Position numbers and translations under genes: made by a program. The notes beneath the pieces are model-generated. The model was not told the DNA's origin. It did no database searches and was given only the letters and a program-made list of their open reading frames with translations. From Beijerinckia indica subsp. indica ATCC 9039 (GTDB lineage: Bacteria; Pseudomonadota; Alphaproteobacteria; Rhizobiales; Beijerinckiaceae), in contig NC_010581.1 in assembly GCF_000019845.1 (NCBI RefSeq), positions 2,609,501 to 2,673,500 of the forward strand: 64,000 bases of DNA, written 5' to 3'. Each line of letters begins with the position of its first letter. Position 1 is the stretch's first letter. Positions 1-64,000 of the stretch are shown piece by piece.

Positions 1-358
1 CGTAGCCCATCCCGAAGTAAAGCGGTCCAACAATCATCGGAATTACGCCGATGTGGGGCATATCGCGTCCGACGATGAATGTGTACCGGCCGAATGGAAA
101 CCCGGTAAGCACACCGATATTCTCCATGACGAAAGTAACCGTCAGACAGATTGCAGCAAAGACGGTGGCCTCGACCCATCCGAGTGCTATCACCGCATGA
201 ACGGCGAGCGCAAGGATAGATAGTGCGGCTGTCAATTGAGCGGCACTCCCTGTTCCGCCGCCAAAAGCGATGATCAGCAAAAGCAGGACTGTAAAGCATG
301 ACCAAGTTGCTATGTTGGTAAGGCTGCGTCTCACCGAATCCACTCTAAAGCGCTGCAT
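1..358 (-). CDS. Carotenoid biosynthesis-type membrane protein (DUF422/CruF-like), partial
   Basis: The reverse strand reads open from an ATG at 358 to the left edge, so the N-terminal 119 residues are present and the C-terminus lies outside. Residues 21-75 are hydrophobic and form about two membrane helices. They are followed by ENIGVLTGFPFGRYTF, which matches the E-x-x-G-x-x-T-G-x-P-F-G-x-Y signature of the carotenoid biosynthesis membrane family (DUF422, which includes CruF-type bisanhydrobacterioruberin hydratases). That family acts on carotenoids in the inner membrane; the substrate here cannot be told. The IS1182 element ends only 35 bp upstream of the start codon, so the native promoter has probably been displaced. 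The family call rests on the motif and the membrane profile. Confidence 0.65.
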   Translation of the reverse strand, partial: MQRFRVDSVRRSLTNIATWSCFTVLLLLIIAFGGGTGSAAQLTAALSILALAVHAVIALGWVEATVFAAICLTVTFVMENIGVLTGFPFGRYTFIVGRDMPHIGVIPMIVGPLYFGMGY

Positions 359-474
359 TACAAGAAAGCAGATGCGTTGAACGCCTGCAAAGGGCCTATT
401 CTGTTGAAAAAGTCGATATTGCGTGGATGGTAGATCGCTGATTCAATCCAGTTGAAAAGCAAGGGTTGAAGGTG

Positions 475-1827
475 ATGATCGGACCGCGGCAAGTCGAGCA
501 AGGGGTACTCTTCTATAATTTCTCGCTCGATGTTCATGTGCCGCCGGACCATTTGCTGAGAGCGATCGACCGCTTTGTCGACCTTTCGGATTTGCGGCAG
601 GAGCTGGCGCCTTTTTACAGCGCGACGGGCCGTCCTTCCGTAGATCCCGAACTCATGATGCGGATGCTAATCATCGGCTATTGCTGCGGCATTCGTTCGG
701 AACGACGCCTCTGTGAGGAGGTCCATTTGAACCTCGCTTATCGCTGGTTCTGCCGTCTGGGCCTTGAGGGCCGTGTTCCTGATCATTCCACTTTCTCGAA
801 GAATCGTCATGGCCGTTTTCGTGAGTGCGATCTGCTGCGACGTCTGTTCGAGACTGTCCTGCAGCGCTGTATCGAGGAAGGCCTGGTCGGAGGAGAAGGC
901 TTCGCCATTGATGGTAGCCTCATCAAAGCCGATGCCAGCCGTCAGACTTGTGTGCCGGGAGCCGAAGGGTTGCCAGCGGATACAATGAGCCGGGCCGTAG
1001 AGGAATATCTCACAGTGCTTGACGATGCCGCTTTCGGCGCCGCAACATCCGTAAAGCCGAAGTTCATTTCTCCAGCCGACCCAGCGGCCCGCTGGACGGG
1101 CGCTCAGGGAGGACCGGCCTATTTTGCCTATACAGTCAATTATCTGATCGACACGGATCATGCGATCATCGTGGATGTCGAACCGACCACGGCCATTCGC
1201 CAAGCCGAAGTCACGGCAGCCAAACGCATGATTGAGCGGACGATGGCCCGTTTCGAGCTTTATCCAGAGAGCCTTGCTGGCGACACGGGCTATGGCTCCG
1301 GCGAGATGCTCGGCTGGCTCGTTTACGAGCAGGGGATCGAGCCGCACATTCCCGTCTTCGACAAATCCACCCGGACTGATGGAACCTTTTCGCGTGGCGA
1401 TTTCGTCTATGATCATGAAGGCGATGTCTATTTCTGTCCTGCAGGAAAGATGCTCACGAGCAAGGGAACATTGGTAAATGATGGTGCAACGCTGCTCTAT
1501 CTTGCCAGCAAGTATGATTGTGATGAGTGCGCCCTGAAATCGCGCTGTTGTCCCAACACACCCGCGCGCAAGGTGCCACGATCCATCTACGAGGGCGCGC
1601 GTGATATGGCCCGCGATATCTTGCAGTCGAAGGAGGGCCGGACATCACAGCGTCTGCGCAAAAAGGTCGAGATGCTGTTTGCCCATCTCAAACGGATCTT
1701 GCACCTCGATCGGCTCCGATTGCGCGGGCCAAATGGGGCGCGGGATGAATTCCATCTCGCAGCCACAGCCCAGAACTTGAGGAAGCTCGCCAAGCTCATC
1801 CCAATACCACAGCCAAAACCAGTATAA
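475..1827 (+). CDS. IS1182 family transposase
   Basis: This DDE-type transposase of about 450 residues belongs to the IS1182 family and catalyses cut-and-paste movement of the surrounding element. The N-terminal part (VPPDHLLRAIDRFVDL, then RPSVDPELMMRMLIIGY) is the family's typical start. The catalytic core follows, with the D-G-S motif at GFAIDGSLIKADAS, the second Asp at AGDTGYGSG, and the C-terminal E in KKVEMLFAHLKRIL. A zinc-like cysteine cluster (CDECALKSRCC) precedes the last motif, as in relatives. The length is normal and no frameshift is visible. The start may be the ATG at 475 or a TTG at 466 in the same frame; the ATG fits relatives better. Confidence 0.93.
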   Translation: MIGPRQVEQGVLFYNFSLDVHVPPDHLLRAIDRFVDLSDLRQELAPFYSATGRPSVDPELMMRMLIIGYCCGIRSERRLCEEVHLNLAYRWFCRLGLEGRVPDHSTFSKNRHGRFRECDLLRRLFETVLQRCIEEGLVGGEGFAIDGSLIKADASRQTCVPGAEGLPADTMSRAVEEYLTVLDDAAFGAATSVKPKFISPADPAARWTGAQGGPAYFAYTVNYLIDTDHAIIVDVEPTTAIRQAEVTAAKRMIERTMARFELYPESLAGDTGYGSGEMLGWLVYEQGIEPHIPVFDKSTRTDGTFSRGDFVYDHEGDVYFCPAGKMLTSKGTLVNDGATLLYLASKYDCDECALKSRCCPNTPARKVPRSIYEGARDMARDILQSKEGRTSQRLRKKVEMLFAHLKRILHLDRLRLRGPNGARDEFHLAATAQNLRKLAKLIPIPQPKPV

Positions 1828-1898
1828 GAGGGGCCTCGTCCTATCACCGTCTATAAATGACGCGCTTCAAATGCGTTTCGTCGCCGGAAAAGCCAACC

Positions 1899-1918
1899 CT
1901 TTTTCAACAGAATACGCC
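1899..1918. repeat. Right terminal inverted repeat of the IS1182 element
   Basis: This end pairs with the left end at 393-412 at 19 of 20 positions. Nineteen bases of the same end, tttttcaacagaatacgcc, recur at 37272-37290 without a transposase. Confidence 0.85.
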
Positions 1919-2049
1919 GATATGAAAAGTTAAAATGCACTCATCCAATGTAACAAAATTGAAGGTTACAAAAGAGCTTCAAACTGGACAAAGGTAGTTT
2001 ATATTGGGGGGACGGTTCGCGAAACGAAAGAAATTGTACGTTTAGAGCT

Positions 2050-2739
2050 CTATTTTACCGGGCTTTTGAAACATTTATGCTTCAAGAAATACAGGGTTTG
2101 TTCGATGGCGATGCGGCTCCAAGGCATCGTAAAATGGGCCGCCTTGATTGTGACATGATCAGTCATTCCAAGGACTTTGGTGCGTTCGATTGATACGCGG
2201 CCATCATTTGGCCCAGAAATAAGCCACCAGCCAAATGGGTCGAGGCACCGACAACCGGCAATAATACCTAAAGGATAGTCAATCGGGCCGAACAGGCGGA
2301 CTATATCCGGCGGTGGATGAGTCGTGAGTTCAGCACCTGCCGGACCGAACATAAAGCGATAGATGATATTTTCAGCTAACAAATCCGCGATCTCGCTACC
2401 ACTATTGGGTGGTGCGAGCATGACAACATTCCCAAGCTTAGGTGGCCGATAGCGTGTGATGTAGGCGCGCGCGAGAAGGCACCCCATGGAATAGGCCACA
2501 ATATGTGTCCTTCCGTCGCCGGCAGTGATCCAATCTCGCTGGGCATGAATCTGCTCCACCAGCTCGGCAAGTCCCATTTTACAGGATGGATAATCGAGAT
2601 TAAGCGTTTCATATCCAGCCAAATTGATTGCACGTTCGAGACGACGCATCGACCCGGCACCCCTGGCAATGCCATGCAAGAGAAGCACTCTGTCACGTTG
2701 CACTTCGATTCCAATCCGTTTCGAAACTGAACTTTTCAT
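2050..2739 (-). CDS. Alpha/beta hydrolase, lipase/esterase-like
   Basis: This 229-residue protein has the alpha/beta-hydrolase layout. An oxyanion-loop motif VLLLHGIARGAGSM lies near the N-terminus and a nucleophile elbow HIVAYSMGCLLAR near residue 95, where the usual first Gly of G-x-S-x-G is Ala. It resembles small bacterial lipase/esterase-like proteins; the substrate is unknown. An Asp (GPNDGRVS) and a late His (KAAHFTMPW) are placed to complete the triad. The ATG at 2739 is preferred because it lies 4 bp after the stop of the upstream acetyltransferase and has a GAAAG-like site; a longer frame from 2787 would overlap that gene. The two genes form an operon. Base composition is more AT-rich than in nearby housekeeping genes. 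Confidence 0.75.
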   Translation of the reverse strand: MKSSVSKRIGIEVQRDRVLLLHGIARGAGSMRRLERAINLAGYETLNLDYPSCKMGLAELVEQIHAQRDWITAGDGRTHIVAYSMGCLLARAYITRYRPPKLGNVVMLAPPNSGSEIADLLAENIIYRFMFGPAGAELTTHPPPDIVRLFGPIDYPLGIIAGCRCLDPFGWWLISGPNDGRVSIERTKVLGMTDHVTIKAAHFTMPWSRIAIEQTLYFLKHKCFKSPVK

Positions 2740-2743
2740 GCTT

Positions 2744-3244
2744 TCATGAGTATGTGTCAGGCAAGTGATAAGGGAGTTGTGCCGCAATAGGGCTCACGTT
2801 CTTTTCCATATGAACGGCGATGCCACCATTTGCAGGCTCCTCATGGTGAACAGCGTAGCCGATTGATTTATATAATCTTATATTTTCTTCGAATTTTGAA
2901 TTGGTGTATAGTCTTGTAATAGAAAATCCACGGGATACCACAAGCTTCTCGGCATGCTCCAAAAGCATCCGTCCGTAACCACGCTTTTGGAAAGTCGGCA
3001 GGACTGCGACATTTTCGATCAGTAGGCCGCCGTCCTTTTCGACTGTCTCAATCAATGCGACCAACACATCATCTTCGTAAAGAAGATCAAAGCGGTGTAA
3101 TTTGAAGACCTCCTCATAATTCGCCTTCATCGGAAGTGGTTCACGCCCGATAATTGGTACCCACTTAGAGTAGGCAGCATGAGTGAGTGCGGTGATTGCG
3201 ACAATATCTTCCGTTCCTGCTCTACGAATATACACAATGCTCAT
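2744..3244 (-). CDS. GNAT-family N-acetyltransferase
   Basis: This 166-residue protein has the GNAT fold. The acetyl-CoA pyrophosphate-binding loop is clear at VLPTFQKRGYGRMLLEHAE (Q/R-x-x-G-x-G/A), preceded by beta strand 4 (GLLIENVAVLP) and followed by LYTNSKFEENIRLYKSIGY, typical of the C-terminal half. Such enzymes transfer an acetyl group to an amine; the acceptor is unknown. A very good ribosome site, GGAAGGAGG, sits just upstream of the ATG. It is the first gene of a two-gene operon with the hydrolase at 2050-2739. Both genes are AT-richer than neighbours and lie beside an IS, so recent acquisition is possible. Confidence 0.85.
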   Translation of the reverse strand: MSIVYIRRAGTEDIVAITALTHAAYSKWVPIIGREPLPMKANYEEVFKLHRFDLLYEDDVLVALIETVEKDGGLLIENVAVLPTFQKRGYGRMLLEHAEKLVVSRGFSITRLYTNSKFEENIRLYKSIGYAVHHEEPANGGIAVHMEKNVSPIAAQLPYHLPDTYS

Positions 3245-3311
3245 ATGTCCTCCTTCCCGGCTTATGCATTGTGACTGCTATCGATTTTGAGACGAGTGCT
3301 ATGTGCGGCCG

Positions 3312-3866
3312 TTAGACCTCGAAGGCTCGGCATCGCAAAGGCTTTTCCTTGCGATACCGTTGGCTCAACGAGGCAAAAGTTTCTCCAGGCCGCATCGTTC
3401 CGTTTCCACGTGGCAGGATCAATCCTGCAAGCGGTCTTCTGGTGGGCCAGAGCCGTTCAAACAACGTCTCCGGTCGTCGTCCTTTTATGCACAACGGCAG
3501 AGGATCATCGCCTTGCCGCAGGTGGCGCCTGCATTCCTCGATGAACCCCGTTTCAAGACGAAAGCCCGCCTTGAGCAGAAACAGACCCGGCCCGCGCGCC
3601 ATGGCGATTGCCGCGGCAAAACCTTCGGCTTCCGTCTCCGCCTCGACCAAGCCGCAGCCCGCGTGATCGGCGATCAGCGCGAGATCATGGCCGGCTGGGC
3701 CGATGATGATCATGTCCCGCAGCAAACCATCCACATGAGCCGGTACAAGCCCCGTGAGCGTCGAGACCATGGCTTGCGCAATATCGAAATCATCTTCTTT
3801 CGTGCCACGCCGCGACAGCCGTGACGCGTATTCATCGCCGCAGAAAACAATCGCCGAGAGCATCAC
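3312..3866 (-). CDS. Conserved hypothetical protein
   Basis: A 184-residue soluble protein that I cannot assign with certainty. It starts with a strand-like MMLSAIVFCGDEYASRL, has a hydrophobic alpha/beta middle (DMIIIGPAGHDLALIADHAG, then a Gly-rich helix AAAIAMARGPGLFLL) and ends in a basic tail. The alternating strand/helix pattern is compatible with a Rossmann-like or glycosyltransferase-like fold, but no catalytic motif can be named. Its start overlaps the stop of the upstream SRPBCC gene by 4 bp (ATGA), so the two are translationally coupled and probably act in one process. Confidence 0.6.
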   Translation of the reverse strand: MMLSAIVFCGDEYASRLSRRGTKEDDFDIAQAMVSTLTGLVPAHVDGLLRDMIIIGPAGHDLALIADHAGCGLVEAETEAEGFAAAIAMARGPGLFLLKAGFRLETGFIEECRRHLRQGDDPLPLCIKGRRPETLFERLWPTRRPLAGLILPRGNGTMRPGETFASLSQRYRKEKPLRCRAFEV

Positions 3867-4351
3867 TCGTCTTCGGCGACTTCATTCACGACCTTGGCGA
3901 AGCGATTGATCACGGCTTGCCAGCCGTTCTCGCTGTTCATGATTTCAAAAACGGGAGCGGAATCGTCCGTGAATCCCGAATGTTCGAGCCGGACATGTGT
4001 GCCGTTCGGCAACGGCGAAAGAGTCCAGGTCAGGACCGTATCAATGTAACGGCCGAAGCCCGGCAGATTATGCGAGCCACCGCGCCAGGAATAGCGCAGC
4101 CGCCAATAGGGTTCGGCCTCCAAAACCTCGCCCTGCGAAAGTCCATCCCAATCACCGACCGGGCCGCTGCGAAAGGTGAATGTCTGACCAGGCTCAGCCT
4201 CGAAGTCATTGGGCATGAACCAACGCGCGATCAAATCCGCCTCGGTCAGCACACGCCAGACGAGTTCTGGACGCTGGATCAGCATCCCTTCGACCACAAT
4301 CGAACGCTCTCCCGCCACATCGGTCACTTTACTTCTCCCCGATAGAGCCAA
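3863..4351 (-). CDS. SRPBCC / AHSA1-like domain protein
   Basis: This 162-residue protein has the helix-grip (START/Bet v1-like) pattern of the AHSA1/SRPBCC family: IVVEGMLIQRPELVWRVLTEADLIARWF at the start, a central sheet with FTFRSGPVGDWDG and LRYSWRGG, and a long C-terminal helix ENGWQAVINRFAKVV. The family binds small hydrophobic ligands, and many members are co-encoded with ArsR regulators; no regulator is visible here. It is the first gene of a coupled pair with the hypothetical protein at 3312-3866. Confidence 0.8.
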   Translation of the reverse strand: MALSGRSKVTDVAGERSIVVEGMLIQRPELVWRVLTEADLIARWFMPNDFEAEPGQTFTFRSGPVGDWDGLSQGEVLEAEPYWRLRYSWRGGSHNLPGFGRYIDTVLTWTLSPLPNGTHVRLEHSGFTDDSAPVFEIMNSENGWQAVINRFAKVVNEVAEDE

Positions 4352-4665
4352 CCCCTCGCCAAAGCGCTCCGGTTGTAACGCAAGGCGAACCTCCGGTCAC
4401 TTGAAAGCGCGCTTATCTGGAGGTTGAATCTTAAGAGCAAATCTCAAGCCTGAGTGATTTCAGCAAGCGGCACTTGCACCAATCCGCCTGCTGCGTCATG
4501 GTCGCGCAAATCATCCCACGCCTTTTTCTTGGAAGAGACTTTCAGAAAAAGCCTCCGGCTTCCGGTCCTCTTCCCCTCCTTGCCCGCCTCTCGCCTTGCC
4601 CGCCTCTCGCCTTGCACGCTCCTCGCCAGCAGAAGCATTTGGTGGTGCAAAATCAGGAAATAATC
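4352..4665. other. Intergenic region with a short tandem duplication
   Basis: No gene is supported here. Around 4580-4615 the motif cgcctctcgccttgc occurs twice in tandem, a small local duplication. The region separates divergently read genes and must contain the promoter of the HupE-like gene; no clear -35/-10 pair was found. Confidence 0.5.
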
Positions 4666-5277
4666 ATGATCAAGGCCCTTTTCTCACTCGGCTTCGTCAT
4701 TGCCGCCTTGTCGGCCCCTTCTTTTGCTTTCGCTCATCCCGGCGCGGGCCTCGCGCATGAGCATGGTTTCGGTGCCTTGAGCGGGCTCCTGCACCCGTTC
4801 AGCGGCGTCGATCATCTCCTCGCCATGGTCGCAGTCGGCATGGTTGCCGCCTTGCTCGGTGGCCGCGCCCTGTGGCTTGTGCCGGCCAGCTTTCTCGGCA
4901 TGATGGCTCTCGGCAGCGCATTGGGCATGGCTGGCTTTGATCTGCCCTTCGTCGAGACCGGCATCGGCCTGTCCGTGGCAATCTTCGGTCTGATCGTGGC
5001 GGGCGGCCTCAAAATGCCTGTCGCCGCCTCCATAGGTCTTGTTGGCTTTTTCGCCCTGTTTCACGGCCATGCGCATGGCACCGAAATGCCCGCGGCGGCC
5101 TCTGTCTTTGCCTATGGCGCGGCGTTCCTGCTCGCCACGGCTCTCTTGCATGGCATTGGTATTGGTCTCGCTGTTTTAGGCAATAGGCTGAACGCAACCT
5201 CGGCGCAGACTCTGCAGCGGGCGGCTGGTTGCGCCATGAGCCTTGCCGGGATCGCCTTTCTGACCGGCGCGTTTTAA
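4666..5277 (+). CDS. HupE/UreJ family protein, probable nickel transporter
   Basis: This 203-residue inner-membrane protein starts with a signal-like segment ending at AFAHPGAG. It then has about six membrane helices. The family hallmarks are present: LLHPFSGVDHLLAMVAVGM near residue 45 and FHGHAHGTEMP near residue 130, whose His residues are thought to bind metal. HupE/UreJ proteins supply nickel to hydrogenase or urease. Neither enzyme is in this window, so the metal role is inferred from the family only. The ATG at 4666 has an AGGAAA site 6 bp upstream; the open frame extends further upstream but without a better start. A strong terminator follows directly. Confidence 0.87.
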   Translation: MIKALFSLGFVIAALSAPSFAFAHPGAGLAHEHGFGALSGLLHPFSGVDHLLAMVAVGMVAALLGGRALWLVPASFLGMMALGSALGMAGFDLPFVETGIGLSVAIFGLIVAGGLKMPVAASIGLVGFFALFHGHAHGTEMPAAASVFAYGAAFLLATALLHGIGIGLAVLGNRLNATSAQTLQRAAGCAMSLAGIAFLTGAF

Positions 5278-5280
5278 GAA

Positions 5281-5318
5281 ACAAGGGAGATGCCCGCCCC
5301 GGCATCTCCCTTGTTTTT
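5281..5318 (+). terminator. Rho-independent terminator after the HupE-like gene
   Basis: A perfect 14-bp stem (acaagggagatgcc, loop cgcccc) is followed by five T residues. It lies between two convergent transcription units (HupE and modBC) and could serve both. Confidence 0.9.
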
Positions 5319-5357
5319 GGTGAGCATCGGCCTCGCCCACCCGACGGAAGGGTCGGC

Positions 5358-6461
5358 TCAGACAATATTGGGATATACGAGCGCCGCCTGATTTTCATCG
5401 AGGGCGGTGGATTTGAACAGGGCAAAGACCTGCGTGCCAGCCTCAAGACGCAGATCCTCGAAGGCACGACGGCTGATCATGGCAAAAATCTTCCCATCGC
5501 CGAGCAGGACAATCTCGACCATCACCGCTGGGCCTTCCGTATAAAAACCACTGACCGTACCCTGCAGCACGTTCTGCATGCTGAGGCTGTTCGGTTTGAC
5601 GAGGCTCACGGCAACATCGGTTGCATTGACCAATACACGCACTTTCTCCCCGACCTTGCCATTGTAGGAAATCAACCAGATCCGGCCCGAAGGATGATTC
5701 AGAGGGGTCAGGTCATAGGTTCCGTCGCGCGGACCGACTTCCATCATTAGAATTGAGGAGCGTTCGAGCCGGGAGATGCTCAATTGCGTGGCCGCCCGCC
5801 CGAAAATCTCCTCGGCATTGCCGATCGCCTTCACCTGCCCACCTTCGAGAAGGACGATGCAACTGGCAAGACGCACGACCTCTTCCATCGCGTGCGAGAC
5901 ATAGACCATCGGAATATGGAATTCGTCTCGCAATTTCTCAATTAGCGGCAGGATCTCGAGCTTGCGATTCTGATCGAGCGCAGCCAGGGGCTCATCGAAA
6001 AGCAGAAGATGGGGACAGGACAGAAGAGCCCGGCCAATGGCGACACGCTGTCTCTCGCCGCCCGAGAGGCGTTGCGGCTGCCGGTCGAGCAAGCGGCTGA
6101 TCCCCAGCGTTTCGACGACGGCATCGAAATCGATCTTGCGATCATTCTTCGGCGCGAACCAGCGTCCAAACAGCAGATTCTGCCTGACGCTGAAATGCGG
6201 AAACAGGTAGGAATCCTGAAAGACGACGCCAATGCGCCGCCGATAGGACGGCACGAAGATCCCCTTCTCCGTATCGACGAGCGTATGGCCATCGATCACG
6301 ATATGGCCTTTGTCCGGCCGTTTGAGTCCTGCAATCAGACTCAAGGTGACCGATTTTCCGGAACCGGACTGACCAAAAAGCGCGGTAACGCCGTGACCGT
6401 TGCGAAAGGTGACCGCGAGCGTGAAGGACCCGACCTTCAGAGTGACATCAACATCGATCAT
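5358..6461 (-). CDS. modC: Molybdate ABC transporter ATP-binding protein ModC
   Basis: This 367-residue ATPase powers molybdate import on the cytoplasmic face of the ModB permease. It shows Walker A (GQSGSGKS, residue 30s), the Q-loop region VVFQDSYLFPH, the ABC signature LSGGERQRVAIGRALL, Walker B LLLFDEPLAALD and the switch His in VSHAMEEV. A C-terminal MOP/TOBE-type domain of about 130 residues, which can bind oxyanion, is present as in true ModC. Its start overlaps the modB stop by 4 bp. Molybdate is needed for molybdenum cofactor enzymes and Mo-nitrogenase; no nitrogenase genes are in the window. Confidence 0.93.
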   Translation of the reverse strand: MIDVDVTLKVGSFTLAVTFRNGHGVTALFGQSGSGKSVTLSLIAGLKRPDKGHIVIDGHTLVDTEKGIFVPSYRRRIGVVFQDSYLFPHFSVRQNLLFGRWFAPKNDRKIDFDAVVETLGISRLLDRQPQRLSGGERQRVAIGRALLSCPHLLLFDEPLAALDQNRKLEILPLIEKLRDEFHIPMVYVSHAMEEVVRLASCIVLLEGGQVKAIGNAEEIFGRAATQLSISRLERSSILMMEVGPRDGTYDLTPLNHPSGRIWLISYNGKVGEKVRVLVNATDVAVSLVKPNSLSMQNVLQGTVSGFYTEGPAVMVEIVLLGDGKIFAMISRRAFEDLRLEAGTQVFALFKSTALDENQAALVYPNIV

Positions 6462-7150
6462 GCTTGTAGAGCCAAACGCCGTTCCGCCCGCCGCTGGACG
6501 ATTTCAGAGATGAACAAAGTCGTCAGCGCCAGGAGAGTCGAGATCACCGTCAGGCGCATGGCATTCGTGTCCCCGCCTGGAACCTGCGTGAAAGTATAAA
6601 TGGCCGCAGCAATCGTCTGGGTCTCCCCCGGAATATTGGAGACGAAGGTAATCGTCGCACCGAATTCGCCCAATGCCTTGGCGAAGGCCATGATCGCCCC
6701 GACGATCACCCCCGGCAGGGACAGGGGCAGACTGACCAGAAAAAACCTTGCGACGGGACTAGCGCCCAGTGTTTCGGCAGCTTTCTCCAACCGTTGGTCG
6801 ATGGATTCGAAGGACAGCCGCATGGCCCGCACCATGAGCGGAAATCCCATGACAGCGGCGGCGACGGCGGCGCCAGTCCAGCGGAAAGAAAAGACAATGC
6901 CGATTTCCGCCAGATAACTGCCAATGACTCCTTTGCGGCCCAAAAGAATCAACAGGATGAAGCCTGTGACGACCGGCGGCAGAACCAGAGGCATATGGAT
7001 CAAGCCATTCAGCAGGATCTTGCCCGGGAAGTCCCATCGCGCGAGGGCATAGGAAAAGAAAATCCCGAAAGGCAGGCTCACCGCTGTCGCGACAATGGCG
7101 ATCTTCAACGACAGCCAAATGGCGACCCATTCATCGGCGGAAAGTTCCAT
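6458..7150 (-). CDS. modB: Molybdate ABC transporter permease ModB
   Basis: This 230-residue inner-membrane permease has about five transmembrane helices. The ABC-permease EAA-type loop is seen at EKAAETLGASPVARFFLVSLPLSLPG. The start chosen, MELSADEWVAIWLSLK, matches the usual ModB beginning. A longer frame goes up to 7261, but its extra 37 residues do not look like ModB. The gene is translationally coupled to modC and is separated from modA by 288 bp that include a terminator. Confidence 0.92.
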   Translation of the reverse strand: MELSADEWVAIWLSLKIAIVATAVSLPFGIFFSYALARWDFPGKILLNGLIHMPLVLPPVVTGFILLILLGRKGVIGSYLAEIGIVFSFRWTGAAVAAAVMGFPLMVRAMRLSFESIDQRLEKAAETLGASPVARFFLVSLPLSLPGVIVGAIMAFAKALGEFGATITFVSNIPGETQTIAAAIYTFTQVPGGDTNAMRLTVISTLLALTTLFISEIVQRRAERRLALQA

Positions 7151-7386
7151 CAAATACGATCCTTGAACACCATTCCGACGCCCGCTTTTCAAGAAGGCAT
7201 TGGTTCCCAAAAGGGACATTGCGCAGGGCAGGATCCCTAAAACAATTTCCATGCAAAACAATTCGCTTCGCTTGAAAATGTTTTCATCAAAAGCCTGAAG
7301 CCATCCGTAACCACGCTGCTTGCGCGGTCTCTTGACGATTGCAGCTTGCCACGTGGGCAGACCAATCCCGGCTGTATATAAGTAAA

Positions 7387-7422
7387 ATGCCCTTCCGGCG
7401 CATCAACGCACCGGAAGGGCAT
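7387..7422 (-). terminator. Terminator between modA and modB
   Basis: A perfect 12-bp stem (atgcccttccgg, 12-base loop) is followed, in the minus direction, by TTTTACTT. It should end or attenuate the modA transcript before modBC, which could favour production of the binding protein over the membrane parts. Confidence 0.85.
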
Positions 7423-7438
7423 CAGCAGAAAAGCGAAT

Positions 7439-8266
7439 TTATTTCTGCAGGATGCTGAAGCCCTGATCCGTCAGGATCTTCGTCGCCGCTTGCGAGGTCA
7501 GAAAACCAGCGAAGGCCTGCGCGTCCGGATTGGTCGAGCTATTGAGGAGCGCGATCGGATAGACGATCGGATTATGGCTCGCGGAGGGGAAGGTATCGAC
7601 GACCTTGACCTTCGGCTCTGCCTTGGCGTCGGTGGCATAGACCACACCGAATTTCGCCTCACCGCGCGAGACCAGCGCCAGGGCGTTGCGGATATTGTCG
7701 GCTTGCGCCAGTTTCGGCTCCACCTCGCTCCAGACCTTCAAATTCTCGAAGGCCTGTTTCGCATAAATACCCCCTGGGCAGGAGCTGATGGTGCAGACGG
7801 CAATCTTGCTATCGCCCGTGGCTTTGGCCAGATCAAAGCCAGAAGTGATTTTCAGGGCGACATTGTCATTGGCGGGCTCGATCAGGACCAATTCATTCCC
7901 AAGGAGATTCCGCCGCGTTCCGGGTTTCAAGAGCTTGGCTTTGTCGAGGTAATCCATCCATTCGACGTCGGCGGAGATGAAAATATCAGCCGGAGCTCCC
8001 TGTTCGATCTGCTTGGCGAGAACGGCGGAGGACGCATAGGAGATCGCGGGCTTTTTGCCGGTCTGAGCTTGCCAGGCGGCGGCGACGCCATCGAGCGCGG
8101 TCTTCATGCTGGCCGCCGCGAAAATAACGGGACCTGTCCCAGCCGTTGGCGCGGGTGCCGGTGCCTGCGCAAGGCTCCATTGCGGCAAGGCCAGCGTGAA
8201 AGTCAAAAGCAGGCCCAGCGCTCCCCAAGTGCGTCGCGTGATTTTCGTCATCGGAAACTCGTTCAT
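7439..8266 (-). CDS. modA: Molybdate-binding periplasmic protein ModA
   Basis: This protein of about 275 residues is exported by an N-terminal signal peptide (hydrophobic WGALGLLLTFTLALPQWSLAQA). Mature ModA hallmarks are present: VIFAAASMKTALDGVAAAW, then SYASSAVLAKQIEQGAPADIFISADVEWMDYL and ICTISSCPGGIYAK-type oxyanion loop sequence. It captures molybdate/tungstate in the periplasm for ModBC. Starts at 8266 and 8251 are both plausible; the open frame continues to 8428 but without signal-peptide character. Upstream, 8419-8450 is AT-rich with repeated TATCG words that could hold a regulator site, but I cannot match a ModE box. Confidence 0.92.
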   Translation of the reverse strand: MNEFPMTKITRRTWGALGLLLTFTLALPQWSLAQAPAPAPTAGTGPVIFAAASMKTALDGVAAAWQAQTGKKPAISYASSAVLAKQIEQGAPADIFISADVEWMDYLDKAKLLKPGTRRNLLGNELVLIEPANDNVALKITSGFDLAKATGDSKIAVCTISSCPGGIYAKQAFENLKVWSEVEPKLAQADNIRNALALVSRGEAKFGVVYATDAKAEPKVKVVDTFPSASHNPIVYPIALLNSSTNPDAQAFAGFLTSQAATKILTDQGFSILQK

Positions 8267-8577
8267 TGATTCAGGCCGATAGGGAAGATCTATCAACGCA
8301 AAGATATAGCTGAAAACAATCACCCGCGCGACATGAATTATTACCGAAAGGCTATAGGTGGTTTGCCGGCGAAAAATGGCGGGTGAGTGCTTGCCAATCG
8401 GTGATCGGCCATTCCGAGCTATCGGCAATATCGAAATATTTATCGGAATGGGGGGCGCCCTCGATCAACCTTGATCATTTACCAATATCTTTGATTAACC
8501 AAGATTTATCCCGTGGAGAGGCCTAGAAGTAACTCTTCTTTAACCGTACTCATCTTCACCGCGACAAGAGGCCAATC

Positions 8578-9018
8578 ATGTCGAACCCAACCTGGGGCAA
8601 AGGACTTTTGCTGGAGGCGCGCCCATGCGCGGGGCCAGACCTCGAATCGTCCGATCCTTGGGACGTCACCTATCGTGTGACGAGTGGCCGAGAAAATGAA
8701 GACCGGCGCAAGGCCCGGCGGCGCCGGACGCGCCTGCGCTGTGGCAAGCTCCTCGATGTCCGCAACGCTTTCGTGATCGAATGCCGGATTTACGATCGTT
8801 CAACCCTCGGCGCCCGCCTCCGCCTCGACAAGCCGATTCCGGATCTGGATCCGATCAGCCTTTACGAAGACCAGACAGAACAAATTCATGAGGCGCGGCT
8901 TATCTGGCAGGGACAAGGAGAACTGGGGATAGCCTTCACATCGACTGGAAGACTGGCTCCCATCACACATGTTCAACGAGCATTCCTGCGTGGCCGCTAT
9001 TATGCGATGCGTGACTGA
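8578..9018 (+). CDS. PilZ domain protein
   Basis: A 146-residue cytoplasmic protein with one PilZ domain. The c-di-GMP-binding elements are visible as the basic RRKARRRRTRLRCGKLLD stretch (R-x-x-x-R, residues 43-60) and YDRSTLGARLRL (D/N-x-S-x-x-G, near residue 75). The ending EARLIWQGQGELGIAF is characteristic of alphaproteobacterial PilZ proteins. PilZ domains read c-di-GMP to alter motility, exopolysaccharide or cell cycle; no effector domain or informative partner is present. It stands alone. Confidence 0.82.
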   Translation: MSNPTWGKGLLLEARPCAGPDLESSDPWDVTYRVTSGRENEDRRKARRRRTRLRCGKLLDVRNAFVIECRIYDRSTLGARLRLDKPIPDLDPISLYEDQTEQIHEARLIWQGQGELGIAFTSTGRLAPITHVQRAFLRGRYYAMRD

Positions 9019-9426
9019 GGATCGGCATACCGCGAAGCATAGCTGAGTGCGTTCGCTTGGTTGCTCAGCGCAATGACCTTCATCGAATTTGGCATTGATG
9101 ACGTCGATGCAAGCCATCTTGGCCTTGCCGCATTCGTGGGGCACAAAAAATTTGGCGCCGAAGGCGACGGACGTGAGTTGATCGTTCAACGGAATGGCAA
9201 TGCTCATTTTCGCGGTTATGCGATCTCCCGCGTTCCGGTGAATTGGGTCGCGAAAACGTTCGATTTCTCTTCGCCAAAAGCGGTTCGCACACGTCGGATC
9301 GTCGCCCGGCCGATCCGTGAGCGCTGACACAAGCCAGCGCTCTTCTTTCTTCCTTCTTTTTCGTCTGCCAAAACGCGCCTTTTACCCGGTGCTGTCTCTC
9401 CTTCGTGCCTTCCCGCGGAAGAGATC
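9019..9426. other. Intergenic region, no supported gene
   Basis: Open frames exist on both strands but lack ribosome sites and recognisable protein character. One minus frame contains GAKFFVPHECGKAKMACIDV, which might be a decayed coding fragment; I cannot support it as a gene. Confidence 0.4.
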
Positions 9427-9933
9427 CTAACCCACAGCCCGGATGTTCAGCTTGGCTTCTGCGAGCTGAGTGAGCTTTGCATCTGTCTTCTTTTCTTCTT
9501 CCAACGTTTGCTGCAGAAGATTTGCGCAATCACCGCGGCCAAGCTGTTTTGCCCAGGTGACCAAAGTTCCATAACGAGTAATCTCGTAATGTTCGACAGC
9601 CTGTGCTGCCGCGACGAGAGCTGCATCGCAGACCTCTTGGTCAGCAATTTCGCTGTTGATATTGTCGGTTTCTTTGATAATGCCATCTATGGCAGGGCAG
9701 GTTTCGGTCTCGGCTTCGACACCACACATCCGAAATATGCTTTCAAGACGAATGATTTGTTGCTCGGTTTCGCTCAGATGCGTTTCGAAGCTACTCTTGA
9801 GCTCCGGATCATAGGCTTTATCGATCATCTTAGGGAGAGTATTCGTAATACGCTTCTCGGCATAATAAATGTCCTTTAGCGTATAGAGGAAGAGATCGCT
9901 CATATTCTGGATATCTTTTGAAAAGAATCCCAT
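9427..9933 (-). CDS. YciE-like ferritin-like domain protein (DUF892)
   Basis: This 168-residue protein matches the YciE/DUF892 family: LFLYTLKDIYYAEKRITNTLPKM at the N-terminus, SSFETHLSETEQQIIRLESIF, and VEHYEITRYGTLVTWAKQLG plus LLQQTLEEEKKTDAKLTQLAE towards the end. The helical E-x-x-H-type pattern suggests a ferritin-like four-helix bundle. The family is induced by stress; its biochemical role is not settled. Two EcfG-type promoter matches lie upstream on the same strand, fitting a general-stress gene. Confidence 0.87.
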   Translation of the reverse strand: MGFFSKDIQNMSDLFLYTLKDIYYAEKRITNTLPKMIDKAYDPELKSSFETHLSETEQQIIRLESIFRMCGVEAETETCPAIDGIIKETDNINSEIADQEVCDAALVAAAQAVEHYEITRYGTLVTWAKQLGRGDCANLLQQTLEEEKKTDAKLTQLAEAKLNIRAVG

Positions 9934-10075
9934 GGTTGCTTCTCCTTATCTTTCTTTTTCCATGAAGATTATGGGGAAATAAGCGGCTTCCGAAATCACC
10001 AGCCTGTTTTCGGCAGAAATAGCGCGTGATCGCATCCTTTCCTGCTTCTGTTTATAAGGGCAATTTCTCGGAAAG

Positions 10076-10100
10076 AACGACGCACATTCGTGAGTGTTCC
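10076..10100 (-). promoter_or_regulatory. EcfG-type (general stress sigma) promoter, proximal
   Basis: On the minus strand this reads GGAAC-N16-CGTT, the consensus for alphaproteobacterial EcfG sigma factors. Transcription would start about 140 bp upstream of the YciE-like gene and read into it. Confidence 0.65.
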
Positions 10101-10154
10101 CGGGCAATTTAAGGCATGTTTTTGGCACCTGAGCAGGAAGAGCGCTTGTTGTTG

Positions 10155-10180
10155 AACGCCTCATTTGCTTCATCTGTTCC
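10155..10180 (-). promoter_or_regulatory. EcfG-type promoter, distal
   Basis: This is a second exact match on the minus strand, GGAAC-N17-CGTT, about 80 bp further upstream of the YciE-like gene. It could drive the same gene in tandem. Confidence 0.55.
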
Positions 10181-10289
10181 GATATTTGTATCTTAGCTGT
10201 TTCGTTGTCGCTGGTTCATGTGCAACGCCTTCGCTGTGTATTTTGCGGTGACTGAGGATTTTCAAATGCAGCAGTCGATCTGATGCAAG

Positions 10290-10315
10290 GGAACCCGATG
10301 GAATGACATGACGTT
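10290..10315 (+). promoter_or_regulatory. EcfG-type promoter on the plus strand
   Basis: GGAAC-N17-CGTT points towards the small membrane-protein gene (10442) and the CsbD gene (10754). It is divergent from the two minus-strand EcfG matches. Confidence 0.65.
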
Positions 10316-10441
10316 CACAGACCGCTGCGAAAAGCTTTTCCTATAAAGATACAAAGATGAAGTTTGAGTCTCCAAAATTGGTCTAATTCGAATGCGTTAA
10401 TTGAATAGCCCCAGATCGAGAAAAATAACGGGAGCATAACC

Positions 10442-10581
10442 ATGACTCATGATTCGTCTCCGCTCCTCACGACAAACGAAGCGCGTGAAGGGACAACGAA
10501 ACCCGCATGCGTTATGTCTTGGCTGCCAGTCTCGCTCTCATCGTGATCATTTTCGCGATCCTCGCGATGTTTTATTACTGA
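10442..10581 (+). pseudogene. Small stress-associated membrane protein, frameshifted
   Basis: An ATG at 10442 with a good site (GGGAG) opens MTHDSSPLLTTNEAREGTTK, whose EAR-x-G motif I associate with small Rhizobiales one-helix membrane proteins. This frame ends at 10546 after 34 residues. A second frame, shifted by one base, begins MRYVLAASLALIVIIFAILA at 10507 and ends at 10581. It holds exactly the C-terminal membrane helix that is missing from the first frame. Joining the frames gives a normal protein of about 45 residues. Either the gene is broken, or the sequence has an indel near 10500-10510, or the 24-residue helix is translated alone. Confidence 0.6.
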
Positions 10582-10753
10582 GATACAAACACGGCGTCAC
10601 TCACAACAGTTTATCCAAGACCAAGAGCGGCTTTATCGTTTTTTTGGTGAAAAACTTGAGATTTGGCTTGAGATTTTGAACAATCACGTGCCCTGAGCGT
10701 GGAGCTGTATCTTTAACGCCGAATGCAGAAAAACTTACTCAAGGGAGGTTACT

Positions 10754-10954
10754 ATGGATTGGAACCGTGTCGAAGGAAATTGGAAACAAATAAGAGGAAA
10801 GATCAAGGAGAAGTGGGCACAACTCACGGATGACGATCTTGACAAGATTGAAGGCCGTCGTGAACAGCTTGAAGGAAAGATTCAGGAACGCTATGGCATT
10901 ACGCAAGATGCCATACGCAAAGATGTCGATGATTGGCTTAATACATTACATTGA
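10754..10954 (+). CDS. CsbD-like general stress protein
   Basis: This 66-residue, highly charged helical protein belongs to the CsbD family: MDWNRVEGNWKQIRGKIKEK, then LTDDDLDKIEGRREQLEGKI. CsbD-like proteins are abundant stress-response proteins of unknown mechanism; the namesake is sigma-B controlled in Bacillus. A strong ribosome site (AAGGGAGG) precedes the ATG. No EcfG box lies directly upstream, so expression may come from the plus-strand EcfG promoter at 10290 or from an unseen one. It forms a small stress cluster with the YciE-like and small membrane genes. Confidence 0.93.
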   Translation: MDWNRVEGNWKQIRGKIKEKWAQLTDDDLDKIEGRREQLEGKIQERYGITQDAIRKDVDDWLNTLH

Positions 10955-11333
10955 TTGATGAGAAGTCCGATTATCGATGATATCCGAGCTTTAACCCGAA
11001 TGGTCGTGGATGCGAACGTTCGGGTTCAAGGTTTCCGAGCCTTGCGGATCGATACCAGCAAGACTGAGGCCCTGCGCAAGCTCCGCCGGTACCGCTGCCA
11101 ATCCCGCGCAGAAACGCAGATCCGCGCCGACTATCTCGCCTTGATCATCCCGATTGGATGACGGCCGACGGCATCGCTCTGCTATTGGCCTCTCGCAAAG
11201 ACGAGGCTTGAACAATGACCACAGTCTCCCTGCCTCTCCAAGGCGCCCTACCGCTCTTCGCGGACCTACCGGCCGATCATAAGGCCGTGCGCCGGCCCGC
11301 AGCGCCCTCATGCGTAGCGCGCCGCCGGGGGAG
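10955..11333. other. Intergenic region, no supported gene
   Basis: Long frames on both strands overlap one another and show no family features or ribosome sites. Nothing clear is seen; it lies between convergent genes. Confidence 0.5.
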
Positions 11334-12644
11334 CTATCTGCCTTTAAGTTGATCCAGCCGCTGTGCACTTTGCTTCAGCATGGCTCGGTCGAGCCGCCCT
11401 GCATTCAACGCATCCAAACCGCAGCGCAAGGCTGGATAGATCTTATCCGCATCCCAAGAAACCAGCAAAAGATCGATCCCGGCGTTGAACGCCCCTTCAA
11501 CGGCTCGGCATAGGCCGGCATGTTGGGCTGCACCCATTGTCAAATCATCGCTGATGGCGACTCCACGGAACCCCCATTGCTCACGCAGAATGCCGGTGAT
11601 GACGCGCTTGGAGCGTGACGCGGGGACGCCAAACTCGACATTGTCAAGCGAGACATGGGACAGCATGACAGCGGCACCAGGAATATCGAGAACCGCGCGG
11701 AACGGGACCCAATCAGTCTTGAGAAGGTCCTCCTCGGCCGTATTCAACGAGGCACTGAAAAGATGGGTGTCAGCTGTGACGCGCCCGAGGCCAGGGAAAT
11801 GTTTGGCCGTGGGCGTCACACCCATGGCAAGAAGGCCCTTTGAGAAGCCGCTGGCGATCACGGCGGCGATGGTCGGATCATCGGAGATCGATCGTGCCGC
11901 GATACGGGTGTGCCGATCGAAGATGCCGGGAGGGCTCTGGGGCATGAGATCGCACACGGGCGCAAGATCCATCGTGATGCCGATCTCTCGCAGAGCGGAA
12001 CCTTGAACGACGCCGAGTTGCTCGGCAGCTTCAAAGCGCTTGTCCAACGGGAGGCCGGCGATGCTGGACAGGGCTGGCGGGATTGGCAATGGCGGTGAGA
12101 GATGTGAGACGGGCCCGCCCTCCTGATCGGCCGCAACGATGAGGCCAGGAAGGCCGGCCTCGCGCCGAATCGACTGAAGGCCATCGATTTCAGCCGCAAC
12201 CTCTGTAAGTGTCCGGCCCTCGACATTACGACGCGTCAGGAAAATGCCGCCGATATGGGCGTCACGAACCAGCTCCCTGATGGTTGCGATGTTATCGTAT
12301 CCAACGACAAAGTGGCGTTCGACATCGACGGTTTCCGGCTCCCTGTTGGCGAGCACATAATGCCGATCGATCCAAGGTCTAGCGGCTTGCCACACCGCGA
12401 GCATGCCAACGACAGCAAACAATGCGGCTATCCAACGACGTCCCACCAAAACAAAGATGATGCACGCGACCAATCCCACGGTGAAGAGTATCGCGCAGGC
12501 GATGAACCGGTAAGGAAAGACGATCAGATCGCTAATCAGGAGAGCGAGCCAAAAAAGAATAGCGGCAAAAGTGACCCACACTCCTGCCAATATTGATAAA
12601 GGTTTATGGATAAATCGGGTCATTCTTAGAGATAAGTTGTTCAT
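11334..12644 (-). CDS. Glycoside hydrolase family 3 protein, NagZ-like, membrane-anchored
   Basis: A 436-residue protein. The N-terminal ~95 residues contain two to three hydrophobic helices, so the catalytic part is anchored to the inner membrane. The rest is a GH3 domain as in NagZ beta-N-acetylglucosaminidases: ADQEGGPVSHL (residue ~175), MDLAPVCDL, TAKHFPGLGRVTADTH (the GH3 K-H-F-P-G-x-G catalytic loop) and the nucleophile Asp in ISDDLTMGA. Such enzymes remove N-acetylglucosamine from peptidoglycan fragments. NagZ is usually cytosolic, so the membrane extension suggests a periplasmic or cell-wall role. It is not in an operon. Confidence 0.85.
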   Translation of the reverse strand: MNNLSLRMTRFIHKPLSILAGVWVTFAAILFWLALLISDLIVFPYRFIACAILFTVGLVACIIFVLVGRRWIAALFAVVGMLAVWQAARPWIDRHYVLANREPETVDVERHFVVGYDNIATIRELVRDAHIGGIFLTRRNVEGRTLTEVAAEIDGLQSIRREAGLPGLIVAADQEGGPVSHLSPPLPIPPALSSIAGLPLDKRFEAAEQLGVVQGSALREIGITMDLAPVCDLMPQSPPGIFDRHTRIAARSISDDPTIAAVIASGFSKGLLAMGVTPTAKHFPGLGRVTADTHLFSASLNTAEEDLLKTDWVPFRAVLDIPGAAVMLSHVSLDNVEFGVPASRSKRVITGILREQWGFRGVAISDDLTMGAAQHAGLCRAVEGAFNAGIDLLLVSWDADKIYPALRCGLDALNAGRLDRAMLKQSAQRLDQLKGR

Positions 12645-12744
12645 TTGAGAAAGCTGGTTCTTGCCGGATATCGCTAGTTAGCGCTGCACAGCTCTCCTGT
12701 ATAGTGGCAGAGGCATAGAGCCAGTATCGACGCAAACGCCTAAT

Positions 12745-12840
12745 ATCCACCCTCATTGAAGCGCAGCTCGTCGCGGTTCAAGGAGGACAAGTGGATAAGT
12801 TTAAAAAGAAGCGTATCGAGAATCTGTGATTCTCGATACG
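12745..12840 (-). repeat. Structured repeat B, copy 1 (partly decayed)
   Basis: Read on the minus strand, it has a perfect 13-bp hairpin (cgtatcgagaatc, 3-base loop), a T-rich spacer, and a second stem whose outer arm is aatgagggtgg. It aligns along its length with 60562-60661. In this copy the second stem is poorly paired. It sits between the GH3 gene and the 3' end of the broken SDR gene. Confidence 0.8.
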
Positions 12841-12848
12841 AGAACGGG

Positions 12849-13303
12849 TCACCAAGGGACGGTGCGGCCAAGATAATCGAGATATTCCAAGCCAGGCTTG
12901 CCCTGCTTCGAAAGAAGGACATTGACGAGGTTCGGGACGCTTTCCTCGATGCTGAGACGTGCATTCGGGCCACCGAGGGCGGTGCGGACCCAACCCGGCG
13001 CCATCAAGACCATCGCAAACGATGATCCGGCGTGGCGGGCCACGAAGCTTCGCATGAACATGTTCAGGCCGCCTTGCTACCACGATAGAGCTCTTCTTTT
13101 CCGGTCTCGTTGTTGCTGACGCTTCCCCGTCCAGACGACATCGCACCGATGAGGCCCGTCGCGGAGACAAGTGGCTCCAGGCGCTCGATCACGCGCATTG
13201 GACTCAGAGCATTGGTCAGCATGACGCGGACAAACTCATCCGTCGTCACGTTTCCAATCGTTGTCTGTTCCCCGTTATCATTCGTGACGCCGGCATTGCT
13301 GTT
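12849..13303 (-). pseudogene. SDR family oxidoreductase, truncated and frameshifted
   Basis: The minus strand carries the C-terminal two thirds of a short-chain dehydrogenase. It begins at SNAGVTNDNGEQTTIGNV (the NNAG region), continues through LVSATGLIGAMSSGRGSVSN and reaches the catalytic Y-x-x-x-K at YRGSKAA, where the frame stops at 13064. One missing base there (GCCTGAAC where a Leu-Asn codon pair is expected) shifts the frame. The rest continues as MFMRSFVARHAG, MAPGWVRTALGG and GLEYLDYLGRTVPW to 12849. The N-terminal nucleotide-binding third is absent; the homology ends near 13303, shortly before the IS481 remnant. The gene cannot make a working enzyme. Confidence 0.85.
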
Positions 13304-13376
13304 CGACTGGCAATGGTTCCGTGCGGCAATCAACGGTTACGGCGGATGCAATCGTAAACCCCGTGAGCGGCCCGAG

Positions 13377-14345
13377 ACATGGGTGACAGATTGTACTGGA
13401 CACATGGGTGACACTTTCCGTCTTTTGGCGGGAGGTGTCGATACCGTGGAAGGAGTGTTCGGTCATGGACAAGCGCCTGCGGTTTTCGCATTCCCGCCAA
13501 GAGCACGATCCACGCGGTGTTGTGCCGCCATGCCTGGTCAAATTCCCAGGGAAGCCCGTAAGCGTGCCGCCTGCACGCCCTTGTCGGAAGGCGCCGCTCC
13601 CAACGATCTGTGGTGCGTCGATTACAAGGGCGAGTTCAAGCTCGGCAACGGGCGCTATTGCTATCCCTTGACCGTCACCGATCACGCTTCACGTTTCTTG
13701 TTGCTTTGCGAGGCCCTTGAATCAACCCGCGAAGACCTTGCCATCACCGCCTTCGAACGCCTGTTCCGCGACCGCGGCCTGCCTCTGTCGATCAGATCCG
13801 ACAACGGCGTCCCTTTCAACGGTCTGTTCAATCTGTCCAAACTTTCCGTTTGGTGGCTGAGGCTCGGCATCACGATCGAGCGCATCAAGCCCGGCCATCT
13901 CCAGGAGAATGGGCGTCACGAGCGCATGCATCTCACCTTGAAGAAAGAAGCCACCTGCCAGCCAGGCATGAACGCCCTGCAGCAGCAAGCTCGCTTCGAC
14001 GAATTCATTCAGGAATTCAATGAGGAAAGGCCCCATGAAGCGCTCGGCATGAAACGCCCCGCCGATTTCTACTCGCTCTCGCCCAGGCCCTACGACGGCC
14101 TGCCGCCCTCTCATACCCCTTCCACGACCGCGATGTCCTAGTCACCGCATGCGGTCGCATCTGTATGCACCGAAAGCGCGTCAATATCTCAACCGTGCTC
14201 GCAGGACAGCACCTTGGAATTAAAGAAGTCGATGAGGGCATTTGGCTCGTCAGCTTTATGAGCCACGATCTCGGCTTCGTTGATCTGGAGCAGAAGACTT
14301 TGCAACCCCTCGACAACCCGTTCAGCCCGAGGTTGTCACCCATGT
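13377..14345 (+). mobile_element. IS481-family element, degenerate
   Basis: The remnant is bounded by acatgggtgaca (13377-13388, repeated at 13402-13413) and its inverse tgtcacccatgt (14334-14345). Its transposase carries several frameshifts and an internal deletion. It lies between the truncated SDR gene and tRNA-Ser, so the insertion or a later rearrangement may have removed the 5' end of that gene. Confidence 0.75.
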
Positions 14346-14350
14346 CTTAG
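13441..14350 (+). pseudogene. IS481-family transposase, broken
   Basis: The integrase core is readable: WCVDYKGEFKLGNGRYCYPL (first Asp), SIRSDNGVPFNG (second Asp) and ENGRHERMHLTLKKE (Glu). The N-terminus begins as (I)PWKECSVMDKRLRF at 13441, with ATA where relatives have ATG. The helix-turn-helix region is then missing, and the frame resumes at STIHAVLCRH near 13500. At least two frameshifts follow before 13600. Another near 14090 separates the C-terminal part, which continues as RVNISTVLAGQHLGIKEV and ends LSPMS at 14350. The DDE residues survive but no full protein can be made. Confidence 0.88.
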
Positions 14351-14394
14351 GGACATTCCGTTCCCCATGTGCCCGGGCTGGACAACGCGGATTA

Positions 14395-14484
14395 TGGCGG
14401 AAGAGGTGGGATTCGAACCCACGGTAGGCTTGCACCCACGGCGGTTTTCAAGACCGCTGCCTTAAACCACTCGGCCACCCTTCC
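14395..14484 (-). tRNA. tRNA-Ser(UGA)
   Basis: The 90-nt gene reads on the minus strand with acceptor GGAAGGG pairing CTCTTCC. The D-arm follows, then an anticodon stem GCGGT/ACCGC around the loop CTTGAAA (anticodon TGA), a long variable arm typical of class II tRNAs, the T-arm GGGTTCGAATCCC, discriminator G and an encoded CCA. It decodes UCA/UCG-type serine codons. Confidence 0.95.
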
Positions 14485-15016
14485 CTAGTCTAGGGCTACA
14501 AAGTCCTTGCGCTTATAACAAGGCGTATTTTCACAAATAATCGCCCGAAAAATCGGCATCAGCGCCAAGCCTTTGGATGACCTCTCTGGATGACCGCATA
14601 GCGGGGCCGGAACAATAAGGCCACGTGATAGGGCCTTCCATGGAGTCCCTACGAGAAGATTGGAGAATAGAGGCTCCGCGCTATGCGCGGGAGGGCTAAA
14701 AACCAGAACGAATCTTCTCCCGTGCCAACTTGGAACGGCAAGAACAATTTGATGCTCTTTGCCCCCCGATTCTTCTTTAAGCTTGCTAAAGTCTTCCCCT
14801 TAATTGGCCATTTCTTGCCTTTTTCGTCAGCAAATTTGAACGAATTTTTAAGGTTTCTCCAAACGCTGCTGCATTAGCGCACGAAAATCGTTGCAACTCT
14901 GCATCAGTCGGGCCTGAAAGAAGCGCGTTTGGCCGCTTTTCGGTCCTTTCCTATTGCGACAGCCCCGAAAACGAATAGTTTGGCCTCAGGCTCGAATCTC
15001 TGAAAGGGGACAAAAC
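14485..15016. other. Intergenic region upstream of the outer-membrane barrel gene
   Basis: No gene is supported. The region is AT-richer around 14750-14850 and must hold the promoter and 5' leader of the porin-like gene. No clear promoter box or structured element was identified. Confidence 0.4.
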
Positions 15017-15769
15017 ATGCTGCGCAAATTCCTTCTCTCCACGACCGCTTTCGCGGCCCTCAGCGGGGCGGCTCTTGCTGCCGACCTGCCTTCTCGTGCC
15101 GCCCCCCCGGTTTATGTTCCCCCGGTTCCGATCTTCACCTGGACCGGCGTCTATGTCGGTGGTGACATCGGCTATGCCTGGGGCAACACCAGCTATAACT
15201 CGCAGATCTTCTCTGCTCCGGCTCGCTTCGCTTTCGGCTCCTATAGCCCCGATGGCGTGACCGGCGGCGCGCATGTCGGCTATAACTTCCAGGCTGGCCC
15301 GTCCTTCATCGGCACCGGTAACTTCGTGATCGGTATCGAAGGTGACGTCCAGGGTTCGAACTATTCGAAGAGCGTTGTCGGCTTCGCCAACGACATCTAC
15401 ACCAGCAAGCTCGACATCACTGGATCGATCCGCGGCCGTCTCGGCATCGCCTTCGACCGCGCCCTTATCTACGCGACCGGTGGTGCGGCCTTCGGTGGTA
15501 TCACGAACCAGCTTCAGCTCCGCAACGGCGCGTTCTTCAGCAACGACCGGACGGCTGTGGGTTGGACGGTCGGCGGCGGTATCGAATATGCCGTCACCAA
15601 CAACTGGTCGGTTCGTGCTCAGTACCTTTACTCTGATTACGGCCACACCAACAGCTTCTTCCCGAACGCTCAAGTCCACAAGCACGACACCCAGAACAAG
15701 GTCACTGTCGGCTTCAGCTACAAGTTCGACACCTTTGCGCCGCTCGCGCCGGTCGTTGCCAAGTACTGA
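15017..15769 (+). CDS. Outer-membrane beta-barrel protein, Omp25/Omp31 family
   Basis: This 250-residue protein has a Sec signal peptide (MLRKFLLSTTAFAALSGAALA, cleaved before ADLPSR). It then shows the family start FTWTGVYVGGDIGYAWGN and alternating amphipathic strands, e.g. ITGSIRGRLGIAFDRALIYATGG and SVRAQYLYSDYG. The end KVTVGFSYKFD is the closing strand. Hyphomicrobiales make many such 8-strand surface proteins; the function here is probably structural or protective. An AAAGGGGA ribosome site precedes the ATG, and codon use looks optimised, suggesting high expression. A strong terminator follows. Confidence 0.9.
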   Translation: MLRKFLLSTTAFAALSGAALAADLPSRAAPPVYVPPVPIFTWTGVYVGGDIGYAWGNTSYNSQIFSAPARFAFGSYSPDGVTGGAHVGYNFQAGPSFIGTGNFVIGIEGDVQGSNYSKSVVGFANDIYTSKLDITGSIRGRLGIAFDRALIYATGGAAFGGITNQLQLRNGAFFSNDRTAVGWTVGGGIEYAVTNNWSVRAQYLYSDYGHTNSFFPNAQVHKHDTQNKVTVGFSYKFDTFAPLAPVVAKY

Positions 15770-15809
15770 GTTGAACAGAACCTTTTGTGGTTCGAAACCT
15801 CTGGTTTCA

Positions 15810-15840
15810 GAAAACCCGGCCATTGGCCGGGTTTTCTTTT
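15810..15840 (+). terminator. Terminator after the outer-membrane barrel gene
   Basis: A perfect 11-bp stem (gaaaacccggc, loop cattg) is followed by TTTT. It ends the monocistronic barrel-protein transcript. Confidence 0.92.
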
Positions 15841-15850
15841 GCCTACTGTA

Positions 15851-15895
15851 GAGCACAAGACCTCAATGTAGCCCTTGCGTTGAGGTCTTGTGCTC
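15851..15895. repeat. Perfect 16-bp hairpin upstream of rimO
   Basis: The arms gagcacaagacctcaa and their exact complement are separated by 13 bases. There is no T tract. It lies directly behind the terminator and 48 bp upstream of the rimO start, so it may shape the rimO leader. Confidence 0.8.
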
Positions 15896-15943
15896 CAATC
15901 TAGCTTTTTGGCAGATCCGAAAGCTTGCCAGCGCTGCCGCGAC

Positions 15944-17293
15944 ATGGCACACCCCGTCATGACCTTTGATAAGCCTTCTTCCGCTTCACCAAAAATCTCC
16001 TTCGTCTCCCTCGGCTGTCCCAAAGCTCTGGTCGATAGCGAGAGAATTATCACGCGGTTGCGTGCCGAAGGTTATGAATTGACGAAAAGCCATCGTGGCG
16101 CCGATGCGGTCATCGTCAATACCTGCGGTTTCTTGGACAGCGCCAAAGCGGAATCGCTCGCGGCCATCGGCGAAGCCGCTGCGGAAAATGGCAAGATCAT
16201 CGTCACAGGATGCATGGGCGCAGAGCCCGAATCCCTGCAAACGGCCTATCCCGATCTTTTCGCAATTACCGGCCCACAAGCCTATGAAAGCGTGATGGAG
16301 GCCGTGCATGCCGCCATCGCGCCACCCGATAATCCTTTTACAGAACTGGTCCCGCCGCAGGGAATCAAGCTGACCCCGCGTCATTACGCCTATTTGAAGA
16401 TTTCCGAAGGCTGCAACAATCGTTGTTCCTTCTGCATCATTCCGCATTTACGCGGCGATCTCGTCTCACGGCCAATCGGTGAGATTCTTCAAGAAGCGGA
16501 AAAACTGGTCTCGGCTGGCGTCAAGGAAATCCTGGTCGTCTCGCAGGATACGAGCGCCTATGGGGTCGATCTCAAATATGCCGAAACCCTTTATGGGGAT
16601 CGCACGCTCCGCAGCAAATTCATTGATCTTGCGCGGGAACTCGGTTCCCTCGGCGTCTGGGTCCGCCTGCATTATATTTACCCCTATCCGCATGTGGATG
16701 CCGTGCTGGACCTGATGGCGGAAGGCAAAATTCTTCCCTATCTCGACATTCCCTTCCAGCACGCAAGTCGCAATGTTTTGCGTGCGATGCGCCGGCCAGG
16801 CGATCAGGAAAAAACACTTTCGCGCATCGAAGAATGGCGCAAACTCTGTCCGGATCTGACTTTGCGCTCGACCTTCATCGTCGGTTTTCCCGGCGAGACA
16901 GAGGATGATTTTCAAATCCTTCTGGATTGGCTGAGTGAAGCCAAGCTCGACCGTGTTGGCGCCTTCAAATATGAGCCTGTCGCTGACGCCCCAGCCAATG
17001 ATCTCGATCTAACACCTGTGGCGCCGGAGGTTCAGACTCGCCGCTATCAGCGTTTCATGGAACATCAACAAAAAATAAGCGCTCGCCGTCTGCGGGAAAA
17101 AATCGGCAAGCATGTGAGCGTCATCATTGATGAAGCAAGCCCGAAGGCAGCAATCGGCCGGACCAAAGGCGACGCGCCGAGCATAGATGGCAAGGTCCAT
17201 ATTACGACACACCGCCCCTTGCGTGTCGGTGATATTGTAAAAGTCAAGATCGAGGCGGCCGATGCCTATGATCTGCACGGGAAAGCTGTTTAG
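15944..17293 (+). CDS. rimO: Ribosomal protein S12 methylthiotransferase RimO
   Basis: A radical-SAM enzyme that adds a methylthio group to an Asp of ribosomal protein S12. The N-terminal UPF0004 domain has the three Fe-S cysteines in [26 protein letters not shown] and VTGCMGAEP. The radical-SAM CxxxCxxC is at [13 protein letters not shown], and a C-terminal TRAM domain ends the protein. The length (~449 residues) is normal. The start is placed at the ATG at 15944; 15959 is also possible, while a longer frame from 15890 would begin inside the hairpin upstream. It stands alone. Confidence 0.93.
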
Positions 17294-17364
17294 GGCGGGA
17301 TCGGATAATCCGTCAAAACAAGAAGAGCGGAAAGTATTGTCCGATCAACCAAATGAAAAATACT

Positions 17365-19164
17365 TTAAAGCCGCGGATCATTTTTTCCGATGACAGGGAC
17401 CGTCTTCGCATAGTTGAGATCATAGGTCTTGTCGAGCAAGGGATCGAACGACTTGCCCTCGGAGGCATCCGTGACCCCATGGTGCGGTCCATGAACGGCA
17501 GCACGCCCTTCCTGCTGGGGCTGCGTCAATACGGCAACGCTAGAATCGGCAGGAGCTTCAGCTGGGAGTTCGTCCCTGCCGGGTTCGAGCCCCAGGCGCA
17601 TGGCCCGGGCTTTTTGTTCCGCCCGGCGTGCAGCGGAAACCGGCAGAACCATCGATCCCCCAGCGGCTTCCGCTGTCTCCGCCGAAATCGGCCCGTCAAG
17701 CGCAGCCGCAGCTTCCGCACCCGAGGGCACGCCCCGAATCGAGAGACCCAATTCGTCAAGCCCCGGGCCAAGGCCATATTTTTGCGCGGCCGCGGCTGAC
17801 GCACGCGCCAGTTTAGCCTCTCCCGCCTTCGCCGAAAGGGCACCCCCCTTTTGTTCCTTCACGAGGGCATTGCGCAGGGACGATAAGGCTGCGGCGGACG
17901 GTGTCGCCAAAGCGGGCGGCAAGCCGCCATAGACGGCACCCGGAAAATCGGCTTCCCCATGCTGATCAGGCGTGGGTGCAATTTTGTCGACATCAGGGGC
18001 CTGTTGCTTCTCCTTGGCATCGTGCTCGATCTGCCGCCATTTCTGAACATTGCGCACATGTTGATCGAGTGTTTCGGCAAAGACATGTCCGCCGGTGCCA
18101 TCGGCGACGAAATAGAGGTCACGCGTGCGGGAAGGATTCGCGACGGCCTCAAGCGCCGCCCGGCCGGGATTGGCGATCGGGCCCGGCGGCAAGCCGTCGA
18201 TCACATAGGTATTATAAGGGGTCGGCTTCTCGACTTCGGAACGCAGAATGGCCCGGCCGAGCGTCCCCTTGCCGCCAACCAGACCATAGACGATCGTCGG
18301 GTCCGATTGCAGCCGCATACGTTTCTGCAGGCGGTTGAGAAACACGCTGGCCACATGGGGCCGCTCATCCGCCTTGCCAGTTTCCTTTTCGACGATCGAG
18401 GCCAGGATGACCAGTTCGTAAGGGGATTTCAAAGGAAGATCGCTCGCCCGCCTCTGCCAAACCTGATCGACGATACGCTTTTGATCTTCCTGCATCTTGC
18501 GAACGAGGTCGGCGCGCAAGGAATTGCGGGTAAATTTATAGGTTTCAGGAAGGATCGTACCTTCCTTAGGAACATCTCGGATATCGCCTTGCAGGACATC
18601 ATCTTCCATGATGCGCGCGACGATCTGGGTGCTGGTCAGTCCCTCGGGCAGGGTCAGGGCGTGCAAGACTTGTTTGCCGCTGACGAGCGTGTCCATCACA
18701 TCACGCAGGCTCGCACCCTGTTTGAAAAGATATTCACCAGCCTTGACCTTGGAGCGCTTGCCCTCGACCAGCAAGGCAATATTGAGTCCCAGCGGACTAT
18801 CGATAATCCCCTCGCGATCAAGGCGGGCGATGATGTCGGGCACTTCCGTGCCAGGCGCGATGAAGACAACTCGGTCCGCCGTCAGGGGCCCCGGTTCCTG
18901 CATTTTCCTCTGGGTCCAGATCAGCACGACCATGATGCCGATCGCGGCGATCAATAAAAAGGAGAGAAAGCCGCTAAAGGCCGAAAGGCGTCCGCGCCGA
19001 CGGTTCGAGGGCTTGTTAGGGGGCGGCGGCGGCGCTGCCTGCGGCTGCAAGGCCTCGTTCGGGCTCTGCGGTCCGGTACCGCGCCCAAACAAGCCTCCCA
19101 CCGCGAGAATGGGCTGATATCCTTGTTCCGGCAGGCCATCGATATGCGAAGACATGGGGGCCAT
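17365..19164 (-). CDS. mltG: Endolytic murein transglycosylase MltG with a long C-terminal extension
   Basis: MltG cleaves nascent glycan strands and is thought to set peptidoglycan chain length. The layout is a Pro-rich cytoplasmic N-terminus, a membrane helix (residues ~62-82, FSGFLSFLLIAAIGIMVVLI), and a YceG domain with the catalytic Glu in LASIVEKETGKADERPHVASVF, LQSDPTIVYG, and DGLPPGPIANPG. About 210 further residues after the catalytic domain are Ala/Gly-rich and low in complexity. E. coli MltG is about 340 residues, so this 599-residue protein is much larger. It follows fabF on the same strand, the usual alphaproteobacterial order. Confidence 0.9.
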   Translation of the reverse strand: MAPMSSHIDGLPEQGYQPILAVGGLFGRGTGPQSPNEALQPQAAPPPPPNKPSNRRRGRLSAFSGFLSFLLIAAIGIMVVLIWTQRKMQEPGPLTADRVVFIAPGTEVPDIIARLDREGIIDSPLGLNIALLVEGKRSKVKAGEYLFKQGASLRDVMDTLVSGKQVLHALTLPEGLTSTQIVARIMEDDVLQGDIRDVPKEGTILPETYKFTRNSLRADLVRKMQEDQKRIVDQVWQRRASDLPLKSPYELVILASIVEKETGKADERPHVASVFLNRLQKRMRLQSDPTIVYGLVGGKGTLGRAILRSEVEKPTPYNTYVIDGLPPGPIANPGRAALEAVANPSRTRDLYFVADGTGGHVFAETLDQHVRNVQKWRQIEHDAKEKQQAPDVDKIAPTPDQHGEADFPGAVYGGLPPALATPSAAALSSLRNALVKEQKGGALSAKAGEAKLARASAAAAQKYGLGPGLDELGLSIRGVPSGAEAAAALDGPISAETAEAAGGSMVLPVSAARRAEQKARAMRLGLEPGRDELPAEAPADSSVAVLTQPQQEGRAAVHGPHHGVTDASEGKSFDPLLDKTYDLNYAKTVPVIGKNDPRL

Positions 19165-19536
19165 TGTGAGCGATCCGCTTGCTGGACTTCTTCGATTCGG
19201 GTCGTTTCGTCACCAAACGGCGAAAACATACGCGAGCGGGAAAGAGACAAAGCATCCGCGCAAGGCTCGGCACGGCGGTCCTTGCGTGAATGCAATCGAT
19301 AATAGATCAGCCAATTATGGCAAAAGCCTTTCCTTTTGCCATTTTTGACGAGGCGGGCGCTCCGCCCTTATCAGTATCCTGCAATTCGTAATGGGCAAAA
19401 GACACTAAAAAATCATCAGTCGCTTTCGCGACGCTTCATCTTGTTCCAAGACCCATAAGAATGAGCTTTGGAACATTCTCATCTTTTCGCTCGTACCCTT
19501 AAAAAAGCGCAAATTTGGGACATTCGCGCTCTCAAT
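19165..19536. other. Intergenic gap between fabF and mltG
   Basis: No gene is seen. A 10-bp hairpin (atggcaaaag ... cttttgccat) at about 19315-19341 is followed on the plus strand by T residues; on the minus strand it would sit between fabF and mltG and could separate their transcripts. Confidence 0.5.
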
Positions 19537-20799
19537 CTATTCGGCGTGCCGGAAAACCAGCGATGCATTGGTACCACCAAAGCCGAAGGAATTCGACAGG
19601 ACGGTTTCAACCTTCCGCTTGCGCGCGTGCAAGGGCACGAGATCGATCTTGGTTTCGACGGAAGGATTGTCGAGATTGAGCGTCGGCGGAACGATTTGAT
19701 CGCGAATAGCCAGAACCGAGAAGATCGCCTCGACGGCACCAGCGGCACCAAGCAAATGGCCGATTGCCGATTTCGTCGAAGACATGGAAAGCGTCGGGTC
19801 AGTATCACCGATCATGCGATGCACCGCATGCAATTCGATTTCGTCGCCAAGCGGGGTCGAAGTCCCGTGGGCATTGATATAATCGATGTCGGCTGGCCCG
19901 ATACCCGCCCGTTTGATCGCGGCTTCCATGGCCCGATAGGCGCCGTCGCCGGATTCCTGCGGCGCGGTAATATGGTAGGCATCGCCTGAAAGACCATAAC
20001 CAATGACCTCGGCATAGATGCGAGCGCCACGAGCCTTGGCATGGTCATAGGATTCGAGGACGACGCATCCCGCCCCCTCGCCCATCACGAAACCGTCGCG
20101 ATCCTTATCCCAAGGCCGCGAGGCTTGTTTCGGCCGGTCGTTGAAAGCGGTGGACAGGGCGCGGCAGGCCGCAAAACCCGCGATACCGATACGATTGATC
20201 GCTGATTCGGCGCCGCCCGCCACCATGACTTCGGCATCCTCAAGGGCCACCAGCCGCGCCGCATCGCCAATGGCATGGGATCCGGTTGAGCAGGCGGTTA
20301 CGACCGCATGGTTCGGTCCGCGCAATCCGTGCATGATCGAGACATAGCCGCCAGCCAGATTGATGAGGCGGCCAGGAATGAAGAAGGGCGAGATGCGCCG
20401 CGGCCCCTTTTCCTTCAGAACGATCGATGTTTCGTAAATACCGCCGAGACCACCGATGCCTGAACCGATCAGCACCCCAGTCTTGATCTGCTGATCATAA
20501 GTTTGCGGATTCCAATTGGCATCACGCAGCGCCTGCGTCGCGGCGGCGACAGCATAGATGATGAAGTCATCGACCTTGCGCTGCTCTTTCGGCTCCATCC
20601 ACTCGTCAGGATTGAAACTGCCGTCGCCGCCATTGCCACGCGGAACCTGCATGGCGATCTTGCACGCCAGATCATCCGTCTCGAAACCCTTAATGAGACC
20701 GGCACCGCTCACGCCACCGAGCAAAGCCTTCCACGAAGGCTCGACGCCACAGGCGAGAGGAGAAACCATGCCGAGCCCAGTGATCACCACCCTTCGCAT
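19537..20799 (-). CDS. fabF: Beta-ketoacyl-ACP synthase II FabF
   Basis: A 420-residue condensing enzyme that elongates acyl-ACP with malonyl-ACP in fatty acid synthesis. The catalytic triad is visible: Cys in VVTACSTGSHAIGDA, His in INAHGTSTPLGDE and His in KSAIGHLLGAAGAVE; SNSFGFGGTNASL closes the domain. The start is the ATG at 20799 (MRRVVITGLGMVSPL); the upstream extension to 20871 is not FabF-like. It belongs to the fabD-fabG-acpP-fabF-mltG group on the minus strand, with 558 bp before it. Confidence 0.95.
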   Translation of the reverse strand: MRRVVITGLGMVSPLACGVEPSWKALLGGVSGAGLIKGFETDDLACKIAMQVPRGNGGDGSFNPDEWMEPKEQRKVDDFIIYAVAAATQALRDANWNPQTYDQQIKTGVLIGSGIGGLGGIYETSIVLKEKGPRRISPFFIPGRLINLAGGYVSIMHGLRGPNHAVVTACSTGSHAIGDAARLVALEDAEVMVAGGAESAINRIGIAGFAACRALSTAFNDRPKQASRPWDKDRDGFVMGEGAGCVVLESYDHAKARGARIYAEVIGYGLSGDAYHITAPQESGDGAYRAMEAAIKRAGIGPADIDYINAHGTSTPLGDEIELHAVHRMIGDTDPTLSMSSTKSAIGHLLGAAGAVEAIFSVLAIRDQIVPPTLNLDNPSVETKIDLVPLHARKRKVETVLSNSFGFGGTNASLVFRHAE

Positions 20800-21357
20800 A
20801 AACAACCTTGAAGAAAAGGGGGGCCAAGCCGGCCATCCCGATGGGCCCAAGAAAGCGTCCGGCCAATGCAACCGGAAAGGCTCTCTATCTCTTTGACTCT
20901 AGCGTAGTATCAACTCGAAAGGCCTCTGATGTACCCGCAGCACGGTCGAAGGCCAATCGTGTGCATGCGCACAAGATATTTCTGGCAAGATATTTCTGAA
21001 TGGAATGCTTCGTGATGGAACGCTTTTGATCTCGTCCACTTTAATCGATTGTGGCGTGACCGGAGGAATCCGATCACGCGCGAGATTATTTTCATCGAAA
21101 ATGGATGCCAAATCCTCATTGACAAGAGGCAGGCTTCCGAATTTCGGCTTTTCCTCGCGATGCCTGATCTTTCCCCTCTCCACGCCCTGGCGCGCGCCAG
21201 CAAGCGACAAAATGCCGGCGATCACGATGGGCTTGGTTTCCAGCGCGGATTACAACCATTGGTGGGATCGGGTCCTGGCCTTTGACCCAAAGGCGAAAAC
21301 CTTGCGCGCGGATATGTTGGGAGAGACCGTGGCCCTACGAAGCGAAGTTAATGCCGT
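20800..21357. other. Intergenic region between acpP and fabF
   Basis: The gap is 558 bp with no supported gene on either strand. It must carry any separate fabF promoter; nothing recognisable was found. Confidence 0.4.
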
Positions 21358-21597
21358 TCAGGCAGCCGTAGCCTTTTTGAGGAAACGGATGGCATCGCCG
21401 ACCGTCACGATCGTCTCGGCCGCGTCATCAGGGATTTCGACGCTGAACTCTTCCTCGAAGGCCATGACGAGTTCCACCGTGTCGAGGGAATCCGCTCCGA
21501 GATCCTCGATAAAATTGGCGTCGTCGACAACTTTATCCGCATCGACACCGAGATGTTCTATCACAATCTTCTTCACGCGCTCGGCGACATCGCTCAT
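21358..21597 (-). CDS. acpP: Acyl carrier protein
   Basis: This 79-residue acidic protein carries growing acyl chains on a phosphopantetheine attached to the Ser in [20 protein letters not shown]. The sequence [19 protein letters not shown] is the classic AcpP start. The frame continues upstream to 21744, but those residues are not ACP-like. It sits between fabG and fabF in the conserved fatty-acid block. Confidence 0.97.
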
Positions 21598-21872
21598 GGT
21601 CGTTTGATCCTCGTCCTTTATACTGTTGCCGACATAGGCCATTTCGATGCGCGGTGTAAATTGCCGCCCACGACGCATCCGATCTTTCAGTGATGTTCTG
21701 AAGGAAGTCCTTAATGATCGCCGGGGAGGAGTGCAAGGAAACAAGCCCGTTTCCTCGTCCTTGAAATCAATGATCCGGAGACCGATGACCCCAGCTTACC
21801 TGCGGTTGGTAACATACTTCATCCCCGTTGGCGAGAGCCCCGGAGAACCGCCATGAAAAACGGATAAACCCC

Positions 21873-22610
21873 TTAAATCATTGCCATTCCCCCATTAACA
21901 TGGAGGGTTTGGCCAGTGACGTAGGAGGCTTCCGAACTGGCCAGATAGACAATAGCCGCCGCCACGTCATCGCCGGTTCCGAGCCGGCCCATCGGAACAT
22001 TCGCGAGAATAGCCGCTTTCTGCTTTTCGTTCAAAACCGCTGTCATCGGGCTTTCGATGAACCCCGGCGCCACGCAATTCACGGTGACATTGCGGCTCGC
22101 GACCTCCGCTGCGAGGCTCTTCGACATGCCGATCATGCCGGCTTTCGAGGCCGCGTAATTCCCCTGCCCCGCATTTCCCGTCACGCCGACCACCGAGGTG
22201 ACACCGATGATCCGCCCGTAGCGGCGTTTCATCATGCCTTTCAGGCTTGCGCGCGCGAGCCTGAAGGTGGCCGTCAAATTGACGGCGAGCACAGCATCCC
22301 ATTCGGAATCCTTCATGCGCATGAAGAGATTGTCCCTGGTGATACCGGCGTTGTTGACCAGAATGTCGAGCGAGCCGAGCGCCGCCTCCGCCGCCGGCAC
22401 CAGAGCCTCGACGGCCGCCGAATCGCTCAGATCGCAAGGCAGGACGTGAACATTATTTTCCAGTTCCGCCGCAAGGCCTTCGAGCTGTTCGCGGCGGGTG
22501 CCAGACAAGGCGACGACTGCGCCCTGGCGATGCAAAGCGCGGGCAATGGCCTGGCCGAGACCACCGCTCGCCCCCGTCACGAGAGCTGTCTTGCCGGTCA
22601 GATCGAACAT
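21873..22610 (-). CDS. fabG: 3-oxoacyl-ACP reductase FabG
   Basis: A 245-residue SDR enzyme that reduces 3-oxoacyl-ACP with NADPH. The nucleotide-binding motif is VTGASGGLGQAIA, NNAG is at ILVNNAGITRDN, and the catalytic Ser-Tyr-Lys are in GVTSVVGVTGNAGQGNYAASKAG. The ending VTGQTLHVNGGMAMI is diagnostic for FabG. It follows fabD by 74 bp and precedes acpP by 275 bp on the same strand. Confidence 0.95.
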   Translation of the reverse strand: MFDLTGKTALVTGASGGLGQAIARALHRQGAVVALSGTRREQLEGLAAELENNVHVLPCDLSDSAAVEALVPAAEAALGSLDILVNNAGITRDNLFMRMKDSEWDAVLAVNLTATFRLARASLKGMMKRRYGRIIGVTSVVGVTGNAGQGNYAASKAGMIGMSKSLAAEVASRNVTVNCVAPGFIESPMTAVLNEKQKAAILANVPMGRLGTGDDVAAAIVYLASSEASYVTGQTLHVNGGMAMI

Positions 22611-22684
22611 GAATGAATGGCTCCAGGAGGGAGAAGATACGACAAGGCGATACCACAGGCTCTCGGTGAGCCTTTATAAGCGCC

Positions 22685-23647
22685 TCAAACTTTTTCGCTC
22701 TCGGCCCGCAAAGCCTCAAGATCGGCGGGTTGGCCGATCGTCAGACCCCGGGCCTGCGGCGCGATCCGCTTCAACAGACCCGTGAGGACCTTGCCAGAGC
22801 CACATTCGATGAAGAGATCGACCCCTTCAGCCGCCATGAAGGCCACGCTTTCACGCCAACGCACCGTCCCGGTCACCTGGCTCACGAGCAGGGATCGGAT
22901 CTTTTCCGGATCCGTCACCGGCGCGGCAATGACATTAGCGACCAGCGGCACACAAGGCGGACGAATAGACACCTCCGCCAGGGCCTCGGCCATGACCGCC
23001 GCCGCCGGCGCCATCAAGGGACAATGGAAAGGCGCCGAAACTGGCAGGAGCATCGAGCGCTTGGCGCCTTTCTCCTTGGCGATTTCCATGGCCCGCATGA
23101 CCGCCGCCTTCGACCCGGAGGCGACGACCTGGCCACCCCCATTGTCATTGGCAATCGCACAGACCGCATTTTCGCCGGTCTCCGCCTCCGCCTGTTTCGT
23201 CACGGCGAGACCAGTCTCATAATCGAGGCCGAGCAAAGCCGCCATGGCACCGACCCCGACCGGTACGGCGCTTTGCATGGCCGCGCCGCGCTGCCGCAGC
23301 AAGCGGGCGGTTGTGGCAAGCGTCAAGGATCCCGCCGCCGCGAGCGCCGAATATTCACCGAGCGAATGACCGGCGACATAGGTGGCGTCGCGGGCGAGAT
23401 CGAGATCTGCCTCCGCCTCGAGCACGCGCACCACAGCGAGACTTACCGCCATCAAGGCGGGCTGCGCGTTGGCGGTCAGAGTCAAATCCGCTTCCGGCCC
23501 CTCGAATATCAGGGTCGATAATCTCTCTCCCAAAGCCTCGTCGACTTCGTCGAAGACCGCGCGAGCCGGTGCGAAGCTCTCATAAAGAGCCTTGCCCATG
23601 CCGACCGCTTGTGATCCTTGGCCGGGAAAAACAAATGCCTTGGACAT
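22685..23647 (-). CDS. fabD: Malonyl-CoA:ACP transacylase FabD
   Basis: A 320-residue enzyme that loads malonyl groups from CoA onto ACP. It shows FVFPGQGSQAVGMGK at the N-terminus, the nucleophile Ser in VAGHSLGEYSALAAAG, the catalytic His in PVSAPFHCPLM and the glutamine-type end motif ECGSGKVLTGLLKRI. The start at 23647 is preceded by GGAGATGGG; two upstream in-frame ATG codons give non-FabD extensions. It is the first gene of the fatty-acid block. Confidence 0.95.
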   Translation of the reverse strand: MSKAFVFPGQGSQAVGMGKALYESFAPARAVFDEVDEALGERLSTLIFEGPEADLTLTANAQPALMAVSLAVVRVLEAEADLDLARDATYVAGHSLGEYSALAAAGSLTLATTARLLRQRGAAMQSAVPVGVGAMAALLGLDYETGLAVTKQAEAETGENAVCAIANDNGGGQVVASGSKAAVMRAMEIAKEKGAKRSMLLPVSAPFHCPLMAPAAAVMAEALAEVSIRPPCVPLVANVIAAPVTDPEKIRSLLVSQVTGTVRWRESVAFMAAEGVDLFIECGSGKVLTGLLKRIAPQARGLTIGQPADLEALRAESEKV

Positions 23648-23830
23648 GGCTTGGCCCATCTCCCTCCAATTGGAGCGGGAGCGAGTGGCATTCCCTGCCC
23701 GTGAAGTCAAGCGGCAAGGGTGCGCATTCCTGCCACGGAAAGCATGCCTCCATCTTTTGACCCGTGTTTCTTTCGCCGGAAAAAGGCGAATCGTTCTGTA
23801 ACCTTCGTTCTTAAATCATACAGGTCAGCC

Positions 23831-24247
23831 ATGCCGACCATTCCCGGAAAAGACTGCGGTCCCTGCAGCTTGTGCTGCAAAATCCTCGAGATCACCGAAT
23901 TCCAGAAATCGGCCGGCATTTGGTGCGCGCATTGCGCGCAAGAACAAGGGTGCGCCATCTATGCGACGCGCCCGGACGTCTGCCGCGATTATGAATGTCT
24001 GTGGAGAGGCGACCGTGCCTTAGGCCCGATGCTGCGCCCCGATCGCGTCGGCACACTTTTGATGGAAGATCCCGATTCGGACGAATACCGCGCGGTCTGT
24101 GATCCCGCGCGGCCCATGGCCTGGCGTCATCCGCTCGTCTTCAAACATCTTCTCGCCATGGCGAAGGCTGGACGCATCGTCGTGGCCAAGGCTGGTCTTA
24201 AGGCCTGGCGTATCCGCGCCAACGGCGAATGGGGACCGTGTATTTGA
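23831..24247 (+). CDS. YkgJ-type cysteine-cluster protein
   Basis: A 138-residue protein with the Zn/Fe-chelating cysteine cluster of the YkgJ/Fli-B type: CGPCSLCCKILEI near the start, then CAHCAQEQGCAIYATRPDVCRDYECLW. Eleven cysteines fall within about 55 residues. The family is widespread but not well characterised; metal binding is inferred from the motif. The start at 23831 matches relatives (MPTIPGKDCGPCSLCCK). It converges with the MFS gene downstream. Confidence 0.85.
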   Translation: MPTIPGKDCGPCSLCCKILEITEFQKSAGIWCAHCAQEQGCAIYATRPDVCRDYECLWRGDRALGPMLRPDRVGTLLMEDPDSDEYRAVCDPARPMAWRHPLVFKHLLAMAKAGRIVVAKAGLKAWRIRANGEWGPCI

Positions 24248-24268
24248 TTATTCGGTCTCGCCCCTTTT

Positions 24269-25615
24269 TTACACCCGCGTAGTGCTTATTGGCTTTACCT
24301 GCTCAATGCGAGCAAGCCGTGTCGCCACGAACAAAGCGACGAGCAAAAGACAGCCAATGAGGATGGCGAGCCCCGTCCAGCCTGCCCCCGCATAGAACCA
24401 GCCGCCAAGCGAACCGATTATGCTCGAACCCATGTAATAGTTGAACAGATAGAGCGAGGCCGCTTGCGCCCGGGCTATTTCGGCACGTTGCCCGACCCAG
24501 CCGCTTGCCACAGCATGACCACCGAAAAAACCGATGGTGACGCATGTAATGCCCGCGACTGTGAGCCAAAGGGAAGAGGATAAAGTCAGCAATAAGCCGA
24601 AGAGCATCAATAGAACGCCTGTGATCAGCATCCGACCCCGCTCAAACCGGCTCGCCCAACGGCCAAAGGAGGCGGAGGCCCATCCACCGAACAAATAGAC
24701 CAGAAAGATCGCTCCCGCCGGGCCGGCACCAAGTGAAAAAGGCGGTTCGACGAGACGATAGCTCGCGTAATTATAGACCGTGACGAAAGATCCCATCAGC
24801 AGGAAGGATGTGAGAAACAGCCAGCGAAGACCGGGGTCCTTGAAATGGCGCAGAAAAGGGTGATGCAGGCTGGAAAGCGGCGGCCGGGGTATCGCCACGA
24901 AATGCCGCGAGGGTGGCAGCAGAAGCGTAAAGGCCAAAGCGGCGGCGACACCGAGGCTTCCGATAATGCCAAGCGCTATTCGCCAGGAATCCATGTAATC
25001 CACGATGAGGCTGGCCAGCACCCGGCCCGTCATGCCGCCATAGGCATTGCCGGCAATATAGAGCCCCATCGCCCCGCCGAGATCGCTCGGATGAATTTCT
25101 TCCGCAAGATAAGCCATGGCGACCGCCGGCACGCCGCTCAGCAACAGGCCTTCAAGGGCGCGAATCGCGAGGAGTTGCCCCCAAGTCCCGGCGAAAGCTG
25201 AAAGCACGGTCAAAGCCCCGACGCTAAACAGACACAGGGCCATCATGGCTTTGCGGCCGCGCATATCGGAAATCTGGCCGGCGCCGAGCAAAGCAACGGC
25301 AAGAGTTGCACTAGTCGCGGAAAGAGCAAGGCTCGCCGCTCCCGGACTCAGGCCAAAATCCCGCGAGAAGATCGGCAGCAAGGCCTGCACGCAATAGAGG
25401 ATGGCGAAGGTTGAAAAGCCTGCCGCGACGAGGGCCAAATTGACCCGGCGATAATCCGCCGTGCCTCGGCGGATCTGGGTCGAGGCCATGTCTGCACCCT
25501 TGATCACGCCCTTGACCGCGCTCGAGCCCGCACTTTTGACCGGCCCCTCCGGGTTTTGTGTCAGACTTGGTGTCTCGCTCGGCGTCTCGACCGCCGCCTT
25601 GGGGATATCATGCAT
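24269..25615 (-). CDS. Major facilitator superfamily transporter, YnfM-like
   Basis: A 448-residue protein with 12 predicted membrane helices after a hydrophilic N-terminal stretch of about 45 residues. MFS loop-2-type signature GQISDMRGRKAMM lies between helices 2 and 3, and the FGRWASRFERGRML loop is the equivalent in the second half. The first helices (FAILYCVQALLPIFSRDFG) resemble the YnfM group of putative drug/arabinose-type exporters. The substrate is unknown. An alternative start at MASTQIRRG (about residue 43) would remove the odd N-terminus and may be the true one. Confidence 0.85.
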   Translation of the reverse strand: MHDIPKAAVETPSETPSLTQNPEGPVKSAGSSAVKGVIKGADMASTQIRRGTADYRRVNLALVAAGFSTFAILYCVQALLPIFSRDFGLSPGAASLALSATSATLAVALLGAGQISDMRGRKAMMALCLFSVGALTVLSAFAGTWGQLLAIRALEGLLLSGVPAVAMAYLAEEIHPSDLGGAMGLYIAGNAYGGMTGRVLASLIVDYMDSWRIALGIIGSLGVAAALAFTLLLPPSRHFVAIPRPPLSSLHHPFLRHFKDPGLRWLFLTSFLLMGSFVTVYNYASYRLVEPPFSLGAGPAGAIFLVYLFGGWASASFGRWASRFERGRMLITGVLLMLFGLLLTLSSSLWLTVAGITCVTIGFFGGHAVASGWVGQRAEIARAQAASLYLFNYYMGSSIIGSLGGWFYAGAGWTGLAILIGCLLLVALFVATRLARIEQVKPISTTRV

Positions 25616-25823
25616 TCGTTGACCTGATGCTCATGCCGCCCATAGCGTAACGGGTTTATCCTTGCCACCAGCGCCGGCTTTTCCCAAGCTGGGAACGATC
25701 GTTCACGCGCAAGTGATTACGCAAGAGATTGCACGCGATCGATTAAGCGCGAACGCATGCGATAGGCGCGGGTCGTCATCTCTCCTGATGGATTGAAAAC
25801 GGCGTTTTCGCAACGGCAAACCC

Positions 25824-25851
25824 TTGCCTTCGGAGGCAAAACCGCTATAAA
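25824..25851 (+). promoter_or_regulatory. Putative sigma-70-type promoter of the rpsF operon
   Basis: TTGCCT at 25824-25829 and TATAAA at 25846-25851 are 16 bp apart. They lie about 150 bp upstream of rpsF in a gene-free stretch (25616-26000). Confidence 0.5.
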
Positions 25852-26000
25852 GCGCCCTTCGCTTCTTCGGCTGGGGGCTGAACGGAGGGCGTTTCCACGC
25901 ATCTTCCCGTGTCTCCGCCTTCGTTGTCTGCTCGGGCCTTTCACCAGGCTCGAAGGGCTTTGCGCCGAAGTACAGCGCCCATCAAAGAAAGGCTGGATCC

Positions 26001-26456
26001 ATGGCTCTTTACGAGCATGTCTATCTGGCTCGCCAGGATATTTCCGCCCAGCAGGTGGAAGCCCTGACCGAGCAATTGAAGTCCGTCATCGAATCCTTTC
26101 AAGGAAAGGTGACGAAGGTCGAATATTGGGGCGTGAAGTCCCTCGCCTATCGCATCAAGAAGAATCGCAAGGCGCATTTCTCCCTTCTGAACATTGAAGC
26201 GCCCGCCGCTGCCCTTACGGAAATGGAACGGCAGATGGGCATCAACGAAGATGTCCTGCGTTTCATGACCCTGCGTGTCGAAGAGCATGAACAGGGCCCC
26301 TCCGCCATGATGCGCAAGCGTGATGACGATGATCGGGGCGAGCGTGGCGAACGGCCGCGCGGTCCGCGTCCCGAGCGGGGAGAGAGAGGCGAAAGAGGCG
26401 AGCGCGGTCCGCGCCGCCCGCGTGAGGATAATATCGGCGAGGAAGGACTTTACTGA
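26001..26456 (+). CDS. rpsF: Small ribosomal subunit protein bS6
   Basis: A 151-residue S6 protein: [41 protein letters not shown] and the core beta strands are typical. After residue ~110 comes an Arg/Gly/Glu-rich low-complexity tail ([19 protein letters not shown]), as in other alphaproteobacterial S6 proteins, and the protein is longer than E. coli S6. It binds 16S rRNA with S18. It leads the rpsF-rpsR-DUF2232-rplI group, and its stop overlaps the rpsR start by one base. Confidence 0.96.
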
Positions 26457-26698
26457 TGACAACTCCCGCAGCCCCCAGGCGCCCCTTCTTCCGTCGCCGC
26501 AAGACCTGCCCCTTCTCCGGCCCCAACGCGCCGAAGATCGATTACAAGGACACGCGTCTTCTCTCCCGCTATATTTCCGAGCGTGGCAAGATCGTACCCT
26601 CCCGCATCACCGCGGTTTCGGCGAAGAAGCAGCGTGAATTGGCGCAAGCCATCAAACGCGCCCGTTTTCTCGGCCTGCTCCCCTATGTGATCCGCTAA
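26456..26698 (+). CDS. rpsR: Small ribosomal subunit protein bS18
   Basis: An 80-residue S18: [14 protein letters not shown], then [36 protein letters not shown] and LGLLPYV at the end, all standard. It pairs with S6 on the 30S platform. Its ATG shares one base with the rpsF stop codon (TGATG), giving translational coupling. Confidence 0.97.
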
Positions 26699-26913
26699 AC
26701 AGCGGTTACATTAACGACGATCAGGGCGGTCCCTCTTGAAGAGGGTCCGTCTGTTTCAGCGGATCGAGGATCGTGGCACCTCGGCTGCGGATTCCCCAAA
26801 GCGGGAATCGGAATTTCAGGCACCTGGGGCCCTCCCTTCAAACGGAAGGTCCTTACGCTGGGGCGGGCGGCCGCGGCCCCGTCCCTAACCGCGGCTGAGC
26901 GGGACAGCAAGGT

Positions 26914-28023
26914 ATGGCGAACAAATATTCATTCGATATCGGTACGCCGCATGCCATCGGGCTCGGCGCGGGACTGGCCTCGGCGTTGCTCTTTTGCCTC
27001 GCCGGGCAAGGCACGTTCGCATCGATGATGCTCGCCTATCTTTCACCGCTGCCTTTGATGATCGCGACGCTCGGTTTCGGCGTGAGCACGGGTCTCGTTG
27101 CCGTCGTCACCGGCGCGCTCTGTGTCACGAGTTTGGTCGGCTTGGCGAGCATCGCGCCAAGTGATCTCAAGGAAGCCGCCGAATTGTCGCGCCAGACCCT
27201 GGCCGGCGCCGCGAAAACCGGTCTCATCTACCTGATCAGCCTCGGCGTTCCGGCCTTTTGTCTTGGCCTGCTGGGCCAGTCCGGCAAAAGCGCATCAAGC
27301 GTCTCCCCCGCTCCCAACGGATCTCCAGCCAAATCATGGCTCGCCTTTGGCGGCCCATCGCGGCCTCTCGCTGGTATTCTGACCTTCGCTCTTTTTGCCT
27401 CCTGCCTGCTTGTCACGGCCGGTTCGCTTTGGATCTGGGCACGCCAGGGTGGCTTCAAGGCGACCCTCGACAAGACGGTGGCGGAAATCCTGCCGCTGAT
27501 CATGCAATTGAACACCAACGGCCTGCATTGGCCCGCGAGCCTCACGGAATCCGACATAGCGCGGATGATTGTCCTGGCCGTTGGTCCGGCCATGGCAGCC
27601 TCCACCCTTCTGATGTTCCTCCTTAATCTGTGGCTCGCCGGCCGCGTCGTGCAAGTGTCTGGCCGCTTGCCGCGGGCTTGGCCAGACATTCCACGCTCTT
27701 TCCGCCTTCCTTGGATTTTCGTGCCGGTCTTCATCGGAGCTTGCGCGGTGAGCGTCCTTGGCGGTCCAGCAGGCTTCATCGGCCTGATTTTCAGCGTGAC
27801 CACAGGTCTCGGTTTTGCCCTGCAAGGGCTTGCCGCCATTCATGATCTCACGCGCGGCACCAGTTTTCGCGTGCCCCTTCTCATCATCGTCTATCTCGTC
27901 TTCGTGCTCCTCATGCCCTGGCCATTGACCTTGTTCGGCCTTGCCGATGCCATTTTCCCTCTCGGCAAACGCCGGGAGGCTCTTTCCATCGGCAAAGCCT
28001 CCTCCGTTAAAACCAATCCTTGA
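26914..28023 (+). CDS. DUF2232 family membrane protein
   Basis: This 369-residue inner-membrane protein has about eight to nine hydrophobic helices and ends in a basic tail. It matches the DUF2232 family by context: the gene lies between rpsR and rplI in many alphaproteobacteria. The function is unknown. A hydrophilic stretch around residues 128-145 ([19 protein letters not shown]) splits two halves. It sits 215 bp after rpsR and 61 bp before rplI on the same strand. Confidence 0.8.
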
Positions 28024-28084
28024 GATCCTAGTCGAAACCCAATCGATCGCGCGTCAAGCCGATCCAGCCAAAAGGACCAAACCC

Positions 28085-28654
28085 ATGGATGTCATCCTCC
28101 TCGAACGCGTCGCCAAGCTTGGACACATGGGCGATATCGTCCGCGTCAAGAACGGCTATGCCCGCAATTTCCTTCTGCCGGGTGGTAAGGCCCTGCGCGC
28201 GACCGAAGCCAACAAGAAACATTTCGAAAGCCAGCGCGCCCATCTCGAAACCCGCAATCAGGAATTGCGTGATCAGGCAGCCGCCATCGGCGAGAAGCTT
28301 GATGGCCAGACCTTTGTCATCATCCGCCAGGCTGGTGAGACTGGTCAGCTCTATGGCTCCGTCTCGCCGCGCGATATTGCCGAGGCCGCGATCGCCGCTG
28401 GCTTCGACGTCCATCGCAACCAGATCGCTTTGACCACGCCAATCAAGACCATCGGCCTGCATGAGGTGCCGGTCGTTCTGCATCCGGAAGTCTCGGTCAA
28501 TGTCACGGTCAATATTGCCCGTTCGCCGGTCGAGGCTGAACGCCAGGCCAAGGGCGAGGAAATCAACGTCGTCGAAGAAACCAATCTCGATGAACTGGGT
28601 CTCGAAATTGGCGCGGCCTTGGCCGATGCCGGTGGCAGCCTCGGCGATCGCTGA
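28085..28654 (+). CDS. rplI: Large ribosomal subunit protein bL9
   Basis: This 189-residue L9 protein begins [22 protein letters not shown] and has the [13 protein letters not shown] motif that binds 23S rRNA. A long connecting helix leads to the C-terminal domain. A further acidic tail of about 40 residues extends past the E. coli length, as usual in alphaproteobacteria. The start at 28085 gives the conserved beginning; a longer frame upstream overlaps the DUF2232 gene. Confidence 0.96.
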
Positions 28655-28670
28655 TTTTGGACTAAAGCCA

Positions 28671-28698
28671 TCGCGGCGGGTTCCGATACCCGCCGCGA
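28671..28698 (+). terminator. GC-rich hairpin after rplI
   Basis: A perfect 10-bp stem (tcgcggcggg, loop ttccgata) begins 16 bp after the rplI stop. It lacks a T tract, so it may be a weak terminator or an mRNA 3'-end stabiliser. Confidence 0.6.
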
Positions 28699-28870
28699 CG
28701 GGAGTTCCCCGATCAAATCCATTTCCAAAAGAAGACTCCGTTTCTGACGCCGGGCATGCGAAACTGGGGGTTCCGATTTCCACCGCTGCCTTACCCGGTT
28801 TCCCTCTCCGGCGCGCTCAACCGAATCGCGCCGGGTCTTGGCCGGGTGTGGCCCTTGAAGACAGGTCCCA

Positions 28871-30364
28871 ATGGTGACGATCGACCATTTTGCCACGCTA
28901 GACCTTGCCTCGCCTCAGGCGCCCGCTTTCCGCACCGCGCCGCATAATATCGAGGCTGAGCAGGCGCTGCTCGGGGCTATTCTCGTCAATAATGACGCCT
29001 TCGATCGTGTTTCGGATTTTTTGAAGCCGGAGCATTTTGCCGAGGAACTGCATCGGCGCATCTTCGACATTGCCTCGCAATTGATCCGCGCCGGCAAGAT
29101 CGCCAAGCCGATCACCATCAAGACCTATCTCGGCGAGCATGATCTTGGCGGCATCAGCGCGCAGGAATATCTTGCGCGCCTCGCCGGCGAGGCGACCTCA
29201 ATCATCAATGCCGAGGATTACGGCCGCACCATTCACGATCTCGCCGTGCGCCGCGATCTCATCGTCATCGGTGAGGAAATCGTCAACGCGGCCTACGACG
29301 CTCCCGTGGGCGCCACGCCACGCGCACAGATCGAGGAGGCTGAGCGCAAGCTCTATTCGATCGCCGAGACCGGCCGCTATGATGGTGGCTTCCAGAGTTT
29401 CTCCAACGCTTTGACGACGGCCGTGGATATGGCCGCCAAAGCCTTTGAGCGGGACGGCCATCTCTCTGGCATTGCCACCGGTCTCAGTGATCTCGACCGC
29501 ATGATGGGCGGGCTGCAATCCTCCGATCTTGTCATCATCGCGGGCCGCCCAGGCATGGGCAAGACCGCGCTCGCCACCAATATCGCATTCAATATCGCCA
29601 AGGCCTATGAATTCCGGCCGCGACCGGACGGCAGCGCAGAAACCGTCAATGGTGGCATCGTCGGTTTCTTTTCCCTCGAAATGTCATCGGAGCAATTGGC
29701 CACCCGCATCATCGCCGAGCAATCAACGGTCGCCTCCTACAAGATCCGGCGCGGCGACATGACAGAAGCGGAGTTTCACCGCATCGTCGAGGCGGCGCGG
29801 GAAATGCAGTCGATCCCCTTTTATATCGACCAGACAGGCGGCCTTTCGATCGCCCAATTGACGGCGCGTGCGCGCAGACTGAAACGCCAGCGCGGCCTCG
29901 ATGTGCTCGTCGTCGATTACCTGCAATTGCTCGGCGGCTCGAAATCGCGCGGTGACAATCGCGTGCAGGAATTGACCGAAATCACCACCGGCCTCAAAGC
30001 CTTGGCCAAGGAATTGAATGTGCCGGTCGTCGCTTTGTCACAATTGTCGCGTCAGGTCGAATCGCGTGACGACAAACGGCCGCAACTCTCGGATCTACGT
30101 GAATCGGGCTCCATCGAGCAGGACGCAGACGTCGTCATGTTCGTCTTCCGCGAGGAATATTATTTGAAAAACAAACAGCCGCGTGAAGGCAGCGAGGAAT
30201 TCCTGACCTGGCAGACCGATATGGAACGCGTCCATGGGCGCGCCGAGGTCATTATCGGCAAGCAGCGTCATGGCCCGACGGGCACAGTCGAACTGGCCTT
30301 CGAGGCCGAAATGACCCGTTTCGCCAATCTGGCGCATGAAGAAAACCTGCCGGAGCGGATATGA
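28871..30364 (+). CDS. dnaB: Replicative DNA helicase DnaB
   Basis: A 497-residue hexameric helicase that unwinds DNA at the replication fork. The N-terminal primase-interacting domain starts at PHNIEAEQALLGAILVNNDAF. The RecA-type motor has Walker A IAGRPGMGKTALATN, Walker B LDVLVVDYLQLLGG and the sensor motifs VVALSQLSRQVESR. There is no intein or insertion. Its stop overlaps the alr start by 4 bp (ATGA). Confidence 0.96.
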   Translation: MVTIDHFATLDLASPQAPAFRTAPHNIEAEQALLGAILVNNDAFDRVSDFLKPEHFAEELHRRIFDIASQLIRAGKIAKPITIKTYLGEHDLGGISAQEYLARLAGEATSIINAEDYGRTIHDLAVRRDLIVIGEEIVNAAYDAPVGATPRAQIEEAERKLYSIAETGRYDGGFQSFSNALTTAVDMAAKAFERDGHLSGIATGLSDLDRMMGGLQSSDLVIIAGRPGMGKTALATNIAFNIAKAYEFRPRPDGSAETVNGGIVGFFSLEMSSEQLATRIIAEQSTVASYKIRRGDMTEAEFHRIVEAAREMQSIPFYIDQTGGLSIAQLTARARRLKRQRGLDVLVVDYLQLLGGSKSRGDNRVQELTEITTGLKALAKELNVPVVALSQLSRQVESRDDKRPQLSDLRESGSIEQDADVVMFVFREEYYLKNKQPREGSEEFLTWQTDMERVHGRAEVIIGKQRHGPTGTVELAFEAEMTRFANLAHEENLPERI

Positions 30365-31500
30365 ACGACTTGCGCGAGCCTGCTGTCTCTCAGCTCGAAT
30401 CGGGCGCGACGCTATCCGTCGATCTCGCGGCAATCGTGCGCAATTGGCGCACCCTGCAGGCGGTCTGCGGTGAGGCCGAATGCGGCGCTGTGGTCAAGGC
30501 CGACGCCTATGGGGTGGGGCTTGAACCCGTTGTCAGGGAATTGTCCGCCGCCGGTTGCAAGACCTATTTCGTGGCCCATGTCTTTGAGGGACGCCGCGCG
30601 CGGGCCATCGATGCTTCCGCCATCATCTATGTTTTGAACGGGCTCGTGCCAGGCACGGCGCCAGCCTATCTTGAGCATGGGCTGCGTCCGGTTTTATGCT
30701 CCCTGCCGGAAATCGAGGAATGGCTGCAATTCTGCGCCCTCTTCGGCCGCCGTTCAGCCGAGGGCGAGACGCTGCCCGCCGCCCTGCAGCTCGATACCGG
30801 ATTGAACCGGCTCGGCCTGAGGCTGGATCAGATTGAAAGAGCCGCCGATCTGACCGAAAGCTTGAATATCAAGCTGATTCTTTCCCAGTTCATCTGGTCT
30901 GGCCAGTCCAATCTGGCGCGTTGTGAAACCCAGGTCTCCCTCTTCGAGTCGATGCGCCAGCCCTGGAAGCAGGTGCCGGCCTCGATCGCCAATTCGGCGG
31001 GTATTTTTCTCGAGCGCACGCCGCTCTATGATTTGGTGCGTCCTGGCTATGCGCTTTATGGCGGCAACCCGGCACCCGGCCGGCCCAATCCGATGCAGGG
31101 TGTCTTGCGGCTGGAAGCGCGGATCCTCCAGGTCAATCATGTCGAGCAGGGCGAGACGGTTGGTTATGACGGACGCTATCTCGCTAAATCGCCACGGCGG
31201 CTCGCCACGATCAGCATTGGCTATGCCGATGGAATTCCGCGCTCCGCCCTCGGCAGCGAGGTGCATCCCGGCGGCGAGGTCGTGGTCAAGGGCGTGCGTT
31301 GTCCCTTTGTCGGACGCGTCTCCATGGATCTGACGGTCGTGGACATTACCCTGGCGCCGGAAGCCATGCGGGGCGACACGGTGGAATTGATCGGCAAGGC
31401 CATTTCAATCGATGAACTGGCCACGCGCTCGCGGACCATCGGCTATGAAATCCTGACCAATCTCGGCTCGCGTTTCTATCGCCGCTACACCCATTTGTAA
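30361..31500 (+). CDS. alr: Alanine racemase
   Basis: A 379-residue PLP enzyme that makes D-alanine for peptidoglycan. The PLP lysine is in AVVKADAYGVGLEP (~residue 42), and the second catalytic Tyr is in ISIGYADGIPRSAL (~residue 285). The fold-III barrel plus C-terminal beta domain are of normal length. It is translationally coupled to dnaB, with radA 12 bp further on, so the three are likely one operon. Confidence 0.95.
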   Translation: MNDLREPAVSQLESGATLSVDLAAIVRNWRTLQAVCGEAECGAVVKADAYGVGLEPVVRELSAAGCKTYFVAHVFEGRRARAIDASAIIYVLNGLVPGTAPAYLEHGLRPVLCSLPEIEEWLQFCALFGRRSAEGETLPAALQLDTGLNRLGLRLDQIERAADLTESLNIKLILSQFIWSGQSNLARCETQVSLFESMRQPWKQVPASIANSAGIFLERTPLYDLVRPGYALYGGNPAPGRPNPMQGVLRLEARILQVNHVEQGETVGYDGRYLAKSPRRLATISIGYADGIPRSALGSEVHPGGEVVVKGVRCPFVGRVSMDLTVVDITLAPEAMRGDTVELIGKAISIDELATRSRTIGYEILTNLGSRFYRRYTHL

Positions 31501-31512
31501 GCTGAGCAGCCG

Positions 31513-32928
31513 ATGGCCAAGCCGCGTTCGACTTTTGTCTGCCAGGCCTGCGGCGCGATCACGCAGCGCTGGCAGGGACGCTGCGACGCCTGCGGGGAAT
31601 GGAACACCATCATCGAGGAAGTCGCGGCCTCTGGGATCGGCGCGCAAATCGGCGCCAAAGCCGCGCAGGGTGGTCGCAAAGGGCGCATCTTTTCACTCTC
31701 CGGTCTTTCCGAAAAAGAACATACGCCGCCACCGCGCCTCATGACCGGCATGAGCGAACTCGACCGCGTGACAGGCGGCGGTTTTGTGCCCGGCTCCGTC
31801 ATTCTTCTCGGCGGCGAGCCCGGGATCGGCAAATCGACCCTCCTCATTCAAGCCTGCGCGACGCTGGCCGATCAGGGCCACCGGATTGCCTATATTTCCG
31901 GGGAAGAAGCGGTCGCGCAGGTGCGGTTGCGGGCCGAGCGTCTCGGCCTTGGCGGCAGTGCCGTGGAACTCGCTTCGGAAACCGGCGTCGAGGATATTGT
32001 CGCAACCCTCAGCCAGGGCAAAAAGCCCGCCCTCGTCATCATCGATTCCATTCAGACCATGTGGAGCGACCTTATCGAGGCCGCGCCCGGCACTGTTTCC
32101 CAAGTACGCGGCACCGCGCAAACCCTGATTCGCTTCGCCAAACATCTCGGCGTCGTGGTGATTCTCGTCGGCCATGTCACCAAGGATGGGCAGATCGCTG
32201 GGCCGCGCGTCGTCGAACATATGGTCGATGCTGTGATTTCCTTTGAGGGCGAGGGCGGCCGCGACTTCCGCATCCTGCGCGCCGTCAAGAACCGCTTCGG
32301 GCCGACCGACGAGATCGGTGTGTTCGAAATGACCGGTCGCGGCCTCGCCGAGGTCGCCAATCCTTCCGCCTTGTTTCTCTCCGGCCGCGATGCCGCGACG
32401 CCAGGCGCCGCGGTTTTCGCCGGCATGGAAGGCACACGCCCCCTGCTCGTCGAGATCCAGGCGCTGGTCGCGCCAAGTGCGCTCGGCACGCCGCGCCGCG
32501 CCGTGGTCGGCTGGGATACGAGCCGGCTCGCCATGATCGTCGCGGTGCTCGAAGCCCATGCCAATGTGCGTCTTGGCCAATATGATCTTTATCTCAATGT
32601 CGCGGGTGGATTGCGGATCAGCGAACCGGCGGCCGATGTCGCGGCGGCGGCGGCGCTCGTCTCCTCGCTCAGCGGTGTCAGCCTGCCGGTCGATCGCGTC
32701 TTTTTTGGCGAAATCGCGCTTTCTGGCGCCGTGAGGCCAGTCGCCCATGCCATCCCGCGCCTGCGCGAGGCTGCCAAACTCGGTTTTGCAAGCGCCCTCT
32801 TGCCGCCACAACCGCAAGATCCAGATAAGAAAACCAGCGAGGGCGCGCCCAGCGTTTTGTCGCTGACCCCTTGCGCCCATATTGGCAGCCTGGTCGCCGG
32901 CATCATGCAACAGGCGCGGCAGGCTTAG
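31513..32928 (+). CDS. radA: DNA repair protein RadA
   Basis: A 471-residue RecA-like protein that promotes branch migration in recombination. It shows the N-terminal four-Cys zinc finger (CQACGAITQRWQGRCDACGEW), Walker A GGEPGIGKSTLL, the RadA signature KNRFGPTDEIGVFEM and a C-terminal Lon-like domain. The gene follows alr closely. Confidence 0.95.
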   Translation: MAKPRSTFVCQACGAITQRWQGRCDACGEWNTIIEEVAASGIGAQIGAKAAQGGRKGRIFSLSGLSEKEHTPPPRLMTGMSELDRVTGGGFVPGSVILLGGEPGIGKSTLLIQACATLADQGHRIAYISGEEAVAQVRLRAERLGLGGSAVELASETGVEDIVATLSQGKKPALVIIDSIQTMWSDLIEAAPGTVSQVRGTAQTLIRFAKHLGVVVILVGHVTKDGQIAGPRVVEHMVDAVISFEGEGGRDFRILRAVKNRFGPTDEIGVFEMTGRGLAEVANPSALFLSGRDAATPGAAVFAGMEGTRPLLVEIQALVAPSALGTPRRAVVGWDTSRLAMIVAVLEAHANVRLGQYDLYLNVAGGLRISEPAADVAAAAALVSSLSGVSLPVDRVFFGEIALSGAVRPVAHAIPRLREAAKLGFASALLPPQPQDPDKKTSEGAPSVLSLTPCAHIGSLVAGIMQQARQA

Positions 32929-33117
32929 CACATGCTCCGGCGGGGTCGGCGAATGGGAAGCTCGCGAAAAATTCAAGAGTCCGAAAAATTTCAACCAAGG
33001 TGACGAAAGCTTAACGCTTCTCTATAAGAAACACGGTAGGCGCCCGTCCATGCCGCAGGCTGTCCCCATGGGTGCAGCCCCAAGGCATGACAGCTTCACA
33101 CGAGAGATTTCGAAACC

Positions 33118-33693
33118 ATGCCATCCTATCTCGATCTGGGGCTGATCGTCGTCGTTCTGATTTCGGCCATTCTCGCCATGTTGCGCGGTTTTACCCGCGA
33201 GGTCCTGGCCATTGCCTCCTGGGGCGCGGCGGCACTCGCGGCCATTTATTTCTATCCTTTGGTCTTGCCTTATATCAAACCCTATATCGCCAAGGATATA
33301 CTTGCAGAGGGCGCTTCAGCCGCCATTGTCTTCTTCGCGACACTGATCATCGTTTCGATCATTACTATCCAATTGTCCGATGTCATTCTCGATTCGAAGG
33401 TCGGCGCGCTTGATCGGTCGCTTGGGTTCGTCTTCGGCGCCTTGCGCGGCCTGCTGCTCTGCGTCATCGCCTTCGTTTTCTTCAACTGGCTGGTGCCGGA
33501 ACAGAATCAGCCGGAATGGGTGAAAACGGCGCGTATGCGCCCGCTCTTGAAAAGCACCGGCGCTGAATTGCTCAACGTCCTGCCAGATGATCCGGAAGGC
33601 CTTCTCGCCCGCTTGAAGAAACCAAAGACCGCGCCCGAGGAAGCGGAGCCCGACAATGCTCCCAGCGGCCAGAGTCCTAGCAAAAATCTTTGA
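33118..33693 (+). CDS. cvpA: CvpA family membrane protein
   Basis: A 191-residue inner-membrane protein with four hydrophobic helices and the CvpA features (LIVVVLISAILAMLRGFTREVL at the start, RSLGFVFGALRGLLLCV later), then a hydrophilic acidic tail of about 40 residues. In E. coli CvpA is needed for colicin V production and is encoded with purF. Here it also directly precedes purF, separated by 790 bp of repeats and hairpins. Confidence 0.88.
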   Translation: MPSYLDLGLIVVVLISAILAMLRGFTREVLAIASWGAAALAAIYFYPLVLPYIKPYIAKDILAEGASAAIVFFATLIIVSIITIQLSDVILDSKVGALDRSLGFVFGALRGLLLCVIAFVFFNWLVPEQNQPEWVKTARMRPLLKSTGAELLNVLPDDPEGLLARLKKPKTAPEEAEPDNAPSGQSPSKNL

Positions 33694-33714
33694 TCTTTCT
33701 CAAAGAAAGAGCGC

Positions 33715-33749
33715 ATCAATCTCCAAACACGACTATTTTGGAGATTGAT
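33715..33749. repeat. 13-bp perfect hairpin
   Basis: Arms atcaatctccaaa and the exact complement flank a 9-base loop, 21 bp after the cvpA stop. Confidence 0.8.
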
Positions 33750-33773
33750 ATGCTGAAGCTTTTTTGATTAAGA

Positions 33774-33815
33774 CACATCAAACCAAAAAGGGGCTCCCCT
33801 TTTTGGTTTGATGTG
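33774..33815. repeat. 20-bp perfect hairpin with a 2-base loop
   Basis: The arms cacatcaaaccaaaaagggg and the full complement are separated only by ct. Such an extreme palindrome can form a cruciform or act as a bidirectional terminator for cvpA. Confidence 0.85.
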
Positions 33816-33977
33816 CGGTGGCGGAAAATCCGAAGCAACGAGGGGCGAGCCGTCTCATTTCAGGCATCACGCTAAAGTGAGTGTGGAATGAGCCGAAAGG
33901 GTCCGCGCAAATAAGCCTGAAATAAGCTATTTCAGGACCGTAAAATGTCCCTACATTTAGGGCGACCGTTCGATAAG

Positions 33978-34089
33978 ACCAAAGGTCGTAAAGAACGACC
34001 TTTGGTTCCTTTCTTGAATTTTCGCTTTTTCAAAGCGAGAGCGAAAATTCAAGAGTGGTCCAACGGTCATTCATTATGACCGTTGGTAT
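33978..34089 (+). repeat. Structured repeat A, copy 1 (three hairpins)
   Basis: In order: 12-bp stem accaaaggtcgt (5-base loop), 14-bp stem cttgaattttcgct (13-base loop) and 11-bp stem ccaacggtcat (5-base loop). It has the same length as 45508-45619 and differs from it at about eight positions. Confidence 0.88.
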
Positions 34090-34483
34090 AAGACCATGGC
34101 ACAGGGATGACCGTTGGAGCGACCAACAGTCAAAAATTCGGACCCGTAAATAAAATTGAGTTGATTTTGGCAAAGCATGTTACGGGTTTCACCCGCACCA
34201 TGCTTTTCAGCATTTGGACCCCATCCAATGCGTCAGAATAAGCTTAAAATCGCAGAATGTCAGGAGTATGACGCAAGGGCGGCCTAGCCTTTGCTTCGGC
34301 GTGCAACAGACGGACTGAAAAGTCCGTTTTTCTGTTCGAGCGGTGAGATGAAGCAAGACTTCCCTCATGACGAAAATTCTTCGCACCCCCAAGTCCGTGT
34401 CGATCGGCGACAAGGCCCTGATCACGCGGGCCTGGAAACGATGACGCGTCTTTTCCCCCACAAAACTTTGTGGAGCCGGTTCC

Positions 34484-35989
34484 ATGGATGAAGTGAGCGA
34501 TTTGCCGTCGGACCTCGATCCCTCTTATTCCGCCTCCGACCCAGGCGCCTTCGATCTCGACGCCGATCGGCTGCGTGAGGAATGCGGCGTATTCGGCATT
34601 TTCGGTCATCCCGATGCCGCGGCCATTACCGCGCTCGGCTTGCATGCCCTGCAGCATCGCGGGCAGGAAGCGGCCGGTATCGTCACTTTCGAGGGGACAC
34701 GCTTCCATTCCGAGCGGCGGCTCGGCCTCGTTGGCGATCATTTCTCCTCCGCCTCGACCATCGAACGCTTGCCAGGCTCTGTGGCCATAGGCCATGTGCG
34801 CTATTCGACAACCGGCGAGACAATCCTGCGCAATGTGCAACCGCTCTTCGCGGAACTCAGTTCCGGCGGCTTCGCCGTCGCCCATAACGGCAATCTGACC
34901 AATGGTCTCACCTTGCGCCGCGACCTTGTACGGGAAGGCGCCATCTATCAATCTACTTCTGATACGGAAGTCATCCTGCATCTCGTCGCGCGCAGCCGCA
35001 AGCCGCGTCTGGTCCAGCGTTTCATCGAGGCGTTAGGCACGATCGAAGGCGCCTATGCGCTGGTCGCCATCTCCAACAAAAAACTGATCGGAGCTCGCGA
35101 TCCGCTCGGCATCAGGCCGCTCGTCATCGGCCAACTCGACGGCCATTATATTCTCGCTTCAGAAACCTGCGCTCTCGACATTATCGGCGCCCGTTTCGTC
35201 CGCGATGTCGAGAATGGCGAGGTCGTCATTATTTCCGAAAAGGGGATCGAAAGCCTGCGGCCTTTCCCGCAGCGTCCCATGCGCCCCTGCATCTTTGAAT
35301 ATATCTATTTCGCGCGGCCGGATTCGATCGTCCAGGGCCGTTCCGTCTATGCTGTGCGCAAGGCGATGGGCGCGGAACTGGCTCGGGAAAGCATGGTCGA
35401 CGCCGATGTCGTCGTGCCGGTTCCTGATTCCGGCGTGCCAGCCGCACTCGGCTTCGCGCAGCAATCGGGCATTCCGTTCGAACTCGGCATTATCCGCAAT
35501 CATTATGTCGGGCGCACCTTCATTCAGCCGACCCAAACGGTGCGTGAACTCGGCGTGCGCCTCAAGCACAGCGTCAATCGCTCGGTGGTCGAGGGCAAGC
35601 GCATTGTTCTGCTCGATGATTCGATCGTGCGCGGCACAACCTCGGTCAAGATCGTGCAGATGATGCGCGACGCTGGGGCGCGCGAGGTGCATTTCCGCAT
35701 TTCCTCGCCGCCGATCTCCTATCCCGATTATTACGGCATCGACACGCCGGAACGCGAAAAACTGCTCGCCGCCACCCATTCGCTGGAGGAAATGCGCGCC
35801 TATATCGGCTCGGATTCCCTGGCCTTTCTCTCGGTCGATGGCATCTATCGCGCCATGGGCGAGAACGGCCGCGATCCCTTGCGCCCGCAATTCACCGATC
35901 ATTGTTTCACCGGCGATTATCCGACCGCCCTTACCGATGTCATGGGCGAGGCGAAAAACCAGCTCTCGCTGCTTGCAGAGGCCAGCTAA
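34484..35989 (+). CDS. purF: Amidophosphoribosyltransferase PurF
   Basis: This 501-residue enzyme starts purine synthesis by making phosphoribosylamine from PRPP and glutamine. A propeptide of about 33 residues precedes the nucleophile Cys in REECGVFGIFG. The glutaminase motif LQHRGQEAAGI and the PRPP-binding IVLLDDSIVRGTTS follow. Compared with the Fe-S form of Bacillus, one expected ligand position is Asp (SYPDYYGID) and the C-x-x-C before FTGDYP is T-D-H-C, so a cluster is unlikely although the propeptide remains. A terminator follows 46 bp after the stop. Confidence 0.96.
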   Translation: MDEVSDLPSDLDPSYSASDPGAFDLDADRLREECGVFGIFGHPDAAAITALGLHALQHRGQEAAGIVTFEGTRFHSERRLGLVGDHFSSASTIERLPGSVAIGHVRYSTTGETILRNVQPLFAELSSGGFAVAHNGNLTNGLTLRRDLVREGAIYQSTSDTEVILHLVARSRKPRLVQRFIEALGTIEGAYALVAISNKKLIGARDPLGIRPLVIGQLDGHYILASETCALDIIGARFVRDVENGEVVIISEKGIESLRPFPQRPMRPCIFEYIYFARPDSIVQGRSVYAVRKAMGAELARESMVDADVVVPVPDSGVPAALGFAQQSGIPFELGIIRNHYVGRTFIQPTQTVRELGVRLKHSVNRSVVEGKRIVLLDDSIVRGTTSVKIVQMMRDAGAREVHFRISSPPISYPDYYGIDTPEREKLLAATHSLEEMRAYIGSDSLAFLSVDGIYRAMGENGRDPLRPQFTDHCFTGDYPTALTDVMGEAKNQLSLLAEAS

Positions 35990-36035
35990 ATCCGCCGATC
36001 TGCTGATTTCGCTCTCCGGCCAGGAACGATAAATT

Positions 36036-36066
36036 ACGGAGGAATCATCTCGGATGATTCCTCCGT
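36036..36066 (+). terminator. Terminator after purF
   Basis: A perfect 14-bp stem (acggaggaatcatc, loop tcg) is followed by TTTATTTT. Confidence 0.92.
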
Positions 36067-36089
36067 TTTATTTTGATCGATGGTTTCCC

Positions 36090-36839
36090 ATGTCCAAACT
36101 CCTTGCCGGCAGTATCGCTCTCGTCACCGGCGCCTCGCGCGGTATCGGCCACGCCCTGGCCCTCGATCTCGCCCGCGCCGGCGCCCATGTCATCGCGCTC
36201 GCCCGCACGCAAGGCGCGCTGGAGGAACTCGACGACGAGATCCGCGATGCCGGCAGCGAGGCGACACTGGTGCCCTGCGATCTCAAGGATTTCGAGGCGC
36301 TCGACCGGCTCGGCCATGCGATTTTTTCGCGCTGGGGCAAGCTCGATATTTTCATCGGCAATGCCGGCCTGCTCGGCCCTGTGAGCCCCCTCGCCCATGT
36401 TGATCCGAAACAATGGGAGGATGTGCTCGCGGTCAATGTCACCGCCAATTGGCGGCTCATCCGCTCGCTCGATCCCCTGCTGCGCGCCTCCGATGCCGGC
36501 CGCGCCGTTTTCATTACCTCAGGGGTCGGGCATCGCGCCGATTTCAAGCCCTATTGGGGTCCCTATGCCACTTCCAAAGCAGCCCTCGACGCTTTGGCGC
36601 GGACCTATGCGGCCGAGACCGTCAATGTGTCCCCGGTCAGGGTCATGCTGGTCAATCCCGGCCCCCTGCGGACCGCCATGCGCGCCAAGGCCATGCCGGG
36701 TGAAGATCCGCTGACGCTGCGGACGCCGGAAGATTTGAGCCCCAAAGTTTTGACGCTCTGCAGCCCGGAATGGACCGAAACCGGCAAGCTCTATGACTTC
36801 CCGCAAGATCGAATTTTGAGCTTTCAAGGGCCGGCGTAA
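36090..36839 (+). CDS. SDR family oxidoreductase (YciK-like)
   Basis: A 249-residue short-chain dehydrogenase. The nucleotide motif is LVTGASRGIGHALA, NNAG appears as IGNAGLLGP, and the catalytic Tyr-Lys is in YATSKAALDALARTYAAE, with a Ser at FITSGVG. The pattern resembles YciK-type and related SDRs next to purF in Hyphomicrobiales. The substrate is unknown. The start at 36090 lies 24 bp after the purF terminator, so its own promoter must overlap that region, or it depends on read-through. Confidence 0.85.
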   Translation: MSKLLAGSIALVTGASRGIGHALALDLARAGAHVIALARTQGALEELDDEIRDAGSEATLVPCDLKDFEALDRLGHAIFSRWGKLDIFIGNAGLLGPVSPLAHVDPKQWEDVLAVNVTANWRLIRSLDPLLRASDAGRAVFITSGVGHRADFKPYWGPYATSKAALDALARTYAAETVNVSPVRVMLVNPGPLRTAMRAKAMPGEDPLTLRTPEDLSPKVLTLCSPEWTETGKLYDFPQDRILSFQGPA

Positions 36840-36846
36840 GAGGCTT

Positions 36847-36881
36847 TTGATCTGTATTCTCGCTGAGAGGATACAGATCAA
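36847..36881 (+). terminator. Hairpin terminator after the SDR gene
   Basis: A 15-bp stem (ttgatctgtattctc with one G-U pair, loop gctga) begins 7 bp after the stop. There is no T tract. Confidence 0.7.
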
Positions 36882-37427
36882 TGTGTTCTCACGATTGTTT
36901 CGGACCAGTCAGGGAAAGCATTCTCAAGCCGCTGCTGATAGATCATCAGCAACGGCTTTGTAATGTATGGGATCGCTCTTTCCAGCGAGATATTTTTCGA
37001 TGTCTATCGCCTATCCTCGTCACGATCGCCCGGTTTACGAACTCATCGTGGTGAGGTGAATTTATGCAGAATTCGGATGCGCTTGAGATGGTTATTCAAT
37101 CTCTTGCAAAAGGGGGGCAAGCGTCTATTTTTTGATAAAACTCTGCAAGCTGTTTTTCCCAGCGTATTCTCGTGAAGATGTATGGCTGGACAATATTTTA
37201 AGTTATTGATTTCTCTCAAACAGAAATTTGCTAATTGGGTGTATACATCCTCGGTGAAGGGCCGAACTGAGTTTTTCAACAGAATACGCCAGTTGGGGCC
37301 ATCGAACGAGGTTCCCGCATGAGGCATTGTTGCATGGTCCGGAAAATGAAATCCTCTTAGGTAGCCAAGGATCATGATGCGCAACGCGCTCTATTGCTGT
37401 GACAATCCGATTGACGGGGCGACGAAC
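36882..37427. other. Island border region
   Basis: This AT-rich region has no supported gene. It includes a short hairpin near 36927-36958 and a lone IS1182-type end (37272-37290). Base composition changes here from housekeeping to accessory DNA. Confidence 0.5.
37272..37290. repeat. Orphan IS1182-type terminal repeat
   Basis: The 19 bases tttttcaacagaatacgcc are identical to the right end of the intact IS at 1900-1918. No transposase or second end is visible nearby, so it is a remnant or a related solo end. Confidence 0.75.
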
Positions 37428-38630
37428 ATGTCTTTGCTCGATATTTTTTTGGATAAAGTAACAGAAGCAGACCTCAACAATCTCATTTCGACTTGTGTCC
37501 CGGAGTCCCCTACGATCGACTATAAGCGGGATACCTACGGAAATTCAGAGGGAGACAAGCGCGAATTTCTGGCCGACGTGTCATCCTTCGCGAACACCAT
37601 AGGGGGCGACATTGTTATCGGCATCGACGAAGCCGGCGGGTTACCTACTGCGGTAAAGCCCTTAACCGGCGACATCGACGCTGAAGTCCGACGCCTCGAA
37701 AGCATCGCACTTTCCGGTATCGAGCCCCGTCTTACCAATTTGCGCATTCGTTCGGTCCCCGTTGCCGGTGGACATGCCATCATAGTGCGGGTGCCACGCA
37801 GCTTTGTCCCGCCTCACCGGGTTATCGCGCAAAATAGCAACCGATTTTACGCGCGAGCCGGGACAAAGAAGTACGAACCAAATGTCGAGCAGTTACGCCA
37901 TCTCTTTACCGATGCGCCTCACGTGTTGGAGCGCATCCGATCGTTCCAGGCAGACCGACTCGTTAAGATCACCGTCGGAGAGACGCCGACTCCTCTCGGT
38001 CCGCTTGGGAAGGTGGTTCTTCATGTCATTCCCCTTCCCTCTTTTGCCGATGGCCGAATGGCTGATATTGTCTCTCAACTTGCTAAGGGAGGTCATGTCC
38101 CGTGTCCGCTCGATGAGGTGGGTTTCTCGTCCAATTACGCGGTGAATTTGGACGGATATTTGAGCTATTCCGTAGGCCCGCCGGGAGCTCGCCTAGCTTA
38201 TGCGCAATTTTTTCGAAATGGAGCTATAGAGGGCGTCGGCGAGTTAAGAAGCGACGACAACGTAAATTCATGTTTTATTACCAGAGACCTAACAAATCTC
38301 ATCATGTCTCGGGTACGGCTATACCTTGATGTGCTAAGAGCTTATGATCTGGGCCTTCCCGTCTATATTTTCCTGTCTCTCTGTAACGCCACTCGTGTCG
38401 TTTATCGATATGCTGATGCGTCTGGCGTGGGGTGTCACGACAGCCGTCCCCTATCCCGTGAGATTGTCTCCGTGCCTGAAATTTACATCGATGATTTTAA
38501 CGTCGATGTTATCGATGTGATGCGACCGGCCTTCACCACCCTTTGGAATGCTGTCGGATTTTTGAGCTGTAACAGATATGATGACCTTGCGAGGTGGAAA
38601 TCTTCGAATCCATACGCATTGACGTGGTGA
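37428..38630 (+). CDS. AlbA_2 (Schlafen-like) domain protein, putative defence gene
   Basis: A 400-residue protein. Its N-terminal half carries an AlbA_2 domain: TIDYKRDTYG (~residue 28), the hallmark FLADVSSFANTIGGDIVIGI (~46-66) and NRFYARAGTKKYEPNVEQL (~141-160). The C-terminal half (from ~190) is a mixed alpha/beta region that I cannot assign. AlbA_2 domains are linked to Schlafen-type proteins, some being regulators and some nucleases or parts of anti-phage systems. The start at 37428 (MSLLDIFLDKVTEADL) follows GGGGCGACGAAC; a longer frame from 37374 is less likely. Codon use is more AT-rich than in the flanking genes. The next gene, on the same strand, is a STAND NTPase. Confidence 0.8.
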   Translation: MSLLDIFLDKVTEADLNNLISTCVPESPTIDYKRDTYGNSEGDKREFLADVSSFANTIGGDIVIGIDEAGGLPTAVKPLTGDIDAEVRRLESIALSGIEPRLTNLRIRSVPVAGGHAIIVRVPRSFVPPHRVIAQNSNRFYARAGTKKYEPNVEQLRHLFTDAPHVLERIRSFQADRLVKITVGETPTPLGPLGKVVLHVIPLPSFADGRMADIVSQLAKGGHVPCPLDEVGFSSNYAVNLDGYLSYSVGPPGARLAYAQFFRNGAIEGVGELRSDDNVNSCFITRDLTNLIMSRVRLYLDVLRAYDLGLPVYIFLSLCNATRVVYRYADASGVGCHDSRPLSREIVSVPEIYIDDFNVDVIDVMRPAFTTLWNAVGFLSCNRYDDLARWKSSNPYALTW

Positions 38631-39107
38631 TAGCGCCAAAATTGCGATTAAGGCCACAAAGTAAATCTTTATGCCCACGAGGTCCAAAAATAGTGAGTTT
38701 TGCTTGATCGGTGCGCTCCCGAATTTTCAACGGGTTGGATCGTGCAAACAGATAGATGCCAAACGTCATTTTGATCCATGCGGCCGGCCACCATGTCTGC
38801 CGTTCAGCCGAAATAATTCTGCTTTCAAAGGCGGACATGGCTGTCAGCGACGCTCCGTCGGCGCGACCATTGGCGATGGACAGAAAAGAACTATCTACGT
38901 TGCGTGGCCCTAACTGACGTTGGGAATGTCTGCATCGCGCCTCTCGAGGAAAGGGTGGCTGCTATAGAAATAGCCTACCTGTCGGGGAACAGATCAGCTA
39001 TTCACTTGAGTCCGGAAGAGCAGCAGCCGCGTCCGCGATCGCGAAGGATCACCGCAGCCCGACGCGATCTTTGTTATAGTGGCCAGAGACTCCAAAATCA
39101 CTCAGCT
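38631..39107. other. Gap between the AlbA_2 and STAND genes
   Basis: No gene is supported in these 477 bp. An upstream in-frame extension of the STAND gene (from 38904) is open, but its sequence is Arg-rich and not protein-like. A TTGTTATAGT-like -10 region at about 39071-39080 could start the STAND transcript. Confidence 0.45.
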
Positions 39108-41822
39108 ATGAACCCACAGACACGAAAGCTCCTGATCCAACGCCTTATCGAGCCCATCGGCATGATCGGCCCTGAGTTCGAGCGTTTCGGGGAGCTATTC
39201 TTGGACCATTTGCTTTCCACACCGCTCGAGCACAGCGGGTTGAACGTACTCGGTTTTCCGGTCAGCCGCGTACTGGATAGCAGTGCCGCCGATGGCGCAA
39301 TCGTGGCGGAATATTCCGCTGAGAACGACTACTTCACGAAAGGGATGCCCAAGGCCCAAAAGGACATCGCCCACGCCTTGTCTCATCGTCCGAACGTAAG
39401 GCTGGTGCTCCTGATCGCTGCGCAGCCGAGTCACCCCCAGATCGTAGAGAAATTCCTCCAAGTGGCGATGGCGGGGCCCGGGATGAAAGAGCGCTCGCTC
39501 CGGATCTGGGGCGCCGAACGCATTGCTGAGCAGCTTGTCGACAAAATCACGTTCAATGACTCGGCTGTCGAGGCGCTGTCGGCCTACCTGCCCGTGCTAA
39601 CCGAGATTTGGGAAGAAGCCGCGCGGGACCGCCTGTTTCCCGCGCCCGATCCACGGCACCGGCGGCGTCCCACGGTATCCGCCCAGATCCATTGTCGCCT
39701 TACGACCGAGACGTGTGTCATCCTCGGCGGCATCGCAGGCAGCGGAAAATCGGACACGGTGGCTGCCTACGGCGCCGATCATCGCATGGACTACGACCTC
39801 TTGATCTGGTTCGATGGCGATGAGATCAGCCGTGTGGATGATCTGCGAGCAGCCCCTTTGATGCGCGGGCGAGAAAAGCGCAACATCGCCAGCCTTATGC
39901 GTACCCGACGCTGCTTGTTGGTGATCGACGACCCCAAAAACCCGCTCGAAGCTTCAGCGCTGGCGGCGCTTTGCGGGCCTGGAACTCACGTTCTGGTCAC
40001 GACGCGGGAACTGCGGCCCGACGTGTACGCGATGCCGTCGATGTCGGCGGCGGAAGCACGCGCTATCCTCGACGCCGATGTTCCAGCCTCTTGTCCACAG
40101 AATGTCTTTGACACGATCTGGGCCACAGTCGGCGGGCATCCGCTCAGTCTTGCCCTGATGAATGGCGCGGTCCGCGACGGCGCTCCCTGGTGCGACATCC
40201 AAGAAGATTGCTCCGCCGTGGGCCAGCTTGCCGACCCTAAGCAGCGGCTGGCGGATCGTCTTTTGCTTCGGCGGCGAGATCTCCTGCAGGCCCCCCTCGC
40301 TGTCTTCGAGTGGGCAGGTCAGCCTGAGTGTGACGAAGGATTCCTGCGGTTTGCGGTAAAACCGGCCGGCATTCGCAACCTGCGCACCCACGCGCTGACT
40401 GCCGCCGACCGCGACGCCGTGGTCCGTCTGCATGACGTAGTGTTTTCCAGCCTCTCGAGCCTCGACTGGTGGACGCCGGTCGAGCGCAATCAACTCAACG
40501 ACAAGCTCGAGGCCTATCTGGTAGCAGCGTCCGAAGCTAATGACTTGAGCCTGCGGGCTGCGGCCGGAAGCCTTCGGAAACGGCTGGAGGCCCTCATCGC
40601 TGCCGGTGATGGACGCCCAGCCTTCCTACTCGCGTTGCTGATGGCCTGGACGCCGGAGGAGATCGACCCCATTCCATTGGGAGATCCGGCGGCCAAAGCG
40701 TCAGCGTTCGCGGCTGCAAAGCTCCCGATCGCCCACGTGGAGTTTCGCCTGCTCATCGAGACCGTCGAACAACTCTTCCTCCGCGTGAAAATTGAGGGAG
40801 AGGCAGCGACGACCGCATTCCTTGACAACATTCTGCCTATGTTTGACAGCTTGGCCCAACTGCCAAGCTTGAGCCCTCGCCAAACGGCCGAAATTCATCA
40901 CCATCGCGGCAAGGTCTATCGCCGGCTGCACCGCGATGCGGATGCCCAACGCGAGTTCGAAACGGTGATTGCCGGGCCTTCTCCGCTAGACGCCACGCGC
41001 CTACAACTGATCCGCCTCTACAAGTCGGCCAACAAGTGCGCGGCAGCTGCGGAACTCGGTAAAGAGGTCCTGACGGCGGCGGAAGACACCGGCGACGTTG
41101 CCCCTTCAGTATTGCTAGCAGTGATTCAAGACCTTCCGTGGCGGGACGCCTCGGTTCGGGCGGAGCTCCTTCTATCAAAGCAGGACTTCATTGAACAGAC
41201 AATCGTCAGTTATGCGAACGCAGGCTACGATCAGGCGTACAAAACCTTAGCGGCGGTGGCGCGTTGGTGGTCCCAGGAGGCGCCGGAGGTCTTGGAGCGA
41301 GTGCTGAAGGCGATCCCAGCTCTGAGTGCGGAACGCGTCGACGACGACGAGTCGCGCTTCGCTTTTGGAGATATTCTGTTGGAGGCATCGCGAGCGTCGG
41401 GCGCCGGCGTGGCGGAGAACCAGAAGCTCGCCTTATCCTTCTTCGAGGCAGAGGTACAACCGCATGATTTCCACATTCAACGGCATGCGGAACTGTTGCT
41501 CGACATGGGGCGGCACGCCGAGGCAGAAGTCTTGCTTGGAGCGCACCAGCACTTCGCTTCGAGCTGTTGGATCCAACGGCTAATGGCAAGGGCACGTCTC
41601 GCGCAGGATGACGCACCCACCGCGCTGACCTGGATTAACCGTGCGCTGGCGGACGACAGGTGTAGCAGCCGACATGACGAGTTCCTGGAACTCCGCTATG
41701 AGATCCGCCGAGCACTCGGCGAGGCGAGTGCCCTGGAGGATCTGAGTGCAGCGGTCAACCTTTCGGCGGCGGGCCCACGGCGCTCGCGCCTCGAGGCCAT
41801 GCTCGCGGCTGCGACCGCTTAA
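39108..41822 (+). CDS. STAND/NB-ARC NTPase with helical-repeat C-terminus, putative anti-phage protein
   Basis: A 904-residue three-part protein. Residues 1-175 resemble a PD-(D/E)xK-type effector domain: ...DSSAADGAIVAEYSAENDYF (~residue 55-74), with Asp and Glu but no certain Lys. Residues ~195-400 are an NB-ARC-like NTPase: P-loop ILGGIAGSGKSDT (~205-215), Walker B RRCLLVIDDPKN (~266), the sensor HVLVTTREL (~293) and the GxP motif VGGHPLSLALM (~340). Residues ~450-904 are helical with TPR-like repeats (AEIHHHRGKVYRRLHRDADA; QRHAELLLDMGRHAEAE). In STAND proteins the repeats sense a ligand and the NTPase oligomerises to switch on the effector. The start at 39108 lacks a strong ribosome site. 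The effector assignment is inference; the STAND call is firm. Confidence 0.82.
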   Translation: MNPQTRKLLIQRLIEPIGMIGPEFERFGELFLDHLLSTPLEHSGLNVLGFPVSRVLDSSAADGAIVAEYSAENDYFTKGMPKAQKDIAHALSHRPNVRLVLLIAAQPSHPQIVEKFLQVAMAGPGMKERSLRIWGAERIAEQLVDKITFNDSAVEALSAYLPVLTEIWEEAARDRLFPAPDPRHRRRPTVSAQIHCRLTTETCVILGGIAGSGKSDTVAAYGADHRMDYDLLIWFDGDEISRVDDLRAAPLMRGREKRNIASLMRTRRCLLVIDDPKNPLEASALAALCGPGTHVLVTTRELRPDVYAMPSMSAAEARAILDADVPASCPQNVFDTIWATVGGHPLSLALMNGAVRDGAPWCDIQEDCSAVGQLADPKQRLADRLLLRRRDLLQAPLAVFEWAGQPECDEGFLRFAVKPAGIRNLRTHALTAADRDAVVRLHDVVFSSLSSLDWWTPVERNQLNDKLEAYLVAASEANDLSLRAAAGSLRKRLEALIAAGDGRPAFLLALLMAWTPEEIDPIPLGDPAAKASAFAAAKLPIAHVEFRLLIETVEQLFLRVKIEGEAATTAFLDNILPMFDSLAQLPSLSPRQTAEIHHHRGKVYRRLHRDADAQREFETVIAGPSPLDATRLQLIRLYKSANKCAAAAELGKEVLTAAEDTGDVAPSVLLAVIQDLPWRDASVRAELLLSKQDFIEQTIVSYANAGYDQAYKTLAAVARWWSQEAPEVLERVLKAIPALSAERVDDDESRFAFGDILLEASRASGAGVAENQKLALSFFEAEVQPHDFHIQRHAELLLDMGRHAEAEVLLGAHQHFASSCWIQRLMARARLAQDDAPTALTWINRALADDRCSSRHDEFLELRYEIRRALGEASALEDLSAAVNLSAAGPRRSRLEAMLAAATA

Positions 41823-42199
41823 AACTAATGCTGCTTGGCTGCTGCAGTCGCCGACCATGGCGATGAAAGGCAACTTCAGACTTGTCGTGAGCTTCGCTAT
41901 GGCGGCCTATAATCGTCGCAGTTGGTAACCCCATTTTCGCTTCGCCGATAGCTGCCGCTGATACTCAGGCTCTAATATCCCGTTGGCGCTTCAAAGGTCC
42001 GAAGTGGGCTGTCTCCTTCGGGCCACAGCTGACCTTCAAGATGCTAAGGTCAGCTTCGGGCTTTTAAACTGTCCTCCCCGAGCCAGAATCAGCCGATCTA
42101 AAGAGTGTCTCCCGAAAGTTGGCTTGCAGAGACAACAGCCCCTTATCGACGAACCAACTCGTCGCGCCGTTATCGTCAACACCGCGAATACACACGCCC
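41823..42199. other. Downstream region of the STAND gene with a hairpin
   Basis: No gene is supported. A 10-bp hairpin (agctgacctt ... aaggtcagct, 42027-42055) followed by CGGGCTTTT could terminate plus-strand transcripts from the island. Confidence 0.55.
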
Positions 42200-42721
42200 T
42201 CAATCGCGGCTGAGGCGAAAGTCCGCGATCCAGCCACGGATCTCCCGTTTGATTTCCTGGAAATAGGCCCAAATCCTCGTCGATTGCACAAAGGCGCGCA
42301 AACGGTCGCGATAATGGATCAGCCAATCCATCACGAAAGCGAACCAGCGGATATACCGTAGCTTGACCTCGCCCGCATGATAGATCCGCTCGACCACGAC
42401 GAAGCTGACGAGATAAGCGCCCACCAGCGTCACAATGCCTGACAGCACATGACCCGCGCCGATGAGGTAGAGGCCGTAAATCTTGGCAGGCTCGGCGAGG
42501 CCGAAGGGCACGGCCAGCAAAAAGAGAATCATATAAGGGGAGAGATCGGCGATCAGCCGTTCCAATCGCAGCACCAGGGCGAGCCTGGCGAACCAATCCG
42601 CGATGGGCCGAAACAACGGCGCCACCACCGCGTCGAGCAAGAGATAGAACAGCACCAAGCCTTGCGCCAGCCAAAGCAGCAGGCGGCGCAAGGGGGACAG
42701 ACCTGCATCTGGATCGGACAA
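42200..42721 (-). CDS. Conserved membrane protein of unknown function
   Basis: A 173-residue inner-membrane protein with about four helices: a membrane-associated N-terminal segment (LLLWLAQGLVLFYLLLDAVVAPLF), LSPYMILFLLAVPFGLAEPAKIYGLYLIGAGHVLSGIVTLVGAYLVSFVV in the middle and an amphipathic, charged tail. I recognise it only as the kind of conserved hypothetical membrane protein found near der in Hyphomicrobiales. It stands at the end of a minus-strand group with the 75-residue protein and der. Confidence 0.65.
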   Translation of the reverse strand: MSDPDAGLSPLRRLLLWLAQGLVLFYLLLDAVVAPLFRPIADWFARLALVLRLERLIADLSPYMILFLLAVPFGLAEPAKIYGLYLIGAGHVLSGIVTLVGAYLVSFVVVERIYHAGEVKLRYIRWFAFVMDWLIHYRDRLRAFVQSTRIWAYFQEIKREIRGWIADFRLSRD

Positions 42722-42758
42722 GCTCGCGCTCTCCCCCGTCTGAAAAGGGTTAAAGGAT

Positions 42759-42986
42759 TTATGAGGCTTTGGGCGGCAGCGGTTTCGAGGCTTCGCTCAA
42801 AGCTCCTTCGTAAAGGATCTCGCCAGAGGATTTCTCCTTAAGGATCAGCTTTTGATCCTTGGCGGCGCCGTCCGCAACGCAACGGCGCGCGACATGTTTG
42901 ATCGCCGACAGAGCCTCGGCCTCGGTCGGCCAATTGCGCTCCTCGCTATATTTAAGAACGGGCACTTCGTAGAGATAATAAGGCAT
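42759..42986 (-). CDS. Small conserved protein of unknown function
   Basis: A 75-residue protein beginning MPYYLYEVPVLKYSEERNWP with a basic, hydrophilic body. No known domain could be named. The ATG at 42986 gives a compact protein; the longer frame to 43034 adds a less conserved-looking start. It lies between der and the membrane protein, all on the minus strand. Confidence 0.6.
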   Translation of the reverse strand: MPYYLYEVPVLKYSEERNWPTEAEALSAIKHVARRCVADGAAKDQKLILKEKSSGEILYEGALSEASKPLPPKAS

Positions 42987-43100
42987 GGCCGTTTCTTCCA
43001 ACCGCAATGTCGAGAATAGGCTCAACGCAAGCAACTGGCGAGCCGGATGAAAGCCCGCTCAGGCGCACATTGACTTGCCCGTTCACTTGCACTTGCCCGT

Positions 43101-44513
43101 TCACTTGCGCGCCTTGCGTGACGCATAGGGATTGTCGGTGGTCTTTTTCGACAAGCGAATCGGCACGCCCGGCAAGTCAAAGGCCTGGCGCAAGCCATTA
43201 ACGAGAAAACGCTCATAGCTCGTGGGCAAGGCGTCGAGCTGATTGCCAAACAGCAGGAAATAGGGCGGACGGGCGCGCAATTGGGTCATGTAGCGGATCT
43301 TGATCCGGCGGCCGGAAACGGCAGGTGGCGGCGTCTGTTCCAGAGCGCCCTCAAGCCAGCGATTGAGCCGCGCCGTCGCAATTCTCTTGTTCCAGATGAC
43401 ATGCACCTTGTCGATCGCCGCCATCAGCCTGTCGAGCCCCTCGGCGGTCGTCGCGGAAACCGGAACGACCGGCGTGCCCTTGACCTGCGGCAGGAGCCGC
43501 CCGGCTTCCTCGCGCAAAAGCGTAAGCCGCGCCGCCCTTTCGGCGTCATCAGCGCCGATTAGATCCCATTTGTTGAGGGCGATGACCAAGGCCCTGCCCT
43601 CGCGCTCGACGAGATCGGCAATGGTCAGATCCTGTTTCTCAAAAGGAATGGTGGCATCGAGAAGCACCACCACCACTTCGGCGAAGCGCACGGCGCGCAG
43701 GGCATCGGCGGCGGCGAGCTTTTCCAGCTTGTCCTCGATCTTGGCACGGCGGCGCAGGCCCGCCGTATCGAAAATCTTCATCTTGCGGCCACGCCATTCG
43801 AGATCGAGACCAATCGAATCGCGTGTCAGGCCCGCTTCCGGCCCCGTAAGCAGGCGCTCCTCGCCAAGCAGGCGGTTGAGCAAAGTCGATTTGCCCGCAT
43901 TCGGCCGCCCGACCACGGCAATGCGCAAAGGCTTGGTCAGATCGAGTTCGGACCCGTCTTCATCCTCGCCAAGTGTCAGACGCTCTTCGGCCGGGCCCGC
44001 CTCATCCGGCGCCTCTGTCTCCTCGGGCCAGTTTTCGCGCAAGGCCTCATAGAGATCGGCGAGCCCTTCGCCATGCTCCGCCGAGAGCGGGACGGGATCG
44101 CCAAGGCCGAGGTCAAACCCCTCGATCGCGCCCGCTGTGCCGACCCGGCCCTCCGCCTTATTGGCGATAAGCACCAGGGGCTTACCGGCACGGCGCACGA
44201 GCTGCGCGAAGAAACGATCTTCAGGCGTCAGGCCCACGCGCGCGTCGAACAAGAAGAAAATGCCATCGGCCTGTTCGATCGCCGCCTCGGTCTGCGCCCG
44301 CATGCGCCCGGAGAGGGTCTCCTCATGCCCTTCCTCCAATCCGGCCGTATCGATGATCTTGAAGGTCAGATCGCCAAGTTTGGCATCCCCCTCGCGGCGG
44401 TCGCGCGTGACCCCTGGCCGATCATCGACGAGCGCCAGTTTCTTGCCGACAAGGCGGTTAAACAGCGTGGACTTGCCGACATTGGGACGGCCGATAATGG
44501 CAATGGTCAGCAT
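43101..44513 (-). CDS. der: Ribosome biogenesis GTPase Der (EngA)
   Basis: A 470-residue GTPase with two tandem G domains, needed for 50S assembly. The first starts [20 protein letters not shown] with [11 protein letters not shown] and NKAEGR; the second has [34 protein letters not shown] and NKWDLIG. The KH-like C-terminal domain has the ending [21 protein letters not shown] linker of about 30 acidic residues separates the G domains. It is coupled to the upstream TPR-like gene by a one-base overlap (TAATG). Confidence 0.96.
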
Positions 44514-45277
44514 TATGGCTTGCCAGTCTCCGTCGAGGTTTTTTCAGGCGCGGGAACAGCTCCCGACGGGGTTTGCTCCTTGGTTTCCGGTTTGCTCTCG
44601 GGTTTGGGAGCGGGCGCGGGCTTGTAGGCGGGTTTGCCGGCCTGGACGAGACCCAGAAAAGCCTCGGCTCTTTGGCGCATGGAAGCAGGCGCCGCCGGAT
44701 CGACCACGATTTCATCGAGCCAATGGCCGGCCGCATCGAAATCCTTGCGTTTCAAGGCGGCGAGCGCCAGAAGCTCGCGCGCCGAATTGCGAAAGGCGAA
44801 ATCGCTTTTCGCCAGAGCCGCCGCCTTGTCCTCGAACACTTTCGGGTCGAGCTGATCGACCTGTAGATACAAGGCGCGCAGATGGGCAAGATCACGGAAA
44901 ATGGCGGGATAACGCGAATCCTCGGCCAGAGCGGCATAGGCGCCCGCAGCCGCGACGGGATCAGACGCCACTGTCTCATCAATGGCCCGCAAACGGGCGA
45001 GCGTGGCATAGCCTTGCGGCGCCTCCTCGCTTAGAGTTTTGAGCGCGGCCAAGGCTTGCGCGCCTTCACCCTGTTGCGCCAAATCAATCGCCGCCTGATA
45101 ACGCGCGCCCATCGCCTCGGCCTCCGCCAGGCGATGGCTGACCGTGATGCGCCACCCGACGGCCCCCGCGAGAATGAGCAGGATGACACCGCCGATCAGA
45201 AAACGAAACCGGCCAAGGAACTGAAGGATGCGCTCACGGCGGACATCCTCATCCACCTCGCGAAAAAAATCGGTCAT
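44513..45277 (-). CDS. YfgM-like TPR membrane protein
   Basis: A 254-residue protein: short cytoplasmic N-terminus ([22 protein letters not shown]), one membrane helix ([19 protein letters not shown]), a helical-repeat periplasmic domain and a Pro/Lys/Glu-rich tail of about 40 residues. This matches the YfgM/TPR_21 family, which in E. coli helps periplasmic chaperones at the Sec translocon and is also encoded next to der. It is translationally coupled to der. Confidence 0.85.
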
Positions 45278-45507
45278 GAATATCCTTGGGTTGAAAGGTC
45301 AATGTGGCGCATGGCCCGATCCCGCCATGGCCATGGCTCTCCCCGCCAGCTTGGTCCATGGGCGTTGATCGTGACATCGCCATCCCGGACCGAGCGGAAA
45401 TCCCGCGATCGTCACGAGAGCCTGCGAAATCGATTACCCTTCCCGCCCGAGAGTTTCAACCTAAGTGGCGTGAAACCAAGCAAAAGCTTTAACTTTCTCA
45501 TGATTAC

Positions 45508-45619
45508 ACCAAAGGTCGTGAAGAACGACCTTTGGTTCCTTTCTTGAATTTTCGCTTCTTCAAAGCGATGGCAAAAATTCGAGAGCGGTCCAACGGTCAT
45601 TGATTATGACCGTTGGTAT
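45508..45619 (+). repeat. Structured repeat A, copy 2 (three hairpins)
   Basis: It aligns base for base with 33978-34089. The first and third stems are identical in both copies, while differences fall in loops and in the middle stem (one G-U, one mismatch). It lies between the YfgM-like and MarR genes, which point apart. Confidence 0.88.
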
Positions 45620-45898
45620 TACAGTTCCGGAAAGAGAAAATTAAGACGATCTCGTGAAATAGCCTCATTCTTTTCCGTATCGGCGGAGCTTAGTCCAAGC
45701 CGCACAGAGTAGATAATCGCTCAGAATATAAATAATTGCTCATCACGGCGCTTTTTAACAAGCGAGGCCCGCGCGAAGCGATGATTTGGCGCGCGCTGGC
45801 CTCATCGGCTGTCGGCGGCGGCTTCGCGGTCCTATGAAATAACGAAAATTTTTCAAAACCTTATCGCCTTTTTATGAAACCCAATGGGGCTCGAAAAG

Positions 45899-45954
45899 TT
45901 CCTAAAGTTAGGAAGAGAATATATTGACGCCTTTTAATTAGGATACTATCTAAT
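45899..45954 (+). promoter_or_regulatory. Palindromic operators and promoter of the MarR-efflux operon
   Basis: A perfect 16-bp palindrome ttcctaaagttaggaa (45899-45914) and a second inverted pair attag-N8-ctaat (45937-45954) lie just upstream of the MarR start at 45959. A -35-like TTGACG is at 45924-45929. These are likely autoregulatory MarR sites overlapping the promoter. Confidence 0.65.
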
Positions 45955-45958
45955 CGCC

Positions 45959-46426
45959 ATGGCCACATTTCGCTCCCTCCCTTCCGTCGCTTTGTTCGGC
46001 CAATTGGTCATTCGTGTCGGCCGCAACTGGCGCCGCGTTCTCGATCAAGTGCTCTATGCGGAAGGTCTGTCACAATCGACCGCTTTGCCCCTCATCATTC
46101 TGCTCAGGAGCGGCGGCATGCGACAGGGCGTTCTTGCCGATGAACTGGGCGTCGAAGGTCCCTCCCTCGTCCGTCTCATCGACATGCTGGAAGGTGATAA
46201 ATTGGTGACGCGTCGCGAGGATGCGCGCGATCGCCGCGCAAAGCTCATCGACCTGACCGAGGCCGGGCATGAAAAGGCGGAACATATCGAACGTGTCGTC
46301 AAGAAGGTACGCCAGACCCTGCTCGGTAATGTCGACCCCGATGAACTCGACATTGCCACGCGGGTTCTTGAAGCCTTGGATATGGATTTGAGCGCGCTTC
46401 TGGCCAAGGAAGAGCTAGAGGCCTGA
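45959..46426 (+). CDS. MarR family transcriptional regulator
   Basis: A 155-residue winged-helix regulator. It shows the dimer helices at both ends, the recognition helix region VLADELGVEGPSLVRLIDMLEGDKLVTRREDARDRRAKLIDLTEAG and the wing D-R-R. It likely represses the downstream efflux genes and its own promoter, binding the palindromes just upstream, and is released by phenolic-type ligands, as for similar systems. The FUSC gene follows 69 bp downstream. Confidence 0.92.
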   Translation: MATFRSLPSVALFGQLVIRVGRNWRRVLDQVLYAEGLSQSTALPLIILLRSGGMRQGVLADELGVEGPSLVRLIDMLEGDKLVTRREDARDRRAKLIDLTEAGHEKAEHIERVVKKVRQTLLGNVDPDELDIATRVLEALDMDLSALLAKEELEA

Positions 46427-46495
46427 TTTCGGAATCATCGCGGGCAAGCGCTGAAGAGTACAAGCCAAAAGACGAGCCGAGAGACGAGCAAGAAC

Positions 46496-48637
46496 ATGAC
46501 GTCCCCATCATTATTTGAGGAACTCAAGGGCGCCGATTGGCTGTTTTCGCTGAAAACATTTCTGGCCGCCATGCTCGCGCTTTACGTCGCCTTCGCGTTC
46601 GACCTGCCGCGTCCCGCCTGGGCCATGGGCACGGTCTATCTGGTCTCGCAGCCTCTCGCGGGCCAGGTCGTCTCGAAATCCTTCTTCCGCGTGCTCGGCA
46701 CTCTGCTCGGCGCCGCCGTCGCCCTGATCAGCGTCCCCACGCTCCAGTCCGCGCCCGAATTGCTGATCGTTGTGCTCGCCGGCTGGTGCGGACTCTGTCT
46801 TTATATTTCCCTGCTGGACCGGACGCCGCGCAGCTATGTCTTCATGCTGGCGGGTTATACCGCGTCGATCATCGGCTTCTCATCCATTGACGCCCCCGTT
46901 CACATCTTCGATGTGACCGTCGCGCGCTGTGAGGAAATCGTCATCGGCATCGTCTGCGGTACGATGGTCAACGGACTCCTGTTCGCGCGCCATATCGGTC
47001 CCCTCCTCGCCAAGAGGATCGACAATTGGTTCCTCATGTTGAACGACCTCGCGGCCCATTCGCTCGAAGGTCCCGTCGATGGTCAGGACCTCAAACGTGA
47101 ACGGAGCAAGCTCGCCCGCGAGGTCGCTGATTCCTACGGTCAGGTGACCCATCTCTATTATGAGCAATCCGAATATCACACGCTGCGCCATTACATTCGG
47201 ATCCTGCATCATCGCATCGTGCTGCAATTACCGTTGTTGTTCAGCCTCGGCCAAGCCTTCACCTCTGTCACCGAAAAAGGCGAGACGAATAACGAGCCGG
47301 CGCAAGCCGATCTCCTCGCCATCCGTGAGCGGACGCATGAAGCCATGCATGGTACGATGCGGGAACAGAGCGAAGCGATGCGCAAGCTCTATACGGACAT
47401 CACTCGCCTGCAGGCCCAGGAAGGGCCGATCAAGGATCTCAACGGTCTTGTCCGGAAAAATCTGCTGGCGCGGCTGCATCGCTTCCTCGACCATTTTCTG
47501 GCGAGCATCACTTTGTGGATGAATGCCCGTTCCGGCCATGGAATGGGGTCTTTGCGCGGCTCCAATGCCTATCCGCTGCACCGGGATCACGGAGCGGCCT
47601 TCCGTTCGGCCCTCGGCGCATTTTTCTCGGTCATCATCTGCAGCGTTTTCGCCATAGCGACAACATGGCCGGGCGGTAGCGTTGCAGCGCAAATGGCGGC
47701 GCTCGGCGCTTCCATCGGTGCTCTCGGCGAGAATCCGACCTCGGCGATTTTGACCTTCGCCCGAGCCACGATCGCCTCGACGATCGCCGCCTTCATCATT
47801 CTCTTTGGCCTGATGCCGCAGATCGACGGTTTCCCCCTGCTGGCTTTGTGTTTTTTCCCCTTCCTGATGCTGTTTGGCGCGCTCGTCAGCATTCCGCGCG
47901 TTTCGGTCTTCGGCGTTTTGTCCGGTCTTCTGACCGGCATTCTGGTCAGTCCCCAGAGCCGTTATCAGGCCGATCTCGCCGAATTCGCCAATAGCGCAGC
48001 GGCCATGCTGCTGGCCTTTACGATTACGCCCGCTGTGGTCAGCCTCATCCGCATCTTCTCGGTGGAAAAGACTGCGCAAAGACTGCTCGCCGCCGGCTGG
48101 ACCGAAATCGCCGCCGTTTCGCATAATCGCTGGATCGCCAACGAACCTCTCTTTGCTTATCGCATGATGGACCGTCTGGGTCTGCTCGCCCGCAGGCTCA
48201 ACGCCTATGGCAACGCCATTCCGGAATGGATCGCACCGACGCAGGAGACCGCGCTCGGCATGGATGTCCTCGAACTGCGGCGGCTCGAACCTTTGTTGCC
48301 GCCCGCAGCCGGCCGGCGCCTTGCCGCCATGCGCGAGGACATCGCCACCTTGTTCGTGCATAAAGCGCATTCCTTGAACGGCGCGGCTCCGCAAACGGAT
48401 TTCGATCACCTGCTCAACGATCTCGATGCCAGTCTTCACGAGGTCTTCGCCTGCCCCCTTTCCGATCGTCGTGACGAAGCCTTGATCGCCTTGTATGGCA
48501 TCAGGCGCATTCTCTTCCCGTCGCAGCCCATGCCGGAACTGCATTTGCCCAACCCGGCGCTCGCATCGACTCCGCCGACGACGCCGGCTCCCCACGCGAC
48601 GACCACCCCCGCGCTGACATGGAAACAAGCCGTATGA
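46496..48637 (+). CDS. FUSC family efflux protein (AaeB-like)
   Basis: A 713-residue inner-membrane exporter of the FUSC/aromatic-acid-exporter type. It has two sets of about five membrane helices (residues ~17-165 and ~370-520), separated by a soluble domain, and a soluble C-terminus. FLAAMLALYVAFAFDLPRPAWAM is the typical first helix. It probably exports aromatic carboxylic acids or related toxic compounds, with the HlyD protein as its periplasmic arm. Its stop overlaps the DUF1656 start (ATGA). In this MarR-FUSC-DUF1656-HlyD set no outer-membrane factor is encoded. Confidence 0.88.
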   Translation: MTSPSLFEELKGADWLFSLKTFLAAMLALYVAFAFDLPRPAWAMGTVYLVSQPLAGQVVSKSFFRVLGTLLGAAVALISVPTLQSAPELLIVVLAGWCGLCLYISLLDRTPRSYVFMLAGYTASIIGFSSIDAPVHIFDVTVARCEEIVIGIVCGTMVNGLLFARHIGPLLAKRIDNWFLMLNDLAAHSLEGPVDGQDLKRERSKLAREVADSYGQVTHLYYEQSEYHTLRHYIRILHHRIVLQLPLLFSLGQAFTSVTEKGETNNEPAQADLLAIRERTHEAMHGTMREQSEAMRKLYTDITRLQAQEGPIKDLNGLVRKNLLARLHRFLDHFLASITLWMNARSGHGMGSLRGSNAYPLHRDHGAAFRSALGAFFSVIICSVFAIATTWPGGSVAAQMAALGASIGALGENPTSAILTFARATIASTIAAFIILFGLMPQIDGFPLLALCFFPFLMLFGALVSIPRVSVFGVLSGLLTGILVSPQSRYQADLAEFANSAAAMLLAFTITPAVVSLIRIFSVEKTAQRLLAAGWTEIAAVSHNRWIANEPLFAYRMMDRLGLLARRLNAYGNAIPEWIAPTQETALGMDVLELRRLEPLLPPAAGRRLAAMREDIATLFVHKAHSLNGAAPQTDFDHLLNDLDASLHEVFACPLSDRRDEALIALYGIRRILFPSQPMPELHLPNPALASTPPTTPAPHATTTPALTWKQAV

Positions 48638-48843
48638 AACTGCCGGGAGAATTTGATTTCTATGGCGTCTACGCGCCGCAACTGCTGGTGCTGGCGGCCA
48701 TCGCCTACATCATCAGCCATCTTGCCATTCGTCTTTTGAACTGGCTCGGGTTTTATCGGTTCGTCTGGTACCGCGCCTTGTTCGATGTCTCTCTTTTCTT
48801 CATCACACTTGGCGGTCTCAGCCAGATTGTAAAAGGACTTTGA
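48634..48843 (+). CDS. DUF1656 small membrane protein (AaeX-like)
   Basis: A 69-residue protein with two hydrophobic helices (LLVLAAIAYIISHLAIRLL and LFDVSLFFITLGGLS) and the typical start MKLPGEFDFYGVYAPQLL. It is the AaeX-type partner found between FUSC exporters and their HlyD subunit; its function is unknown. The ATG overlaps the FUSC stop by 4 bp. Confidence 0.9.
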   Translation: MKLPGEFDFYGVYAPQLLVLAAIAYIISHLAIRLLNWLGFYRFVWYRALFDVSLFFITLGGLSQIVKGL

Positions 48844-48848
48844 CCACT

Positions 48849-49796
48849 ATGGCGCGCTTCTTCGAATCGTTCGGGCGCATTCTCGTTACGCTTGTCGCGG
48901 TTGTGCTCGCTCTCTTCGGCGGTTTTCACGTCTGGGATTATTACATGGATGCGCCATGGACGCGTGATGCACGTATCCGCGCCGATGTCGTCCAGGTTGC
49001 CCCTGACGTCTCCGGTCTCGTCAGCAAGATCGAGGTCGAGGACAATGAACGTGTGAAAAAGGGCGATGTCATTTTCATCGTCGATCAGGTTCGTTTCCAG
49101 ATCGCTGTGGAACAGGCCGCCGCGAATGTCATGACCGCCAAGGCAACCCTCGATCAGGCCGAGCGTGATCAGGCCCGCTACACGCAACTGACCTCGCGTG
49201 CCGTCTCCGACCAAAAACGGGAAGAGATTTTCACGGCCCGCAATCAGGCGCTCGGCGCCTATAAGCTGGCGGTCGCCAATCTCGACAAGGCCAAGCTCGA
49301 TCTCGAACGCTCGGAGGTTCGCGCCAGGGTCAACGGCTATATGGCCAATTTCGAAATGCAGCCTGGCGTCTACGTCAATGCCGGCAAGGGCGTGGCCGCC
49401 CTCGTCGACAGCGACAGTTTCTATATCATGGCCTATTTCGAGGAAACGAAACTGCCTCGCATCAGCGTGGGCGACGAAGCCTTGATCTATGTCATGGGTG
49501 AAACGAAGCCGATCCGCGGCGAAGTCGAAAGCATCGTCACCGGTATCGAGGATCGTGAACGCGGCGGCAGTGAAACGCTCCTGGCCAATATTAATCCGAC
49601 CTTCAACTGGGTGCGCCTCGCCCAACGTGTGCCGGTCCGTATCTCCATCAAGGAATTACCGGAAGGGCTGAAGCTCGTCTCTGGCCGCACAGCGACAGTC
49701 TACATCCAACATAAGGGCGAGGAAGAAGCCCATAAGCCTTTCCCCTGGAACCTCACGGAGAAAGTCGCCAACCTTTGGACGCGGGCGACGAATTAA
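48849..49796 (+). CDS. HlyD-family membrane fusion protein (AaeA-like)
   Basis: A 315-residue periplasmic adaptor: one N-terminal membrane anchor (ILVTLVAVVLALFGGFHVW), a biotinyl-lipoyl-like half (ADVVQVAPDVSGLVSKIEVEDNERVKKGDVIFIVD), a coiled-coil hairpin (ANVMTAKATLDQAERDQARY) and a beta-barrel (SDSFYIMAYFEETKLPRISVGDEALIYVMG). It links the FUSC pump to an outer-membrane channel. The ATG at 48849 has AAAGGAC upstream and lies 5 bp after the DUF1656 stop. Confidence 0.93.
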   Translation: MARFFESFGRILVTLVAVVLALFGGFHVWDYYMDAPWTRDARIRADVVQVAPDVSGLVSKIEVEDNERVKKGDVIFIVDQVRFQIAVEQAAANVMTAKATLDQAERDQARYTQLTSRAVSDQKREEIFTARNQALGAYKLAVANLDKAKLDLERSEVRARVNGYMANFEMQPGVYVNAGKGVAALVDSDSFYIMAYFEETKLPRISVGDEALIYVMGETKPIRGEVESIVTGIEDRERGGSETLLANINPTFNWVRLAQRVPVRISIKELPEGLKLVSGRTATVYIQHKGEEEAHKPFPWNLTEKVANLWTRATN

Positions 49797-50167
49797 AGCT
49801 TCGGCCTGAAAACGGACGGGTTATAGGTAAAGCAATGATGAGTTCAGGCGGAATCTCCTGAACGCATAAAGGGCCTCCAGCACCCAACCCAAACCATGCT
49901 GATTTCATAGCAGGCACCACCGGAGCAATCAGAATCGGTGGTGCCGCGCTTATAGGTCTCAGGTTGAAGCGCTCGCAGCGTCAGACGACGCGCTGGTAGC
50001 GATCATGGGAAGCCAGCACACTCGAGCTGCCCACAGCGTCAGAGCCATCTTCTCATGCAAAGCCCCCCGTCCGAGACATCGGGCGGGGGGCTTTGCATGA
50101 GAAGAGCCTATTCGGAAAACACACGCTTTCGGAATAGGCTCCCCTCCAAAGAGATCCTAGGGAAATC
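49797..50167. other. Intergenic region with two strong hairpins
   Basis: No gene is seen. A 21-bp perfect hairpin at 50049-50104 (arm cttctcatgcaaagcccccc...) and a 10-bp one at 50104-50141 stand back to back downstream of the convergent HlyD and small secreted protein genes. Confidence 0.75.
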
Positions 50168-50485
50168 TTATTCCGAGCGTACCTTCGCGTAGTAATCACG
50201 CTGATGGCGACGCGGATTATCGAGATTCTTGAACATGCGCGGTTGCGCCCGATCAATATCGGCCTGGTTAACCTGCGTCTGGTGCATCACCGAATGACCA
50301 GGAGGAACCGAAACGCCCGAGAAACGCTCGATATAATCCTGCGCGGGGGACACGCGCTGATATTCCATCCGTTCCCCTCCAACCCTTTCACGGAAAGACC
50401 GCGCCGGGTCATAGCTTTCAGTCGCGAGGCTATTGCCGGTCAAAGCGGCAAGGATGAGCAAAGCGCCAACGCCAGTTTTTGTCAT
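50168..50485 (-). CDS. Small secreted protein of unknown function
   Basis: A 105-residue protein with a Sec signal peptide (MTKTGVGALLILAALTGNSLA) and a charged mature part (SYDPARSFRERVGGERMEYQR ... RMFKNLDNPRRHQRDYYAKVR). No family could be named. GAGAGGAG upstream of the ATG at 50485 decides the start over the longer frame to 50530. It stands alone between hairpin-rich gaps. Confidence 0.65.
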   Translation of the reverse strand: MTKTGVGALLILAALTGNSLATESYDPARSFRERVGGERMEYQRVSPAQDYIERFSGVSVPPGHSVMHQTQVNQADIDRAQPRMFKNLDNPRRHQRDYYAKVRSE

Positions 50486-50934
50486 GGGAAAAACTCCTCT
50501 CGCCATGTAAAGCCGTGGGAGGACCTTCATGGCCGCGTTCCACCGACCGTTATGGGAGTCGGATCCGGTGGATCAGTGAATTGGCCGTTCAGCTCGTGGC
50601 GGCCTTGACTGACTGAGAGGAAGATAGGGGCTGTCAGCTGTTTTTACATCCCCGTTTTTGTGCATCGCAGCGATGCACAAAAGATATGAAACTTTTCTCC
50701 GAACGACTTATGGTATTCACCCTGACATAAGCTCGAGAAAGCCTTGATTTTGTGTAGAATTGATCCGATCAAGTCCTGTCCGATCCACGAGCAGCATGTC
50801 CATGATTTGCACCACACCATCAAGCTATTCCGCGCAAGCTACTCCACGGCATGAAGATCGCTTCATGGTGACGCTCCCTCACGCCCTGCCTGTCGCTTGC
50901 GCCTTTCCTTCTACTCCTTGAGAGCCAGATCCCT
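50486..50934. other. Intergenic region with a perfect hairpin
   Basis: No gene is seen. ttttgtgcatcg and its exact complement (50656-50682, 3-base loop) form a 12-bp hairpin. Confidence 0.6.
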
Positions 50935-51336
50935 ATGGATGAGATCCTTGCAGCGAATGCGCTCTATTACGCCGCCTTCTCCTCCGGAGACTTTGCGAAA
51001 ATGAGCGCTTTATGGGCGCCCGAGGATATTTCCTGTGTCCATCCAGGCTGGCCGGTCCTGATCGGCCGTCCCGCCGTGCTCGATTCCTATCGCAATATTC
51101 TGCGCAATCCGGCCCAGGAACCGATCGTCGCACGGGATGAAATTGCACTCATTTCCGGTAACGAAGGCCGGGTCTGCTGCGTTGAACTGGCGGGCGATAT
51201 GCCGCTTGCAACCACGAATTGGTTTCGCCGCATCGACGGCGTCTGGCGGATGATCCACCATCAGGCGAGCCCTATCGCCGCAATGGTTCAACAGGCTACG
51301 GAAGAGCGGCCCCCCTCCCCCAAGCGGCTCAATTGA
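50935..51336 (+). CDS. SnoaL/NTF2-like domain protein
   Basis: A 133-residue protein with the NTF2-like fold of the SnoaL group: NALYYAAFSSGDFAKMSALWAPEDISCVHPGWPVLIGRPAVLDSYRNIL at the start and TNWFRRIDGVWRMIHHQASP at the end. Members are ligand-binding or small enzyme domains; no specific role can be given. It is monocistronic, with a strong hairpin terminator 20 bp after the stop. Confidence 0.82.
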   Translation: MDEILAANALYYAAFSSGDFAKMSALWAPEDISCVHPGWPVLIGRPAVLDSYRNILRNPAQEPIVARDEIALISGNEGRVCCVELAGDMPLATTNWFRRIDGVWRMIHHQASPIAAMVQQATEERPPSPKRLN

Positions 51337-51356
51337 TTTAATAGGTTCGCATTTCT

Positions 51357-51404
51357 GAAACACAAAGGGGGGATCGGCTTACGCCGATCCCCCCTTTGTG
51401 TTTC
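51357..51404 (+). terminator. 22-bp perfect hairpin after the SnoaL-like gene
   Basis: The stem gaaacacaaaggggggatcg... with loop ttac is unusually long and has no clear T tract. It serves the SnoaL-like gene and possibly the convergent aquaporin gene. Confidence 0.8.
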
Positions 51405-51529
51405 TTACAATATCAACCCCGAAGAGAAAGCCCCTTTAGGGTCAGCTTCATGTGATTATAAAGGCTTATCGCATCTCACATGGGCACGAATGAAAGTGCG
51501 ATACTTATAGCGCGTAAACGCACAAGATC

Positions 51530-52234
51530 TCAGATGCGGATCGTCGGCGCTGGGCGAACGATGCGATAGAGAATGGCACCGACAATGCCGCCGATCAGAG
51601 GCGCCGCCCAAAACAGCCAGAGCTGTTCCAAAGCCCATCCGCCGACGATGAGGGCCGGGCCGGTGCTGCGCGCCGGATTGACCGACGTATTGGTGATCGG
51701 AATACTGATCAAATGGATCAGCGTCAGGCAGAGGCCAATGGCGATCGGAGCGAACCCCGTCCCCGCATCTGGATGCGTCGATCCCATGATAACGAAGAGG
51801 AAGACGGCGGTGAGCACGGTTTCAGCGGTAAAAGCCGAGACCAGATTGTAATGCCCCGGCGAATGCGCGTCATAACCATTGGCAGCAAAGCCGCCGGCAA
51901 GGTCAAAACCAGGCGCACCACTCGCGATGAAATAGAGAAGCGCCGAAGCCGCAATAGCGCCAAGCACCTGCGCGATGACATAAGGAATGACCTGGCTGGC
52001 TGGGAAGCGTCCGCCAGCCGTCAGGCCGAAAGTAACCGCTGGATTGAAATGCCCGCCGGAAATATGTCCGACTGCAAAAGCCATGGTGAGAACGGTCAAA
52101 CCAAAGGCGAAAGCGACGCCAAGCAGGCCGATACCGACATGCGGAAAAGCCGCTGAAACGACCGCGGCGCCGCAGCCACCAAAGGTCAACCAAAAAGTGC
52201 CGATTAATTCAGCCAAATATTTCCTAAAATCCAT
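51530..52234 (-). CDS. aqpZ: Aquaporin Z
   Basis: A 234-residue water channel with six membrane helices and the two pore NPA motifs: [13 protein letters not shown] and [14 protein letters not shown]. The residue pattern (Phe/His/Arg-type filter, with Arg directly after the second NPA) and length fit AqpZ rather than a glycerol facilitator. It stands alone. Confidence 0.94.
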
Positions 52235-52409
52235 AGGAGATTACCCCTCGATCTGACTAAACCCCAAAAAGCGGTCATCTTGAAAAATATCGACCGCCGA
52301 CGTTAGCCCGCCATACACCCCGGCCTGGCTTGATAATCACGATAACGCCTGCACCCCCAGACAAGAGTGTTAAGAATAACATTACAATATTTTGTTGCCC
52401 AATGATACT

Positions 52410-53450
52410 TCATTGCAGAATCTGTGTAAGATCCGCATCATTCAGATCGACATTCAGAAACAGGCGATAGAAATTTTTCGTCTCGGCCTTGATATCAAAA
52501 GGATAAAGATCGGGATAAAAGAGGTTGGCAAGCCATTGGATGCCGAGCCCCTGCATGAAACTCGGAGGCCGGTCAATCCAGTTGAAGGGAATGCGCGGAA
52601 CAATGTAAACGCGTCCCTCACGCACCGCTTCCACCTCCCGCCAGACAGGATTGGTCGGCGCCCCTAGCGCAAAATCGCGTGATTGCGCGATAATGAGTTC
52701 CGGTTTTCTGGCGATAATGTCCTCAATGCCGATTGCCTCCATGCCGCCATGAGTCGATTGTTCACAATGATGGATGTTATCGCCACCAGCCAGACGTATG
52801 GCGATTGTGTGAAAGGAACGATCGCAATCAGTCGCGAGTCCATCGCGCGATTCGGCATAATAGACACGCCGCTTTCCACCCTCGGGCACCTTGGCAACAG
52901 CGATTTCAACCCGTTTCAAGACATCCTCGATATAGGAGGCAAGCTGTTCCGCCCGCTCCTTCTTATCCATGATCTGACCGAGAAACCGCAGGGTTTCAGG
53001 ATAATCCTCAATACCATCCGCCTTGACGAAAACGATCGGCAAGCCGACCTTGCCGTATTGCTGAATGATCTTGTCATTATCGCTAAAACGGTCGAGCCAG
53101 ACGAGAAGCACGTCGGGATGCAATCCCAAAATCTCTTCCGGATTCATGGCGGCGCCATGCCCCATGACGGCACCGAAGACGGGAAGGTCGATCAATGCCT
53201 TGGGGAGGAAAGGCTTATCCTGCTCGCGAATCGGAAAATTGAGGCCGACCAGGCGTTCTGGCGCGAAAGCATAGAGCAGAAAGCTGACGGGATGCGAGAG
53301 TGAATAGACCTTCTTGATGTGATCGGGCACGCTCACCTGGCGCCCGGCCATATCCGTGATCTCACGCGCTTGCGCCTGATCCAGAGGGGAAAGAGACGAA
53401 ATCAATGTCCCAAGACAAAAGACGAGGCATAGGCGCATGAACAAAAGCAT
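52410..53450 (-). CDS. ABC transporter substrate-binding protein, iron-complex type (paralogue 1)
   Basis: A 346-residue periplasmic binding protein of the cluster B (siderophore/iron complex) type, with a signal peptide (LCLVFCLGTLISSLSPLDQAQA). It shows REITDMAGRQVSVPDHIKKVY, MNPEEILGLHPDVLLVWLD and YFPDL-type end motifs. It is related along its length to the protein at 58020-59105, e.g. NFPIREQDKPFLP versus NFPIAEPAKPFLP. It starts 3 bp after the stop of the TonB receptor and forms an operon with it. The ligand is probably an iron complex but is not proven. Confidence 0.88.
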   Translation of the reverse strand: MLLFMRLCLVFCLGTLISSLSPLDQAQAREITDMAGRQVSVPDHIKKVYSLSHPVSFLLYAFAPERLVGLNFPIREQDKPFLPKALIDLPVFGAVMGHGAAMNPEEILGLHPDVLLVWLDRFSDNDKIIQQYGKVGLPIVFVKADGIEDYPETLRFLGQIMDKKERAEQLASYIEDVLKRVEIAVAKVPEGGKRRVYYAESRDGLATDCDRSFHTIAIRLAGGDNIHHCEQSTHGGMEAIGIEDIIARKPELIIAQSRDFALGAPTNPVWREVEAVREGRVYIVPRIPFNWIDRPPSFMQGLGIQWLANLFYPDLYPFDIKAETKNFYRLFLNVDLNDADLTQILQ

Positions 53451-53453
53451 GTG

Positions 53454-55826
53454 TCAGAAATCCACAGAGAGCCTAGCGATCACGGTCAGCGGCTGACCAG
53501 GATAAAGATAATTATAGCTGCTCGCGGTGCCTGCCCAATAGCGTGTGTTGAACAGATTCTTGATATTGACGCTGACTTTCGCCGGGCCAAAACGATAGGC
53601 GGCCATGAGGTCAAAGGTCGTGTAGCCACCGAGATAAGCGACGAGATTGGGACTCGCCTGGCTAATGAGATTGGTGGTCCGGCCGGCCGATGTCGTCAGG
53701 CCACCGCCGATGGTAAAGCCCTGGGCCGGTCCATCCTGAAACTCATAAGTGGTCCAAAAACGGAAATAATCCTTGGGCACATTGGGAACCGGCGAACCAA
53801 TTTGATAGGTGCCATCCTGCACGATCCGTGCATTGATATGCGAATAGGAAGCGAGCATATCCCAACCCGGCAGGGGATGCAGAGTCGTCTCGACTTCACC
53901 GCCGGTACTACGTTGCTTGCCAGTCTGAACCTTGTAGCCATTTTGCGCATTGAGGGGGTCGGGATCGGCTGCCGTCACATTCGATAGAATAATGTCATAA
54001 AGAGCAACGCCAGCAGTCGCGAAATCGGTGACATTATATTTCAGACCGACTTCCTTTTGATCGCCATAAAGTGGATCGAAATTCTGAATATGGCCGTCTG
54101 TCGTCACATTCGACGGTTGCGGTTGGAAGGTTGTCGCATAGGATGCATAACCAGTCAGTTCCGGAAGAATATCGTACATCAAGCCAACACGCCAGCCGAT
54201 GCCATTCTTGTGATAGAGCGTACTCCCTTGCATGGCTGGATTCGGATTCATGCCCGATCGGCTATAGGAATTATATTGCACATAGTTCAACCCCGTCGAC
54301 AACCGCAAGCGGTCAGTAAATGAAATGATATCATTGATATATTCATTGAACTGTGATTGCGCCGAAAAGCCATACATATATTGCTGTAGATTGCCGAAGG
54401 GCACGCCCCAATTGGGATCATAGGGATTGGTGAATGTAATCGCATTTGCCCCCGTCCCGAATGGATTTGGTGTCGGACGTCGCATATCCATTTTGTACCA
54501 AGAATCGGCGAACCGTGCTCCAGCGACGAGATCGTGCTTGATGCCGAGCGTATCAAAATGACCGGTCAATGTCTGATCCGTATCTATAGAGTAGACAGGC
54601 CCCATTTTGATCTGCTGAAAATTCTGTGTGTATAATGGCGAACCCACTGGGCTGAAGCCAGCAGTGGCAGTGATAGCTGTCTGATCGCGCGCCGTTTTTG
54701 TATATTGGCTCGAAGATTTGAAGCTCCAGTCCTGATTGAATTCATGTTCATAGGCGAAGCGGACATTCTGACTCACAAAGGTCCAAAAGCCTCTTGGATC
54801 ATTGACGTTCAGATCTCGGCCGAACCAACCAAGAGAACTCAAATATTGATTGGGACTTTTCCCCATCGCCGCTTGATAGGGAATGCCACTATAGGGTTTA
54901 GATCTTTGCCAGCGATATTCGTAGCCAGCAGTAATAGCGTCCTGAGCCGAGAGACGCCCCTGAATGATTTCCGAGACAGCGGCCTTGGTATATTGTGACG
55001 TCTGATAGAACGCATCATAGCCGCCAATAAGGAAGCTGGTGCGCGCCAACCAATTGCCGTCGGCCGTCAAAGGTGTCGAGACGTCGCCTTTCAAGACATG
55101 CGAGCCGAAATTGTCGATTTCGGTGCCAATTTGACCGGCAAAATAAGGCAAAGGCTTTTTGCTGATGACATTGATGACACCGCCGATACCGCCGATAAAA
55201 GCGCCATACATCAAGGCGGAAGGACCTTTCAAAACCTCCACCCGATCAACGCTTACCACCGCCTGATTGCCGAAAGGTGCAGGATCCCACAGTCCATCGC
55301 GCAGGACCATGCTGTTTGGAAAGCCGCGAATGGTGGCAACGTAATATTGGTCGAGCGGAAAATAGCCCGGTGTAGCATTATTGACGCCGGCGACATTGGT
55401 CAAAGCCTCGTTGATGGTACGCACCGCCTGATCATCCATCAGCTTACGCGACACCGTTGCGACCGTCTGCGGCACGAAGGAGTTCGGCAGCTTTGCCTTG
55501 CTGCCCGTCGTTGTCCGCGTCACAACATAATTGTGTATGCCTTCGGCATCCGGCTGCTCGCCGATCGGGATAACATTGCGGCTTTCGACGAGCACCTGTG
55601 GCAATTGCATCTTGTCATCGGGCTTTGCTTGATCTTGTTTCTTCTTCGCTTTACCCGCAGGCTGCGCATCGGTCACGGTCAACGTCTGCTGCGTCATTTC
55701 CTGCGCCCACGTCATCTCACACGTTAAAGCAAGGATCGAAGCCGATAAAAGAAAGGAAACAGATTGCGCATCAGGGAGCAGTGTCCGCAAACTGGATCGC
55801 GCGTTAACAACGGATTTCCGATTCAA
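53454..55826 (-). CDS. TonB-dependent siderophore receptor
   Basis: A 790-residue outer-membrane receptor. After a signal peptide and a short Lys-rich linker comes the plug (TVATVSRKLMDDQAVRTINEALTNVAGVNN; GFPNSMVLRDGLWD; VDRVEVLKGPSALMYG), then a barrel with a typical 22-strand length ending in Phe. The type resembles FhuA/FpvA-like ferric siderophore receptors. A TTG at 55826 with GGGGAG upstream is taken as the start, since no ATG fits; a longer TTG frame to 55904 is also open. It is encoded between the ABC operon and a binding protein on the same strand. Confidence 0.9.
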   Translation of the reverse strand: MNRKSVVNARSSLRTLLPDAQSVSFLLSASILALTCEMTWAQEMTQQTLTVTDAQPAGKAKKKQDQAKPDDKMQLPQVLVESRNVIPIGEQPDAEGIHNYVVTRTTTGSKAKLPNSFVPQTVATVSRKLMDDQAVRTINEALTNVAGVNNATPGYFPLDQYYVATIRGFPNSMVLRDGLWDPAPFGNQAVVSVDRVEVLKGPSALMYGAFIGGIGGVINVISKKPLPYFAGQIGTEIDNFGSHVLKGDVSTPLTADGNWLARTSFLIGGYDAFYQTSQYTKAAVSEIIQGRLSAQDAITAGYEYRWQRSKPYSGIPYQAAMGKSPNQYLSSLGWFGRDLNVNDPRGFWTFVSQNVRFAYEHEFNQDWSFKSSSQYTKTARDQTAITATAGFSPVGSPLYTQNFQQIKMGPVYSIDTDQTLTGHFDTLGIKHDLVAGARFADSWYKMDMRRPTPNPFGTGANAITFTNPYDPNWGVPFGNLQQYMYGFSAQSQFNEYINDIISFTDRLRLSTGLNYVQYNSYSRSGMNPNPAMQGSTLYHKNGIGWRVGLMYDILPELTGYASYATTFQPQPSNVTTDGHIQNFDPLYGDQKEVGLKYNVTDFATAGVALYDIILSNVTAADPDPLNAQNGYKVQTGKQRSTGGEVETTLHPLPGWDMLASYSHINARIVQDGTYQIGSPVPNVPKDYFRFWTTYEFQDGPAQGFTIGGGLTTSAGRTTNLISQASPNLVAYLGGYTTFDLMAAYRFGPAKVSVNIKNLFNTRYWAGTASSYNYLYPGQPLTVIARLSVDF

Positions 55827-56180
55827 GAGACCAAACTCCCCGCAAAAGCTTGCGCGATCGCGCGGAAGATTCCCGAAGTGACGGACGTCCGATCGAACAA
55901 GCAATATCTATAACGATATAGCTTTACGGGGCACTTTCTGGCCGCACAACGGCAAAAAATTGGCAGAAAAATATCGAGAGAGACACGAGCCAATCTCGTT
56001 TATAAATTTGATTTTATTTATTTTTGAATAAATACACGATGATGAGCAAAAGCTCCATTGATGAAAAATTAGCTCATTTGTAGCTATATATTTACGTATA
56101 TGACTTATTAATGGGCAGATCTCCCACGCCTATCACACAAATGTGATAATTCTGCCGGGAACTTTTCCCGTTCCCCGTTT
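55827..56180. other. AT-rich regulatory region upstream of the TonB receptor
   Basis: This gene-free AT-rich stretch contains inverted-repeat-like TTTATTT...AATAAA words around 56015-56035 and TATCTATAACGATA at about 55905-55918. Iron regulators such as Irr, RirA or Fur are likely candidates, but no site matches firmly. Confidence 0.45.
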
Positions 56181-56999
56181 TCACTCGGCCGCATCGACGG
56201 AGGCTATGCGTTGGCGACGTTTCGGCAGAAAGGTCGAGCGGCCCTCTGGTCCTTCCAGACGCAGCACGTCAACATCATAGAGTCGCCGGATCGCCTGTGC
56301 CGTCAGCACGTCTTCGGGTGGGCCATCAGCCTCGATCATTCCATCCCGCAGAAGGATCACGCGTGTCGCCGACCACAGGGCATGTTCTGGGTGATGCGTG
56401 CTCATGACCAGGCTTCGCCTCTCGCTCGCGAGATGTTCAAGCTGATCGATCAGGCGGATCTGGTAACCGTAATCGAGCCCGCTTAAGGGTTCATCCATGA
56501 TGAGGACCGGCGTCGCCTGGGCGAGCGCGCGCGCGATCATGGTGAGTTGCCGCTCACCGCCGGAAATCTCGCTATAGGGGCGTTCTGCGAGATGGCTGAT
56601 GCCAAGCTGCTCCAGAACCGTTTGCGCCATGACATGGTCAGCGTCCTTTGGCGCATGAAGGAGACCGTTGCGCGGCAAGCGGCCGAGCAGGACGACATCA
56701 CGCACGAGATAGGGAAATGCAATCGTGTGGACCTGCGCGACATAGGCGAGCTGTTGAGCGCTCTCGCGTGCCGATAGAGTGGCAAGCGCGGTCTTGCCAA
56801 CGAGGACGCGGCCCGACGAGGGTTTCAGAAAGCCCATGAGGAGACGCAGCAAGGTTGTCTTGCCTGCCCCATTGGCGCCGAGAAGAGCCACGATTTCGCC
56901 TGGGCCGATTGTGAGATCAACGCCGCGCAAAATCGCCCGGCCCTGGCGATCGAAGGTCAAACCCTCGGCTCTGAGCAGGCTGTCCGGATCGCAATTCAT
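56181..56999 (-). CDS. ABC transporter ATP-binding protein, iron-complex type
   Basis: A 272-residue ATPase of the FecE/BtuD type: Walker A LLGANGAGKTTLLRLLMGF, the signature SEISGGERQLTMIARAL, Walker B PVLIMDEPLSGLDYG and the switch His STHHPEHAL. It energises the FecCD-type permease encoded just upstream (4-bp overlap). Confidence 0.93.
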   Translation of the reverse strand: MNCDPDSLLRAEGLTFDRQGRAILRGVDLTIGPGEIVALLGANGAGKTTLLRLLMGFLKPSSGRVLVGKTALATLSARESAQQLAYVAQVHTIAFPYLVRDVVLLGRLPRNGLLHAPKDADHVMAQTVLEQLGISHLAERPYSEISGGERQLTMIARALAQATPVLIMDEPLSGLDYGYQIRLIDQLEHLASERRSLVMSTHHPEHALWSATRVILLRDGMIEADGPPEDVLTAQAIRRLYDVDVLRLEGPEGRSTFLPKRRQRIASVDAAE

Positions 57000-58042
57000 G
57001 CCCAGCCTTTCCGCGCCCGATAGATCACGAGCAGAAAAGCCGGAATGCCGAACAATTCTGTCATGATGCCGACGGGGATTTCAGCCCGCCAGAGATTACG
57101 CGCGAAACCATCGGCGATGATCAAAAAGATCGCGCCCATGCACGCGCTGGCCGGCAGCAGCCGCGCATTGCCGGGGCCGACGACGACCCGCGCGAAATGC
57201 GGCACGACGAGACCGATCCAGCCAATCATCCCCGCGAATGAAACCGAAATGGAGGAAACGAAGGTCGCCACCGCAATGACGCCATAACGCAGGACAAAGA
57301 CGGGTACGCCAAGCGAGCGGGCCTCGTCCTCACCCATGGCGAGAGCATCGAGACCTCGGCCGAACATCGAAAGGATGGCGCAGCCGATCAGGACGAAAGG
57401 CGTGAGCACGCCGACATCCCGCAGTTCGATGCCGCCCAAATGGCCCATCAGCCAATAAACGATGGCCGGCAATTGATCATAGGGATCCGCCGTATATTTA
57501 ACGATGGACAGCGCGGCGGTGAAGAAAGCCCCGCTGATCATACCGCCGAGGATCAAAGTGATCATCGTCGCGGGACCGAACAAATTGGCGATGATGACGC
57601 CGAGCGCCACCGCGCCGAGGCCGAAGGCAAAGGCCAGGACCTGCACCAAAAACCATTGGCTGGCGACCAGCATGCCAAGGGCCGCGCCGAAACTCGCCCC
57701 GGCCAGCACACCCATGATCCCGGGAGAGACAAGCGGATTGCGAAACACCGCCTGATAGGCCCCGCCCGAGATCGACAAAGCCGCGCCGATGAGGCCGGCG
57801 GCAAGCACACGCGGCAATCTGATTTCGACGATGACATTATAGAGAAGATCATAGCGCGTCGCCGCGATCGTCTTCACGCGCAAGGAGGCGAGAGAGAAGT
57901 CCAGGAGATCGGACAGGCTCAAGGGATAGCGGCCGATGGTGAGCGCTATGGCGATCGTGAGGCCGAGCAAAATCACGAGCAGGGGCGCGTGCCAGGTCCT
58001 CTCCCGGCGCGCCGGAACATCAGTGTAGGATAGTGTCGACAT
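56996..58042 (-). CDS. ABC transporter permease, FecCD family
   Basis: A 348-residue inner-membrane permease with about ten helices of the BtuC/FecCD family: RLPRVLAAGLIGAALSISGGAYQAVFRNPLVSPGIMGV is the signature, with GFIGL-like IGWIGLVVPHFARVVVG near the end. It overlaps the binding-protein gene by 23 bp at its start and the ATPase gene by 4 bp at its end, so the three genes are tightly coupled. Confidence 0.94.
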   Translation of the reverse strand: MSTLSYTDVPARRERTWHAPLLVILLGLTIAIALTIGRYPLSLSDLLDFSLASLRVKTIAATRYDLLYNVIVEIRLPRVLAAGLIGAALSISGGAYQAVFRNPLVSPGIMGVLAGASFGAALGMLVASQWFLVQVLAFAFGLGAVALGVIIANLFGPATMITLILGGMISGAFFTAALSIVKYTADPYDQLPAIVYWLMGHLGGIELRDVGVLTPFVLIGCAILSMFGRGLDALAMGEDEARSLGVPVFVLRYGVIAVATFVSSISVSFAGMIGWIGLVVPHFARVVVGPGNARLLPASACMGAIFLIIADGFARNLWRAEIPVGIMTELFGIPAFLLVIYRARKGWA

Positions 58043-59105
58043 CTTTATCGCTGAGGCTGACGCCGAAGAATAAGCTATGGAAGGTTTTCAGCTCGGCGCG
58101 AAGATCGAAAGAAAAGCGGTCAGGATAGAAATTGGCGGCAAGCCAACGGATGGCGAGCGCACGCATGAAGCTCGGCGGTCGATCGAGCCAGTTGAATGGC
58201 AGATGAGGCACGCTCAGGACATGCTGGCTCCCTTTCACCTGTTTCCAGGCGGGATCACTTGCGACGGTCTTTGCAAAACCCGGGTCCTGGGCAACGATGA
58301 TTTCAGGCTGATCCGCGATGATCTGTTCGAGTGTCACCGTTTCCATGCCCATCAATGTCGTCTGCCGGCAGTGCCGCACATTCCTGCCGCCGGCGAAATT
58401 GATTGATTCAGCATGAAAGGACGCATCGCATTCGGTCGAAAGACCATCATGCCCTTCCGCGTAAAAGACTTTCACCCGCTCCTTGTAGGGAACGCTCTCG
58501 ACCGCCGCCGAAACCTGTATCTGAGCGAATTCAATATAGGTTGCTAACGCTTCCGCCCGCTTCGTGCGGCCAAGCAAACGACCGAGAAAACGCAAGGCTG
58601 ACGGATAATCGCCGAGATTGGTGAGCTTGACATAGACGATCGGCAGGCCAGACCCCGCGACAGGATGCACGACCTTCTCCGTATCCCCCATGGGGTCGAC
58701 CCAAGCGAGCAACAGATCTGGATGCAGGGCCATGATTTCTTCAGGATTCATTGTATGGCCGGGCCCCATGCCCATCATCGCGCCGATCGCCGGCAAGGCC
58801 GTCACTTGCTGCGGCAGGAATGGTTTCGCTGGCTCGGCGATGGGGAAATTGGAGGCGACCAGCAGATCTGGCGCGAGCGCGTAAAGCAGCACGGTCAAGG
58901 GGTAGGAAAGTGAAAAGATGCGGGCCGGCTGCTCCGGCACAGAGACGGTGCGACCCGTCATGTCCTTGATGTCGCGTGCAAAGGCCTCGCCCGTCGCGGT
59001 GCTGAGGAAGAGGCAAAAGAGCGCGAGCCAGATCCAGCGAAAGGATCTGCGAAAAAAAATACCTTGAAAAAAATGGCCTTGAATCGGCAAAGAAAAGTTG
59101 GTCAT
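58020..59105 (-). CDS. ABC transporter substrate-binding protein, iron-complex type (paralogue 2)
   Basis: A 361-residue periplasmic binding protein with an uncleaved-looking basic N-terminus and a signal core (WIWLALFCLFLSTATGEAFA), then RDIKDMTGRTVSVPEQPARIF. MNPEEIMALHPDLLLAWVD and WLDRPPSFMRALAIRWLA align with paralogue 1. It heads the transporter operon, its stop lying inside the permease gene. The ATG at 59105 is preferred for signal-peptide shape; in-frame starts at 59138 and 59147 exist. Confidence 0.88.
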   Translation of the reverse strand: MTNFSLPIQGHFFQGIFFRRSFRWIWLALFCLFLSTATGEAFARDIKDMTGRTVSVPEQPARIFSLSYPLTVLLYALAPDLLVASNFPIAEPAKPFLPQQVTALPAIGAMMGMGPGHTMNPEEIMALHPDLLLAWVDPMGDTEKVVHPVAGSGLPIVYVKLTNLGDYPSALRFLGRLLGRTKRAEALATYIEFAQIQVSAAVESVPYKERVKVFYAEGHDGLSTECDASFHAESINFAGGRNVRHCRQTTLMGMETVTLEQIIADQPEIIVAQDPGFAKTVASDPAWKQVKGSQHVLSVPHLPFNWLDRPPSFMRALAIRWLAANFYPDRFSFDLRAELKTFHSLFFGVSLSDKDVDTILH

Positions 59106-59343
59106 GGCGAGAAACAGCCTGTCCTTCTGCCCAGCCATCCCCTTCAAGTTGAAAAGGCGACTGGTTCTTATACCATTATCTGTATCGTTTCAAATACAGT
59201 ATAAATACGGCTGGCTTTCCTGTAGAAGAAGCCATCGTGGTCCATTTTAGAGCATCAGACAGTCCTGTGAAATCGCCTCCAATGCTCGGATCATGAGAAA
59301 CGCACCGCCTGTTGAAAGTAACAGCGTTGAAAGGACGGAATGC

Positions 59344-59781
59344 ATGGATGTCGATAACAAAGTCGCGCCGGCCCCGGAGCTGACGGACGCCGAATTGCAG
59401 AAAGCTGAAAAAGCGATCGCCGATTGCGTGGAGGATTTCTACGCCAAAGCTCGCAAGGATGATCTCCTTGGCCCCATTTTCAATGCCACCGTGCATGATT
59501 GGGACGTGCATTTGCGTGTCGTCGCCAATTTCTGGTCACATGTCATTTTGAAAACCAAACGCTACAGCGGCTCACCCTATGTGGTGCATCACAACCTGCC
59601 GTTGGAACTCGAACATTTTCCGCGCTGGCTCGCTTTGTTCGAGGAAAGCGCTCAACATTATCTTTCTCCGGAGCACGCAGAGCGGGCTCTTGGCAAGGCG
59701 CGTCACATGGCCGAGAGTTTCAAAGCCGGCATTTTTCCCTTCGTCGGCAAGGATGGCAAACCGTCCCGCCACCCCGGTTAA
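59344..59781 (+). CDS. Group III truncated hemoglobin
   Basis: A 145-residue heme protein. The pattern VEDFYAKARKDDLLGPIFN, HDWDVHLRVVANFWSHVIL, RYSGSPYVVHHNLPLE and HFPRWLALFEESA is that of group III truncated globins, with the H-F-x-R-W motif as hallmark. Family roles include handling of O2 or NO; none is fixed. The ATG at 59344 has GGACGGA upstream and is preferred over 59293. It is divergently placed from the iron-uptake operon. Confidence 0.9.
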   Translation: MDVDNKVAPAPELTDAELQKAEKAIADCVEDFYAKARKDDLLGPIFNATVHDWDVHLRVVANFWSHVILKTKRYSGSPYVVHHNLPLELEHFPRWLALFEESAQHYLSPEHAERALGKARHMAESFKAGIFPFVGKDGKPSRHPG

Positions 59782-59989
59782 GTTGACCCTGATCGCCAGA
59801 ACGGGTGTATGCGGCACGACAGGCACAACGTTCGACACAACAAAGAAAACGTTCCGCTTTCTGGATCTCCAGCTTCCCGCTCACTCAGCTTGGCCCATGT
59901 GGTGCCCTGCCCGATCGATTCTCGGCGCTATTGGCCACTGATCCTGAAAGGGTATCACCTTTGGGATTGATCACTCTGTTTCAGATTTT

Positions 59990-60018
59990 GAGAGCGTCTT
60001 TTCTTGAAAGACGCTCTC
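59990..60018. terminator. Bidirectional hairpin between the globin and ABM genes
   Basis: A 12-bp perfect stem (gagagcgtcttt, loop tcttg) lies 10 bp from the end of the ABM gene and about 210 bp after the globin. It probably ends the minus-strand transcript. Confidence 0.75.
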
Positions 60019-60028
60019 GTGGCAAGCT

Positions 60029-60322
60029 TCAGAGCGGCTGAAGGATGATGATTTGCAGCGGTTCAGCCAGCAAGGGGACGACCGTGCCCGCGAAGGCCTG
60101 GAAATGCGCTGTCTTTTCATGTTCGGCCAAGGCCGCGCGGCTCGCCCAGCGCTCCACGAAGACGAAGCGCGCGGGATTATCCAGATCCCTGTGCGGGATA
60201 TAGGAAATATTGCCCGCCTCGGCGCGGGATGGTTCGACGACCTGGCCAATTGCTGCTTGGACCTGCGCCTCGGTGCCTGGTTTCGCCGTGACGATGGCAA
60301 CGAGGCTGATCTCTTCGGACAT
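60029..60322 (-). CDS. ABM-domain protein, putative quinol monooxygenase
   Basis: A 97-residue dimeric alpha/beta-barrel protein of the antibiotic-biosynthesis-monooxygenase type: LVAIVTAKPGTEAQVQAAIGQVVEPSRAEAGNISY, then RFVFVERWASRAALAEHEKTAHFQAFAGTV, as in YgiN-like quinol monooxygenases. The start at 60322 follows GGGAGAG and fits the family; the open frame upstream to 60490 is not family-like. It stands alone. Confidence 0.87.
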   Translation of the reverse strand: MSEEISLVAIVTAKPGTEAQVQAAIGQVVEPSRAEAGNISYIPHRDLDNPARFVFVERWASRAALAEHEKTAHFQAFAGTVVPLLAEPLQIIILQPL

Positions 60323-60561
60323 GGTGCTCTCCCTGATTGTTCTCTGATTTGAAACAGGCCTATCGACGCCGGCTGACACACCCGCGCGATAAACCGGGAT
60401 TTTGTGGACGGACAAACTTTCGGGCAATGCTGCGGTCAAGGCAAGATGGCACGGCCAAGTTTGGCCACAAATTCGGTCGAGCCGGGCCATTTGTCGTTGA
60501 TCTGTCTTAAATTGACAGGTGTGCGCCGGATCAGGAGCCCGGAGCCGCCGATTCCCGCCTA

Positions 60562-60661
60562 GTATCGAGAATCATAGATTCTCGATACGTCACTTTTTTA
60601 AACCGTATCCAATCCACCCTCATTGAACCGCGACAGGTCGCGCTTCAATGAGGGTGGATAC
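60562..60661 (+). repeat. Structured repeat B, copy 2 (two hairpins)
   Basis: A 12-bp hairpin gtatcgagaatc (loop ata) is followed by a T-rich spacer and a long second hairpin. That hairpin has outer arms ccaccctcattgaa with the exact complement and inner arms cgcga around cagg. Its last arm contains the stop codon and final codons of rnhA (60645). Confidence 0.88.
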
Positions 60662-61106
60662 GAGCGCCGCCGCGAAACGGCGCCATGCCCTGGCGGGCCA
60701 GCGCATCGGCGCGTTCATTCAGCGGATGCCCGGCATGACCCTTAACCCAGTGCCACGCGATCTCATGGCTCGCGGCCAATTGATCGAGTTCCTGCCAAAG
60801 CTCGACATTCTTGACCGGCTTTTTATCGGCCGTGCGCCAGCCATTCTTCTTCCAGCCCTTGATCCAACTGGTGACGCCGCCACGCAGATAATTGGAATCC
60901 GTATGGAGATCGACCGCGCATGGGCGGGTCAAGGCTTCAAGCGCGCGAATCGCGGCGGTCAGTTCCATCCGATTATTTGTCGTTTGCGCCTCGCCGCCAG
61001 ACAGTTCCTTTTCATGCTGTCCAAACATCAAAATGGCGCCCCAGCCGCCGGGCCCTGGATTACCGGAACAGGCGCCGTCGGTGTAGATCGTGACACGCCC
61101 GCTCAT
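60645..61106 (-). CDS. rnhA: Ribonuclease HI
   Basis: A 153-residue enzyme that cuts the RNA strand of RNA-DNA hybrids. The catalytic acids are in place: Asp in [16 protein letters not shown], Glu in [13 protein letters not shown], Asp in [10 protein letters not shown] and Asp in [10 protein letters not shown]. The last residues RIHPH and the stop codon lie in repeat B copy 2, so the C-terminus was set by the repeat. The ATG at 61106 overlaps the thrB stop by 4 bp. Confidence 0.95.
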
Positions 61107-62068
61107 CGCAACAATCCCAGCTCGCGCACGGTCCCCACGGTCTGGTGAAAGGCCAGCTTGCCCATATATTCCAGCGGGTCCTTGGGATTCACCATGGCGC
61201 CCTTTGGCACGTTCAGCCAATCGACGAGGCGGGTCAAGGCGAAGCGCAAAGCGCCGCCGCGCGCCAGCACCGGCAAAGCGGCCGCCTCTTCGGCGGTCAG
61301 CTTGCGCACATGCTCATAGCCCGTGAAGAAAGCGAGCCCCTTGCCAATATTGAACGTCAGATCCGGCTCAAAACACCAGGCATTGAGACAGATCGCAATA
61401 TCGTAGGCATAGGCATCGACGCAGGCGAAGTAAAAGTCGATCAAACCAGACAGGGTCTCGCCCCGAAACAGAACATTGTCAGGGAAGAGATCGGCATGAA
61501 TGACGCCCTGCGGCAAGGCGCGTGGCCAGTGGGCTTCGAGAAAATCGAGTTCCTCGGCAATGGTCGCCGCAAGCGCCGGGGCGACCGTATCGGCCCTGTC
61601 CCGCACAGTCTCGAAAAGCGGGCGCCAGGCGGCAAGCCCCAGGGCATTGGTACGTTTTCCGGCAAAATCGGCGCCGGCCTGATGCAGGCGCGCCAGCGCC
61701 TCTCCTACGGCGGCGCAGCGCCTGGCATCCGCCACATCGGCGCCAACGCCTTCGAGGAATGTGACGATGACGGCAGGCCGTCCCGCGAGCCGACCCAGCG
61801 CGTGGCCCGAGCGGTTGTGCACCGGCTGCGGACAATTCAAGCCACGCCGGGAGAGATGTTCCATCAACCCCAGGAAGAACGGCAGATCCTTTTCCTCCAC
61901 CCTCTTCTCGTAAAGGGTGAGGATGAAGAAGCCTCTCTCCGTCTGGAGGAAGAAATTGGAATTTTCGACACCTTCGGCAATGCCCTTAAGCACCAGAGCA
62001 TTGCCGATGTCGTAGGAGGCGAGGAAGGTTTTGAGATCCGTTTCCGAGATATGTGTGTAAACGGCCAT
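61103..62068 (-). CDS. thrB: Homoserine kinase ThrB
   Basis: A 321-residue APH-fold kinase that phosphorylates homoserine in threonine synthesis. [39 protein letters not shown], the kinase motif [13 protein letters not shown] (H-x-D-x-x-x-x-N) and [23 protein letters not shown] are typical of the alphaproteobacterial ThrB type. It is coupled to rnhA, a common pair in the group. Confidence 0.94.
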
Positions 62069-62639
62069 TGCGTCAGGAAATCCCGCGGGGCGTAGGAATG
62101 TTTGGGCAGACCGGCTCTATAGCATCGGATCCCATTCCCAATAGTCTTTTTGCGAGAGATTCACATGCCAGAGCACCGGACTTTCAAAGCGAATCTTATC
62201 CGATGCTCTATCATTTTGAAAACGCACCAGATTGTTTTCAAAAGGGAGAGCCACTTCCGGGTCTGATGCTCTCGGCAAAAATCAGCGAGAGGCCCCACCA
62301 TCTCATAATGGCCAAATTTCCCCTCCCTCAAAGGTCATGCAACAGAAAGTGGTAAAAAGATTGATCCACCCTTGACGTAACGGAGTCCCATCCTTCAGCG
62401 CGGATTCCAGAAAAGGCACTTTTGCCCGGACAATCCGATCTGAATATCTTAATACTTTGATATTAAATAAATTTTTCGAAGACCTCAGGATCAGCGATAA
62501 AGTTTCGTTTATTCCTTCATCGTGTGCTTCGGCCATTTGCCACTTTGATTGAATTAATAGAACCTGAAAGCATCCCCCCGTCCCGGATGAATAATCCCTC
62601 TTTTTCCGTGACATTGTCACACATCTACGCTAATAATCT
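62069..62639. other. Intergenic region upstream of thrB
   Basis: This stretch holds no supported gene. A minus-strand frame of 105 codons (62303-62620) lacks a ribosome site and family features. The 5' leader of thrB begins here. Confidence 0.45.
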
Positions 62640-62829
62640 TTACAAGCCATCAAGGCCGATGCTGGCATAACCGGTATGGAAGTCCAAGTCGTGGGAGGAC
62701 GCCTGGCTGGTTGGGTTCCGTGCTGTGGGAGGCACACCTTTTCGAAGGAAAGAACCCATCCGGTAGGTTCAAGGACTGAGGCTAGATAAAGAGGGGCAGG
62801 GATCCTGGGAAGATCCCGCCCCTCTTTTT
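62640..62829 (+). ncRNA. Candidate structured small RNA with terminator
   Basis: A plus-strand region ends in a Rho-independent terminator (62788-62829: stem aaagaggggc/gcccctcttt with an internal gggatc/gatccc stem, then five T). Before it, helix agtcc/ggact (62681-62685/62773-62777) encloses tgggttc/gaaccca (62712-62718/62752-62758). Inside this lie two hairpins: gtgc/gcac, and cctt-ttcg-aagg, which has a tetraloop-like TTCG. No reading frame explains it, and no gene follows on that strand. The 5' end is a guess. The layout, a closing stem with a large asymmetric bubble, recalls 6S RNA, but the match is not proven. Confidence 0.5.
62788..62829 (+). terminator. Terminator of the candidate RNA
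   Basis: A long bulged stem is followed by TTTTT on the plus strand. On the minus strand it lies 33 bp beyond the tgt stop and may also end that transcript. Confidence 0.8.
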
Positions 62830-62861
62830 CATTGGTCATTTTCCAATCTTTAAATCCGATC

Positions 62862-64000
62862 TTATGCGCTTGCCCGCCCGCTCAGGCTTTCGCCTTCACG
62901 CCAGAGAGCCTCGGTCTCTGCCGCGAAGTCCTCAAACCGGCCCTCGGCGATCGCCGCCCGCATCCCCGCCATCAGCTCCTGATAATAGGCGAGATTGATC
63001 GTCGTCATGAGGATCATGCCGAGAATCTCACTGGCCTTCACCAAATGATGCAGATAGGCGCGTGAATAAATCCTGGCAGCGGCACAGGACGATTTCTCAT
63101 CGATCGGCGCAGGATCATCGGCATGGCGGGCATTGCGCAGGTTGATCCGGCCATGGCGGGTAAACACCAGGCCATGCCGCCCGGCACGCGTTGGCATGAC
63201 ACAATCGAACATATCGATGCCGCGTTTGACGCTTTGCAGAAGATCGTCCGGTGTGCCGACGCCCATCAGATAATGAGGCTTATCAACCGGCAAGAAAGGC
63301 ATGACCGTCTCGATCATGTCGAGCATGACCGCTTGCGGCTCGCCGACCGCGAGACCACCCAAGGCATAACCGTCGAACCCCATGCTCACGAGTTCCGTGG
63401 CACTTTCCCGTCTGAGCGCCTTGTCATCGCCACCTTGCACAATGCCGAAAAGCGCGCGTCCGGATTTGGGCGCCAAGGCCCGCTTGCTGCGCTCACCCCA
63501 GCGCAAGGACAGCCGCATGGCCCGTTCGGCCTCTCCCGGCGCGCAAGGAAGCCGCACACATTCATCGAATTGCATCACAATATCCGAGCCGAGGAGATCC
63601 TGGATCTCCATCGAGCGCTCAGGCGTCAAAACATGCCGGGCGCCATCGATATGCGATTGAAAAGTGACGCCGTTTTCATCGAGTTTGCGCAATTTCGCGA
63701 GCGACATCACCTGAAAGCCGCCGGAATCGGTCAGAATGGGATGTGGCCAGTTCATGAAGCGATGCAGGCCGCCCAAGGCCGCAATCCGCTCGGCACCGGG
63801 GCGCAACATCAGATGATAGGTGTTAGAGAGAACAATATCGGCGCCTAGCGCCCTCACCGCCTCGGGCTGCATGGCTTTCACCGTTGCCGCCGTGCCCACC
63901 GGCATGAAAGCCGGCGTGCGGATCTCTCCACGCGGCGTCGAGATGACACCGGCACGCGCCGCTCCGTCCTGATGCAGGAGCTTGAAGCGAAAAGCCGTTT
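62862..64000 (-). CDS. tgt: Queuine tRNA-ribosyltransferase Tgt, partial
   Basis: This enzyme exchanges G34 for the queuosine precursor preQ1 in tRNAs with GUN anticodons. The frame runs through the right edge, so the start codon is outside; an internal ATG at 63905 is not the true start, since upstream codons read [23 protein letters not shown] as in relatives. Core motifs are present: the Asp of [28 protein letters not shown] and FDCVMPTR. The zinc site is altered: where the C-x-C-x-x-C motif is expected there is S-S-C-A-A-A-R before YSRAYLHHL, and the later His is Ile (TTINLAYY). Other members of the order probably share this change. Confidence 0.94.

Follow-up and report, generated by a model that had tools for sequence, protein, structure and literature searches.

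Schlafen proteins, SLFN11 and SLFN13 as well as their bacterial counterparts, contain a SLFN_AlbA_2 domain with acids in an E..[DE]xK arrangement and are probable RNases. An excerpt of the work on rat SLFN13 gives its active site as three acids, E205, E210 and D248 (PMC5862951), and an excerpt on the BREX-linked Schlafens describes a C-terminal histidine-kinase part and a wHTH (PMC12839542). Defence by Schlafens in bacteria has already been claimed in a preprint, known to us through a citation. The effectors of short-pAgo systems (TIR-APAZ and REase-TIR-APAZ) carry their effector domains ahead of one C-terminal domain, and Avs and other STAND or NLR-like immune ATPases combine a STAND NTPase with a C-terminus of repeats and an extra N-terminal domain.

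The window analysed here is a stretch of 64,000 nucleotides from Beijerinckia indica subsp. indica ATCC 9039, in which the gene for a SLFN_AlbA_2 protein of 400 aa (P0001; 37428..38630, + strand) is followed by that for a STAND (NB-ARC-like) ATPase of 904 aa with a TPR-like C-terminus (P0002; 39108..41822, + strand). Both reading frames had been described in an earlier note and were borne out, as were the gap of 477 bp between them (38631..39107, unstranded), which is single copy in its own genome, and the housekeeping character of the neighbours. We consider it rather probable that the locus holds two independent single-gene candidates for phage defence in one insertion site, namely a Schlafen nuclease with a sensor module and a lone STAND receptor.

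P0001 matched the Pfam family SLFN_AlbA_2 (PF04326) with an E-value of 1.3e-14 and a score of 55.1 bits, above the curated cut-off of 25.3. Its start resembles that of a protein of locus L092, which likewise begins with MSLLD, and an alternative in-frame ATG is located at 37374. The nuclease domain covers residues 26-150 (37503..37877, + strand) and includes E26, D31, K33 and the acidic residues D67/E68. Of 35 aligned members, that of the window included, 33 have E26, an acid (D or E) at position 31 and K33; the E..[DE]xK motif was missing in one member (L064), and another (L014) had no such part of the domain. An acid at position 67 or 68, equated with the third Schlafen acid by alignment and not by structure, was present in 32 of the 35, and this third acid is not strictly conserved. 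The best relative of the nuclease part among solved structures was CbCash (PDB 9ylu, E 6.6e-14 over profile positions 23-160; also 9ylv and 9ylx), a chain of 297 residues whose likeness to P0001 ends at the nuclease part, and the SLFN11 structure was matched by the SLFN profile at an E-value of 9e-7. We predict that P0001 is a Schlafen-type nuclease and probably a single-gene immune RNase. It differs from the described Schlafens in that its one SLFN_AlbA_2 domain is followed by a module of 230 aa.

This C-terminal module (residues 170-400; 37935..38627, + strand) had been reported as an unassigned half of the protein. It indeed matched nothing in Pfam, PADLOC or PDB by sequence, but it can now be recognised as a module common to TIR and Mrr-like proteins; the match of one of 12 module members to one PADLOC model (E 0.038) was taken as chance. 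In other organisms the module follows a TIR domain, in one Planococcus protein, or a Mrr-like nuclease, in ten haloarchaeal proteins. Comparison by hhalign of the SLFN-type C-termini with those of the Mrr type and with that of the TIR protein gave 99.3% (E 3.3e-20, 212 columns) and 99.7% (E 3.8e-27, 215 columns), respectively, while the controls gave 1.0% for the STAND N-terminus and 0.3% for two TIR-APAZ-type proteins. The C-terminal modules that follow the SLFN, TIR and Mrr-like domains are homologous. The N-terminus of the Planococcus protein, the single TIR fusion found, matched TIR_2 at an E-value of 2e-32. Mrr_cat was detected in three of three haloarchaeal proteins (E 2e-4 to 6e-3) and in six of seven further ones (E 8e-5 to 0.03); it exceeded the Pfam cut-off in five of the ten, that of L115 had no Pfam match, and the label Mrr was assigned to the ten rows by locus, from the Mrr_cat and PADLOC matches. 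The 73 C-terminal matches were collapsed to 47 distinct stretches, of which 46 were used in a tree; L082 (G651), which matches the last part of the module only, has an unlike N-terminus and is possibly a remnant, was dropped from it, and L069, L073, L075 and L097 were excluded from alignment A9. All ten Mrr rows fell into a single clade (100/99); a haloarchaeal SLFN member was placed next to it (90/83, on a branch that was not starred), and the TIR protein elsewhere. No module match was present in 12 of 81 AlbA_2/module loci, so the AlbA_2 nuclease also occurs without the module.

The module proteins resemble the short-pAgo effectors in having the same kinds of effector ahead of one C-terminal domain, and the REase part of the PADLOC model Aga_REase-TIR-PNTD1-PNTD2 was matched by five of the six Mrr-type proteins scanned. 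In our own reading, PNTD in these PADLOC names stands for APAZ. The P0001-type module is, however, unrelated to the APAZ-type domain by profile, and an identity of the two was rejected (hhalign 0.3%, no HMM match to two proteins matching Aga_TIR-PNTD1-PNTD2). No Argonaute was seen among the annotated neighbours viewed at AlbA_2/module loci, a count that covers annotated genes, hypothetical proteins aside. The Planococcus TIR protein aligned with the PADLOC model bSEFIR over residues 7-227, which extend into the module; the module alone gave no match to bSEFIR.

Judging by its P-loop, its Walker B motif and the profile matches to STAND structures, P0002 is a STAND/NB-ARC NTPase, with a start (MNPQTR) that is common to homologues. 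The NTPase core (39681..40157, + strand) contains the expected GSGKS P-loop and LLVIDD Walker B motif, and NCBIfam NF040586 matched residues 192-350 at an E-value of 1.2e-10 with 40.6 of 300 bits, far under the cut-off. A profile of seven STAND members matched the structures of a plant NLR (9jbn, E 1e-6), the PH0952 TPR sensor (6mfv, E 2.9e-5) and Apaf-1 (E 0.006); the match of the single P0002 sequence to Pfam NB-ARC was not significant (E 0.15). The TPR-like repeats described earlier gave weak matches to Pfam TPR families, with E 0.04 for residues 594-621 and E 0.11 for residues 797-851; they lie within a probably ligand-sensing region at 40875..41747 (+ strand), the outer limits of which are estimated.

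The N-terminal domain of P0002 (191 aa; 39108..39680, + strand) is of unassigned fold, and E25, D57, E68, S70, K82 and D86 are present in all nine chosen members of alignment A10. The suggestion that it is PD-(D/E)xK-like agrees with D57 and E68 in 9/9 members, but a serine takes the place of the lysine two residues past E68 in 9/9 and profile support was absent: the domain gave no PDB match, no convincing Pfam match and an hhalign value of 0.35% against three Mrr-like N-termini. L011, in which the STAND gene is interrupted by IS21 genes, was in no alignment, and alignment A8 was made without L036, whose STAND is split over three frames, and L029, which is close to L028 and L033. The layout of P0002 is that of Avs and other immune STAND ATPases, but its N-terminal domain has no recognised relatives, and the earlier Avs reading found no support, as no PADLOC model matched P0002 (E up to 1) or two of its relatives (E up to 0.1). 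The PADLOC library presumably includes Avs models. P0002 belongs, as a lone gene, to a rare STAND family. None of 20 pattern matches in IMG/VR was confirmed for this STAND, and one phage record matches 12% of P0002, at residues 193-300 only. Neither for this family nor for the module did we find a title or abstract in a literature search outside which most subscription papers and bioRxiv lie.

Both genes are located on an insertion of 5.4 kb (36835..42268, unstranded), flanked by an SDR gene and a gene for a 173-aa hypothetical protein. Comparison of the window by blastn and tblastn with one same-genus genome (G001, locus L106) showed about 100 nt in that genome in place of the whole 5.4 kb, which strengthens the view of an acquired island. 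The edges are the limits of blastn blocks, with a precision of some tens of bases, and no flanking direct repeat was recognised at them. The AT-richness mentioned in the earlier note applies to the AlbA_2 gene (GC 0.519, GC3 0.540) and to the non-coding parts but not to the STAND gene (GC 0.619, GC3 0.707), which is similar to purF (GC3 0.713). The IS end thought to lie nearby was not recovered, since Pfam recognised no IS among 10 chosen flanking ORFs, three of them without a match at E 0.01; the two non-coding flanks had no plasmid matches. The neighbours purF, SDR and der were identified by eye from their translations, and Pfam identified DnaB, an alanine racemase, a RadA-like ATPase and CvpA.

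The two genes had been proposed to form one defence system; in such a pair, STAND would be the phage sensor and AlbA_2 would act as its effector. The genes are adjacent, on the same strand and on one insertion missing from G001, as would also be expected of an acquired pair; adjacency on one insertion is nevertheless not evidence for a two-gene system, and we regard this reading as very improbable. The AlbA_2 family was found in none of the 19 STAND loci, and STAND in none of the 81 AlbA_2/module loci (46 of them at least 7 kb long), fetched outside this genome, so that the adjacency of homologues that the earlier note had proposed to look for was seen in no such locus, and within these loci the outcome is the one that the note had named as refuting its proposal; these counts include many refetches, and a distant partner could be missed because the flanks of many loci reach only 1.5 kb. 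The genes also stand apart by their spacing, by their composition (GC3 0.54 against 0.71) and by unlike contexts, and the STAND protein has its own N-terminal domain. Most likely, two probable anti-phage genes are adjacent through coincidence and are not a working pair. A defence role is plausible for each gene singly, because each alone resembles a horizontally spread conflict gene. The fixed partners of the sister clade of this STAND protein are other genes: radical-SAM and dTMP-kinase-like genes lie beside STAND in 12 of 12 sister-clade loci, and the window's gene could in principle be a non-working remnant of such a three-gene unit. This is quite unlikely, as the gene is intact and keeps its P-loop and Walker B motif, while both enzymes are absent in all six other loci of its own clade (L007 and L012 being near-copies), four of which (L006, L007, L012 and L026) have a full-length STAND frame. 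The lone STAND form is therefore a stable lineage. The PADLOC candidate PDC-M51 (A, B) resembles the two sister-clade enzymes (two of two scanned for each; PDC-M51B with the dTMP-kinase-like gene, E 4e-12 and 1e-13, and PDC-M51A weakly with the radical-SAM gene, E 1e-4 and 2e-4), and neither gene was seen by eye among the window's neighbouring ORFs.

If P0001 and P0002 act independently, as we favour, the SLFN_AlbA_2 domain of P0001 would be a toxic effector, most probably a tRNA-targeting RNase like SLFN13, and the module a sensor or assembly unit that would detect an infection cue and switch the effector on; activated P0001 may then cause abortive infection and protect against phage. In P0002, the TPR part would bind a trigger, the NTPase would oligomerise and the N-terminal domain would act as effector. 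Because the module is also joined to TIR and Mrr-like domains elsewhere, it appears as the constant part and the killer as the interchangeable one. The chances are about even that it is an undescribed immune sensor of one-gene receptors, with a spread from haloarchaea to proteobacteria, and that the killer domain is exchanged among them: a Schlafen RNase, a TIR NADase or a Mrr-like DNase. If so, one conserved receptor would feed three unrelated toxic outputs, so that the sensed cue could be studied apart from the mode of killing, and Schlafen immunity would be tied to a specific prokaryotic input domain. The module could instead serve to bind substrate or to dimerise. A domain for nucleic-acid binding or dimerisation, in a protein that is a regulator or toxin of a mobile element, would agree with the naming of AlbA_2 as DNA-binding in an excerpt of a pAgo survey (PMC6299218) and with the tyrosine recombinase or integrase genes that adjoin several members or lie not far from them (L016, L018, L020, L064 and L111). 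We hold this to be unlikely, since immunity fits better with the joining of the same module to TIR and Mrr-like domains and with the defence genes near members (SIR2, KwaB-like, BREX-5 PglZ, restriction-modification, Abi and RelE/RelB-type), and the SLFN acids are widely kept.

The module profile provides a search handle for further effectors. Single queries with P0001, the TIR protein or a Mrr-type protein, which reach close relatives only, gave no confirmed match in IMG/VR, and phage records gave none for P0001 at 1e-5 or for its C-terminal half at 0.01. Two scans of IMG/VR contigs for the family found 11 and 15 loci, seven of them common, which makes 19 different loci. Family members are also carried by 28 plasmid records, a further sign of mobility, and two Haloplanus strains have plasmids with the SLFN and the Mrr form.

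Both open reading frames were confirmed, that of the 400-residue SLFN_AlbA_2 protein P0001 at 37428-38630 (+) and that of the 904-residue STAND protein P0002 at 39108-41822 (+), and these two genes are the only contents of a 5.4-kb insertion. In G001, a genome of the same genus, purF, SDR, a 173-aa hypothetical gene, a 91-aa gene and der (the names purF, SDR and der being assigned by eye) lie in the same order as in the window, and the distance from SDR to the 173-aa hypothetical gene is about 100 nt rather than the 5.4 kb of the window (36835-42268). Among the five neighbouring genomes fetched, the full gene order was found in G001 only; SDR and purF are directly beyond der in G016, without the 173-aa hypothetical gene, and only der was found in the fetched stretch of the remaining three, in one of them together with the gene that flanks it on the opposite side. 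The neighbourhood of the insertion seems to be a variable site, because G001 has a 1.5-kb stretch between der and the 91-aa gene (about 1915-3399 of its matching locus, L106) while the window has 66 nt there. The GC3 of the AlbA_2 gene is 0.540 and that of the STAND gene is 0.707 (purF 0.713, SDR 0.736, der 0.754), which suggests that the histories of the two genes probably differ.

The earlier note had proposed that the two genes form one defence system, but no co-occurrence of the families was found in the loci examined outside the Beijerinckia indica genome, and within that scope this is the outcome which the note itself had named as speaking against a pair. When all open reading frames of the fetched loci were searched by HMM, an AlbA_2 match or a match to the module (the C-terminal half of P0001, residues 170-400) was seen in none of the 19 STAND loci (L006-L013 and L026-L036, L007 and L012 being near-copies), and a STAND match in none of the 81 AlbA_2/module loci. 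Many of these 81 are repeat retrievals of one gene; some have flanks of only 1.5 kb, and 46 reach at least 7 kb. Eleven STAND loci came from one pattern-based scan of an 84,980-species collection. In a set of 60 that includes the own genome, the STAND family was confined to the own genome and AlbA_2 matches occurred in four, one of those besides the own being full-length; the corresponding counts in the class sample, own included, were 1 and 5 of 289. The AlbA_2 family was found in 13 of 398 genomes of the phylum sample at E 1e-15, across most of the profile in 8 of the 13, and the module in 7 of 398, one of these being the partial L082. STAND matches occurred in 21 plasmid records and AlbA_2 matches in 28, with no record common to both among the 20 matches listed for each. 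The AlbA_2 and STAND genes are most likely two independent candidate one-gene defences.

P0001 has a single Pfam match, SLFN_AlbA_2 (E 1.3e-14, residues 26-150), and its nuclease part matches CbCash (9ylu, E 6.6e-14) and SLFN11, 8, 14 and 12 (E 9e-7 to 1e-4). Of the 35 aligned members, which include the own protein, 33 keep E26, [DE]31 and K33 together; the other two are L014, which is without that part, and L064. An acid is present at position 67 or 68 in 32 of the 35, and may correspond to the third catalytic acid of SLFN13. The catalytic acids of SLFN13 are given as E205, E210 and D248 (PMC5862951), and Schlafen/AlbA_2, TIR and SIR2 domains are described around prokaryotic Argonautes (PMC6299218). 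A preprint claiming bacterial Schlafen defence, known from a citation, may already cover relatives of P0001.

The search of plasmids with P0001 led to a Planococcus TIR protein, whose match was confined to residues 189-396 (E 4e-8) and whose N-terminal domain is TIR_2 (E 2e-32); the TIR form is known from this one protein. With its C-terminus as query, 8 records were found, itself included, the matches being haloarchaeal proteins, whose annotation is hypothetical protein or restriction endonuclease, along with AlbA_2 proteins once more. A search with a haloarchaeal query yielded 15 records, the query itself accounting for two. Mrr_cat was detected in three haloarchaeal proteins (E 2e-4, 6e-3 and 3e-4) and in 6 of 7 further ones (E 8e-5 to 0.03); five of these ten Mrr-type proteins exceed the Pfam cut-off. 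L115, which has no Mrr_cat match, aligns with the REase portion of a pAgo-associated model of PADLOC (E 2e-7), and so do four of the five other Mrr-type proteins that were scanned. Profile comparison gave 99.3% (E 3.3e-20) for SLFN-type versus Mrr-type C-termini, 99.7% (E 3.8e-27) for SLFN-type C-termini versus the TIR C-terminus, and 1.0% for the module versus the STAND N-terminus. The tree of 46 distinct module sequences is limited by its long branches and by open forks, 19 among 43. The ten Mrr rows group in a single clade (100/99), next to which stands L017, a haloarchaeal SLFN protein (90/83, a branch without a star), and the TIR protein is placed elsewhere; two effector changes are enough on this tree, the minimum possible with three labels. 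The predicted activities of the effectors are NADase for TIR and DNase for Mrr. The most plausible reading of the module, joined as it is to three effectors, is as the invariant input part of a putative one-gene immune receptor, and it may sense phage.

By sequence, the module has no relative in the PDB (best E 0.82). Pfam gave no convincing match, the lowest E being 0.013 (two of 12 rows), and PADLOC gave none, a single row of 12 reaching E 0.038; no title or abstract on the module was found in the literature searched. A relationship of the module to the APAZ domain was rejected, the profile comparison with two proteins of the TIR-APAZ kind giving 0.3%. SLFN_AlbA_2 occurs without the module (no match at E 1e-4) in 12 of the 81 loci (L004, L005, L041, L045-L050, L053, L075 and L097). 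The final 130 or so module residues stand behind an unlike N-terminal stretch in L082 (genome G651, 883-1776, +), which is either a remnant or an additional, fourth architecture. Two Haloplanus strains have plasmids with the module, one in the SLFN form (L017) and the other in the Mrr form (L061), a natural effector-swap pair inside one genus.

AlbA_2-family genes are solitary and their neighbours vary. The Acetobacter member is adjoined by restriction-modification, Abi and RelE/RelB-type genes, and on haloarchaeal plasmids SIR2 adjoins an Mrr-type gene in L111 (stretch 3539-6434), and KwaB-like and BREX-5 PglZ genes adjoin another in L112 (stretch 1817-8642). Integrase or recombinase genes are next to or close to five members, and two scans of IMG/VR gave 11 and 15 loci, 19 different altogether.

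P0002 alone gave no significant Pfam match (NB-ARC, E 0.15) and a sub-threshold NCBIfam match at residues 192-350. A profile built from seven members of its family does retrieve plant NLRs (9jbn, E 1e-6), PH0952, which is an archaeal TPR-STAND protein (2.9e-5), and Apaf-1 (0.006), and P0002 is therefore a STAND/NB-ARC-type ATPase. In its N-terminal 191 residues, E25, D57, E68, S70, K82 and D86 are present in 9 of 9 aligned members; this part found only family members and one chance-level record (E 0.6) in plasmids, nothing above chance in the PDB, and one chance-level Pfam match in 1 of 9 members.

The STAND family splits into two clades. Clade A comprises the window, L006, L007, L012, L026, L031 and L011, and radical-SAM and dTMP-kinase-like genes are absent from all six of its loci besides the window, as they are from L013, a divergent Enterobacter relative. 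No trusted neighbour gene is shared between the window, L006, L007, L026, L031 and L011 except an integrase common to L006 and L026 (83% identical); the remaining matches trace to the STAND gene, to frames that overlap with it, or to the SDR family, which is widespread. In L011 (3022-7344), the STAND homologue of a Bradyrhizobium plasmid is interrupted by IS21 istA/istB genes, which lie between its two pieces. Clade B comprises 12 loci (L008-L010, L027-L030 and L032-L036), and divergent radical-SAM and dTMP-kinase-like genes are immediately upstream of STAND in all 12, the kinase-like gene overlapping or closely preceding the STAND-TPR gene. This three-gene unit occurs in alpha-, beta- and gammaproteobacteria, both on plasmids and on contigs of other kinds. 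The six loci checked all retain the CxxxCxxC and G[IV]DGSGK[ST] motifs, and the STAND gene of L036 is split into three frames. The kinases are good matches to PDC-M51B, a PADLOC candidate, and the radical-SAM proteins weak ones to PDC-M51A. Such a pairing of nucleotide enzymes with an NLR-like receptor merits a study of its own.
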